NCBI GenBank assembly: GCA_016178595.1
Contig: JACOSY010000017.1
Coordinates: forward strand, 1 to 37,513
DNA: 37,513 nucleotides
Reading direction: 5' to 3'
DNA from: Ignavibacteria bacterium
Lineage (GTDB): Bacteria > Bacteroidota > Ignavibacteria > UBA10030 > SZUA-254
The notes under the pieces were generated by a model that made no database searches, was not told the DNA's origin, and saw only the letters and a program-made list of their open reading frames with translations. The position numbers were made by a program, and so were the translations under genes. Shown here piece by piece: positions 1-37,513 of the stretch (positions within the stretch are counted from its first letter, which is position 1; every line of letters begins with the position of its first letter).

Positions 1-1
1 C

Positions 2-181
2 ACCCTGATGCAGGGTGTGCAAGATGCAGGCTATCACACGATGGAGTGGAATAGTCATGACGGACAGGGCTTGAACGTCCCGACCGGCATGTACTTCATG
101 CGCATGACGGCCACGTCAACTGATCAGCAGCAGCAGCAGCAGCAGTTCTCCGCTGTCCGCAAGATCATGCTCATGAAGTGA
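2..181 (+). CDS. T9SS cargo protein, C-terminal end only (5' truncated by window edge)
   Basis: An open frame enters from the left edge and stops at TGA 179-181, giving the last 59 residues of a protein. They match the second half of a T9SS type A sorting domain: D-A-G-Y-H, a W-N-S-H-D-G turn, T-G-M-Y-F-M-R-M, and the terminal R-K-I-M-L-M-K. Known family role: this fold directs periplasmic cargo through the T9SS translocon for cleavage and surface attachment or release. The W-N/D-G turn is the flavour also seen in the cargos ending at 13383, 25688 and 34307, so the missing body may carry the G-W-N module they share (inference). Seven consecutive CAG codons (seven Gln) sit in the loop before the last strand. 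The function of the protein body cannot be seen. Confidence 0.85.
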   Translation, partial: TLMQGVQDAGYHTMEWNSHDGQGLNVPTGMYFMRMTATSTDQQQQQQQFSAVRKIMLMK

Positions 182-194
182 GTATTACCCTATA

Positions 195-240
195 CGAAGC
201 ACTCTGTGCATCGACTGCAAGGTGGTGACAGAGTGCTTCG
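195..240 (+). terminator. Hairpin downstream of the truncated cargo gene
   Basis: A perfect 13-bp inverted repeat (CGAAGCACTCTGT at 195-207, ACAGAGTGCTTCG at 228-240) encloses a 20-nt loop, 14 nt after the stop codon. It has no T-run after it, so it is either a weak intrinsic terminator or a 3'-end stabilising hairpin. Confidence 0.55.
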
Positions 241-335
241 ACAAGGGTTCGCGGAAACGAGCATTATCTTCCTAAGCTAAGACTAAAAGACAATAACCAC
301 TAATTTCATCATCCACATCAAACAGTGAGGTTTCT

Positions 336-2195
336 ATGAAGAAGCTTAACGGCTTTTCCCTCCTCTACCTCGGAGTATGTATCGTATTGCTGCTGGTGGT
401 AGGGCAGAGTGGCTTGGCACAACAGATTCGGATCATTGCGACAGATGGCGTGGGTCAGGATACAGTCATTTTGGGTCTGAATGCTGCGGCGACAAACCAT
501 ATCGATCCAGGACTCGGGGAAGAGGAACAGCCGCCATTATCGCCGACATTCGATTACCGGTCGGTGAGCAATGGCCACACGGTAGGACGAGACACCTGCC
601 TCCAGGGTCTGAAGAAAAATTTTCATCGGTTGGTCACGGTCACGCAGACCGATCAGTGGAAGCTTCAATTCCAATCCGATGCAAATGGTAGTGCAGTCAA
701 TTTCTCATGGACGATTCTGAATTCGGGCGCAAACGGCTGGGAATTGGAAGATGGCCAGGCCGGGGCGGTATTTCCACCCGTCGACATGGTTGCAAACTCC
801 TCTTTTGTGCACCCGGTCAACAGTACCGATCCGCAAGTTGCCTATGTGAACTATTACGATGGAACGAAACTGCGCACAGCAACCTCGCACGAGCTTGCCG
901 ATGCGCCTGATGCCAAAGGTCACAACGCAGGCAAGCCGATCAAGCAGAAGGCCGACAAGTACCTCCAGTGCTTCACCATCAGCGGTGGCGCAGTCCATAC
1001 AACATTGCACCTGGTGTTTAGCAGTGTCGTAGTATATTTCCCGTCCCTCGGCGGTTTTGGGGGCGCGGCGAACGCTGATCTAAAGGGAAAGGACTGGGTC
1101 CTGAGTGGCGGTGCTCATGGAGACGCTGTGATTATCTGCGTATGGGTGAAGGGCGGCAAGGCCCCGAGTGTGGCCTACGGCTGGGATGCTGATCCTCCGA
1201 AGAATAAGACCGCAGTGCTGAAGCCCGGCGGGGTTGCACTCAATCCGATGCCCAACTGGTGGAACGTGATCATTGAGTTGTTCAACCAGGGTGTTTTCCC
1301 TGACTTGCTGCACAACGGCAAAGTTGCCGGCCTCCATGTCGGAATCGGTAATCCACCGGACGACAAGACAGGAAAACTTGTCTATCATCCGAAGTATGGC
1401 GACATTTATAAGACCCTTTTCAAGAAGGGGACGTATCAGGATAACTCGCCTGACTGCTTGAGCGGTTTCGATCCGGACCGAGTTGCGAAGATGATCACGA
1501 AGCCGCAGAAGAGCCTGCCGCCCGATAAGCACAACAACAAGCTGTTGGGCGATGCCGTTGCCTTCCGCGTTAACCTTGGGATCGATCAGGCGGCAAAGGT
1601 CTCTGGTGCTGCTGGAATTCTCGCCACGCTGAAGTACAAACATCCCGGCAATCCATTTGATGGAAAGACCGTCAGCGCGATCAATGATTCAATTGATGCT
1701 ATCATGGCTTGCGGCGGCACGTTTACACCGGCGGAGCTTGATGTACCGCTTGCTGAAATCAATAATGCCTTCAGCGGCTCCTTTGACACCGTTGCATGGG
1801 CCGGGAAACTGATCTTGAAGGGCGTGAAAGCTATCGGCAAGAGCGGCGTTCTCTATCGTAACAGCCTTGAAGCTGTGCCGGTGATGGCGTTGCCGCCGTT
1901 CCGTGCCGAGACGCAGACGCCGTTGGCGTTCAAGCTCGAACAGAACTACCCGAACCCCTTCAACCCGACGACGACGATCGACTTTACGCTGCCGGCTGAA
2001 GGGATCGTGACGCTGAAAGTCTACAATCTCCTGGGACAGGAAGTGGCAACGCTTCTGAACCATGAGCAAATGGATGAGGGTGACCAGACGGTTGACTTCG
2101 ACGCGTCCGCGCTCTCCTCGGGTGTCTACTACTACCGCCTCATCCTCAACGACGGCGAATTCACTGCCGTCAGGAAGATGATGCTGCTGAAGTAA
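336..2195 (+). CDS. T9SS-exported protein of unknown function with module A before the sorting domain
   Basis: This 619-residue protein starts with a clear signal peptide (M-K-K then a hydrophobic stretch to about residue 28, cleavage near L-A-Q). The body, about residues 30-390, is one I do not recognise; part of it (about 95-190) reads as beta-rich and secreted. Residues about 398-505 hold module A (H-N-N-K-L-L-G-D-A-V-A-F-R-V-N-L), shared with the proteins ending at 22460, 28165 and 30571. The P-D-C-L-x-x-F-D stretch just before it resembles P-S-C-L-D-T-F-N in the protein ending at 22460, so the homology extends upstream. Residues about 531-619 are a full T9SS type A sorting domain with the F-D-A-S flavour and an R-K-M-M-L-L-K tail. 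ATG 336 follows a GTGAGG-like site. It probably forms its own transcription unit, flanked by hairpins on both sides. Export via T9SS is confident; the role is unknown. Confidence 0.9.
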   Translation: MKKLNGFSLLYLGVCIVLLLVVGQSGLAQQIRIIATDGVGQDTVILGLNAAATNHIDPGLGEEEQPPLSPTFDYRSVSNGHTVGRDTCLQGLKKNFHRLVTVTQTDQWKLQFQSDANGSAVNFSWTILNSGANGWELEDGQAGAVFPPVDMVANSSFVHPVNSTDPQVAYVNYYDGTKLRTATSHELADAPDAKGHNAGKPIKQKADKYLQCFTISGGAVHTTLHLVFSSVVVYFPSLGGFGGAANADLKGKDWVLSGGAHGDAVIICVWVKGGKAPSVAYGWDADPPKNKTAVLKPGGVALNPMPNWWNVIIELFNQGVFPDLLHNGKVAGLHVGIGNPPDDKTGKLVYHPKYGDIYKTLFKKGTYQDNSPDCLSGFDPDRVAKMITKPQKSLPPDKHNNKLLGDAVAFRVNLGIDQAAKVSGAAGILATLKYKHPGNPFDGKTVSAINDSIDAIMACGGTFTPAELDVPLAEINNAFSGSFDTVAWAGKLILKGVKAIGKSGVLYRNSLEAVPVMALPPFRAETQTPLAFKLEQNYPNPFNPTTTIDFTLPAEGIVTLKVYNLLGQEVATLLNHEQMDEGDQTVDFDASALSSGVYYYRLILNDGEFTAVRKMMLLK

Positions 2196-2213
2196 GGTAC
2201 TAATCTTATCAAT

Positions 2214-2249
2214 CCTGGGATCTTACGGCGACAGCTTGAAGATCCCAGG
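2214..2249 (+). terminator. Hairpin after the 336-2195 gene
   Basis: A perfect 11-bp inverted repeat (CCTGGGATCTT 2214-2224, AAGATCCCAGG 2239-2249) with a 14-nt loop lies 19 nt after the stop codon. There is no T-tract, so termination strength is uncertain. I see no gene in the rest of the 2196-2446 gap. A near match to the Bacteroidota -7 element (TAGATTTT, 2368-2375) lacks a convincing upstream TTG. Confidence 0.5.
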
Positions 2250-2446
2250 TTGGTAAAGCCCGACGATGTAGTGTAACATCCTCATTTACACACGATCGTC
2301 TCTTGGTATTCGGTGAAAGGAGTGTGACGAACGTAAGGGGATAGTAATATTATCAAGTTTTTTCCGGTAGATTTTGTGTAAACGTTGTAATCTAAAACTC
2401 TCTAATCCACCATATTCACTAACAATTCATCAAAAGGAGTAAAAAC

Positions 2447-3016
2447 ATGAAAAGCTTCATGTTTGTTGCAACACTCGCTGTCGTTCTCAGCCTGAGCTTG
2501 AGCAGTTCTGCATTCGCAGGCGGTTATGCTTCAGCGTCGGCACTGCTCACCTTTACGGTAGATCATGCCTTGACAATCACAGGTCAGGAAGTTGACTACA
2601 CGGGGTTAACGCAGGGCCAGTGCTACACCTTCACAACCGACGGATACATTCAGCCGGCGCCGGAAGGCTGGGACAATACCGCACCGATACCTCCGCTTCT
2701 TTATACGGTTGATGATGCCAACCCGAACGATGTCGTCGAGTTTGACTTCATTCTTCCCAACCAAGCGGTATCGGTCGGTACCCCCGGCATCGGTAGCATT
2801 GCCCTTTCTGACTGGGTGTTTGGGTACGATCCTGCGGCAGCGGGTGTGAGCTTCACCGTTCAGCAGGCGATTACCGGTCCGGTTACCGCGCAAGTCAATC
2901 CGGGCGGCGGTATTTTTCTAGGATGGAAGGCGTGCGTCGGTGCAGGAGTTGAAGGTGCTACCGATACATTCCAGGCGGACGTGATTCTCGAAGCACATTA
3001 TGTCACAACGCCGTAA
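2447..3016 (+). CDS. Secreted pilin-like subunit of a chaperone-usher locus (DUF4402-like)
   Basis: This 189-residue protein has a textbook signal peptide (M-K-S-F start, hydrophobic core, cleavage near A-F-A-G at residue 24). The mature part is short, beta-rich and almost free of charged clusters. It has two cysteines (C59 and C163) that could form a disulfide. The ending (about 155-186: F-L-G-W-K-A-C-V through Q-A-D-V-I-L-E-A-H-Y) resembles the last strands of DUF4402-type subunits, whose usual form is F-x-V-G-G-T-L then G-T-F-x-V-T-V-x-Y; this match is from memory. The next two genes encode a PapD-like chaperone and an usher, which strongly suggests that this is the structural subunit they secrete. 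A strong Shine-Dalgarno (AAGGAG 2434-2439, 7 nt from ATG) fits high expression. It has no T9SS sorting domain. Confidence 0.75.
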   Translation: MKSFMFVATLAVVLSLSLSSSAFAGGYASASALLTFTVDHALTITGQEVDYTGLTQGQCYTFTTDGYIQPAPEGWDNTAPIPPLLYTVDDANPNDVVEFDFILPNQAVSVGTPGIGSIALSDWVFGYDPAAAGVSFTVQQAITGPVTAQVNPGGGIFLGWKACVGAGVEGATDTFQADVILEAHYVTTP

Positions 3017-3080
3017 TCGAGCGTAGCCCCTCTGCGGTGGTGTGTCTATCGTAAGGGTAGTGCTCAGATATACTCTACTA

Positions 3081-3156
3081 GTGCAAAGAGGAAGTCTGAT
3101 TGTTTGAGACGCTATAATAAGTTGAGGGTCTCAGTGCAGGCTTCCTCTTTTTGCAC
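3081..3156 (+). terminator. Large hairpin between subunit and chaperone genes, candidate attenuator
   Basis: The outer arms at 3081-3098 (GTGCAAAGAGGAAG...) and 3137-3156 (...CTTCCTCTTTTTGCAC) pair over about 17 bp with a two-T bulge. An inner 6-bp stem (TGAGAC 3105-3110 with GTCTCA 3128-3133) extends it. It lies 64 nt after the subunit stop and 110 nt before the chaperone start. The T-run is inside the closing arm. It could partially terminate transcription or protect the upstream mRNA, so that the subunit is made in excess of chaperone and usher. Confidence 0.6.
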
Positions 3157-3266
3157 TGTGTGTTGTGTAAGGAGGAATAAGAATTATCGGTGAAGAGTGA
3201 TCATTGATTGGTATGCTCTGATAATCGTGCTACACTCATGTTTGTGAAAGGAGACCTCTGTACGGT

Positions 3267-4133
3267 ATGGTTGCAGGCCTAAGTAAGAGAAGGTGGACGC
3301 GAAGTATATGGAGTGGTCTGTTCGTCGTCGTTTGTTCATTGACCACGGCGACAAGTGGGGTGAAAGTTTCACCTGTCCAACTCCTCGTCGTTGCGCCATC
3401 GCGAAGTGCGGCACTAAGAGTTCATAACCCTTCCGATAAGGAAGAACGGGAAATGTGGATGGAGGTGAAGTACGGGTACCAGACGACGGATGAGAAAGGC
3501 GCTCCGCACGTCGTGATCGTTCCGGCAGATTCCGGCGGAGCGAAATCAGCGGCACGATGGATTCGAGCATACCCTGAACGGTTCGTGTTGCAGCCGAATG
3601 CTACGCAAATTGTACGCGTCGTAGCGTCAGCGCCGCCAGATTTGCCCGACGGAGAATACTGGGCTCGAATCGTTGTCTCATCAAAGCCTCTCGGCGCACG
3701 GCGGATCAAGGATGCAGGCGCCTCACCGCTGCCGCGTGGGGGATTTATCACGATAGAAAAGGCAGATCTACCGTTTCATTATAGGAAAGGAAAGTTAACT
3801 TCAGGACTTGTTCTACGGAATGTCAATACGACGCCCGGAAAAGACAGTATGCGTGTTGCCGTCGATCTTCAGAGGATTGGAAATACATCATACTGGGGAA
3901 CTTTGACCTGTCGATTACGGGATCATTCGGGGAATGTCGTGAGCGTGTACAAGAAAAATCTTGTTGTGTACCAGGACGAGACATACGTATACTCCCTCCG
4001 GACAGCGAATGTTCCCGCAGGGGAATATACGTTCGAATTGAATTTCAGCAACAAGGAAGGAAGCGACATGGTCAGACAATATGCCGCTGAGAGTGAGGCA
4101 GTGAATTATTCCACGAAGATTAATTTACAGTAG
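3267..4133 (+). CDS. PapD-like periplasmic pilus chaperone
   Basis: This 288-residue protein begins with a basic n-region and hydrophobic core (signal peptide to about residue 31). The first domain starts with V-S-P-V-Q-L-L-V-V-A-P and A-A-L-R-V-H-N-P-S (about 33-55), the typical opening of PapD-fold chaperones. Around residues 105-135 it has the G1-strand region (E-R-F-V-L-Q-P-N-A-T-Q-I-V-R-V-V followed by L-P-D-G-E-Y-W-A-R-I), which in this family zips into pilin subunits by donor-strand complementation. The second half (about 165-280) would be the C-terminal Ig-like domain. In this family the chaperone folds subunits in the periplasm and delivers them to the usher. An AAGGAG-like site (about 3247-3253) precedes ATG 3267. 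Only 6 nt separate its stop from the usher gene, so the two are probably co-translated. Divergent from gamma-class chaperones; the family call is confident from motif plus context. Confidence 0.85.
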   Translation: MVAGLSKRRWTRSIWSGLFVVVCSLTTATSGVKVSPVQLLVVAPSRSAALRVHNPSDKEEREMWMEVKYGYQTTDEKGAPHVVIVPADSGGAKSAARWIRAYPERFVLQPNATQIVRVVASAPPDLPDGEYWARIVVSSKPLGARRIKDAGASPLPRGGFITIEKADLPFHYRKGKLTSGLVLRNVNTTPGKDSMRVAVDLQRIGNTSYWGTLTCRLRDHSGNVVSVYKKNLVVYQDETYVYSLRTANVPAGEYTFELNFSNKEGSDMVRQYAAESEAVNYSTKINLQ

Positions 4134-4139
4134 CTTCCG

Positions 4140-6752
4140 ATGAAGAAGCATTCTTCTTTACTGGCGGTGTGTTCTCAAATCCTTCTCGGATCGTTGTTCT
4201 GCACCACGATCTGGGCACAGAGTGTGGCGAAAGGTCCGCGTCCTGGCGAGCAAACGATTCCTGTTGTACTCTCAGTTCGGGGAGCTGGCAGCGTAGAATT
4301 TGACGTCATTGCCCGAAACGAGAAATACTATCTTCCCCTTGTCACGATTTTCAAGTTCCTGCGCGTCAGCGCGGAATACGATGCACGTACCGGCGTTGTC
4401 GAAGGCTTTTTCCTGTCGCCCGACAACCGATATCGTATTGATGCAGGCAGCAATACATTTAGAATACGTGATACCAGCGGGGCTATTTCAACAGATGACT
4501 ACGTGGTGCAGCCACAGGATTTTTATTTACGGGAAGACCTCTACCAGCAATTCTTCGGTATTGAGTTGAAGTATCGTCCGGTCAGACTCGACGTTTTACT
4601 GCGCACAAAATTACTGCTCCCCGTTTTCTTGGAACGGAAACGGGAGATGGCAAGAAATGAACAGCTCTTGCTGCAAGGGTATCAGCCAGAGGTAGGGTAT
4701 TCCCTGCCGCATACGCATCCCTTGTTAGCAGGCGGTAGACTCGATTACCGATTTGTTACCTCGAGTTCGTCACGTATAGCGCCACAATATCGCTATTTCC
4801 TCGATCTCGGCAATCGGTTTCTCGGCGGCGATTTGAAGACAAATCTTCAGGGCGTTATTAATCGTCCCATTAAGTCCGAGGATTTCTTAATCAGTTGGCA
4901 ATACGCGTTTCTCGATCAATCGTTCATCCGGCAAATTAATCTCGGTGATATGTTCTCAACGGGGCTTCGAGCGCAGAGGATATTTGGCGGTGAGATTACA
5001 AATCGGCCTGCGCCGCGGCGTTTGCTGTTTGCCGAAGACGAGTTTAGCGACTTCATTGGAGTCAATCATACCGTTGATTTCTACAAAGGAGCGTCCGTCA
5101 TTCAGTCTGAATCTTCAGACCCTGCCGGACTGTACCGCTTCCAGAGCGTCTTACCGTACGGCATTTCGAACTACAGCGTCAAAGAATATGATCAATATGG
5201 CGCCGAACATGTCTCAGAATACCGGATTATTGTTCCTGTATCGATGTTGCCTCCCGGCGAGGTGGAGTACAGCCTCATGGGCGGAACAATACGTCCCGGC
5301 AGGCATGATTGGAACAGCACGTTCAACATGTCATGGGGAGTGAGTAATAGACTTACTATGGGCGGCGGCATCGATTATCTCGGGCAAAGCGGTATTCATA
5401 CCAGATTCTTTCCATCGCTGACCTCTACCGCTCGTGTTACTGATATTGCCGTACTCGATGCAACGATCGCGCCGAGTGCATACTCCACTGTGGTGTTCTC
5501 TGTCTTCTACCCTTCGACGCTGGGTGGTTCGATTTCATATACGAGATACGGTACGAATTCTTTCTATAATTCTCTGAATGCACTTGATGATGCGATATTG
5601 ACGTTCAATGTGCCTATTCGCCTGCCTTCACAGCCGTTGCTTTTTAGCTTTATTCTTCGGCAGACGAGTCTCACAGATCGGCGGATCCGAGGATTGCAGG
5701 CGACCTCAAGTTTTGGAACCGGTCTTTTCGGAGTTCGGTTGAACGAGATCTTCTCATGGGATCAGGATGCATTTTCTTCATCGAGACTGACTCAGCATAA
5801 TAGCAGAGTGACTCTGACGACGGTTCTTCCGAGGGGTATTTTCCTGCGCGGCACTATGACCTATGACCATTTGCTAAATAATGTGCCCGATCTTCGAATT
5901 ACCGCGTCGCTTCCGCTCAAGCAAAATGCACTTGTGAGCGCGTTCGTTGATCGAGACTATATTTCACACATTTCCACGTATGGTCTTCAACTGACCTACT
6001 ATTTTCCGTTCTCCGTTTTCCGCGGCTCGGTTACTCGAGAAGGAGGCGACGGGACGTATGGCTTTACGGGAAGTATCGCAGGATCGGTCGCTTTCGTGGG
6101 TGAGAGAGGCCGGTTCGTCTTTGACAACTTGAATCAAGTCGGGTTTGGAAGCGTGTTTGTGAATCCTTTTGTAGATCTGAATGGAAACGGTGCACAAGAC
6201 GCTGGTGAGGAGCAGATTGCAAAAGCACGGTTTGGCTCTCGGGTGGGCATTGAGGGAGGGTCTCAGGTGAAATATGAGTCTCCTCTCGGCTACCGGATGA
6301 AAAGAACTCTTCCCTATGAATGGTATACGGTTACGCTCGATTCTCTTTCGCTGGAGGATCCCAAGTGGGTGCCGAGGTTCCAGACGTTTGCAGTTTTTTC
6401 CGAGCCGGATCAAGTACGCGTTGTAGATCTACCGATAGTTGTTGGTGGAATTGTGCGCGGCACCGTACAGGAACAAACATCGACTGGACTGAAGCCGGTC
6501 GACGGGATGAATGTACGCATCGAATCGGAAGAGATAGAGAAAGGGTTCCCCAAATATAAGAAAGCCATGAGAACGTTCTCAACGGGGGAATTCGAGTTTC
6601 TCGGTGTACCACCCGGGCGTTATACGGTTACTGTTAATGAAGATCAGGCAGCGACTCTTGGCCGCGTTGTCGAGAAGCCCAGACTGTCAATAGAAGTTGC
6701 CGTAAAACCAGAAGGTGATGAAGTCAATGGCGTCAACTTCTTGCTCAAGTAA
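4140..6752 (+). CDS. Outer-membrane usher, divergent archaic/sigma-like class
   Basis: This 870-residue protein has a signal peptide (cleavage near I-W-A-Q, residue about 26). An N-terminal periplasmic region (about 35-160) is followed by a long beta-barrel region (about 190-650) with alternating aromatic strands. Within it, residues about 313-365 look like the usher plug (G-A-S-V-I-Q, then G-L-Y-R-F-Q-S-V-L-P-Y-G-I-S-N-Y and V-K-E-Y-D-Q-Y-G). The plug is followed by the characteristic G-x-I-R-P-G-R and W-G-V-S-N-R-L-T-M-G-G-G stretch. The C-terminal part has V-D-L-N-G-N-G-A-Q-D-A-G-E-E (about 678-692), as in archaic ushers. It ends with a carboxypeptidase-regulatory-like beta sandwich (about 765-870, P-P-G-R-Y-T-V-T-V). 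The role is translocating and assembling subunits at the outer membrane. It lies directly after the chaperone gene with no obvious Shine-Dalgarno. It could be called a generic TonB-like regulatory-domain protein if context were ignored, but barrel plus plug plus chaperone favours usher. Confidence 0.82.
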   Translation: MKKHSSLLAVCSQILLGSLFCTTIWAQSVAKGPRPGEQTIPVVLSVRGAGSVEFDVIARNEKYYLPLVTIFKFLRVSAEYDARTGVVEGFFLSPDNRYRIDAGSNTFRIRDTSGAISTDDYVVQPQDFYLREDLYQQFFGIELKYRPVRLDVLLRTKLLLPVFLERKREMARNEQLLLQGYQPEVGYSLPHTHPLLAGGRLDYRFVTSSSSRIAPQYRYFLDLGNRFLGGDLKTNLQGVINRPIKSEDFLISWQYAFLDQSFIRQINLGDMFSTGLRAQRIFGGEITNRPAPRRLLFAEDEFSDFIGVNHTVDFYKGASVIQSESSDPAGLYRFQSVLPYGISNYSVKEYDQYGAEHVSEYRIIVPVSMLPPGEVEYSLMGGTIRPGRHDWNSTFNMSWGVSNRLTMGGGIDYLGQSGIHTRFFPSLTSTARVTDIAVLDATIAPSAYSTVVFSVFYPSTLGGSISYTRYGTNSFYNSLNALDDAILTFNVPIRLPSQPLLFSFILRQTSLTDRRIRGLQATSSFGTGLFGVRLNEIFSWDQDAFSSSRLTQHNSRVTLTTVLPRGIFLRGTMTYDHLLNNVPDLRITASLPLKQNALVSAFVDRDYISHISTYGLQLTYYFPFSVFRGSVTREGGDGTYGFTGSIAGSVAFVGERGRFVFDNLNQVGFGSVFVNPFVDLNGNGAQDAGEEQIAKARFGSRVGIEGGSQVKYESPLGYRMKRTLPYEWYTVTLDSLSLEDPKWVPRFQTFAVFSEPDQVRVVDLPIVVGGIVRGTVQEQTSTGLKPVDGMNVRIESEEIEKGFPKYKKAMRTFSTGEFEFLGVPPGRYTVTVNEDQAATLGRVVEKPRLSIEVAVKPEGDEVNGVNFLLK

Positions 6753-6848
6753 TCAAGATATTTTTTTTCTGTTGTATGTTTCGCGGCAGTAGTTTTTGGA
6801 TGAATGGAGTTGATATGTGCAGAGAGCAGACTGATAAAAAATGGATTT

Positions 6849-6855
6849 GGGGAGG
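6849..6855 (+). promoter_or_regulatory. Strong Shine-Dalgarno that sets the GTG start at 6863
   Basis: GGGGAGG at 6849-6855 sits 7 nt before GTG 6863, and the codons from there give a compact signal peptide (K-F-L-I-F-F-V-C-L-A-W). Upstream in-frame ATGs at 6776, 6800 and 6815 would add 16-29 mostly polar residues in front of it. Confidence 0.6.
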
Positions 6856-6862
6856 ACGTATC

Positions 6863-9124
6863 GTGAAATTTTTGATATTCTTTGTGTGCCTTGCTTGGTC
6901 ATATCGGGCTGTTGCTCAGGATATCCTTCCTCCTTACCCCGACAGTCTCGATGATGAGCAACTGCTTACCGATCCCGATAGCGCAAGGAATATAGACTCT
7001 TTCGGTAGACTTGCAAACCAAACCGTTGCAAGTGAAACAAGCTGGCATTGGCAAAATCCTTATCCGACTGGCAATTCTCTCTGGGGTCTGGGACTCGTCT
7101 CAAAAGATACCATTATGGCGGTCGGGTTTAACCAAACAGTTCTTCAAACGTTCAATGGAGGATCGTCGTTTTATGTCTCGTATGCGAATGCTGGTCCGCC
7201 GAAACTACTCACGTCCATCAAAGTCATGGGTGCAGCAACAGCGTATGCTGCGGGGACATCCGGAACTGTCTTGAAGACCACAGACGGCGGGAATAGCTGG
7301 TCGAACCTGATCGTAGGTATCGCACAGGATCTTTACAGCATAGACTTCCTTCATCGGGATAGCGGGTGGGTTGCCGGTATTAATCACGATACAGGTTGGG
7401 TTGCCGGTAACTCAGGAGCCATACGCCGGACGACCAATGATGGTGCTACTTGGCAGTTTCAGTTTTCACATGTGTCACGGCGTCTCTTAGACGTTTATTT
7501 CGTGAACCGAGATTCCGGGTGGGCGGTGGGGGAACATGGAACCATTGTTGCTACTACAAACGGCGGCCAAACGTGGTTCACTCAAACATCTCCTGATACA
7601 GGTGCGCTTAGTGCCGTTCAGTTCTTCGATAACAAAATCGGTTGGGCAGTTGGGGGAAACGGTGTAGTACTCAATACGGTAAATGCGGGGGCGGTATGGT
7701 TTATTGCCTCACATGTCCCCTCAACGTGGGGCGCAAATGATGTTTTTTTTGTTACCAAGTCGAGAGGATGGATTGTCACGGGAGACGGTGGAATTTTCTC
7801 AACAACAACAGGTGGATCTTCCTGGACACAACAGTATACTGTAGATAATGCGCTAACTTCCGTCAAGTTTGCTAATGATTCCACAGGATGGGTTGTTGGA
7901 TATCGAGGTGAGGTACTTAAGACAACGAACCGCGGCAATACCTGGATTAGTTTTCATGATGAAGCCGAAGGATCCTTTGCGTCCGTTTCATTTCCGGATT
8001 CGGATGTGGGTTGGGCCGTCGGTTACTCCGGTGTCATCGTTCATACTACTGATGGTGGATTTAGTTGGCAGCCGCAATCTTCCGGGGTAGACAAGCGATT
8101 GACAACTGTGCAGTTCGTGGATCCATTGCATGGCTGGGCGTGCGGCGCCAACAGTACCGTACTGAACACGACAGATGGGGGGAATACGTGGCATCCTATT
8201 GCGATGAACTTGACCAGCGCAAAATACCAGCTTGTCGCACTATACTTTTTGAACCAGGATACGGGTTACGTCTTAACGAATCGCGGTAGAGTGTATAAGA
8301 CGACCGATGGCGGGGTCTTTTGGGTCGTTCAAAAGTTGCCTCTTAGCTGGAACGTTTACGCGGTACAATTTTATAATGCATCCGTCGGATGGATCGTCGG
8401 GTCGCATGGAACGGTCTTAATTACACATGACGGTGGTAATCACTGGACAGGGCAGGTGTCTGCGACTCTTGAGAGATTGTATTCTGTTGCTTTTGTCGAC
8501 ACCATGACCGGTTTTGCCGTGGGATCGAGGGGGACCATCGTCAAGACGGTTGATGGTGGAATGACCTGGTCTACGTTGGTTTCAGGAACGGCGCGGACAC
8601 TACGGTCGGTCAGCGCTCTTGACTCACTCACTGCTTGGGTGGCGGGCGATTTCGGTACAATTCTTACTACCTCAGATGGCGGTGCTACGTGGCAAAAACA
8701 ATTTTCCGGAACGTGGCGCCAGTTGAATGCGATAACGATCCATTCTGCTGGACTCGGATGGGCGGTTGGACAAAGTGGTACGATTCTTCAGTATGGTGAC
8801 GTCTCCGTATTTGCGAATGCACCGAGGATTCTATCTCGACAGGAAATCCATGTTCAGAACTATCCGAATCCGTTCAACCCCTCGACGATGATTACGTTTA
8901 CGCTGCCAAGCGCGGGTCTCGTCACGATTAAGATTTACAATATTTTGGGACAAGAAATCGCTACGTTAATTAGTGAACAACCGTTTGCCGCCGGCGTCCA
9001 GCGATTGGAATTTGACGCTTCTAATTCCGATCGAACAATGCTCGGGTCAGGTATCCTTTTCTACCGCGTCCTGATGGACAATGGAAAATATCAATCGACC
9101 GGTAAAATGATGCTCGTGAAATAA
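6863..9124 (+). CDS. T9SS cargo with Ycf48/BNR-like propeller repeats
   Basis: From GTG 6863 this is a 753-residue protein; a longer form starting at ATG 6776 has 782. The signal peptide ends near A-V-A-Q. The body holds about 13 repeats of roughly 44 residues, each ending in variants of V-L-K-T-T-D-G-G-N-S-W and containing G-W-A/V-V-G. This is the Ycf48-like / photosynthesis-assembly-factor-like beta-propeller repeat, which outside phototrophs is a generic secreted propeller. The last roughly 90 residues are a T9SS type A sorting domain (N-Y-P-N-P-F-N-P-S-T, F-D-A-S, K-M-M-L-V-K). It lies 110 nt after the usher gene and 20 nt before a second Ycf48-like gene, so it may be read with the chaperone-usher genes. 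Ligand and role are unknown; the name does not imply photosynthesis. It has neither of the two recurrent pre-CTD modules. Confidence 0.88.
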   Translation: MKFLIFFVCLAWSYRAVAQDILPPYPDSLDDEQLLTDPDSARNIDSFGRLANQTVASETSWHWQNPYPTGNSLWGLGLVSKDTIMAVGFNQTVLQTFNGGSSFYVSYANAGPPKLLTSIKVMGAATAYAAGTSGTVLKTTDGGNSWSNLIVGIAQDLYSIDFLHRDSGWVAGINHDTGWVAGNSGAIRRTTNDGATWQFQFSHVSRRLLDVYFVNRDSGWAVGEHGTIVATTNGGQTWFTQTSPDTGALSAVQFFDNKIGWAVGGNGVVLNTVNAGAVWFIASHVPSTWGANDVFFVTKSRGWIVTGDGGIFSTTTGGSSWTQQYTVDNALTSVKFANDSTGWVVGYRGEVLKTTNRGNTWISFHDEAEGSFASVSFPDSDVGWAVGYSGVIVHTTDGGFSWQPQSSGVDKRLTTVQFVDPLHGWACGANSTVLNTTDGGNTWHPIAMNLTSAKYQLVALYFLNQDTGYVLTNRGRVYKTTDGGVFWVVQKLPLSWNVYAVQFYNASVGWIVGSHGTVLITHDGGNHWTGQVSATLERLYSVAFVDTMTGFAVGSRGTIVKTVDGGMTWSTLVSGTARTLRSVSALDSLTAWVAGDFGTILTTSDGGATWQKQFSGTWRQLNAITIHSAGLGWAVGQSGTILQYGDVSVFANAPRILSRQEIHVQNYPNPFNPSTMITFTLPSAGLVTIKIYNILGQEIATLISEQPFAAGVQRLEFDASNSDRTMLGSGILFYRVLMDNGKYQSTGKMMLVK

Positions 9125-9144
9125 CAGGAGTGGAGATCATCCGT

Positions 9145-11358
9145 GTGAGAATACTACTTCCACTGACGTACAAGATCGTCCGCCGGACGCTGCCCGTTTT
9201 GCTGCTCTGGTACTTTCCTGTACCGATGTTCTCGCAAAGTGGCTGGTTCTGGCAAAACCCTCTTCCTCAGGGTAACGATCTCTACGGTGTTCAAGCGTTT
9301 GCAACGGGAACGATTGTCGCTGTCGGTTCTGCCGGTACGGTAATGACTTCGACCAATTACGGCCTGAGTTGGGATGTGCAGCGCTATGTCGGCGGTGCCT
9401 TCGGAACATTTCGCTCGATATCATTTTTCTCTCCTGCGTCCGGAATTATTGTTGGCGACTCCGGTTCCATCTTCACATCGAGTGATGGTGGAGCGCGGTG
9501 GATACGACGATCGAGCCCGGTGAATCACATTGATCTCAACTACGTTACGTCCATCGATGCGAACCATGACGTTGCAGTGGGGGATAGCGGTACGATCCTG
9601 AGAACAACGAACGGCGGTTTGTCGTGGCTCAATGCTATTTCTGGAACTCGAAGTAACTTATGGTCAGCCTACTTCCCCGTTACAGGAGTTGGTTATACCG
9701 TCGGTGAAACCAATACGATTTTGAAGTCAATCGACTTTGGTACAAACTGGGTTCGGCTCGATAGTACGGCACCGAGGAATTACTTTTCGGTTTTCTTTAC
9801 CACACAAGATTCCGGCTGGGTGGTTGGATCGCAAGGGATTATACGCCGCACAACCGATGGCGGCATGACATGGATCTCTCAAGCATCGCATTCGGCGTTT
9901 GCACTCTATGCTCTTACCTTTACGAACAAATCCAATGCCTTTGCAGTGGGAGATGCACGGATAATTTCATCACACAACGGAGGCGAGTTCTGGGACGCGG
10001 AGTCGCTTGATGCGACCAATGGTGCACGGGGTATTTTCTTTACCGATACATCCTCCGGTTGGATAGCCGGATTACACGGTGAGATCAAACGGACTGTCGA
10101 CGGCGGTGCTACGTGGTCAAGCTTGACACGCGGTAGCCGGGTGAATCTTAATGCGATTAGCATTCCTGCGCAGGATCAAACTTATGCGATTGCCGTTGGT
10201 GATAAGGGAATCGTCATGCGCACCACGAATGCCGGCGCAGAGTGGACGACATCATCGACACCTACAACGAAAGCCCTTCGCTCCGTCTATTTTATCTCCT
10301 CGAACGCGGGAATTGTTGTCGGTGATAATGGCGTGATTCTGCAGACGATTGACGGTGGGCAAGCTTGGAATAGCATTCAATCTGATAGTTCTAATCTCAC
10401 ATCGGTCTATTTTGCCGATGGTTTGAACGGCTGGGCAGCCGGATTTGATGGGGCGGTTTTCCAGACGACAAATGCAGGTTCAGTATGGTCCCGACGATCA
10501 ATTTCTGGAATCGATTCTTCCACGATCGTCACCAGTGTATTCTTTGTCGATCCAGAATATGGATGGATGTCGGCCAATTTTGGACCGACGCGGAGTTATA
10601 CAAGGTTTCTGAAGACTACGGATGGAGGTGTTACATGGAATGTTGCTGATGCAGATTCCATGTTCCCAGTCCTTGCGATCTACTTCGCCAATAGGAACGT
10701 CGGATGGGCAGTAGGAAAATCGGCGAACCCTCTCAAAACCACAGACGGAGGACAGAGTTGGTTCACTCAATATCCGCCGTATCATCCCAAAACGAGCTAT
10801 CAGAGCGTCCGTTTTATCGACGAAAATACAGGATGGGCAGTCGGTACGAATGGAAATGTTATTAAGACAACGAATGGAGGTAAGAACTGGTACAGTCAAC
10901 TGAGCGGAACGAACAATCTTCTCTCTGATATTGCGATGTTTGATTCAGCGACAGGATGGATTGTTGGCGCGAATGGTGCAATATTGAAAACCACCGATGG
11001 CGGTGGACCGCTTCCGGCTCCGCCGCCGCCACCTCCTTCAAAACCACCCATTGGCCTCTCGCCAACTACGCCGAATCCTTTCATACCATCGAAGAATGAG
11101 TATGTGTATCTGCCGTTCAGTGTCGTTACGCCGGGCGATATTTCTCTGCGCATTTATGATATTCTTGGCAGGCTGATCCTCGCGCACGATCTGGGCTACT
11201 TCGGTGCTGGTACGTACGACGAAAGTGAGAATCCCGGTCTTACTCCAACATGGGATGGTAAGAACCAGGATGGCGTTCCAGTTGTGAGCGGGATCTATTT
11301 CTATAAGTATATCACAAGAGATTTTATCTCTACCGGCAAGTTGATACTCATTCGGTAG
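9145..11358 (+). CDS. Second Ycf48/BNR-repeat cargo with proline linker and variant sorting domain
   Basis: GTG 9145 is chosen because TGGAG (9131-9135) sits 9 nt upstream and the product opens with M-R-I-L-L-P-L then a hydrophobic core ending at F-S-Q. An in-frame GTG at 9130 would add five residues. About 14 propeller repeats of 40-55 residues end in motifs such as I-L-R-T-T-N-G-G-L-S-W. The mature N-terminus (W-F-W-Q-N-P-L-P-Q-G-N-D-L) parallels that of the previous gene (W-H-W-Q-N-P-Y-P-T-G-N-S-L), pointing to a tandem duplication followed by divergence. The repeats are followed by a proline-rich linker (about residues 625-645). The sorting domain is variant: the usual N-Y-P-N-P-F-N-P is T-P-N-P-F-I-P-S, with a W-D-G-K-N-Q-D-G turn and a K-L-I-L-I-R tail. 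T9SS export is still likely. Role unknown. Confidence 0.87.
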   Translation: MRILLPLTYKIVRRTLPVLLLWYFPVPMFSQSGWFWQNPLPQGNDLYGVQAFATGTIVAVGSAGTVMTSTNYGLSWDVQRYVGGAFGTFRSISFFSPASGIIVGDSGSIFTSSDGGARWIRRSSPVNHIDLNYVTSIDANHDVAVGDSGTILRTTNGGLSWLNAISGTRSNLWSAYFPVTGVGYTVGETNTILKSIDFGTNWVRLDSTAPRNYFSVFFTTQDSGWVVGSQGIIRRTTDGGMTWISQASHSAFALYALTFTNKSNAFAVGDARIISSHNGGEFWDAESLDATNGARGIFFTDTSSGWIAGLHGEIKRTVDGGATWSSLTRGSRVNLNAISIPAQDQTYAIAVGDKGIVMRTTNAGAEWTTSSTPTTKALRSVYFISSNAGIVVGDNGVILQTIDGGQAWNSIQSDSSNLTSVYFADGLNGWAAGFDGAVFQTTNAGSVWSRRSISGIDSSTIVTSVFFVDPEYGWMSANFGPTRSYTRFLKTTDGGVTWNVADADSMFPVLAIYFANRNVGWAVGKSANPLKTTDGGQSWFTQYPPYHPKTSYQSVRFIDENTGWAVGTNGNVIKTTNGGKNWYSQLSGTNNLLSDIAMFDSATGWIVGANGAILKTTDGGGPLPAPPPPPPSKPPIGLSPTTPNPFIPSKNEYVYLPFSVVTPGDISLRIYDILGRLILAHDLGYFGAGTYDESENPGLTPTWDGKNQDGVPVVSGIYFYKYITRDFISTGKLILIR

Positions 11359-11443
11359 AGGGTTATTGCTGTGGTTTTCGTGGAGTCAACTTCATGCGTA
11401 GAGAATACCGATGATTCATTTGAGTACAAGAGATTATTCTAAT

Positions 11444-11479
11444 TGCCCGACAGTCGCTGTAATCTGGCGACACCGGGCA
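11444..11479 (+). terminator. Hairpin after the tandem Ycf48-like genes
   Basis: A two-part stem (TGCCCG 11444-11449 with CGGGCA 11474-11479; GTCGC 11453-11457 with GCGAC 11467-11471) lies 85 nt after the stop and ends 47 nt before the next gene. There is no T-run. It could be a terminator or a leader structure of the next gene. Confidence 0.4.
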
Positions 11480-11526
11480 GGAGGAACATAACTCACTAAT
11501 CATTCACATTTATTGCGGGAGGGTTT

Positions 11527-13383
11527 ATGGAGGCCGCGAGAAAAGGGAGCAGGAGGTATCTGTGCATTCGTTGGGCTGTCGTTCTGGTCGTCAATGCGTT
11601 CATTGCGCATACGACGGTCGCGCAGCTTGCAAGCCATGTCGTCATCAGTGAAATCTATGGTGGCGGCGGCAATTCAGGAGCGAAGTACAAAAATGATTAC
11701 ATCGAATTATACAATCCAACGGCGTCGGCGGTGACCATGACGAATTGGTCGGTTCAATACGCTGCAGCGGCTGGATCGTTTACTGCGAACAACCGGACGA
11801 TCTTTTCGGGCACCATCGCTGCGCACGGTTTCTTCCTGATCCAGGAGGCGGCTGGTTCCAATGACACGACGTCCCTTCCAACACCGGATGCAATCGACAG
11901 TATCAAGATGAGCGCAACGAGTGGAAAGATTGCGCTTGTGAGAGACACAGTGACGATTGGCGGACCTGCCGATATCACCGTGGTTGATTTTGTTGGATAT
12001 GGAAGCGCGAACGCGTACGAAGGGACGGGCGCCGTGCCGACGCTCAGCAGCACAACATGCGCGGAGCGCAAGGCGCGGGCAACTTCCACAATTGCATCGA
12101 TGGCCCTTGGTGGAACAGATTCGCTGAAGGGAAATGGCTGGGATTCGCAGAGTAATGACTCGGACTTTGTCAAACGGAACGTGCAAGGTCCTCAGAATTC
12201 ATCGTCAGCTCTGGAAGATACCGCAAGCGGTACACTCGTGACGACGCCATACACTGTCAAAGCAGGATGGAACATGATCTCTGTCCCGCTCGCCGTAGAA
12301 AATTTTAGTTCAGCGGCGCTCTATCCTTCTGCATCCTCACCCGCATTCAGCTACGAGGGCAGCTACTTCGTGAAGGATACCCTTGCGAATGCAACAGGAT
12401 ACTGGATGCGGTTTCCCGCCGACACGGCTATTACGCTAACGGGCTACACTCACGGATCCGGAATAGTACCTGTCGTCGATGGTTGGAACTTGATCGGGAC
12501 ACTCAGTTCCGATGTTGCAGTCGCGACGGTGACGTCGAATCCCCCGGGAATTATTGTTTCGAATTTTTTTGGATTCACGACAGCGTATGCCGTTACGGAT
12601 GTGCTCGCTCCGTCAAAAGGGTATTGGGTGAAAGTCAACGGTGCGGGATCGCTCACCATGATTTCGAATGCCGGTGCCGAAATGGTTGCACAAGGCACTG
12701 CAACGTATTCTCATTTGCACTCGCTCACATTCATTGATGGTGCGCAGCATGAGCGGACACTCTATTTCGGTCGGCAACGCGCTGTACCCGCAGGCTCGAT
12801 CACATCGGAATTGCCGCCACGACCGCCGGCAGGATTATTCGATGTTCGGTTCGCATCCCAACGATTCACCGAAACGTACGACGATCGTAATCATTCGCCC
12901 GTGCACTACAAGATTTTGCTGGAAGCGAGTGCATATCCGGTAACGTTGCGCTGGGATGTTGGAGAAAGCCGGGGTGAGAAATATTTCGTCAGTACCGGTT
13001 CCCAGAGCATCCAGGACATCAGTTCGGGGAGTGGTTTGATGACGATTTCAGATCGATCGGTAGAACATGTCAATCTGGATATCATAATAGAGACTAATGC
13101 ACCGACGGAGCACTCGTTGAGTCCCTGTTACCCGAATCCATTCAATCCAACGACGCGGTTCACGATCTCCATCCCGCGCGATGAAGCCGTGCATGTCGAA
13201 ATCTACGACCTGCTTGGGCGTCTTGTGAAGCGTATTCTCGATGGTCCGGTTCCCGCCGGCAGGCACGTGCTGGAATGGGACGGGCATGGAGAGGATGAAC
13301 AAACGATGCCGGGTGGAATGTATTTTGTCCGTTTATCATCCGGGTCGTTCACGCAGATAGGGAAAGTTCTTTTCATGAAATAA
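11527..13383 (+). CDS. T9SS cargo with lamin-tail domain and G-W-N module (module B)
   Basis: This 618-residue protein starts at ATG 11527 behind GGGAGG (about 11516-11521). The signal peptide is preceded by a basic stretch and ends near V-A-Q (residue about 35). Residues about 37-160 match a lamin-tail domain: H-V-V-I-S-E-I-Y-G-G-G-G-N-S-G, D-Y-I-E-L-Y-N-P, then a strand pattern ending in V-D-F-V-G-Y-G. In bacteria this Ig-like domain is common in secreted nucleases and other surface proteins. Residues about 243-525 are module B, with G-W-N-M-I-S-V-P-L and G-W-N-L-I-G lobes, each closing in G-Y-W, and then an L-P-P-R-P-P...F-D-V-R-F stretch. The last roughly 90 residues are a T9SS sorting domain with P-N-P-F-N-P-T-T and W-D-G-H-G. 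I see no catalytic domain, so a binding or scaffold role is more likely than an enzyme. Confidence 0.88.
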   Translation: MEAARKGSRRYLCIRWAVVLVVNAFIAHTTVAQLASHVVISEIYGGGGNSGAKYKNDYIELYNPTASAVTMTNWSVQYAAAAGSFTANNRTIFSGTIAAHGFFLIQEAAGSNDTTSLPTPDAIDSIKMSATSGKIALVRDTVTIGGPADITVVDFVGYGSANAYEGTGAVPTLSSTTCAERKARATSTIASMALGGTDSLKGNGWDSQSNDSDFVKRNVQGPQNSSSALEDTASGTLVTTPYTVKAGWNMISVPLAVENFSSAALYPSASSPAFSYEGSYFVKDTLANATGYWMRFPADTAITLTGYTHGSGIVPVVDGWNLIGTLSSDVAVATVTSNPPGIIVSNFFGFTTAYAVTDVLAPSKGYWVKVNGAGSLTMISNAGAEMVAQGTATYSHLHSLTFIDGAQHERTLYFGRQRAVPAGSITSELPPRPPAGLFDVRFASQRFTETYDDRNHSPVHYKILLEASAYPVTLRWDVGESRGEKYFVSTGSQSIQDISSGSGLMTISDRSVEHVNLDIIIETNAPTEHSLSPCYPNPFNPTTRFTISIPRDEAVHVEIYDLLGRLVKRILDGPVPAGRHVLEWDGHGEDEQTMPGGMYFVRLSSGSFTQIGKVLFMK

Positions 13384-13393
13384 GTATCTTTGC

Positions 13394-13425
13394 CGCCTCT
13401 CCCGACATTGCGGTTGGGAGAGGCG
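13394..13425 (+). terminator. GC-rich hairpin after the lamin-tail cargo gene
   Basis: A perfect 10-bp inverted repeat (CGCCTCTCCC 13394-13403, GGGAGAGGCG 13416-13425) with a 12-nt loop sits 11 nt after the stop codon. Position and stability suit a terminator, but no T-tract follows. Confidence 0.55.
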
Positions 13426-13505
13426 AGCGATATTGTGGTGCCGATGAGCTGTAAGTTATTCTAACTCCCGTGCAGTTGATCATTCTTCTTTGAAAGCGAG
13501 GGCGT

Positions 13506-16500
13506 ATGAGTGTTGCGACCATGAGGGGATGGACCTTCCTATTCATTACTCCAATAATTTTGTTGATGACAGGCATGTCGACACCGGCATCCGGGCAGAT
13601 TTCAATAACCGCTACCGGTGCATCGTATTCGGAAAATTTTGATGGGATGGGATCAGCGGGTACATCTTATCTTCCTGGTTGGACTGGGATTCGATACGCC
13701 GGTTCAGGCACAATTGGTGCAGTATTAAATCCTGTGGTTACTGCAGGGAGTGCTACTTCTGGCGGTGTGTACAATGTAGGTTCGTCTGGTTTGCCGGATA
13801 GAGCTTTAGGGACACTTGCATCAGGTACAACAGTTCCAAGGATTGGAGCGCAATTCGTCAATAATACCGGCGTGACGATTACAACCATTAATCTTGCCGG
13901 AGTTATGGAACAGTGGAGGTCGGGGAGTAACAACACCGTGAACGAAGTTAACGCGTTCGCATACAGTTTTGACGCGACAGATCTTTCAACCGGAAGCTGG
14001 ACAAGTGTAACTGGAATGGATTTGGTGGAAAAGTTGACGACTACGACCACCGCTGCCGCAGTAGATGGTAACGCCGCTGCCAATAAAACGAATATAAGTG
14101 CAACGATAAACGGATTAAATTGGGCGAACGGATCGACGATGTGGATCCGCTGGAGCGATGTTGATAATACCGGCAGCGATGCAATATTGGCAATTGACGA
14201 TTTAAGCATTTCGTTCAATATCGTCCTCCCTCCACCGGGAAGAGGGACGGCATCCATTACTCCGTCACTTGCTCAGGGAGCGGTCAGCCAAGCGCTCACT
14301 GTCATCGTACGCGGCCAATCGCCCTACACCCTTACCAACACTAACGTTGTTGTTCCTCCTATCTTTGCCTGGTCTCTTTCGACGGGCGATATTTCTCTGA
14401 CGGGGGGTGGAAGCCCTTCAACATCTATCTCCGGTGATACCGTGAAGATCTCCGGCATGACGGTTGCCGGCACGGACAGTATCCAGATTACGATCAATAA
14501 TATTACTCCAGCCGATTCAACCGATACATTCACTTTTTTTACGCAGACCGGTACGCAGCCCGATTCGATTCTTGATCTTCCGGTTCAACCGACTGTCCTT
14601 GTCTATGGCACGCCTCACGCGATCGGCGATATTAAAGCGAACGATGTCAATGGCGTCCCGATCTGGTCGGGGAAATATGTCACGATCCTCGGTGTTGTTA
14701 CCGTTGGAGCAGAGTTTGGCAGTCCCTCCTATATTCAGGACGCGACCGGCGGTATTGCGGTATTCGGCGTGATAACTTCTTCAGAGGTTACGATCGGCGA
14801 TGAAGTTGAATTGGTGGGAGCCGTCAGTCCGTTTAACGGTCTGACAGAACTTAATAGTCCCACGCTCATCAAAAAAGTCAGTTCCGGAAATGTCGTCGAA
14901 CCGCTGGTATTGAACTGTGGTCAGGTTAATGGTGACGGTCAGGGAGGTGTCGAACAATATGAAGGAAGGCTCGTTCGTATCAATCAGGTTATTGTAACAA
15001 GCTTGTCAGGCGCCTCTATTCCGAACTGGACGGTCACCGGCTCCGGCACGAATTATCGGTTGCGCGATGCGGTCGATACGCTCGAAATCCGTGTCGATAA
15101 TAATGTCAATTTCGCGAATACTCCCGCGCCGCAGAGTTCGTTCGATGTCATCGGTGTGGTGAGTCAATTTAAAAATACATCACCCTTCATCGGCGGTTAC
15201 CAATTAATGCCCCGCTCGACCGCCGATATTGTCTCACAGGGTCCGATCTTTGCGACGTCACCGGTGGAAAGCAATCTCCAGCCAACGTCGATGCGAATCA
15301 GCTGGACAACTATCAACAACGGCACGACGCGCGTTCGCTACGGATTGACGACCGCCTACGAACTCGGCCTCGTCTCTCCCGACAATACGCTCGGATTGAG
15401 CCATGCGGTCGATCTGACCGGTCTCATGCCGGCGACGGTTTACCATGTGCAGGCATTCACCGACGGCGGCGCGAACGATACGAGTTTTGCCGGCGACCTT
15501 GTCGTCAGCACCTCTTCACCCCCCGCGTCGACCGGACAGATGAACGTCTATTTTAACAAGAGCGTCGATAATTCGGTTTCGCTTGGCGAGAACGCGCTTG
15601 GCAATCAGAACATGATCGGTCTGATCACGAACCGGATCGATAACGCGCACCGGTCGATCGATATCGCGCTCTACAGTCTCAGCGCCACGGCATACGGCGA
15701 CGTGATCGCGACCCATCTCGTTTCGGCGAAAAACCGTGGCGTCTCGATCCGCGTCATCTGCGAAGCCGATAACCAGAATGCCGGCGGCAGTTCCTTCCCG
15801 ACGCTCTCCGCGAACGGTATCCCGGTCATCAACGACAAGTTCGACGCGGTCTGGTTCGGCGCCGGGCTGATGCACAATAAGTTCTTCGTCTTTGACGGAC
15901 GCGGCGGCGCGCCGGAAAGCGTCTGGGTCTGGGGCGGCTCGTGGAACCCGACCAATTCCGGTACCAGCCAGGACCGGCAGAACTCGATCGAAATTCAGGA
16001 TCAGGCACTCGCCGGCGCCTATACAATGGAATTCGATCAGATGTGGGGGAGTTCCACCGAGACTCCGAACGCATCGACGTCCCGCTTTGGCGCGCGGAAG
16101 CTTGATATCACCCCACATAATTTTATGATCAACGGCGTTCCGGTCAGCTCCTATTTCAGCCCGTCCGATCATACGACCATGCACATTACCAATATGATCG
16201 CGAAAGCACAGCATTCGGTATCGACCTGCATCCTGACCTACACACGGAAGGATATCGCCGATACGATGATTGTCCGGAAGAATGCCGGCAGTAAAGTACG
16301 CGTTGTCGTCGATAATAATACCGATCAGGGCAATCAGTATTCCTATCTCCAGAGTAACGGGATCGACATCCACCTCAAAGGGGGTAGTGGCTTGCTGCAT
16401 CATAAATATACGACAATCGACGCCGATCAACCGACTGGCCCGTCGTATATCGAAACCGGTTCACATAACTATTCAAGCAGTGCGGAAAACTCCAACGATG

Positions 16501-18410
16501 AAAACTCGCTCATTCTCCAGAGCAAGCGGATCGCGAACCTCTATCTGCAGGAATTCGCCGCCCGGTACTACGAAGCCGGTGGCACTGATTCGATCCATGT
16601 GTCGGTCGCTCCGGGTTTCTCGCTTTCAAAGTTGAGCATCGACTTCGGCACGGTTATCGTCAGCAACTCGAAGCCGGATAGCTTTGTCGTCAGGAACAAC
16701 GGCACGGCTCCACTTACGATTTCCAGCGTGACTTCCACCAATCCGCGGTTTAGTGTAAGTCCAGGGAATGCAAATGTCTCTGCGTCGGATTCCCAAAAGT
16801 TCTACGTGACGTTTTCCCCAACAACGGGCACCCCGGAGAACGGAAGCATTGTCCTGATCAATGATGCGGCAGGCAGCCCGGACACGGTTGCCGTTCAAGG
16901 ACTCGGCGATACCGGCTTGCATCCACAATTTTCCGTTACGCCATCAAACCTGAACTTTGGCACGCATCCGATCGGCAGCAGTTCGACGGATAGCTTCACT
17001 GTCTCGAATGCCGGAACCAGCACGCTCCATCTTTCCAGTATTACCTCCAGCAATTCACTGTTTACCGTCTCAACTGCAAATGATACTGTGGTTGCATCGG
17101 GATCGAAAGTTTTCACGGTAACATTTGCACCGACGGTTCCCGGAGCTCCTTCTGGAAATATCATCATGCTGCACGATGCGCCCGGTAGTCCGGATACGGT
17201 GACTGTGCAGGGGACGGCCATCGATACGCCGATTACGAAATCTCTTTCATTGCTCGGAGGATGGAATATGATTTCGCTTCCATCCTACGTCAGTAATGGA
17301 AAGCGAGATAGTGTCTTTCCGACTTCCATATCGCACGCGTTTGTGTATAATCATTCCTATATGCTGGCGCCGAACGATAGTCTCATTCCGGGCGTTGGAG
17401 AATGGCTCAAGTTTGATTCAGCTCAGAGCATCTCCGTGTTAGGGCTACGGATATCGGTATTAGACATTCCGGTAAGCAACAGTTGGAATCTGATCGGTTC
17501 CATCTCGTCTTCGGTAGATGTGAGTTCGATCTCTTCTATTCCGGCCGGCCTCGTCTCCGGAGCGACATTCTACGGCTACAGCGACACCGGCTATTTTTCC
17601 ACAACGACCCTCGATCCTGGGAGAGCGTACTGGGTGAAGCCGAACGGTGCAGGCTCGCTCCATCTCTTTTCTGCTTCAACTGCTGCGCCGCTAAAGAGGG
17701 GGAACGAACCTACGATTCCTCACAACTTCAATACGATTACGGTAACAGACGCGAAGGGAAGGAGTCGGACGCTTTATATTGGTGAGAGCGGGAACTCGCC
17801 AATCAATCTCGATAAGTTCGAGATGCCTCCAACGCCACCGGAAGGTGCATTTGATGTCCGATTTGGATCGGGCCGAACTGTGGAAACGCATGCCCGACGG
17901 CTTGAAAAGCCCGTACAATTCCCTGTTCTGCTTCAGATGCAATATTACCCGATTATAATAGAATGGAGTATTGACACTAAGGACACAAAGTATTATACTT
18001 TAACAGTGGATGCAGGCGCGGGTTTCTCGAGTAAACGACTGATAGGGAAAGGGCAAACCACACTCAACGATCCACGCTCGACGAAGATGCTTCTAACGGT
18101 AGCGCAAGAAATGCCGTTGCCCGAGCGGTTTTCATTGGACCAGAACTATCCCAATCCCTTTAATCCGAGCACGGTTATTCCATTCGCTCTTCCGCATACG
18201 GCGAGAGTATCGATTGCAGTGTATAACGTGCTTGGCGAGATGGTCCAAGCGTTGGCCTCGGATATCGAGTATGAAGCGGGTAGCTACACCGTTTCGTTCG
18301 ATGCCTCGCGGTTATCAACAGGAGTATACTATTACCGGCTCACTGCCGTCGAAGTGGGTAACGAGCATGTTCAGTTTCATGATGCCAAAAAACTTTTGCT
18401 AATCAAATAA
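13506..18410 (+). CDS. Giant T9SS cargo: ExeM-like N-terminus, OB fold, Fn3, PLD-type phosphodiesterase, two ASH domains, module B
   Basis: This 1634-residue protein has a signal peptide to about residue 30. Domains in order: an N-terminal domain typical of ExeM-like secreted nucleases (about 35-245, E-N-F-D then D-R-A-L-G and Q-W-R); an Ig-like stretch (245-345); an OB-fold region (about 368-575, G-V-V-T then Y-I-Q-D-A-T-G-G-I); and a fibronectin III domain (578-677). A phospholipase D superfamily unit (678-1030) follows, with two complete HxKx4D motifs: H790-N-K...D797 and H965-H-K...D972. Then come two ASH/choice-of-anchor-D domains (about 1038-1240), module B (1245-1535) and a T9SS sorting domain (1544-1634). 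Both HKD motifs are intact, so phosphodiesterase activity is likely; substrate could be DNA, RNA or phospholipid. The ExeM/OB/PLD mix favours a secreted nuclease. GC content changes sharply along the gene. ATG 13506 has GAGGG 3 nt upstream; ATG 13521 is an alternative. Confidence 0.9.
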   Translation: MSVATMRGWTFLFITPIILLMTGMSTPASGQISITATGASYSENFDGMGSAGTSYLPGWTGIRYAGSGTIGAVLNPVVTAGSATSGGVYNVGSSGLPDRALGTLASGTTVPRIGAQFVNNTGVTITTINLAGVMEQWRSGSNNTVNEVNAFAYSFDATDLSTGSWTSVTGMDLVEKLTTTTTAAAVDGNAAANKTNISATINGLNWANGSTMWIRWSDVDNTGSDAILAIDDLSISFNIVLPPPGRGTASITPSLAQGAVSQALTVIVRGQSPYTLTNTNVVVPPIFAWSLSTGDISLTGGGSPSTSISGDTVKISGMTVAGTDSIQITINNITPADSTDTFTFFTQTGTQPDSILDLPVQPTVLVYGTPHAIGDIKANDVNGVPIWSGKYVTILGVVTVGAEFGSPSYIQDATGGIAVFGVITSSEVTIGDEVELVGAVSPFNGLTELNSPTLIKKVSSGNVVEPLVLNCGQVNGDGQGGVEQYEGRLVRINQVIVTSLSGASIPNWTVTGSGTNYRLRDAVDTLEIRVDNNVNFANTPAPQSSFDVIGVVSQFKNTSPFIGGYQLMPRSTADIVSQGPIFATSPVESNLQPTSMRISWTTINNGTTRVRYGLTTAYELGLVSPDNTLGLSHAVDLTGLMPATVYHVQAFTDGGANDTSFAGDLVVSTSSPPASTGQMNVYFNKSVDNSVSLGENALGNQNMIGLITNRIDNAHRSIDIALYSLSATAYGDVIATHLVSAKNRGVSIRVICEADNQNAGGSSFPTLSANGIPVINDKFDAVWFGAGLMHNKFFVFDGRGGAPESVWVWGGSWNPTNSGTSQDRQNSIEIQDQALAGAYTMEFDQMWGSSTETPNASTSRFGARKLDITPHNFMINGVPVSSYFSPSDHTTMHITNMIAKAQHSVSTCILTYTRKDIADTMIVRKNAGSKVRVVVDNNTDQGNQYSYLQSNGIDIHLKGGSGLLHHKYTTIDADQPTGPSYIETGSHNYSSSAENSNDENSLILQSKRIANLYLQEFAARYYEAGGTDSIHVSVAPGFSLSKLSIDFGTVIVSNSKPDSFVVRNNGTAPLTISSVTSTNPRFSVSPGNANVSASDSQKFYVTFSPTTGTPENGSIVLINDAAGSPDTVAVQGLGDTGLHPQFSVTPSNLNFGTHPIGSSSTDSFTVSNAGTSTLHLSSITSSNSLFTVSTANDTVVASGSKVFTVTFAPTVPGAPSGNIIMLHDAPGSPDTVTVQGTAIDTPITKSLSLLGGWNMISLPSYVSNGKRDSVFPTSISHAFVYNHSYMLAPNDSLIPGVGEWLKFDSAQSISVLGLRISVLDIPVSNSWNLIGSISSSVDVSSISSIPAGLVSGATFYGYSDTGYFSTTTLDPGRAYWVKPNGAGSLHLFSASTAAPLKRGNEPTIPHNFNTITVTDAKGRSRTLYIGESGNSPINLDKFEMPPTPPEGAFDVRFGSGRTVETHARRLEKPVQFPVLLQMQYYPIIIEWSIDTKDTKYYTLTVDAGAGFSSKRLIGKGQTTLNDPRSTKMLLTVAQEMPLPERFSLDQNYPNPFNPSTVIPFALPHTARVSIAVYNVLGEMVQALASDIEYEAGSYTVSFDASRLSTGVYYYRLTAVEVGNEHVQFHDAKKLLLIK

Positions 18411-18470
18411 TAGAATTTCGCTCATAACGCGCGGGGAATACTCGGGCACATTCTACACGAGGGGTTTCGC

Positions 18471-21400
18471 ATGAAAAACTTGTCACGACTTGCATCGACA
18501 ATTGCTCTCCTCCTTTTTTCATTCTCGTTCGCATGGACCGGTGAATCGATGAGAGGCATCCCATCCGGCAAAACAGTCGTTCCCAAAGTTATCAGATCGA
18601 TTGCCGATGTGCCGAAGCCGGATCCCAAGAGAGTTGCCGCTCAGGCAATCGATGGTGAGTATACGAGGCCGGAGGCGCTTGAGATGCCGGAAGAAGAAAT
18701 GGAGCGCCTCAAAGAGGGTCCCCAGCCAACCTTCGACGGAAAAGGGACGCTCACGCTGGATCCGAACGCTCCATCTCCCAACGGTACGGCGGGCGTGACT
18801 GCAGGACCGAATCTCTCCGTGAACTTCGAAGGGAATTTGCAGGGTGCGAGTAGACCAGGCGATCTTATGGTTGCCACGGGCCCGGATCACGTCGTCTCCA
18901 CGACAAACAGTTCGGTTCGCATCCGGAACAAGACCGGAGGGCTTCTTGCCACAATCAACGCCAACGACTTCTTCGGCTTTCCGTTCGCATCTGCATCCCA
19001 GTGGTACGATCCAAAAGTAGCGTATGACATTCGCGAACAAAGGTTTCTGGTTCTTTTCGATTATAACGGAAATACCGCCGGTGCTGCATATTGGCTTGCG
19101 ATTTCCCAAACAAGTAACGCAATGGGCGGGTGGTACATATATTCATTCGACATGAGTCTCAACGGGAGTACTCCGACATCGAATTGGTCGGATTTTCCGG
19201 GTCTTGGATTCGACGACAATTCGGTGTACATGACTGCCAACATGTTTACGATCAACGCGACTCCGTCATTCCAGTACATAAAGACACGAGTCGTTTCGAA
19301 GTTCAACCTCTACAACGGACTCCCAACGTCGTACGTCGATATCCTCGACGCTCCGGGATCGGGCAGCCACTTCACACTCAAGCCGACAATGTCGCTGACG
19401 TCAACGACAACAGAGTATTTGATCATCTCTCCCAGTGGCGGAGGTTCCGCCGTTCAATTGTATAAAATTACGGGCGGGCCCTCTTCTCCCTTGCTCACGA
19501 AGATCGGACAACTTCCGGTTTCATTTTATGGCGTGCCCCCCGATGCTGCCCAAAAGGATTGTCCGCAAACTCCGATCGATGGAGGAGATTCGCGAATGGG
19601 TGATCCGGTCTGGCGCAATGGATATCTGTATGCCGTGCATTGTGTCGGTCTGAATCTCGGCGGTTCGGTTTCTGCGATCAAGTATTATAAAATCAATACG
19701 TCCACTATTTCTGTTGTCATTGATGAAGCTTATGGCGCTGCTTCAACATTCTACACGTACCCTGGAGTTGCAGTCGATGCAGTCGGATCTGTATACCTTG
19801 CCTTTACGCGCAGTTCGTCGAACGAATATCCGACCGCTTGCTTTACAGGCCGCAGAAGGTTTGATACCGCCTTGCAACCGAGCGCGATTCTCAGATCGGG
19901 GCTGAACCCGTATCGTTGCGGCGCGATCGATTCCGATGGACGCAACCGGTGGGGAGATTATGAAGGTGCTTCCATCGATCCCTCGGATACGAGCGACACG
20001 AAGAGTTCCGCTTGGGCTGATGGCAATTGGGCCAAGGCTCCGACGACGTGGGGATCATGGATCGGGAAAATCTCTTTCAACTACCATCGTATCCAGGGAC
20101 ACGTTTTCCATGACTGTGATAGCAACTCGGCAACGAGTAATGACAGACTTCCTCTTTCGCTCATTACCGTGTCGCTCCAGCGTGATTCGACAATCATTGC
20201 TACGACGACAACGGATAGTACCGGATTCTATAATTTTGGTTTCCTCGACGACAGCACGTACGAAGTTTTGGTGACCGTCCCACCCGGAAGCTGGTCCGTT
20301 GATGCAATCCCGGGGACGGGCGGATTCTCCCAAGCCAAACTCAGCTCGACGAAACTCCAAGTTGTTCTTTCCGATGCTGCGACTGCCTCGCAGACGTCAA
20401 TCAATAATGATTTCCTGCTCCTTGTATCACATCCGGTTCCATCGACGACAAGCCTTTCACCCGCTACCTATTCGGCGGGCGAACCCGATTTCACTCTCGC
20501 GGTCTTCGGCTCCAACTTTATTCCCTGCAGCGTTGTTCGTGTCGATGGTGCAGATCGTGTCACGACGTACATTAGTCCCGGTGAGGTGCGCGCGACTGTT
20601 CTCGCGTCGGATATCGCTTCCGTAGGCACGCGCTCGATTACTGTGTTCAATCCTTCACCCGATGGCGGCGAATCGAATGCACAGACGCTCACAATTCATT
20701 CGCCTGCACCAGTCTTCGTGGTGCATCCTCCAAGCATTGACTTTGGCAATTCACTGGTCGGCATAACGCAAACGGATTGCGTGGTTGTAGCGAATACCGG
20801 CACTGCGGATCTGATGATCTCGGGAGTAACCTCAGACAACAGCGCGTTCAACGCAACGCCGACGAGTGCGACAATCCATCGGCAGGATAGCCTGAAGTTT
20901 GAGATTTCGTTCGATCCTTCGGCCGTCGGTTCAACGAGCGGGCATATTATTTTTGTTCATAATACCGACACGTCACCGGATTCTGTGGACGTGAGCGGAA
21001 CCGGCCTGGATAGCACGAGATTCCGGACAGCAACAGCCGACGATTGGGCCAGTGCAATCGATGCCAAAGGGAAACACAAAGCGTATCCGAGGAAACCGGA
21101 TAAAGTCTTCTTCAAACTTAGAATGGTCGCGCCAACGCCGTCTCCTTCTACGGCAAATCTCGATCTGTCATTTAACATCCCCATCGCTTCCCTGAAGGCA
21201 TACACGTCCGACCTGAAAGGTGACACGCTTGCGTACGCGTCGCTGACGGCGGATGCCAAGAAGAAAATCTGGCGCTACACATTCAATCCTCCTCTTGCTG
21301 GAGGAACCTTCTTCCAAATCGATGGTGTCGGCCTTCAAGGAAAGCTAGTCAAGGTCAAGTATGTCTGGACCGACGCAGGGCTTTCGAATCCGGTCAAGGG

Positions 21401-22460
21401 AAGTATTCCGGATGGATTGAGTGGCTTCGGCGGCAATCAAGTAGGCCTGCCCCGTCCGAACCTTGTCAATATTTCTGATGAATTATTCCCGAAAGGGTTC
21501 GGTCAACCGACGCCGTATTTCTCAGATCTCAATCCCTTAATCCTCGGTATTCCGCAAGGGGCGAAGGGTGCAAAATCAGTCAAGCTGTTGAAGTCCGGCA
21601 ATGTTGTAAAGTCGTTCGTCGACGAAAAAACGAATACGAAACATACGCAGGGACCGTCGTGTCTCGATACCTTTAATGACCCCAGCAAACCGATCAGCTC
21701 GCAGCAATCGGTTTTGTCCCCTCTGAAGAAAAACGATAACCTCTTCGCCGAGCTGCTCGCATTGAAGCTCAACCTTGCAGCGAGTGCAACCACGAAATTC
21801 CCACCCGGGTTGGACGCGTTGACATTTGACGATCCGAATGATCCGGCGAATCCATTCAACACTAAGCTTGTCAGGGATATTGCGAAATACATCGATTCAC
21901 TCTTGTCGTGTCTTACGTTGCAAGACATTCCTGCGTCACGGCAGCAAGCGTTGGATGTTCTACAAAAAATCAATGGTGCATTTGCCGATGGAGGCAACCA
22001 GAAGGATACTATTTCCTTCCTGCCGAAAACACGCTTGCAAGGGGTCAAACCGATCGCACAAGTAGCATTCTTGCACAAGACTCCCGGCATTGTACCGGAG
22101 AGCTTTGCGGCGTACGATGTAAACAACACCGATATCCCGCTCATGTATGTACTGTATCAAAATTATCCGAACCCCTTCAACCCCACGACGATTATCCGGT
22201 TCGATCTTCCTGAGCCGTCGGTTGTGACATTGAAGGTCTTCAATGTTCTCGGACAACAAGTTGCCTTGCCAATCGAGTATCAAGTGATGGAGGATGGCGT
22301 TCATGAAGTTGAATTTGACGGGCAGGCACTTCCGTCCGGTGTGTACTTCTATCAAGTCATCGCATCCGGCAACGTGAACGACGATGGAGAAATCACTCCT
22401 CGTGATGCGGGAGCCGGACATCAGTTTACCGATATCAAAAAAATGCTTCTTATACGGTAG
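18471..22460 (+). CDS. Large T9SS cargo: propeller-like body, SdrD-B-like, IPT/TIG and ASH domains, module A
   Basis: This 1329-residue protein has a signal peptide to about residue 23, then a Pro/Glu-rich linker. Residues about 105-535 form a large beta-rich region, probably a propeller (W-Y-D-P-K-V-A-Y-D, R-F-L-V-L-F-D-Y). It is followed by an SdrD B-like repeat (about 540-645, G-H-V-F-H-D-C-D-S-N then G-F-Y-N-F-G-F-L), an IPT/TIG-like domain (655-745) and an ASH domain (748-845, I-D-F-G-N-S-L-V-G). A segment of about 240 residues follows that I do not recognise, then module A (about 1085-1195, F-A-E-L-L-A-L-K-L-N-L). The sorting domain (1226-1329) carries an unusual insertion, N-V-N-D-D-G-E-I-T-P-R-D-A, between its last two strands, like a dockerin or EF-hand calcium loop. 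A GAGGGG site precedes ATG 18471. It begins 60 nt after the previous gene and ends 24 nt before the next. Surface binding or adhesion is a guess. Confidence 0.88.
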   Translation: MKNLSRLASTIALLLFSFSFAWTGESMRGIPSGKTVVPKVIRSIADVPKPDPKRVAAQAIDGEYTRPEALEMPEEEMERLKEGPQPTFDGKGTLTLDPNAPSPNGTAGVTAGPNLSVNFEGNLQGASRPGDLMVATGPDHVVSTTNSSVRIRNKTGGLLATINANDFFGFPFASASQWYDPKVAYDIREQRFLVLFDYNGNTAGAAYWLAISQTSNAMGGWYIYSFDMSLNGSTPTSNWSDFPGLGFDDNSVYMTANMFTINATPSFQYIKTRVVSKFNLYNGLPTSYVDILDAPGSGSHFTLKPTMSLTSTTTEYLIISPSGGGSAVQLYKITGGPSSPLLTKIGQLPVSFYGVPPDAAQKDCPQTPIDGGDSRMGDPVWRNGYLYAVHCVGLNLGGSVSAIKYYKINTSTISVVIDEAYGAASTFYTYPGVAVDAVGSVYLAFTRSSSNEYPTACFTGRRRFDTALQPSAILRSGLNPYRCGAIDSDGRNRWGDYEGASIDPSDTSDTKSSAWADGNWAKAPTTWGSWIGKISFNYHRIQGHVFHDCDSNSATSNDRLPLSLITVSLQRDSTIIATTTTDSTGFYNFGFLDDSTYEVLVTVPPGSWSVDAIPGTGGFSQAKLSSTKLQVVLSDAATASQTSINNDFLLLVSHPVPSTTSLSPATYSAGEPDFTLAVFGSNFIPCSVVRVDGADRVTTYISPGEVRATVLASDIASVGTRSITVFNPSPDGGESNAQTLTIHSPAPVFVVHPPSIDFGNSLVGITQTDCVVVANTGTADLMISGVTSDNSAFNATPTSATIHRQDSLKFEISFDPSAVGSTSGHIIFVHNTDTSPDSVDVSGTGLDSTRFRTATADDWASAIDAKGKHKAYPRKPDKVFFKLRMVAPTPSPSTANLDLSFNIPIASLKAYTSDLKGDTLAYASLTADAKKKIWRYTFNPPLAGGTFFQIDGVGLQGKLVKVKYVWTDAGLSNPVKGSIPDGLSGFGGNQVGLPRPNLVNISDELFPKGFGQPTPYFSDLNPLILGIPQGAKGAKSVKLLKSGNVVKSFVDEKTNTKHTQGPSCLDTFNDPSKPISSQQSVLSPLKKNDNLFAELLALKLNLAASATTKFPPGLDALTFDDPNDPANPFNTKLVRDIAKYIDSLLSCLTLQDIPASRQQALDVLQKINGAFADGGNQKDTISFLPKTRLQGVKPIAQVAFLHKTPGIVPESFAAYDVNNTDIPLMYVLYQNYPNPFNPTTIIRFDLPEPSVVTLKVFNVLGQQVALPIEYQVMEDGVHEVEFDGQALPSGVYFYQVIASGNVNDDGEITPRDAGAGHQFTDIKKMLLIR

Positions 22461-22484
22461 GAATGAATTATTCTCTAGGAGCGA

Positions 22485-25400
22485 ATGAAGTTTCTCTGTT
22501 TTCTCTTTATCGTTGTCATTGTACAGACTGCTGAGACCCAGACGTGGGTAAAGAAAGTCCCCGCGAATCAGACGATCTTGGGTGATGCTCTTTGTTCCAA
22601 TCCTCTGGATCCGAGCGTTGTGTACGGAGCTCCAGGCGGTCGGCAATTGTACATTAGCCGGAATCGTGGATACACATGGCAAAAGTATGGCGACACGATC
22701 CCATTTGTGGGGATGAGTCGAAATGTCGAGAATGTGATTAAGTCGATTGCTGTAAACCCGAATGACACACTTCAAATCCTCGTCGGCGTCGAGTCGAACA
22801 ACGAAGCCTTCGATCGCGTGATGAAGACAACTAATGGTGGGCAAACATGGACGCAGACGTTGGGGGGAACGTTCTCCTACTACGGCAAGCCTGTCGAATT
22901 CAAGCCCGTTCATCCGGATACGGTTTACACGATGGGGAACGATACCCTGTGGCGAAGCACGAATTTTGGAACAACATGGGACACGGTACGGCGAACAACC
23001 GGCCTCTTCTCAAACTGGTGTGATGCGGAGATCCGTCCCGATAGTGCGAACATCATCTACCTCGGCGACTATCACAGTGGGATCTGGAAAACTACAGACC
23101 ACGGTTTGACGTGGAGGCTCGTCTATTCGACAAGTGGCGAGATACCGAGCATTGCCATTGATCCTTTCAATCCGCAAGTTGCCTACGCAACAACTTTTGC
23201 AGGTGCGACGGCGTTCCTGAAAACGACAAACGGAGGTGAAAACTGGAACCCCGTTGTTACACCGGCCACTTGTACGGCAGGGTGGTGGGTTACGTGCTCG
23301 CAGACCAACCCGGGCTATGTCTATTTCGGTGTGTATGGCTGTAACCCAGGCGCAATCTTCCTCTCGGCCGATGGAGGGAGTACGTGGAGAACCCTTAATG
23401 CCGGCTTCGACGACATTGGAAAAATCAACTATGGCATGGTCGTGCATGATAGTCTCACCGTTCTCGCACTTCAGTACAATGGTATCTGGAGATTAAATTA
23501 TCCGACATCGACTCATGTCCTCGATCCAAATGGTGGAGAACAATTTCCGGGAGGAACAGTCCACACCGTTTCCTGGTCGTCTGCGAATTTGTTCGGTGTG
23601 AAACTCGAGTACTCGACCAATGATGGCGCAACATGGACGAAGATTGTGGACAGCATCGACGTTTCACAGACATCGTATGATTGGACTCTGCCGGAGCTCA
23701 TATCGGACAAGTGCCTCGTTCGGGTCAGTGATGCGTATTATACCAGTGCCGCCGATACCAGCGACACAACCTTCACGATCTTCGTTGATCCCCTTACGTT
23801 ATTTGCACCTGAGGGTGGAGAGTCCTGGGATGCGAATTCCACCCACTTCATTACGTGGGCATCGCACTCGATTGATTCGCTCAGGCTCGAGTACTCAATA
23901 GATAGTGGTGCAACATGGATCGAGATTGGACAACTTTCGGCATCGGCAACACATGCCTACCCTTGGTCAATTCCGAATACGCCGTCGCAGCTTTGCAAAG
24001 TACGGATTAGTGACCTTGCGGACTCGACCGTCTTCCGGGTAAGTCCATCGGTGTTCTCTATCCATGCACCAGTATTCTTCACAGGAACAATCTTCTTGAG
24101 AGACAATGCTCTATTCGAAGATTCTCTTGTCTTTGGGACAAGGGAAGGCGCTACCGATAATCTTGATTCGTCCTTCGGAGAAAGCGCTCTGCCACCGAAG
24201 CCCGGTCAAGGAGTGTTCGACATTCGATGGATGCTGCCCGGAGGTGCCGAGACGAAAAAGGATTTCCGTGATACGCTGAATGAAAGTCACCGGACAAATC
24301 GCTACCTTCTCGAATTTCAGCCTGGTCCCGGCGGTTATCCGGTTACTCTTACCTGGAAGCCGGACAGCATGAGAGTTCAGGTCTACATTTTGAGGGATAC
24401 ACTTACGCACGGTGCAAAGCTCAACATCGACCTGCGGCACGATAGTACTGTGACGATCGGCGATACATCGATCACGGCGCTCGAAATAATTCAGTGTCTC
24501 GGCCGAAAAATTACGTATCAATCTTCCATCGACGAGTGGACACTCATATCGCTCCCGCTCAATGTTGGTGATCGAAGGCAATCATTTCTTTTCCCGCTGA
24601 GCGGCTCAAGAGCTTTCACGTATGCCGGCTCATACATCGGGAAGGATTCCCTGGAGCGGGGATACGGCTACTGGATGAAAATCCCGAAGACGGAAATTCT
24701 TGGATGCGATTGTTCACTCGACACAATCCCGATCAAAACTGGCTGGAACCTGGTCGGGTCGATCATGACATCCGTAGCAGTCTCTTCGGTTATTGCAAGT
24801 CCGGAATCGCTCTTCGCTTCTCCATTTTTTGGATACGACGGAGCGTACTTCGTTGCAGATTCCATCAAACCTGGATCCGGGTATTGGCTGAAATCAAATA
24901 CATCCGGTTGGATTGTTTTATCGAGTGCGCCGTCAACATCGAAAACAGCGGGTGGTGGAACATCCCTCCTGAATCACCTTCATTCCCTAAGAGTGGCTGA
25001 TTCCCGTGGTCATGAACAAACGTTGTATTTTGGGGAGGAGCTACCGGGCGTTGCTTCTGGCTATTTCAATTTGCCACCCACAACGCCTCATCCCCTTTTT
25101 GATGCTCGGTTTGCACCCGGCTGTTTGGTCGCTTTACATCCCCATAACGTTCAAAACTTACATGAGTATCCTCTCCAGACCCAAACTCCTGATCAGGATA
25201 TATTTTTTTCGTGGAGTGTAGATAATGAAGAGAATTTCACTTATATTCTTATCACGAAGGATGGAAATCATGTGGTGAGTGAGGTACCGATGACCGGTCA
25301 TGGAAACTGCCGCCTCATTCGCAGGAGTGGTACCATCTTCTCGGTCGAAGTCCAACACAAACTCGGAAACACGGAGACCCCTCATAGTTTTTCGTTGGGT

Positions 25401-25688
25401 CAAATGTATCCCAATCCGTTTAACCCTATGACACACGTGCGGTATAGCGTGCCTTCCGATGCATACGTAACGGTTAGAGTCTTTTCAATTCTTGGCGAAG
25501 AAATCACACGACTGGTAGACAATGTTCGACATGCCGGTGAGTATGATATCGAATGGAATGGTACGAGTCACAATGGTACGACGGTCGGAAGCGGTGTGTA
25601 CTTCATTCGGATGCATGCCGTCGAACTTGGGGAAAAATTGCAGGCCTCCGAATATGATGCTGTGCGAAGTGTTCTCTTGTTGAAGTGA
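22485..25688 (+). CDS. T9SS cargo with sortilin/BNR-like propeller, two Kre9-like domains and module B
   Basis: This 1067-residue protein has a short signal peptide (M-K-F-L-C-F-L-F-I-V-V-I-V). Residues about 20-340 hold BNR/sortilin-type repeats with Asp-box-like endings (R-N-R-G-Y-T-W, T-N-G-G-Q-T-W, T-D-H-G-L-T-W, T-N-G-G-E-N-W, A-D-G-G-S-T-W). Two Ig-like domains follow, of the kind often annotated as Ser-Thr-rich/Kre9-KNH (about 345-435 and 436-525: P-N-G-G-E-Q-F-P-G-G...V-S-W and P-E-G-G-E-S-W-D...I-T-W). About 530-680 is a beta region containing P-P-K-P-G-Q-G-V-F-D-I-R-W. Module B (about 680-960) comes next and a T9SS sorting domain (970-1067, Y-P-N-P-F-N-P, W-N-G-T, V-L-L-L-K) ends it. 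AGGAG is only 3 nt from ATG 22485. Asp-box propellers often bind glycans or polysaccharides, but no catalytic set is visible. Confidence 0.88.
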   Translation: MKFLCFLFIVVIVQTAETQTWVKKVPANQTILGDALCSNPLDPSVVYGAPGGRQLYISRNRGYTWQKYGDTIPFVGMSRNVENVIKSIAVNPNDTLQILVGVESNNEAFDRVMKTTNGGQTWTQTLGGTFSYYGKPVEFKPVHPDTVYTMGNDTLWRSTNFGTTWDTVRRTTGLFSNWCDAEIRPDSANIIYLGDYHSGIWKTTDHGLTWRLVYSTSGEIPSIAIDPFNPQVAYATTFAGATAFLKTTNGGENWNPVVTPATCTAGWWVTCSQTNPGYVYFGVYGCNPGAIFLSADGGSTWRTLNAGFDDIGKINYGMVVHDSLTVLALQYNGIWRLNYPTSTHVLDPNGGEQFPGGTVHTVSWSSANLFGVKLEYSTNDGATWTKIVDSIDVSQTSYDWTLPELISDKCLVRVSDAYYTSAADTSDTTFTIFVDPLTLFAPEGGESWDANSTHFITWASHSIDSLRLEYSIDSGATWIEIGQLSASATHAYPWSIPNTPSQLCKVRISDLADSTVFRVSPSVFSIHAPVFFTGTIFLRDNALFEDSLVFGTREGATDNLDSSFGESALPPKPGQGVFDIRWMLPGGAETKKDFRDTLNESHRTNRYLLEFQPGPGGYPVTLTWKPDSMRVQVYILRDTLTHGAKLNIDLRHDSTVTIGDTSITALEIIQCLGRKITYQSSIDEWTLISLPLNVGDRRQSFLFPLSGSRAFTYAGSYIGKDSLERGYGYWMKIPKTEILGCDCSLDTIPIKTGWNLVGSIMTSVAVSSVIASPESLFASPFFGYDGAYFVADSIKPGSGYWLKSNTSGWIVLSSAPSTSKTAGGGTSLLNHLHSLRVADSRGHEQTLYFGEELPGVASGYFNLPPTTPHPLFDARFAPGCLVALHPHNVQNLHEYPLQTQTPDQDIFFSWSVDNEENFTYILITKDGNHVVSEVPMTGHGNCRLIRRSGTIFSVEVQHKLGNTETPHSFSLGQMYPNPFNPMTHVRYSVPSDAYVTVRVFSILGEEITRLVDNVRHAGEYDIEWNGTSHNGTTVGSGVYFIRMHAVELGEKLQASEYDAVRSVLLLK

Positions 25689-25762
25689 GACGGTAACCGT
25701 CACAGAGATGTAAGCTAAACAATCTCTCTCATGCTCAAAAACGTACATACTGAATTGATCGC

Positions 25763-28165
25763 ATGAAAAAATTGTATACGCTGTTGTTCGTGGTCCTTTC
25801 ATACCTTCTCCAGTATCCAGTGCTTGCCGATTGGCCATGCAGAACAGATAGTGCCGTGCCGGTTTGCACAAGTTCAGGGAATCAGTGGAACGTGCATCTT
25901 GTCCCAGATGGTGCGAACGGCGCAATTCTGATTTGGCAAGATCGTCGCAACAGCACGGAAGATAAGGTGTACTGTCAGCGAGTTGACGGTTCCGGCAATT
26001 CTCTATGGACCCCCGGCGGGCTGCCACTTGCTACGACAACCGGCTATCAATACTATCCGCAAGCGATCTCCGATGGTGCCGGTGGACTATACTGTGTGTG
26101 GCAGGATAATCGATACGGTGTCGATTATGATATTTTTATCCAGCATACTTCTTCCGCGGGTGTTCCACTCTGGTTTTCCAATGGCACATTAGTCTGCAAT
26201 GCGTCCGGACATCAATATAATCCGCAACTCATCGCAGATGGACTCGGCGGTGTGATCGTTGTATGGCAAGACAAGCGTAACGGCAACTTCGATATTTATG
26301 CTCAACGCTATAATGCCGCTGGCCAGGCTTTGTGGCCAGGGAATGGGCAACCGGTTTGCGCCGGGGTTGGAGATCAGGTCGAACCAAAGCTGGTTACTGA
26401 CACGCAGGGCGGCGCCATCATCACATGGACCGACTACCGGGCGGGCACGGGCTTCGCGGATATCTATGCACAGCGGATGCTTGTGAATGGACAACGCGCG
26501 TGGAAAGTGGACGGTGTCCCCGTTTGCTTGGCAACAAACACACAATGGAACGTGCAACTCGTTGCCGACGGTCTTGGTGGCGTTATTGTTGTTTGGCAAG
26601 ATCGACGCGCCGGGACCTACGACAACATCTACGCCCAGAGACTTGATAATATCGGTCAGCCAAAATGGGCAGAGGATGGTCTCCCGCTTGGCGCAGTTCA
26701 AGGTGTGCAATACTACCCGCAAGTTGTACCCGTTGCGGGCGGCGACGCGATTGTCATCTGGCAAGATAATCGACGCGGATCAGACTATGACATCTATGGC
26801 CAGCACGTGACAAGGAATGGACAGTTGCTTTGGTTATCGACTGGTCAGCCCATTTGTACGGCGAGTGGCCACCAATACAATCCTCAAATTGTAGGTCAGG
26901 ATGGCTTCATTATCGTTACCTGGCAGGATCGTCGGACTCCGGACTACAATATTTATGCGCAGCGTTTGAACCTGGCCGGTGTGAATCAGTGGGACGCGAA
27001 TGGTGCTCCGGTTTCCACAACGAGCTATGATCAGTTCGCCCCGCAATTGGCATCCGATGGCATACTTGGTGCCATTATTGCGTGGCCCGACTATCATCTC
27101 AGTATCAATACGACAGACATCTATTCCCTCAGGATTGGGTCAAACGGCAAACCTGCCGGCGGTTGCTACCGATCCTTCACACAGGCAGGATTCAGTCTGA
27201 AATCGGTGAAAGTGTATAACCACTTCACGGGTGAGAAGAAGATGCCCACCGAGGGCAATGTTCGTGATTCCATTTTTGGTCGGGGCGCGTACACGAATGG
27301 GATTGTTCTCGGAGTCGAACGACTGGACGCACCCAGGTCGTATGCATGGGAGTATTTCACGAGACCGTACTACATCAGAAAAGCACTCCCGCAGAACGGT
27401 ACACCGAGACCGCTGAATCGTATCTTCGAACGCCCGCTCTATGGAATAATCAAGAACCCCAGCCTCTACCGCTACAATAATCGCTTGAGCGGTGAGTTAC
27501 TAACGCTGAAACTCAACATTGCGGCAAGCGACGTCGGGATTACGGATCCAGCTCTCGGCGAAATTGTTTTCAAAGACACGTTCAACACGTCGAACCCTCT
27601 CAACGGCAAGTCGCTGAGAGGAATCGCTTCCTTCGTCGATTCCACACTGACGTATTGGAAGCCATACATCGCCGATGCGACATTCTATCCCCTGATCAGC
27701 TACTGGTTGAGTAGAATTAATGCCGCGTTTGCCGCATCAATCGATACTATCAGTACCAACCCGTTGAAGCTGACAAATACGCGGGCACTCTTCTCCGTCC
27801 CGTTCCTGCTGACGAACTCCGCACCGCCGCCGTTCATCCCGTCATTCCAACCGGCCCCGGAAGTGGAGGAGCTTCCGTCGAAACTTGAACTTCTACAGAA
27901 TTATCCAAACCCGTTCAATCCGGTGACGACGATCGAGTTTACGCTGCCGGAGCCATCGAGGGTGACGCTAAAAGTCTTCAACATATTGGGGCAGGAAGTG
28001 GCTGTCCTTCTTGATGACGCGATAATGGATGATGGACGCCAGCTGGTCGACTTCGATGCTTCCAGATTATCGTCTGGCGTGTACTTTTATCAACTCTACG
28101 CCGAGGGCGTGTCGGGCAACAGCAAACCGAACTCCCTCGCAAAGAAAATGATACTCGTGAAGTAG
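25763..28165 (+). CDS. T9SS cargo with eight W-Q-D-x-R propeller repeats and module A
   Basis: This 800-residue protein has a signal peptide (M-K-K-L-Y-T-L-L-F, cleavage near L-A-D at residue about 23). Residues about 40-460 contain eight repeats of 50-56 residues, each with Q-x-x-P-Q near the start, V-x-W-Q-D-x-R, and D-I-Y-A-Q-R: a likely eight-bladed beta-propeller. Blades 1-4 and 5-8 match one-to-one, so the propeller arose by doubling a four-blade block. After it comes a region starting C-Y-R-S-F-T-Q with N-V-R-D-S-I-F (about 470-565), paralleled in the next gene (K-Y-R-T-L-I-Q, N-V-R-D-E-A-F). Module A is at about 567-690 (Y-N-N-R-L-S-G-E-L-L-T-L-K-L-N-I) and the T9SS sorting domain at about 707-800. 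I see no Shine-Dalgarno at ATG 25763. The gene follows the previous one by 74 nt. Function unknown; a binding propeller is the best guess. Confidence 0.88.
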   Translation: MKKLYTLLFVVLSYLLQYPVLADWPCRTDSAVPVCTSSGNQWNVHLVPDGANGAILIWQDRRNSTEDKVYCQRVDGSGNSLWTPGGLPLATTTGYQYYPQAISDGAGGLYCVWQDNRYGVDYDIFIQHTSSAGVPLWFSNGTLVCNASGHQYNPQLIADGLGGVIVVWQDKRNGNFDIYAQRYNAAGQALWPGNGQPVCAGVGDQVEPKLVTDTQGGAIITWTDYRAGTGFADIYAQRMLVNGQRAWKVDGVPVCLATNTQWNVQLVADGLGGVIVVWQDRRAGTYDNIYAQRLDNIGQPKWAEDGLPLGAVQGVQYYPQVVPVAGGDAIVIWQDNRRGSDYDIYGQHVTRNGQLLWLSTGQPICTASGHQYNPQIVGQDGFIIVTWQDRRTPDYNIYAQRLNLAGVNQWDANGAPVSTTSYDQFAPQLASDGILGAIIAWPDYHLSINTTDIYSLRIGSNGKPAGGCYRSFTQAGFSLKSVKVYNHFTGEKKMPTEGNVRDSIFGRGAYTNGIVLGVERLDAPRSYAWEYFTRPYYIRKALPQNGTPRPLNRIFERPLYGIIKNPSLYRYNNRLSGELLTLKLNIAASDVGITDPALGEIVFKDTFNTSNPLNGKSLRGIASFVDSTLTYWKPYIADATFYPLISYWLSRINAAFAASIDTISTNPLKLTNTRALFSVPFLLTNSAPPPFIPSFQPAPEVEELPSKLELLQNYPNPFNPVTTIEFTLPEPSRVTLKVFNILGQEVAVLLDDAIMDDGRQLVDFDASRLSSGVYFYQLYAEGVSGNSKPNSLAKKMILVK

Positions 28166-28201
28166 TTCTCTACAACTGTACTTATCCCATCAGGAGGGAA
28201 T

Positions 28202-30571
28202 ATGATTATTGCAAGAAGGTTTATACTCGTAGTGTTCGGTATCCTATCCATGCACAGTTTCCTCAGTGCACAACTCACGCGCCAGTGGGTGGCCCGCTTC
28301 AATGGCGGTATCAAGAATTCCAACAACGTCGCGACAGCTATGGCTGTGGATGGGTCGGGCAACATCATCGTGACCGGCTGGGTCACGAGGAAAACGACCG
28401 GCATTGATTTCGCCACCGTGAAGTATTCTCCAGACGGCGAGAAACTCCATGAAGCATTCTACGACAGCATGAAAGGCGTTGATAAAGCCTACGCGATTGC
28501 CGTTGATAGTGGGAAAAATGTTTACGTCACCGGCTCAAGTTTCGGTGGTGCCTCTGGTTTGGATTACGTAACAATCAAGTACGACAGCAACCTAACAACT
28601 CCACCACTCTGGGTCCGGAGATACAATGGAGCCGGAAATGGTGAGGACCAACCGTCTGCCATCGCTGTGAATGACTCGTTAAACGTGTACGTAACAGGAT
28701 GGAGCATGGGTTCCGGCACTAACTTCGACTATGCCACGCTCAAGTATGATTCGGCGGGCAATTTTATGTGGGAACGACGGTATAACGGTCCGGCGAACGG
28801 TGTCGATAGTGCACTCGCCATGGCATTACGAGGCACAAGCGATCTCTACGTCACTGGCGCGAGCGTCGATACAGGGTACGATTTTCTCACGATCAAATAT
28901 GGTGCTGCTGCCGGCGACACGCAGTGGATCAGACGTTACAATGGACCAGGAAATGGCAGCGATATTGCGCGTGCGATTGTATTGCGGAGTTCAACGGATG
29001 TATTCGTGACGGGGGGAAGCCAGGATTCAGCTAATGGTCTTCCTGCCGATTACGATTACGCGACCATCCGGTACGATGCCCCCACAGGCGATACGTTGTG
29101 GGTCTCGCGATACAACGGCACAGCGAATGGCGATGATCAGGCATATGCGATTGCGATTCAGAGCAATACCCGGGTCTATGTAACGGGCCGCAGTCTTCAG
29201 GTAGGTAGCTTCAACGATATTGTAACGGTCCGATATAACTTTGGTACCGGTAATGAAAACTGGGTATCGGCATACAATGGAACCGCAAACGATAACGACG
29301 GAGGAGTGGCGCTGTCCGGAGGCGGAAGCCCTTACGTGCTCGGACCGAGCGCAGGTGCGGGTGTTGGGGTGGACTACGCACTGATTCAATACAACGGATC
29401 GAACGGAAACGAAAACTTCAACGTCCGCTACAATGGTCCGGGTAACAGTGATGACATACCACATGCTGTTATTTCGTCTGGAGGCGGAGTCTACGTTACC
29501 GGCAGCAGTAAGGCAAGCGACAAAGGCTCGGATTTTCTTACCATTAAGTACGTTGATCCCGACAAAATGAAATACCGCACACTCATCCAGGACAGTCTCA
29601 TTGGCAAGGGTGTTAACCTGAAGTCATTGACGACAGTGCCGAACAGTGCAAATGTACGTGATGAGGCATTTGCGAAAGCCTATCCGAAGATCAAGAAAGG
29701 CTTTGCCGGATACCCCGGCGGATTGGTACTTGGCAACGCACGCCCCGATAGTGCGCTGAGCTACGGCTGGATACGTTTCGACAAAGGAAAGGCAATTGCG
29801 AATTTCGTGCCGCATACCGGTGCGTCGCGCGGTTTCGATACAACTCTGGATGGAAAACAATTTGTCGGTGAGAAAAAAAATCCCAAACTTGATAAATACA
29901 ACAACCATCTCGTCGGCGAGCTGCTCGCACTTCGCGTGAACATCGGCGCGAGCGATGCGGAAATTACGCCTCCGACTTTTGGTGATCTTACCTACAATCT
30001 CGATGATACCGTCAATGGCATTCCGCTCAAGGGAATGTCGCTTCGTACTATCGCGAGCCTCGCCGATAATTTCCTCACGTATTGGAAGAAATATCAGCCG
30101 GTGAACTGGGCACTGCTCGATTCGATCTTCAGCCGTGTCAATCGCTCGTTCACGGGTCCGCTGCGCGTCGTCAGCAAGCAGCCGTTTGTGGTGACTGGCG
30201 CCGTTCACATCGATAGCGTTTCGTTTCTCCAGCCAGCCACTGTCCCGCTTCAGGAGCCTCTGGCATTCGAACCTGGTTCGATCCTGGAGGACAAGCCGAG
30301 CGAGTATGCTCTGTTCCAGAATTACCCCAATCCCTTCAACCCGACGACAACGATTGAGTTTGAATTGCCCGAAGCCGCTCCTGTTTCCCTGATAGTGTAT
30401 GACATGCTTGGAAGGCAAGTGGCCGCCATCCTCGACAATGACATGCTCGATGAGGGAGCGCAGGAGATAACCTTCAACGCGAATGGACTTGCATCTGGCG
30501 TGTATTTTTATAGATTATTGGTGAACAACGGACAGTTCTCCGATATTCGTAAAATGGTGCTCTTGAAATGA
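28202..30571 (+). CDS. T9SS cargo with SBBP-type propeller repeats and module A
   Basis: This 789-residue protein has a signal peptide (cleavage near L-S-A-Q, residue about 23). Residues about 30-450 hold eight repeats of about 52-57 residues with V-Y-V-T-G-x-S, D-Y-x-T-I-K-Y-D and W-V-R-R-Y-N-G, the signature of SBBP (seven/eight-blade beta-propeller) proteins. The seventh repeat is degenerate (P-Y-V-L-G-P-S). Residues about 455-560 contain Y-R-T-L-I-Q, N-V-R-D-E-A-F and L-S-Y-G-W, homologous to the previous gene. Module A follows at about 562-680 (Y-N-N-H-L-V-G-E-L-L-A-L-R-V-N-I) and a T9SS sorting domain at 701-789 (N-Y-P-N-P-F-N-P, R-K-M-V-L-L-K). AGGAGGG (28192-28198) sits 3 nt before ATG 28202. 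With 36 nt to the upstream gene and a strong terminator downstream, it is probably the last gene of an 18471-30571 operon. Role unknown. Confidence 0.9.
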   Translation: MIIARRFILVVFGILSMHSFLSAQLTRQWVARFNGGIKNSNNVATAMAVDGSGNIIVTGWVTRKTTGIDFATVKYSPDGEKLHEAFYDSMKGVDKAYAIAVDSGKNVYVTGSSFGGASGLDYVTIKYDSNLTTPPLWVRRYNGAGNGEDQPSAIAVNDSLNVYVTGWSMGSGTNFDYATLKYDSAGNFMWERRYNGPANGVDSALAMALRGTSDLYVTGASVDTGYDFLTIKYGAAAGDTQWIRRYNGPGNGSDIARAIVLRSSTDVFVTGGSQDSANGLPADYDYATIRYDAPTGDTLWVSRYNGTANGDDQAYAIAIQSNTRVYVTGRSLQVGSFNDIVTVRYNFGTGNENWVSAYNGTANDNDGGVALSGGGSPYVLGPSAGAGVGVDYALIQYNGSNGNENFNVRYNGPGNSDDIPHAVISSGGGVYVTGSSKASDKGSDFLTIKYVDPDKMKYRTLIQDSLIGKGVNLKSLTTVPNSANVRDEAFAKAYPKIKKGFAGYPGGLVLGNARPDSALSYGWIRFDKGKAIANFVPHTGASRGFDTTLDGKQFVGEKKNPKLDKYNNHLVGELLALRVNIGASDAEITPPTFGDLTYNLDDTVNGIPLKGMSLRTIASLADNFLTYWKKYQPVNWALLDSIFSRVNRSFTGPLRVVSKQPFVVTGAVHIDSVSFLQPATVPLQEPLAFEPGSILEDKPSEYALFQNYPNPFNPTTTIEFELPEAAPVSLIVYDMLGRQVAAILDNDMLDEGAQEITFNANGLASGVYFYRLLVNNGQFSDIRKMVLLK

Positions 30572-30650
30572 GCGCTTCTACCGTCTCGGCGGAAGGAGGA
30601 ACAGAACGGATAACCGGAGTGTTACAGAATGTCTTTCATGGTTTCAATTC

Positions 30651-30723
30651 GTGTGGGTTCGGTCCCCACGTCGGTGTCAAGTCGCCTCCCCTTGATCCGA
30701 CAATCCGGACCCACACTTTTTTT
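30651..30723 (+). terminator. Intrinsic terminator ending the 18471-30571 gene run
   Basis: The 12-bp stem GTGTGGGTTCGG (30651-30662) and CCGGACCCACAC (30705-30716), with one G-U pair, is followed at once by seven Ts (30717-30723). It lies 80 nt after the stop and has all parts of a Rho-independent terminator, although its loop of 42 nt is long. Confidence 0.85.
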
Positions 30724-31085
30724 CCATCCGTAGCACTGGGTCATGGCTCTTTCCCTTACTCTGCTCCCGGCCCGACAGACACCATTTCCGGTTGCATCAC
30801 GCCATGAGGTTGTTGCCGCAGTCTTTGACCTTTAGACGCAAAAATTTTTGCTCTCAAGAATTAATGGTTTTTTAACAAAATAATGTTGATAATTATGAGG
30901 GCATTTTGTACATTTCGATGGTAGCGTAGTATCGCCACGCCACTACCGAATCTGCAGTATCTGTGCACGGGATGTAACGACATCCCTCACCCGTCAGCAC
31001 AATCGATGTTCAAGCGACTCAATCTCTTTCAACACAGTTACATGGGTTTGATGCGTACCATCTACTATCATATCAAGGAGTCCTC
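30724..31085 (+). other. Non-coding leader region of the 31086 gene
   Basis: No credible gene lies here. It contains a perfect 14-bp palindrome GCAAAAATTTTTGC (30838-30851), an AT-rich stretch, a candidate promoter (30886-30916) and about 165 nt of presumed 5' leader. AAGGAG (31075-31080) is 5 nt before the next start. Confidence 0.5.
30886..30916 (+). promoter_or_regulatory. Candidate Bacteroidota-type -33/-7 promoter
   Basis: TTG (30886-30888), a 20-nt spacer and TACATTTC (30909-30916) match the TTG / TAnnTTTG pattern of the Bacteroidota housekeeping sigma factor with one mismatch. It stands in an AT-rich stretch after a strong terminator and upstream of a gene with no other evident promoter. 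Confidence 0.4.
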
Positions 31086-34000
31086 ATGAAACGCTTGATC
31101 CTTCTTTCTCTCCTCTGTATGTTTGTCAACTCCCTGTATGCCGGAGAACCAAAGATGGTTCGTGTGTACAACACCATCACAAAGGCATGGGCAACGTATC
31201 CGTCGGTGAGCATCCACGATATCCAGTTCGTCTCGCAAAGCAATCTTAACTCGGCTGACAATTTCCAGAATTGCGTCTGCGCGCAGTCGAGTCTCCAAAT
31301 GTCACCGTACCTTGGCGACACAGTTGTGGTGCAAGGACTCGTGATTACACCACCCGCCAACCACGATAACAACTACAACGGCATCTCATACACGGCGTAC
31401 GGTTGGACACTACTGCTGCACGATCCTGCGCTGGTGAACACGAACGAATGGGCAGGCGTTCTTCTGCGTGTCAATACGCCTGATTCCTCGGATGCGAAGA
31501 ACCAGGGGTTCAACAGCATCGAAATCGGCGACATTGTTCAGGTTGTGGCGGTGGTTCAAGAGTTCCCGGGAGCCTCTGATGCAGGAGGTCCTGCGATGAA
31601 TAGCCTCACGCAATTGAGGCCAGTTGTTGGGTACCACTTCGATATTCAGAGCAACGGTAACGCTCTTCCTGTCCCGACGCCCGTGAGTGTCACCGACTTC
31701 TACGTTGGCGGCTATCCCGGAGGTCAGGTGAAGTATTCGACCGGCGAGAAATACGAGGGCGGCCTCGTGAAGTTTACCGACCTTGTTGTGAACAACTACG
31801 TGATCCCGGCACGCGGGACATTCAACATGCTGGATGGATCCGGTAATTCAATTTCCGACTACGATGGCTCCCATTATTTTACACTGGGAGATGGACAGGG
31901 TATTGCGGGCGATCCGTCGTACGCGTTGCCGCCGCTCAATTCCGTGGTCAATGTCATCAAAGGAGCGATCTGGACTTCATCCGGACAGGAGAACCCTCGC
32001 GGCTATCGTATCGTTCCTATCTATCCTGCAGGAATCGGTTACAACAACCCTGGCGGTGCAAGTGATCTCCAGCTCGGTACTGCGCTCCCCACACTCAATA
32101 CAGCTCGTCGCGTTCCTGTTGTTCCTACGCCAACCGATACGGTGTATGTAACAGCGCGCGTACGTCTGACGACGGGCGGCTACCCGATCTCTCGTGCAAT
32201 ATTACTAAGGAGCATCAATTATGGCCCGTGGGCCGGTGATACGATGGTCATGATCACGCCCGACTCGATCTACCAGTCGCTCATTCTGGATAACGAAGGT
32301 CAGCCGCTCACAGGCGGAACAAACGTCCGTTATTTCTACAAGGCGATTGACGACCATGGCAACGTAAACGTCCTTGCGAACGGCACGTCGGCGTATGGCC
32401 GCGATACGAGCAAAGGTTTCTTCTTCTACAATGTCCTGGACCATCCGATGACGATCCACGACGTGCAGTACACTCCGTACGTGAATGGACGTTCTGCCTA
32501 CGTTGGAGCGAGAGGAGTTACCATCTCCGGAGTTGTGACTGCCAGTGCAAACGATCTGCGGATCGATTCGATCAGCGGCGGTGCTCGCGCCTGGTTTATC
32601 CAGGATGGCAACGCACCCTGGAGCGGCATCTGGCTCCGGAAGAAATCGGCCGATACATCCCATGCTTTGAACGCACTCCTGCGCGGGGATAGCGTCACCG
32701 TCACCGGTGAGGTCGATGAAGAATTTGATGTCACGATTTTCCTCGATTCGCTACTGACCGTCAATGCGCATGACCGGCCGGTGCCGGAGCCTATTGTGCT
32801 CAAGACGAGATATTTCAAATTAGGAATTGCAAACGGCGATTCAATCGCCGAGCCGTATGAGGACATGCTTGTGCGATTTGAGAATGCATCGATTACAGAC
32901 TCTGTCCCCAACTTCAATGACCACCGTGAATACGCGATTACCGATACGTCCGGACAGTCGATGAAGGTTCGGTATGACGGCCTGAATGATTATTCCATTT
33001 TTCCTTCGGATACCACACTCGGTAAGACGATTGTCTTCGTCGGGGATAGTATCCCGTCGCTTACCGGCATCCTCTACAATGCGTTCAGCCGTTGGATCGT
33101 TGACCCGCGCCTGAACGACGATATCGTGCTTGGCGAGTTACACACATATAACGCAGGCTGGCAGATGGTCTCCGTCGCGCAGAAGCAGGTGCCGATCGCC
33201 AATTACGACGTCACCTATCTCTTTCCGGGCATGACCGCCTTCAGTTATAGCGGCGCGTACAACGTTGCGTCCTCAATGTATCCGCGCAGCGGGTACTGGA
33301 TCCAATTCCCGGTCCCGAGCGGCAGCAGAACGTTCCGCCAGCACGGGTTGAAGGTTACGAACGATACCATCCCGCTCGACATCGGATGGAATCTCGTCGG
33401 TTCGCTCGCCAATCCCCTCTCGACCGGCAGCATCACGCTGTACCCTGCGGGGAATCATCTCTCCAACTTCTTCGGATTCTCCGGCGGGTACTCTCCGACG
33501 ACCACACTCCAGCCGCGCCAGGGATACTGGGTGAAGTCCGACTCGGTCGGTTATTACGTTGCCTCCGCGCCGTCCGCAGTCCCGAAAGCGCCTGAGCTCA
33601 ATCCTCACGATGCATTCAACTGGATTGCAATCACCGATAAAGATGGCAACACGCAGTCGCTCTTCTTCGTGGAAGATAAGGAAGGAAGGATTGCGCTGCG
33701 CGACTACGAGATGCCGCCGATGTTCCCACAGCAGGGATTCGTCGTACGGTACAGCTCCGGCAGAGTCCTTGAGATCTACGGTGCGAATGTTGGCGAGGGG
33801 AAAGAGTATGCGATCGACGTGAACGTGGTGAAGGGTCCCTTCACGGTAAGCTGGGCGATCAATAACAAGGAAGCGAAACGGTACACACTCGTTGACGCCG
33901 CATCCGGCAGGACGATCAACCTCGTCGGCACGGGGAGCGCGAGCGGACTGAAATCCGGTGCGCGCAAGATGTCGCTCCAGGTTAACCAGGGCGTTGCGTT

Positions 34001-34307
34001 GCCGCGCGAGTTCTCGCTCAGCCAGAATTATCCGAACCCGTTCAACCCCTCGACGCGTGTCGAGGTCGGGTTGCCCGATCAGGCGCGCTTGCAGGTTGCG
34101 GTCTATAATATTCTCGGACAGAAAGTCGCCACGCTTGTCGACGAGGTGCGCGACGCAGGTTTCCACACGCTGGTGTGGAACGGCACGACCGATAACGGCC
34201 TTGCCGTCAGCAGCGGCGTGTATTTCATCCGCATGAATGCCCAGCAGGTCGATGGGTCGTCGAAAGGCACCTTTACCGGCATCCGCAAGATGCTGTTGAT
34301 GAAATAA
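31086..34307 (+). CDS. T9SS cargo with two OB-fold-like regions and module B
   Basis: This 1073-residue protein starts at ATG 31086 behind AAGGAG; the signal peptide ends near L-Y-A-G (residue about 20). Residues about 25-320 form a first OB-fold-like region (I-H-D-I-Q-F-V, G-D-T-V-V-V-Q-G-L-V, G-D-I-V-Q-V-V-A-V-V). Residues about 325-455 look Ig-like. Residues about 458-680 form a second OB-like region (I-H-D-V-Q-Y-T, G-V-T-I-S-G-V-V-T, W-F-I-Q-D-G-N, G-D-S-V-T-V-T-G-E-V, E-P-Y-E-D-M-L-V-R). The second resembles the OB fold of the PLD-containing cargo (Y-I-Q-D-A-T-G-G-I, E-Q-Y-E-G-R-L-V-R). Module B spans about 687-975 and the sorting domain about 978-1073 (W-N-G-T, S-G-V-Y-F-I-R-M, R-K-M-L-L-M-K). 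OB folds of this type accompany secreted nucleases, but no catalytic domain is seen here; nucleic-acid or sugar binding is possible. Probably monocistronic, between a terminator and a 3' hairpin. Confidence 0.88.
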   Translation: MKRLILLSLLCMFVNSLYAGEPKMVRVYNTITKAWATYPSVSIHDIQFVSQSNLNSADNFQNCVCAQSSLQMSPYLGDTVVVQGLVITPPANHDNNYNGISYTAYGWTLLLHDPALVNTNEWAGVLLRVNTPDSSDAKNQGFNSIEIGDIVQVVAVVQEFPGASDAGGPAMNSLTQLRPVVGYHFDIQSNGNALPVPTPVSVTDFYVGGYPGGQVKYSTGEKYEGGLVKFTDLVVNNYVIPARGTFNMLDGSGNSISDYDGSHYFTLGDGQGIAGDPSYALPPLNSVVNVIKGAIWTSSGQENPRGYRIVPIYPAGIGYNNPGGASDLQLGTALPTLNTARRVPVVPTPTDTVYVTARVRLTTGGYPISRAILLRSINYGPWAGDTMVMITPDSIYQSLILDNEGQPLTGGTNVRYFYKAIDDHGNVNVLANGTSAYGRDTSKGFFFYNVLDHPMTIHDVQYTPYVNGRSAYVGARGVTISGVVTASANDLRIDSISGGARAWFIQDGNAPWSGIWLRKKSADTSHALNALLRGDSVTVTGEVDEEFDVTIFLDSLLTVNAHDRPVPEPIVLKTRYFKLGIANGDSIAEPYEDMLVRFENASITDSVPNFNDHREYAITDTSGQSMKVRYDGLNDYSIFPSDTTLGKTIVFVGDSIPSLTGILYNAFSRWIVDPRLNDDIVLGELHTYNAGWQMVSVAQKQVPIANYDVTYLFPGMTAFSYSGAYNVASSMYPRSGYWIQFPVPSGSRTFRQHGLKVTNDTIPLDIGWNLVGSLANPLSTGSITLYPAGNHLSNFFGFSGGYSPTTTLQPRQGYWVKSDSVGYYVASAPSAVPKAPELNPHDAFNWIAITDKDGNTQSLFFVEDKEGRIALRDYEMPPMFPQQGFVVRYSSGRVLEIYGANVGEGKEYAIDVNVVKGPFTVSWAINNKEAKRYTLVDAASGRTINLVGTGSASGLKSGARKMSLQVNQGVALPREFSLSQNYPNPFNPSTRVEVGLPDQARLQVAVYNILGQKVATLVDEVRDAGFHTLVWNGTTDNGLAVSSGVYFIRMNAQQVDGSSKGTFTGIRKMLLMK

Positions 34308-34314
34308 CGGTTAA

Positions 34315-34360
34315 GTGCGACGCACGTTACGAAGTTACAGTTAAGACACGTGCGTCGCAC
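34315..34360 (+). terminator. Hairpin after the 31086-34307 gene
   Basis: A perfect 13-bp inverted repeat (GTGCGACGCACGT 34315-34327, ACGTGCGTCGCAC 34348-34360) with a 20-nt loop starts 8 nt after the stop codon. It has the same stem and loop lengths as the hairpin at 195-240. Each arm is itself nearly palindromic. No T-run follows. Confidence 0.55.
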
Positions 34361-34654
34361 GTAGTCGCGCTCGGGGAGAGGATTGCAAAAGTTTCTTAAC
34401 GGAAAAATAACTTGACACTTGATTCAACTTTTCATACTTTGGGGCAGTTTCCGCGCCGCGCCGTACCACACAGAACGCAGGTAGTATCCTCATCTGTCGA
34501 CTCCGGTCACGATATCGGCGGCGCGCCTCATCGGAACATCACTGCAGGCCCTGTCGTTATCTTGAGCGATGAAGGATGCGGCAAGATTAAATCGGGAAAC
34601 TACTCGAACACCCTCATTCGTTCCACCTGGAAAGAAACGTTTTGAAGCGATGAA
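34361..34654 (+). other. Non-coding stretch upstream of the coiled-coil gene cluster
   Basis: I see no convincing gene. The stretch has a candidate promoter (34412-34440) and, around 34551-34590, a segment (TTATCTTGAGCGATGAAGGA) resembling a degraded copy of the TCATCCTGAGCG-type intergenic repeat known from many bacteria. That resemblance is from memory. Confidence 0.35.
34412..34440 (+). promoter_or_regulatory. Candidate promoter for the coiled-coil cluster
   Basis: A perfect TTGACA (34412-34417) is followed after 17 nt by TACTTT (34435-34440), with GG after it. Read as a Bacteroidota promoter, TTG and TA are 20 nt apart and the -7 box TACTTTG is one base short of TAnnTTTG. It lies about 290 nt before the first coiled-coil gene. 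Confidence 0.4.
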
Positions 34655-34683
34655 CTGCCACGCACTTTCAAAGTGCGTGGCAG
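34655..34683 (+). repeat. Dispersed hairpin repeat, copy 1
   Basis: A perfect 13-bp stem, CTGCCACGCACTT (34655-34667) with AAGTGCGTGGCAG (34671-34683), and a 3-nt loop TCA. An almost identical unit is at 35421-35449. The pair brackets the 34729-35376 gene. Confidence 0.7.
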
Positions 34684-34728
34684 CTATTAGTGAGTAACAC
34701 GTAAGAGTTTGAAAGGGAGGCAGCAAAC

Positions 34729-35376
34729 ATGGCACCAAGAAAGACACGCTCAAGTACCACGCAACAACGAACAATGTTTCTCAAAGAACTCTCGGCATTT
34801 GAACAGCGGCTCGATACGAAGATCGGGAAACTCGACGCGAAGATCGGCGGAGTCGAGCAACGACTTGATGCCAAGATCGATCAACTCGATGGGAAGATCG
34901 GCGGAGTCGAGCAGCGGCTCGATGTCAAGATCGATCAACTCGATGGGAAGATCGGCGGAGTCGAGCAGCGGCTCGATGCGAAGATCGATCAACTCGATGC
35001 GAAGATCGGCGGGCTCGACGGGAAGATTGATGGGACCGAGCAGCGGCTCAATGCGAGGATAGATGGAGTCAATGCAAAGATTGTCGGAGTCGAGCTCGTT
35101 CTCAACGCGAGAAGTTATGCCGTTGAACAGCGACTCGAATCCAGGATTGATTTTGCGGCCCAATCGACGAAAGAGTACATCGACAGCCGGATCTCTCAGG
35201 TCAATGGAAAGATTGACGGACTCGATGCCAGATTCGCTCACGTGGACGTCAGGTTCGACAAGCTCGACAAGAACTTCGAATCGAACACGGCGGGCCTCGT
35301 CGAGTTGATCGAGCACAGGGCAGGCGAGATAGCGTCGATGGGAAACCGTCTCGCTGCGCTCGAAGGGGCACGATGA
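34729..35376 (+). CDS. Coiled-coil protein with 18-residue tandem repeats, first of five paralogs
   Basis: This 215-residue protein has no signal peptide or membrane segment and a basic N-terminus, so it is probably cytoplasmic. After F-L-K-E-L-S-A-F-E-Q-R-L-D-T-K-I, three copies of an 18-residue unit (G-G-V-E-Q-R-L-D-A-K-I-D-Q-L-D-G-K-I) form a stalk, then degenerate copies. Next comes Q-S-T-K-E-Y-I-D-S-R, the family core, and the end (M-G-N-R-L-A-A-L-E-G-A-R) replaces the usual N-H-E-Q-R-I-T-T-L-E-A-R. The start and core match the four downstream genes, so this is the expanded member. The 18-residue spacing of hydrophobics fits a helix-rich rod. A strong GGGAGG Shine-Dalgarno precedes ATG 34729, as in the other paralogs. 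I do not recognise the family; oligomerisation or a scaffold role would be inference only. Confidence 0.75.
   Translation: MAPRKTRSSTTQQRTMFLKELSAFEQRLDTKIGKLDAKIGGVEQRLDAKIDQLDGKIGGVEQRLDVKIDQLDGKIGGVEQRLDAKIDQLDAKIGGLDGKIDGTEQRLNARIDGVNAKIVGVELVLNARSYAVEQRLESRIDFAAQSTKEYIDSRISQVNGKIDGLDARFAHVDVRFDKLDKNFESNTAGLVELIEHRAGEIASMGNRLAALEGAR
34846..35007 (+). repeat. Three tandem 54-bp repeats in the first coiled-coil gene
   Basis: In-frame units at 34846-34899, 34900-34953 and 34954-35007 differ at only a few positions. Each encodes 18 residues. The near identity indicates recent unit expansion and a site for copy-number change. Confidence 0.85.
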
Positions 35377-35420
35377 GTTGCATCGTTGTTCTTGAAGCCA
35401 GAGCATGAGCACATGGAAGC

Positions 35421-35449
35421 TGCCACGCACTTTCGAAGTGCGTGGCAGT
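35421..35449 (+). repeat. Dispersed hairpin repeat, copy 2
   Basis: CTGCCACGCACTT (35421-35433), loop TCG, AAGTGCGTGGCAG (35437-35449). It is identical to the copy at 34655-34683 except for one loop base and lies 44 nt after the first coiled-coil gene. Confidence 0.7.
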
Positions 35450-35469
35450 TACTTGAGAGCGTTTCGTGA

Positions 35470-35493
35470 GTGTCGGGTCGGATGACCCGACAC
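35470..35493 (+). repeat. Second palindrome next to hairpin copy 2
   Basis: A perfect 10-bp stem, GTGTCGGGTC (35470-35479) with GACCCGACAC (35484-35493), and a GGAT loop. It follows copy 2 by 20 nt. It could be a terminator or another small dispersed repeat; there is no T-run. Confidence 0.5.
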
Positions 35494-35557
35494 CACCAGA
35501 ATTTTGAATACGTAAGAGCACGTTGAGTATCCAATAACGAAACACGGGGAGGCAACA

Positions 35558-35923
35558 ATGGTGCAGCGTAAACAGAAAAAACCGAGTGTGGTAACACAAC
35601 ATTTTGTCAAACAAGAACTGAATGCCTTGGAAATTCGCTTGAATAATCGGTTGGATTTCAAGGAACAATCATTCAAAGAGTATGTCGTCAGCAGGTTATC
35701 GCCTGTTACGGATAGATTGAAAAATTTGGAATCGACGACGAATGATTTGACGACCGGCATTCAAGATGTACGCGGGGATATTGCTGCGTTAGGTGACAAA
35801 CTCGATATGTCTGCTAAAGGCATTGTCCAGATGGTTGAACGCTTGATAGGAATGCACAGCCGGATCGAAGAGAAAGTGGATAACCACGAGCAGCGCATCA
35901 CAACGCTGGAAGCAAGAGCATAA
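35558..35923 (+). CDS. Small coiled-coil protein, second paralog
   Basis: This 121-residue protein without a signal peptide has a Lys-rich start, then V-K-Q-E-L-N-A-L-E-I-R-L-N-N-R-L-D, the core E-Q-S-F-K-E-Y-V-V-S-R, a helical middle, and the conserved end D-N-H-E-Q-R-I-T-T-L-E-A-R-A. It lacks the long repeat stalk of the first paralog. A GGGGAGG site 8-9 nt before ATG 35558 is the same leader type (GGGAGGCAAC) as in the neighbours. No family is recognised. Confidence 0.75.
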   Translation: MVQRKQKKPSVVTQHFVKQELNALEIRLNNRLDFKEQSFKEYVVSRLSPVTDRLKNLESTTNDLTTGIQDVRGDIAALGDKLDMSAKGIVQMVERLIGMHSRIEEKVDNHEQRITTLEARA

Positions 35924-35970
35924 TACAGATTTCACTAACCAACAGTACACATTGCGGAGGCAATAGCGAT

Positions 35971-36336
35971 ATGGCAAAAAAAACAACGGCGAAACATGAA
36001 ATACTAACACACGATCTCTTGGTCAGAGAGCTTGTAGTGCTTGAGCAACGGCTTGATGCAAAGATCGATTCTGCAACGCAATCGTTCAAAGAGTATGTCG
36101 ATAGCCGATGGACGCAGCTCGATACAAAATTTACGCCGAGATTAGATACGATGGATTCACGTTTTGATACGATGGATTCGCGTTTTGATAAGATGGATTC
36201 GCGTTTCGAGAAGATGGATCGACATTTTGAAGAACTTGTCGGCATGTTTGTTCAGCAGGGTAAAAAGATTGACGCTTCGTTTGCGACACTCAACAACCAT
36301 GAACAGCGCATCACCACGCTGGAAGCACGATCTTAA
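35971..36336 (+). CDS. Small coiled-coil protein with M-D-S-R-F-D-x heptads, third paralog
   Basis: This 121-residue protein has L-L-V-R-E-L-V-V-L-E-Q-R-L-D-A-K-I-D, the core T-Q-S-F-K-E-Y-V-D-S-R, then four near-identical heptads (M-D-S-R-F-D-T/K) encoded by 21-bp tandem repeats around 36150-36225, and the end N-N-H-E-Q-R-I-T-T-L-E-A-R-S. The true heptad period here contrasts with the 18-residue period of the first paralog, so different stalks have been built on one frame. ATG 35971 follows GCGGAGGCAA. Cytoplasmic, function unknown. Confidence 0.75.
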   Translation: MAKKTTAKHEILTHDLLVRELVVLEQRLDAKIDSATQSFKEYVDSRWTQLDTKFTPRLDTMDSRFDTMDSRFDKMDSRFEKMDRHFEELVGMFVQQGKKIDASFATLNNHEQRITTLEARS

Positions 36337-36398
36337 ATCCGAAATCTACAATCTCGACGAGTCGAGTCGTCGACCAAAATCCGAAATTATATAATATG
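36337..36398 (+). repeat. AT-rich heptamer-type repeat tract, copy 1
   Basis: Just after the stop codon the sequence repeats the words AAATCCGAAAT, AATC and AAAATCCGAAAT. The same word family recurs after the next two coiled-coil genes (from 36773 and 37314). Confidence 0.5.
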
Positions 36399-36414
36399 GG
36401 AGGCAACAAAGAAT

Positions 36415-36774
36415 ATGGCAAAGAGAACAACACCGCAGACGCAGGTTTTGACGCTGGATATCCTGAGAGTCGAGCTTGGCGGTCTAAAGAAGGATCTTGA
36501 AGAAAAGATTGATGGCGTCGAGAAGCGGCTGGATGCGAAGATTGAGGTCAAAATTGACGATGCGACCCAATCGTTTAAGGAGTATGTCGATAGCCACATG
36601 AAGCGAATCGACATGCGGTTTGAGCGGGTTGACCGGCGGTTCGACAAAATTGAGAAGCAAGCAAAGACCAACAGGGACGGGTTGGTGGACATGATTCAGC
36701 GCCAAGCCGGTGAATATCGGAAACGTATTGACAATCATGAACAGCGGATCACAACGCTTGAAGCACGATCTTAA
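36415..36774 (+). CDS. Small coiled-coil protein, fourth paralog
   Basis: This 119-residue protein has L-D-I-L-R-V-E-L-G-G-L-K-K-D-L, a doubled K-I-D-G-V-E-K-R-L-D-A-K-I stretch, the core T-Q-S-F-K-E-Y-V-D-S-H, a charged coiled coil (R-F-E-R-V-D-R-R-F-D-K-I-E), and the end D-N-H-E-Q-R-I-T-T-L-E-A-R-S, identical to that of the third paralog. The G-L-V-D-M-I-Q-R-Q-A-G-E stretch parallels G-L-V-E-L-I-E-H-R-A-G-E in the first paralog. GGGAGGCAAC precedes ATG 36415. Function unknown. Confidence 0.75.
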   Translation: MAKRTTPQTQVLTLDILRVELGGLKKDLEEKIDGVEKRLDAKIEVKIDDATQSFKEYVDSHMKRIDMRFERVDRRFDKIEKQAKTNRDGLVDMIQRQAGEYRKRIDNHEQRITTLEARS

Positions 36775-36849
36775 ATCTGAAATCCAAAATCCAAAGTTGA
36801 TTCTTTTGCATCTTTTAAAATCCAAAAATCCAAAAATCCGAAATTATAT
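36773..36849 (+). repeat. AT-rich heptamer-type repeat tract, copy 2
   Basis: Repeated AAATCCAAAATCCAAA and AAATCCAAAAATCCAAAAATCC words fill the space after the fourth coiled-coil gene. They look like short tandem heptamers (roughly AAATCCA) with drift. Confidence 0.6.
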
Positions 36850-36898
36850 AAACATTCACCACTATCACAAAACTAAATTCATGGGAGGTAGTTAAGCT

Positions 36899-37288
36899 AT
36901 GGCAAAAGGCACGACACCAAAATCTGAAGCCCTTACAAAGGAAGTTTTGATCGAAGAACTTTCAGCTTTTGAGAAACGCGTTGATGCGAAATTTGATGAC
37001 GCGGCAAAACTTTTTGACAGGAAGATTGATTCCAAGATCGATGAGGCAACTTTTTCATTCAAGGAATATGTCGATGTTCGCATGAAGCAAGTCCAGGTAT
37101 CGATGGGCGAGATGCGGCAGGTTATTAAGCGACAAGGCGACAAAATGGACCGGTATTTCAACGGCATCGTTACAATGATCGAAGGTCTCACCGGCAAAAT
37201 AGCAGTGGTTGGAGAGACTTCAAAGAACCACGAGCGCCGCATTCGTGTGTTGGAAGCAGGAAGAGGGTTACCTTCTGCAAAACCATAA
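36899..37288 (+). CDS. Small coiled-coil protein, fifth paralog
   Basis: This 129-residue protein has V-L-I-E-E-L-S-A-F-E-K-R-V-D-A-K-F-D, the core E-A-T-F-S-F-K-E-Y-V-D-V-R, and K-N-H-E-R-R-I-R-V-L-E-A-G, followed by a unique ten-residue tail. It is the most diverged at the C-terminus. Its S-A-F-E-x-R segment is closest to that of the first paralog. GGGAGGTAG is 11 nt before ATG 36899. No signal peptide. Function unknown. Confidence 0.72.
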   Translation: MAKGTTPKSEALTKEVLIEELSAFEKRVDAKFDDAAKLFDRKIDSKIDEATFSFKEYVDVRMKQVQVSMGEMRQVIKRQGDKMDRYFNGIVTMIEGLTGKIAVVGETSKNHERRIRVLEAGRGLPSAKP

Positions 37289-37313
37289 ACCTGTGCTGGG
37301 CGAAGTCGAAGCA

Positions 37314-37376
37314 TCGGAAATCCAAAATCAGTAACCAGTAATCTAAAATCTAAAATCATAAATCATAAATCAGAAA
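37314..37376 (+). repeat. AT-rich heptamer-type repeat tract, copy 3
   Basis: GGAAATCCAAAATC, AATCTAAAATCTAAAATC and ATAAATCATAAATC words form a third tract after the fifth coiled-coil gene. It ends where the insertion sequence begins. Confidence 0.6.
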
Positions 37377-37379
37377 CAT

Positions 37380-37513
37380 GAGTTCTACAAGGAAGTGCAA
37401 CACTCCAGGAGAGAATTTGTTATTCTTGGAGTATGGCACCTATACCACAGTATCATCAACTGTCTCTTGATGAAAGAGATCATATTGCCGTCTATCGGGC
37501 TCAGGGGTTGTCG
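37380..37513 (+). mobile_element. IS30-family insertion sequence, left end only
   Basis: The transposase start (37433) and the preceding roughly 50 nt, with AAGGAAGTGCAACACT (37388-37403) as a probable part of the terminal inverted repeat, mark the left end of an IS30-type element. The exact boundary and the other end are not visible. Confidence 0.55.
37433..37513 (+). CDS. IS30-family transposase, N-terminal 27 residues (cut by window edge)
   Basis: The frame from ATG 37433 runs to the window end. Y-H-Q-L-S-L-D-E-R-D-H-I and Y-R-A-Q-G-L-S match the opening of the helix-turn-helix domain of IS30 transposases (usually L-T-x-x-E-R-x-x-I then G-x-S). The catalytic DDE domain lies outside the window. 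GGAG is only 1 nt from the ATG and is inside a hairpin (37402-37432), so translation may be kept low. Confidence 0.8.
   Translation, partial: MAPIPQYHQLSLDERDHIAVYRAQGLS

Follow-up and report, generated by a model that had tools for sequence, protein, structure and literature searches.

What do the three genes at positions 2447-6752 of this window (the whole 37,513-nucleotide stretch of an Ignavibacteria contig analysed here) make? The preliminary description took them for a single subunit, chaperone and usher standing side by side with no tip adhesin, and the open reading frames are as it described (Table 1); no recognisable two-domain adhesin was found. Our reading, to which we give a probability of roughly 0.85, is that they encode a chaperone-usher assembly system that most likely builds a homopolymeric adhesive fibre.

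Table 1. Positions of the features discussed, numbered along the window.
Feature	Position	Strand	Basis
T9SS cargo upstream of pilin	336..2195	+	TIGR04183 40.7 bits, above cut-off
Inverted repeat, upstream cargo to pilin gap	2214..2249	+	Possible terminator, read by eye
Pilin-like subunit gene	2447..3016	+	189 aa ORF
Terminator-like RNA hairpin, pilin to chaperone gap	3080..3157	+	Region 3014-3266, z -4.43
PapD-like periplasmic chaperone gene	3267..4133	+	288 aa ORF
Outer-membrane usher gene	4140..6752	+	870 aa ORF; AF2 model, Foldseek, VIA Z 20.1
Putative usher N-terminal domain	4245..4604	+	Residues 36-155; secondary structure of model
Usher 24-strand barrel	4725..6098	+	Residues 196-653; DSSP on model
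Usher plug	5031-5234	+	Residues 298-365, between strands 6 and 7
Usher C-terminal CarboxypepD_reg-like domain	6453..6656	+	Residues 772-839, 27.2 bits
Ycf48/BNR-type beta-propeller with T9SS sorting domain	6776..9124	+	TIGR04183 28.6 bits; PSII_BNR E 1.9e-59
Second Ycf48/BNR-type propeller, weak T9SS domain	9130..11358	+	TIGR04183 21.0 bits, below 23

Usher, chaperone and pilin-like subunit

The identity of the usher is firm on the strength of its structural model. The preliminary description had staked its reading on the 870-residue protein being predicted as a 24-strand barrel with a plug, and the reading survives because the AF2 model, assigned with DSSP, has just these strands and the plug. 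The top 18 Foldseek rows against the PDB are all FimD or PapC (best E 1.6e-25, with the first non-usher row at E 2.3e-6), and the first 15 VIA ranks are all ushers (Z 16.9-20.1, with the following row at Z 14.4); this gap between ushers and other barrels rules out a protein that is only another kind of beta-barrel. The VIA rows span about residues 184-870, so that the N-terminal domain of the model lies outside the alignments. By hhalign the usher aligns to FimD at E 5.5e-5, and a comparison with the EcpC usher is not significant (E 0.096). A profile search with the usher against solved structures returned no usher, and a contig scan with the single usher sequence gave no match. Two further features named beforehand are present, a V-D-L-N-G-N-G motif at residues 678-684, around which F677, D679 and N681 are invariant among 17 ushers, and the terminal CarboxypepD_reg-like domain, which scores under its cut-off of 32.3 bits in the window and matches 16 of 17 family ushers at E<=0.1.

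The chaperone is identified more weakly than the usher, its PapD-like character being suggested by profiles. Eight of 23 chaperones of the family match PapD_N at E<=0.1, the best of them at 1.2e-4, and hhalign to FimC gives E 2.3e-4, an alignment that brings Pro103, invariant in 23/23, to the FimC proline region; the text available from PMC4654587 describes a superfamily-invariant proline in PapD-like chaperones. No PapD model matched the window's own chaperone in single-sequence Pfam and NCBIfam scans, NCBIfam named no chaperone anywhere in the family, and the chaperone profile against solved structures gave chance rows (plant toxin chains at E 0.085-0.98), with FimC at E 0.82. The anchor arginine of classical chaperones, Arg8 in PapD, is absent from these chaperones, with R at the aligned column in one of 23. 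The available parts of PMC4654587 place the classical anchor at Arg20 in Caf1M, and mark archaic and alternative chaperones by a conserved arginine in strand F of domain 1 (Arg89 in CsuC). By ungapped extension of the alignment the CsuC Arg89 position falls on W132, a tryptophan in 20 of 23 chaperones, and 22 of 23 have R or K at the second residue after it. A weak alignment with EcpB (E 3.5e-4) ends just short of the marker position.

The subunit has a signal peptide and a predicted pilin-like beta sandwich, and about residues 25-42 may serve as an N-terminal donor segment. Its AF2 model (mean pLDDT 82, with low confidence at residues 20-31) resembles chaperone-usher pilins, although this support is weaker than that for the usher: chaperone-usher pilins or their domains, CsuA/B and CupE among them, make up 37 of 50 VIA rows (best Z 7.3), and in Foldseek the best row is FimF at E 5.1e-3, with none at E<=0.001. 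The pilin profile against solved structures returned unrelated rows only. The preliminary description called the subunit DUF4402-like; single-sequence Pfam and NCBIfam scans leave the window's own pilin unassigned, with no match to DUF4402 (PF14352), but some relatives' pilins do match it, namely three of 15 in close relatives at E<=0.1 and, when the set is widened to 29, 18 of them at E<=0.01. The wider pilin family also shows a C-terminal motif, a Tyr within the last six residues and a Gly 12 before it. Of 227 short ORFs lying 5' of chaperones 142 have it, as do 7/122 other short ORFs and 4/315 long ORFs from the same loci. The window pilin has Asp in place of Gly 12 residues before Tyr185.

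Gene order and copy number

The preliminary description had suggested looking for the same three-gene order in related genomes, and pilin, chaperone and usher do keep it in the window's family (f1) and a sister family (f2). The usher is present in 22 of 60 relatives, including all 15 genomes of the window's own family, and the chaperone gene lies directly 5' of the usher in 73/73 loci tested, a count in which loci of one family are kin and non-independent, and in which three genomes (G165, G304 and G403) have two loci each. This set skips G007, whose chaperone is present and dropped out in ORF cleaning; ten of the 73, five of them in f1, are edge loci and are omitted from upstream counts. With this recurrence and adjacency the locus is not a chance grouping, and the conserved order rules out random neighbours.

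In the window genome (3.10 Mb, 96.9% complete) neither a second usher nor a second confident pilin was found. The search for another pilin gave weak rows only, with a best E of 0.02 over 51 positions. We note that one relative, G012, has a second pilin-like gene (L048) distant from its locus, so that not every genome is limited to a single pilin.

Two features go beyond the preliminary description. One is the hairpin that parts the pilin gene from the chaperone gene, with a comparable hairpin in 13 of 14 f1/f2 loci; the other is the coupling of T9SS cargo 3' of the usher, described below.

A predicted fibre and its type IX neighbours

Sec would secrete the pilin and the chaperone would hold it; donor-strand exchange would then link subunits as they pass through the usher, the N-terminal segment of one completing the next. 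A homopolymer is most likely because there is a single pilin and no recognisable two-domain adhesin; each subunit could then contribute to binding, in the manner of a polyadhesin, and the fibre would serve to attach cells to surfaces or to one another. The hairpin would probably leave far more pilin mRNA than chaperone and usher mRNA, and transcription of chaperone and usher probably continues into the propeller genes behind them, so that surface proteins exported by T9SS would be co-produced with the fibre. Both the fibre, as the most likely product, and its expression are predictions from the genes and from models of single proteins.

That T9SS cargo genes surround the locus is borne out: flanking genes carry T9SS sorting domains (TIGR04183, cut-off 23 bits), genes at 11527-34307 have Por_Secre_tail matches, some under its cut-off, and SprA, over cut-off in an ORF of 2384 aa, places the T9SS translocon in the window genome. 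A T9SS cargo occupies the same upstream position in 11 of 11 f1/f2 loci having sequence there; in this and the other comparisons across loci, T9SS cargo was called with a profile from the C-termini of the window's own cargo and not with TIGR04183. The first propeller gene is a conserved downstream partner, starting 23 nt past the usher and followed after 5 nt by the second, and a propeller with a type IX secretion signal lies directly 3' of the usher in 13/13 f1/f2 loci (gaps -173 to 62 nt). Of the 18 f1/f2 relatives that have an usher, 16 carry their best genome-wide match to the first propeller directly beside it; usher-less genomes give at best 304 bits, as against at least 417 bits for the 14 best rows.

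A hybrid organelle, in which the upstream cargo (336-2195) or the propellers (6776-11358) give the fibre its adhesion or anchorage and two outer-membrane secretion systems make one structure, is possible but unlikely in our view; equally tentative is its wider form, a fibre that shares an operon with its T9SS-exported adhesive or anchoring partners, within a clade of chaperone-usher systems native to the Bacteroidota/Ignavibacteria lineage. Beyond the propeller pairing, it draws on loci elsewhere in the phylum: among 52 of these, 11 have T9SS cargo as the nearest large gene 5' of the pilins, a count that leaves outside G304a and G419, which have such cargo by eye and were scored otherwise by script. 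Upstream cargo overlaps by 4 nt in G024 and G331, it recurs though T9SS-domain genes number only from 5 to at least 150 per genome, and Invasin_D3, Big_1 or glycine-rich domains occur in five of the six upstream cargos that were scanned. However, none of the six scans reported a pilin-type domain, 30 of 36 f34 loci are without T9SS cargo as a direct neighbour, and no propellers lie near the usher outside f1/f2. The argument is one of gene neighbourhood, and adjacency in f1 is less telling because the surroundings there are largely T9SS cargo.

More doubtful still is that the usher displays the subunit as a secreted monomer or very short oligomer instead of a fibre. In its favour are the single small subunit, its weak conservation (21-33% identity to relatives) and its missing motif Gly. 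Against it, the locus has the plug, barrel and chaperone of systems that assemble fibres, the N-terminal segment would fit a donor strand in length and place, and the conserved hairpin implies an excess of pilin. A decayed or inactive locus, as the minimal gene set could suggest, is very improbable given the intact ORFs and the full-length own-family ushers, 28-43% identical to the window's and without stops.

Spread in the phylum and relation to known systems

The supposition that such a system is uncommon in this phylum is not supported, since ushers of this family occur at E<1e-80 in 60 of the 392 genomes sampled (the search gave 89 matches, 29 of them weak or partial). Loci with this usher family mostly have several DUF4402-type pilins and are widespread, and the window is therefore a single-pilin branch of a widespread clade. 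The usher tree covers this phylum's ushers alone. The available portions of two surveys (2015 and 2016; PMC4827864, PMC4654587) do not list this phylum for ushers, so a chaperone-usher clade is now placed in a phylum absent from those lists. In what was available of the literature searched (including PMC4793230, PMC4654587, PMC4827864 and PMC9452303) we found no account of a chaperone-usher system of this phylum, and no mention of DUF4402 was found. DUF4402 gains a likely role as a pilin domain. Cooperation of type IX and chaperone-usher secretion on one surface structure becomes testable, and the single-pilin member offers a compact subject for studies of fibre assembly.

Classical systems of the Caf1/Psa type consist of a single subunit, a chaperone and an usher, and are not known to have a separate tip adhesin. 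The window is alike in these, but the aligned column of its chaperone does not hold the anchor arginine of the classical type, and it differs in the C-terminal domain of the usher, in phylum and in its T9SS cargo surroundings. Psa and Saf are named polyadhesins in the available text of PMC9452303. An archaic type for the usher, as given in the preliminary description, is a possible placement. The window shares with archaic (sigma) systems such as Csu a non-classical chaperone, a pilin model that matches CsuA/B and CupE, and a wide spread beyond gamma-proteobacteria, although the domain 1 marker arginine is not at the same alignment position in its chaperone. Csu has four subunits, a tip adhesin among them, according to the accessible parts of PMC4654587 and PMC9452303, whereas the window has one pilin. 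The phylum's own DUF4402-pilin loci (f34, f58, f10, f49 and others) have the same usher and chaperone families in the same order, but they usually hold several pilins and a usher that is C-terminally extended, and they lie among other neighbours.

Usher and chaperone

The preliminary description of three open reading frames, for a pilin-like subunit, a chaperone and an usher, holds as written. They lie on contig C5 of a 3.10 Mb genome that is 96.9% complete.

Features of the locus and its surroundings
Feature	Coordinates	Strand	Remarks
Pilin-like subunit	2447-3016	+	
Chaperone	3267-4133	+	
Usher	4140-6752	+	
Ycf48/BNR-type beta-propeller	6776-9124		Type IX secretion system (T9SS) sorting domain
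T9SS cargo	13506-18410		PLD-like and HYDIN/ASH-type Ig domains
Three short ORFs in tandem	35558-36774		121, 121 and 119 aa; C-terminal NHEQRITTLEAR-A/S; evidently paralogues

Compared with Pfam, the window's usher gives a weak trace of Usher (12.5 bits), a CarboxypepD_reg-like end and nothing more. An AF2 model built from 17 family sequences (mean pLDDT 79, pTM 0.56) has 24 strands, six at residues 196-287 and 18 at 375-653, with a plug region (298-365) placed as in FimD and PapC. Foldseek places FimD or PapC in rows 1-18 (best E 1.6e-25), the top non-usher row having E 2.3e-6; in VIA, ranks 1-15 are ushers (Z 16.9-20.1) and the next row has Z 14.4. Elsewhere in the phylum, in G101, G151 and G343 of family f28 and in f45 and f55 genomes, one ORF weakly matches the usher plug region and, separately, the C-terminal part, which suggests more divergent ushers.

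PapD models do not match the window's own chaperone protein; PapD_N matches 8 of 23 members of its family (best E 1.2e-4). Alignment of the family to FimC by hhalign (E 2.3e-4) spans the proline-containing strand and extends to the YYRP region of FimC, whose counterpart in the family is HYR. A passage of PMC4654587 gives one proline as the sole invariant residue of the chaperone superfamily, and it is kept in 23/23 members. The PapD_N matches, the FimC alignment and this proline mark the chaperone as PapD-like. Longer chaperone-like proteins with a charged tail (402 and 386 aa) occur in two relatives (G004:C124 and G005:C45), with no usher beside either.

Pilin and intergenic hairpin

The AF2 pilin model (15 input sequences, mean pLDDT 82) leaves N-terminal residues 20-31 unplaced. 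FimF is its top Foldseek row (E 5.1e-3), with no row reaching E<=0.001. By manual count, 37 of 50 VIA rows are chaperone-usher pilins or pilin domains; the best Z is 7.3, a value that by the tool's warning can reflect merely a common arrangement. A Tyr within the final six residues and a Gly 12 earlier form the classical pilin C-terminal motif. In the wider family, 142 of the 227 short ORFs that precede the chaperone have it (Tyr second-last in 115 of the 142), compared with 7/122 and 4/315 in controls; the window's pilin has the Tyr and lacks the Gly. DUF4402 matches 18/29 pilins of a wider set and is thus, very likely, a domain of chaperone-usher pilins. In a second, distinct locus (G044:C235), four short DUF4402-like ORFs accompany a chaperone bearing a GEYRSH motif and an ORF of 1205 aa without a match in the usher search; this locus may be another chaperone-usher type.

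In the window's own family and its sister family, one pilin ORF precedes the chaperone wherever there is sequence. A hairpin separates the two genes in 13 of 14 such loci, G009 being the exception, with ungapped stems of 9-14 pairs (14 being the maximum sought) and z of -2.6 to -6.6 (-4.43 for the window's intergenic region). At least four T are found among the eight bases following 10 of the 13 hairpins.

Distribution and T9SS neighbourhood

The usher is present in 15/15 own-family genomes and 22/60 relatives; the chaperone is present in 20/60, the contigs of the remaining two usher-bearing genomes beginning within the usher. Phylum-wide, 89 of 392 genomes match the usher profile with E<=1e-8; at E<1e-80 the number is 60 (manual count). 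A search of genome contigs found close ushers in MAGs named Ignavibacteriae, Ignavibacteria, Chlorobiaceae and Bacteroidota/Bacteroidetes bacteria. A tree of 71 ushers, made by a quick method with a midpoint root for drawing only, unites the own and sister families in a single branch (SH-aLRT 100) adjoining f32/f39 and separate from the multi-pilin clades.

In the own and sister families the usher is followed in 13/13 loci by a T9SS-domain Ycf48/BNR propeller, at gaps of -173 to 62 nt (G001 -4, G008 -1), the -173 being a product of the start codon picked by the script. Among 18 usher-bearing relatives in these families, 16 have their genome's best match to the window's propeller right beside the usher; in the remaining two the contig carrying the usher stops before it. 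T9SS cargo lies upstream of the pilin in all 11 loci with sequence there, and within the own family synteny holds over a large part of the cluster as far as about 34 kb. Elsewhere in the phylum, T9SS cargo is the first large upstream gene in 11/52 loci, and in two of these (G024 and G331) it shares 4 nt with the first pilin gene; the G331 genome nevertheless has just five T9SS-domain matches. Of six upstream cargos scanned with Pfam, five (L163, L164, L167, L144, L160) have Invasin_D3, Big_1 or glycine-rich domains and L120 the sorting domain only. Small-to-medium genes, one of them starting MGRAMLII, are a recurrent feature immediately upstream of the pilins in f34 loci (e.g. L108, L109, L115); some of these loci have them between T9SS cargo and the pilins.

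Proposed assembly and comparison with known systems

The locus has an usher and a chaperone of the chaperone-usher kind and, judging by homology and anatomy, would work like such a system. Pilin output would exceed that of chaperone and usher; the chaperone would hold pilin subunits and donor-strand exchange would occur at the usher, the product probably being a homopolymer fibre. The T9SS proteins would be surface proteins co-expressed with the fibre system, and might possibly belong to the fibre.

A table row in PMC4827864 lists ushers in Proteobacteria, Spirochaetae, Cyanobacteria and Deinococcus/Thermus, and the introduction of PMC4654587 archaic systems in Proteobacteria, Cyanobacteria and Deinococcus-Thermus. 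The window's phylum is absent from both lists, and literature beyond the open-access papers covered may hold an earlier description of the system; a passage of PMC9452303, which names no phyla, says that archaic systems are spread over many of them. The position of the non-classical chaperones' arginine is not clearly the same in our chaperone family alignment. The anchor arginine of classical chaperones lacks conservation in this family (1/23 members), and by this anchor test the system is not classical.

What the first reader, a model, noticed from the sequence alone, without database searches (positions are those of the whole stretch)
34729..37288. Five tandem paralogs of an unassigned coiled-coil family
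Five consecutive genes (215, 121, 121, 119 and 129 residues) share an N-terminal E-L-x-x-L-E-x-R-L-D-x-K-I block, a central Q-S-F-K-E-Y-V-D-S-R core and, in most, an N-H-E-Q-R-I-T-T-L-E-A-R end. Each has a nearly identical GGGAGGCAA leader. Between these fixed parts each has a different helical stalk (18-residue repeats, heptads or irregular). No signal peptide or catalytic motif is seen. This is the least explained system in the window: a locus that keeps both ends of the protein and diversifies the middle.
Basis: partly seen in the sequence, partly recalled or inferred. Interest (0 to 1): 0.68.

Follow-up and report, generated by a model that had tools for sequence, protein, structure and literature searches.

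The report
Ancient tandem coiled-coil rod genes
Five neighbouring genes in an uncultured Ignavibacteria-type bacterium encode old, distantly related copies of a small, previously unassigned rod-shaped protein whose length varies by internal repeats; the genes sit upstream of a giant cell-surface protein, and the nearest one shares its start signal, which suggests, without proving, that the two work together.

Summary
Five tandem ORFs (215, 121, 121, 119, 129 aa) share a basic N-tail, an ELxxLExRL...QSFKEYVDSR core, a GLVxLIER module and a terminal R-h-x-x-h-E end. A profile built only from relatives' modules, stalk removed, scores them 53-106 bits; 5,000 heptad-preserving shuffles reach 15.7. 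No Pfam or NCBIfam model claims the family. Each protein is predicted to be one continuous helix, and the conserved end matches the coiled-coil trimerisation motif. Stalks differ by in-frame 21/33/54-bp repeats. Synonymous sites are saturated: old paralogs, not a recent amplification.

New here: in all six family genomes with these genes (of 15) they follow gene A (1,073 aa) and/or precede gene B, a giant type IX-sorted surface protein. In four other genomes A and B lie together without them. In a second family (G604) the only such gene again lies directly upstream of the only B-type gene. In the window's genome and in G604, a leader is shared by a coil gene and B and found nowhere else in that genome. 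Best reading: soluble, probably trimeric rods of adjustable length, an optional accessory co-regulated with B. Exact function is open. Closest analogue: Borrelia Bdr proteins, but unanchored.

The parts
34729..35376 (+). coil gene W1 (215 aa): basic N-tail, 18-residue repeat stalk, core AQSTKEYIDSR, GLVELIEHRAGEI module, RLAALE end
   Evidence: AF2 single helix 7-214, pLDDT 88
35558..35923 (+). coil gene W2 (121 aa)
35971..36336 (+). coil gene W3 (121 aa), heptad-repeat stalk (RFDTMDS)
36415..36774 (+). coil gene W4 (119 aa)
   Evidence: AF2 single helix 14-118, pLDDT 85
36899..37288 (+). coil gene W5 (129 aa), last before the IS and gene B; same subtype as G009b (GDKMDRYFxGxVxMxExLTGK)
34804..35012 (+). 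54-bp (18-aa) in-frame repeat array, 3.9 copies, stalk of W1
36145..36230 (+). 21-bp (7-aa) in-frame repeat array, 4.1 copies, stalk of W3
36841..36871 (+). leader of W5, AAATTATATAAACATTCACCACTATCACAAA, shared in this genome only with the leader of gene B (C52)
31086..34307 (+). gene A, 1,073-aa secreted protein with type IX-type C-terminal domain, conserved upstream neighbour of the coil genes
37434..37513 (+). start of an IS transposase ORF (IS30-like by residue pattern, not confirmed by profile), cut by the contig end; a multi-copy element

Best explanation
The five genes are old paralogs of a small soluble coiled-coil family. SHOWN by sequence or prediction: each is a single continuous helix behind a short, mostly basic, disordered N-tail; fixed modules lie at both ends of a stalk whose length changes by whole in-frame repeats (7, 11 or 18 residues); there is no signal peptide or membrane anchor; the family is an optional insert upstream of one giant type IX-sorted surface protein (gene B), and in two genomes of different families a coil gene and B share a leader found nowhere else in that genome. 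INFERRED: the terminal R-h-x-x-h-E motif nucleates parallel trimers, the end modules fix the register, and the repeats set rod length, giving cytoplasmic rods or spacers of different length. MORE TENTATIVELY INFERRED: the genes are expressed together with B and the rods act as an accessory to it, for example holding or organising the giant polypeptide or its producing site before export. They are not essential for B, since B exists without them in several genomes.
For: Homology beyond coil bias. Real genes under purifying selection: pN is below pS in every pair compared, e.g. G009a/G009c 0.18 against 0.47. Single helix. R-h-x-x-h-E in the last 25 residues of 12 of 16 members against 0.23 expected by shuffling; the motif is described as stabilising parallel trimeric coiled coils in PMC5940361. 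Repeats. No TM stretch. Linkage: A-coil in G009, G012, G004; coil-B in G009, G012, G001, G013; G013 has the C-terminal part of A directly upstream; in G004 the contig ends at a B-type leader and start codon; in G000, B lies on C52 right after the end of an IS transposase whose N-terminal start closes the window. A-B without coil in G008, G003, G014, G007; G013 against G008, same genus, differ by a roughly 410-nt insert that holds just the coil gene. Independent case: G604, other family, its only detected coil gene directly upstream of its only B-type gene. Shared leaders: G604 coil and B, 85% over 84 nt, the only two places in that genome; W5 and B, the only two places in G000, control 0.
Against: G274 has three members at two unrelated loci (beside a transketolase gene and between an ABC ATPase and a YceD-like gene) and no B domain, so the link is not obligatory. 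Leaders are not clearly shared in G012 or G013. In G004 a B leader is shared with a second B gene, so leaders duplicate at this locus for other reasons too. Linkage within one family is inherited, so it is effectively one event plus G604. The C5-C52 join rests on synteny, because the IS end occurs at many contig ends. Oligomeric state was not tested. No experiment ties the proteins to B.
Confidence: 0.45

Rival explanations
1. Passenger or selfish small genes: the gap between A and B is a permissive site that collects mobile or accessory cargo, and the coil genes are one such cargo with no tie to B.
For: The same gap holds other accessory genes: DUF5615 toxin-like and a likely partner in G013, an aspartyl-protease-like ORF in G004, a transposase-like ORF in G014 (by eye), an IS in G000. 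Patchy presence (6 of 15 genomes in the family; 3 of 61 in f24, one of them weak). G274 has them elsewhere.
Against: Leader shared specifically with B in two genomes. The G604 coil gene sits next to the only B-type gene of a 4.3-Mb genome. Long-term purifying selection and conserved end modules. No mobilisation gene travels with them.
Confidence: 0.3
2. Bdr-like function: relatives or analogues of the Borrelia direct repeat proteins, a plasmid- or phage-linked paralog family with KID-repeat stalks.
For: Relatives G274c and G604 exceed Pfam's cut-off for the KID repeat (43.8 and 52.5 against 20.8 bits). Multi-copy, repeat-number variation, unknown function, as described for Bdr in PMC10016077 and PMC3303823.
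Against: Window proteins do not reach the KID cut-off (W4 10.8 bits). Bdr is inner-membrane associated (PMC10016077) and these have no anchor. No match in phage or plasmid records with the two members tried. An 11-residue helical repeat easily arises twice.
Confidence: 0.08
3. One reading: a diversification locus that keeps both ends and actively varies the middle.
For: Ends conserved, stalks differ by tandem repeats.
Against: Saturated synonymous divergence, no recent copies, no significant 3'-end gene conversion, no recombinase or template cassettes in the window; simple repeat slippage suffices.
Confidence: 0.08
4. Phasin-like granule coat: amphipathic or coiled-coil proteins that coat storage granules.
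For: G274c and G604 slightly exceed Pfam's Phasin cut-off (29.2 and 34.0 against 28.8).
Against: Matches fall in the repetitive stalk, alongside apolipoprotein and many other coil families. The window proteins do not reach it. No granule-synthesis gene was seen beside the loci read.
Confidence: 0.04

Closest known systems
Borrelia direct repeat (Bdr) proteins / Pfam KID repeat PF02524
   Same: Multi-copy paralogs, central helical repeats that vary in number, unknown function; two relatives (G274c, G604) carry KID repeats above Pfam's cut-off
   Different: Bdr proteins are inner-membrane associated and plasmid or prophage borne (PMC10016077, PMC3303823); these are soluble, and those in the window's family sit at a fixed site beside a surface-protein gene; the window's own stalks do not reach the KID cut-off
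Trimeric coiled coils with the R-h-x-x-h-E motif, e.g. LINE-1 ORF1p (PMC5940361)
   Same: Basic N-terminus followed by a coiled coil with R-h-x-x-h-E trimerisation motifs
   Different: No RNA-binding domain; motif at the extreme C-terminus; no sequence homology claimed
Pfam DUF7310 (coiled-coil region of unknown function)
   Same: Best-scoring Pfam model for most members (10 of 15 members at E<=0.001)
   Different: Best W1 score 34.9 against a cut-off of 40; matches lie in the coil, not in the family's defining end modules
PHROGs 12015, 6701, 5553 (phage proteins of unknown function)
   Same: Match heptad-repeat stalks of several members (best 1.9e-19)
   Different: The best stretches lie in or largely over the repeats (e.g. 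G001 residues 66-130); no phage record matched W4 by tblastn

Membership tests
Borrelia Bdr family | KID repeat above Pfam's cut-off | tested here: not met
   Window: W4 10.8 bits against 20.8, others not listed. Met only in relatives G274c (43.8) and G604 (52.5)
Borrelia Bdr family | inner-membrane anchor | tested here: not met
   max 19-residue hydropathy 1.18 in any of 16 members; Bdr inner-membrane association from PMC10016077
Borrelia Bdr family | multi-copy paralogs with variable repeat number | tested here: met
   five paralogs here, three in G009, three in G274; 18-, 11- and 7-residue repeats
Borrelia Bdr family | sequence homology of the end modules to Bdr | not tested
   Bdr sequences were not fetched
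Parallel trimeric coiled coil (R-h-x-x-h-E class) | R-h-x-x-h-E motif in the coil | tested here: met
   12 of 16 members within 25 residues of the C-end, 0.23 expected from shuffles, maximum 3
Parallel trimeric coiled coil (R-h-x-x-h-E class) | trimer in solution | not testable with these tools
   only single-chain prediction available; monomer is a single helix
Pfam DUF7310 | score above the gathering cut-off | tested here: not met
   34.9 bits at best among the window proteins against 40
Phasin (PF05597) | score above the gathering cut-off over the domain | tested here: inconclusive
   window proteins far below; G274c 29.2 and G604 34.0 against 28.8, but in the repetitive stalk
Phage or plasmid gene families | relatives in phage, plasmid or viral records | tested here: not met
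   no tblastn match of W4 in phages or of G009a in plasmids; none confirmed in viral contigs with A1

The most novel reading that the evidence does not exclude
A dedicated set of cytoplasmic coiled-coil rods of graded length that serves one giant type IX-secreted surface protein, expressed from a copy of that protein's own leader: a cargo-specific, length-tunable export accessory not described for type IX secretion.
Probability: 0.12. Interest if true: 0.65.

Novelty: new variant of a known kind. Interest (0 to 1): 0.38.

Why it matters
Genes of this sort are usually annotated as 'hypothetical coiled-coil' and dropped, because coil bias makes similarity searches unreliable. Here a stalk-free profile, a presence/absence pattern at a fixed site and a leader shared with one neighbour turn such a gene family into a testable hypothesis: an optional accessory of a giant type IX-secreted surface protein. 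If true, it would be the first cargo-linked cytoplasmic coiled-coil set for that secretion route known to me. If not, it is still a usable family definition for Ignavibacteria-type genomes.

Tried and rejected
Gene conversion at the 3' ends of W2-W4 (suggested by 87-90% local identity): same-codon fraction not significantly higher than elsewhere. Recent amplification: rejected by saturated dS. Defence system: PADLOC hits are weak coil cross-matches to SMC-like or motor proteins, best 4e-6. Solved structures: only generic coils such as viral spike helices, best 1.5e-5; Foldseek found no PDB match for the W4 model. Phylum-wide distribution: hits outside the class are partial, mostly stalk matches, best 2.7e-7 for a non-class genome; within the class, G211 and G278 hits (1e-10) are a membrane protein with an FEQVDKR repeat, not this family. 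Alignments A1 and A3 gave no usable hits in contig collections; a smaller alignment found three named Ignavibacteria/Bacteroidota/Chlorobiaceae MAGs already seen as G009, G001 and G013. RNA elements: no Rfam match in the window. The MCUR1/CCDC90 (head-neck-stalk-anchor) idea was recalled; no membrane anchor was found, so it was dropped without a profile test.
Full report
OBSERVATION. W1-W5 below denote them in order. To test for more than coiled-coil bias, a profile was made from the modules of eleven relatives in other genomes only, with the stalk removed. The five window proteins score 106.1, 73.7, 77.7, 53.0 and 76.2 bits. Five thousand decoys that keep heptad-phase composition reach at most 15.7, plain shuffles at most 15.8, reversed sequences at most 6.5. 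pN is below pS in all pairs compared, so these are genes under purifying selection.

ANATOMY. AlphaFold2 gives one uninterrupted helix, residues 14-118 of W4 (pLDDT 85) and 7-214 of W1 (pLDDT 88). Hydrophobic periodicity is 3.52-3.68 residues in 15 of 16 members, 3.83 in the divergent G004 protein, as expected for mixed heptad and hendecad coils. There is no transmembrane-like stretch and no signal peptide is apparent (and direct reading). Stalks differ by in-frame tandem DNA repeats: 54 bp in W1, 21 bp in W3; 11-residue or 7-residue repeats in G009b, G604 and G001. The end contains R-h-x-x-h-E in 12 of 16 members within 25 residues of the C-terminus, against 0.23 expected and at most 3 in 2,000 shuffle sets. 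PMC5940361, citing Kammerer et al. 2005, describes this motif as stabilising parallel trimers. Trimer formation here is inference.

AGE. Synonymous differences among the five are near or at saturation (pS 0.66-0.91). The closest pair anywhere is G009a/G009c (dS 0.74). The tree is weakly supported overall, but W5 groups with G009b (80) and G009a with G009c (88), so at least one paralog split appears to predate the split of the genera. The 3' ends of W2-W4 look unusually alike at DNA level, but the excess of identical codons is not significant.

DISTRIBUTION. In the window's own 3.1-Mb genome the family occurs only here. In its GTDB family 6 of 15 genomes have it. Within the class the only strong further case among 294 genomes sampled was G274; searching 61 genomes of G274's family added G604 and one weak hit in G615. 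A sample of 395 genomes of the phylum gave only partial, mostly stalk matches beyond the class. No phage, plasmid or viral-contig relative was found. Three of the same records are named in a contig collection as Ignavibacteria, Bacteroidota and Chlorobiaceae MAGs.

LOCUS. Upstream lies gene A (31086-34307, 1,073 aa, type IX-type C-terminal domain). In G009, G012 and G004 the coil genes directly follow the A ortholog; in G013 the C-terminal part of A opens the contig just upstream. In G009, G012, G001 and G013 a giant secreted protein B follows. In G008, G003, G014 and G007 A is followed by a B-type gene with no coil gene between. G013 and G008 are in the same genus: their A-B gaps align on both sides of a roughly 410-nt insert in G013 that holds just the coil gene. 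In the window's genome B lies at the end of contig C52, directly behind the C-terminal end of an IS transposase. The window closes with the start of an IS transposase that occurs at many contig ends, 23 matches in all. The arrangement A-W1..W5-IS-B is therefore likely but not proven. In G004 the contig ends just after a B-type leader and start codon, downstream of the coil gene and two other ORFs. B of the window's genome carries Ig-like and fibronectin-type repeats and a type IX sorting domain.

INDEPENDENT CASE AND SHARED LEADER. In G604, a different family, the only coil gene found sits directly upstream, same strand, of an 879-aa type IX-sorted protein homologous to B. The B domain tested has one locus in that genome. 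The 84 nt before the coil gene recur, 85% identical, before B and nowhere else in the genome. In the window's genome the leader of W5 matches that of B over about 30 nt (0 of 1,000 shuffles reach the score), and a pattern for it hits exactly these two places, reversed-pattern control zero. A weaker match exists in G009 (1 of 1,000); none in G012 or G013. The shared leader may mean co-regulation, or may be the scar of a local duplication. Either way the coil gene next to B carries B's leader.

EXPLANATION. Shown: real, old, soluble, all-helical family with fixed end modules and repeat-variable stalk; optional insertion beside B; shared leader in two genomes. Inferred: trimeric rods of graded length. 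Tentative: co-expressed accessory to B, for example in holding or organising the giant polypeptide before export. The main rival is that the A-B gap is a permissive site for cargo: it also holds a DUF5615 gene (G013), an aspartyl-protease-like ORF (G004) and a transposase-like ORF (G014), and G274 has coil genes away from any B.

COMPARISON. No Pfam or NCBIfam model claims the window proteins. DUF7310 is best at 34.9 bits against 40; CLZ nominally passes on W1 (27.2 against 26.7) in the repeat stalk. The nearest known kind is the Borrelia Bdr group: multi-copy, repeat-variable, unknown function (PMC10016077, PMC3303823). Two relatives carry KID repeats above Pfam's cut-off, but the window proteins do not, and none has a membrane anchor. 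Not filed as Bdr.

VERDICT. A confirmed, new small family with an interesting, testable link to a giant surface protein. It is old paralogy with ordinary repeat variation and does not look like a diversification device.

Noticed in passing
window 34655-34683 and 35420-35448: A perfect or near-perfect palindrome CTGCCACGCACTTT-AAAGTGCGTGGCAG flanks W1 on both sides (REP-like); its copy number in the genome was not counted.
   Followed up: partly
window 37395-37513: Start of an IS transposase (IS30-like by eye); the same 119 bp are found at 22 other places in the genome, mostly contig ends.
   Followed up: partly
window 336-34307: The rest of the window is almost entirely large secreted proteins ending in NYPNPFNP-type type IX sorting domains, plus a chaperone/usher-looking pair at 3267-6752 that Pfam does not name as such.
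   Followed up: partly
L071 3302-3925 (G014): A 208-aa ORF that looks like a REP-associated transposase lies in the A-B gap where other genomes carry coil genes; no Pfam hit, and its N-terminal start is uncertain.
   Followed up: partly
L023 1746-2096 (G013): DUF5615 toxin-like gene followed by a small ORF, probably its partner, in the same gap.
   Followed up: partly
L023 and L069, A-B gap: A conserved basic mini-ORF of about 30 residues, MACCGKKMTAVK..., in G008 and G013.
   Followed up: no
L024 1-1700 against L143 end (G004): Two B-type genes in G004 share an 83% identical leader over 173 bp, so leaders at this locus duplicate for more than coil genes.
   Followed up: partly
L020 49-139 (G009): Group II intron match, 46 bits, upstream of gene A.
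   Followed up: no
L078 1396-1890 (G211): A different short protein with a signal-like N-terminus, FEQVDKR repeats and a membrane segment; similar repeat, not the same family.
   Followed up: no
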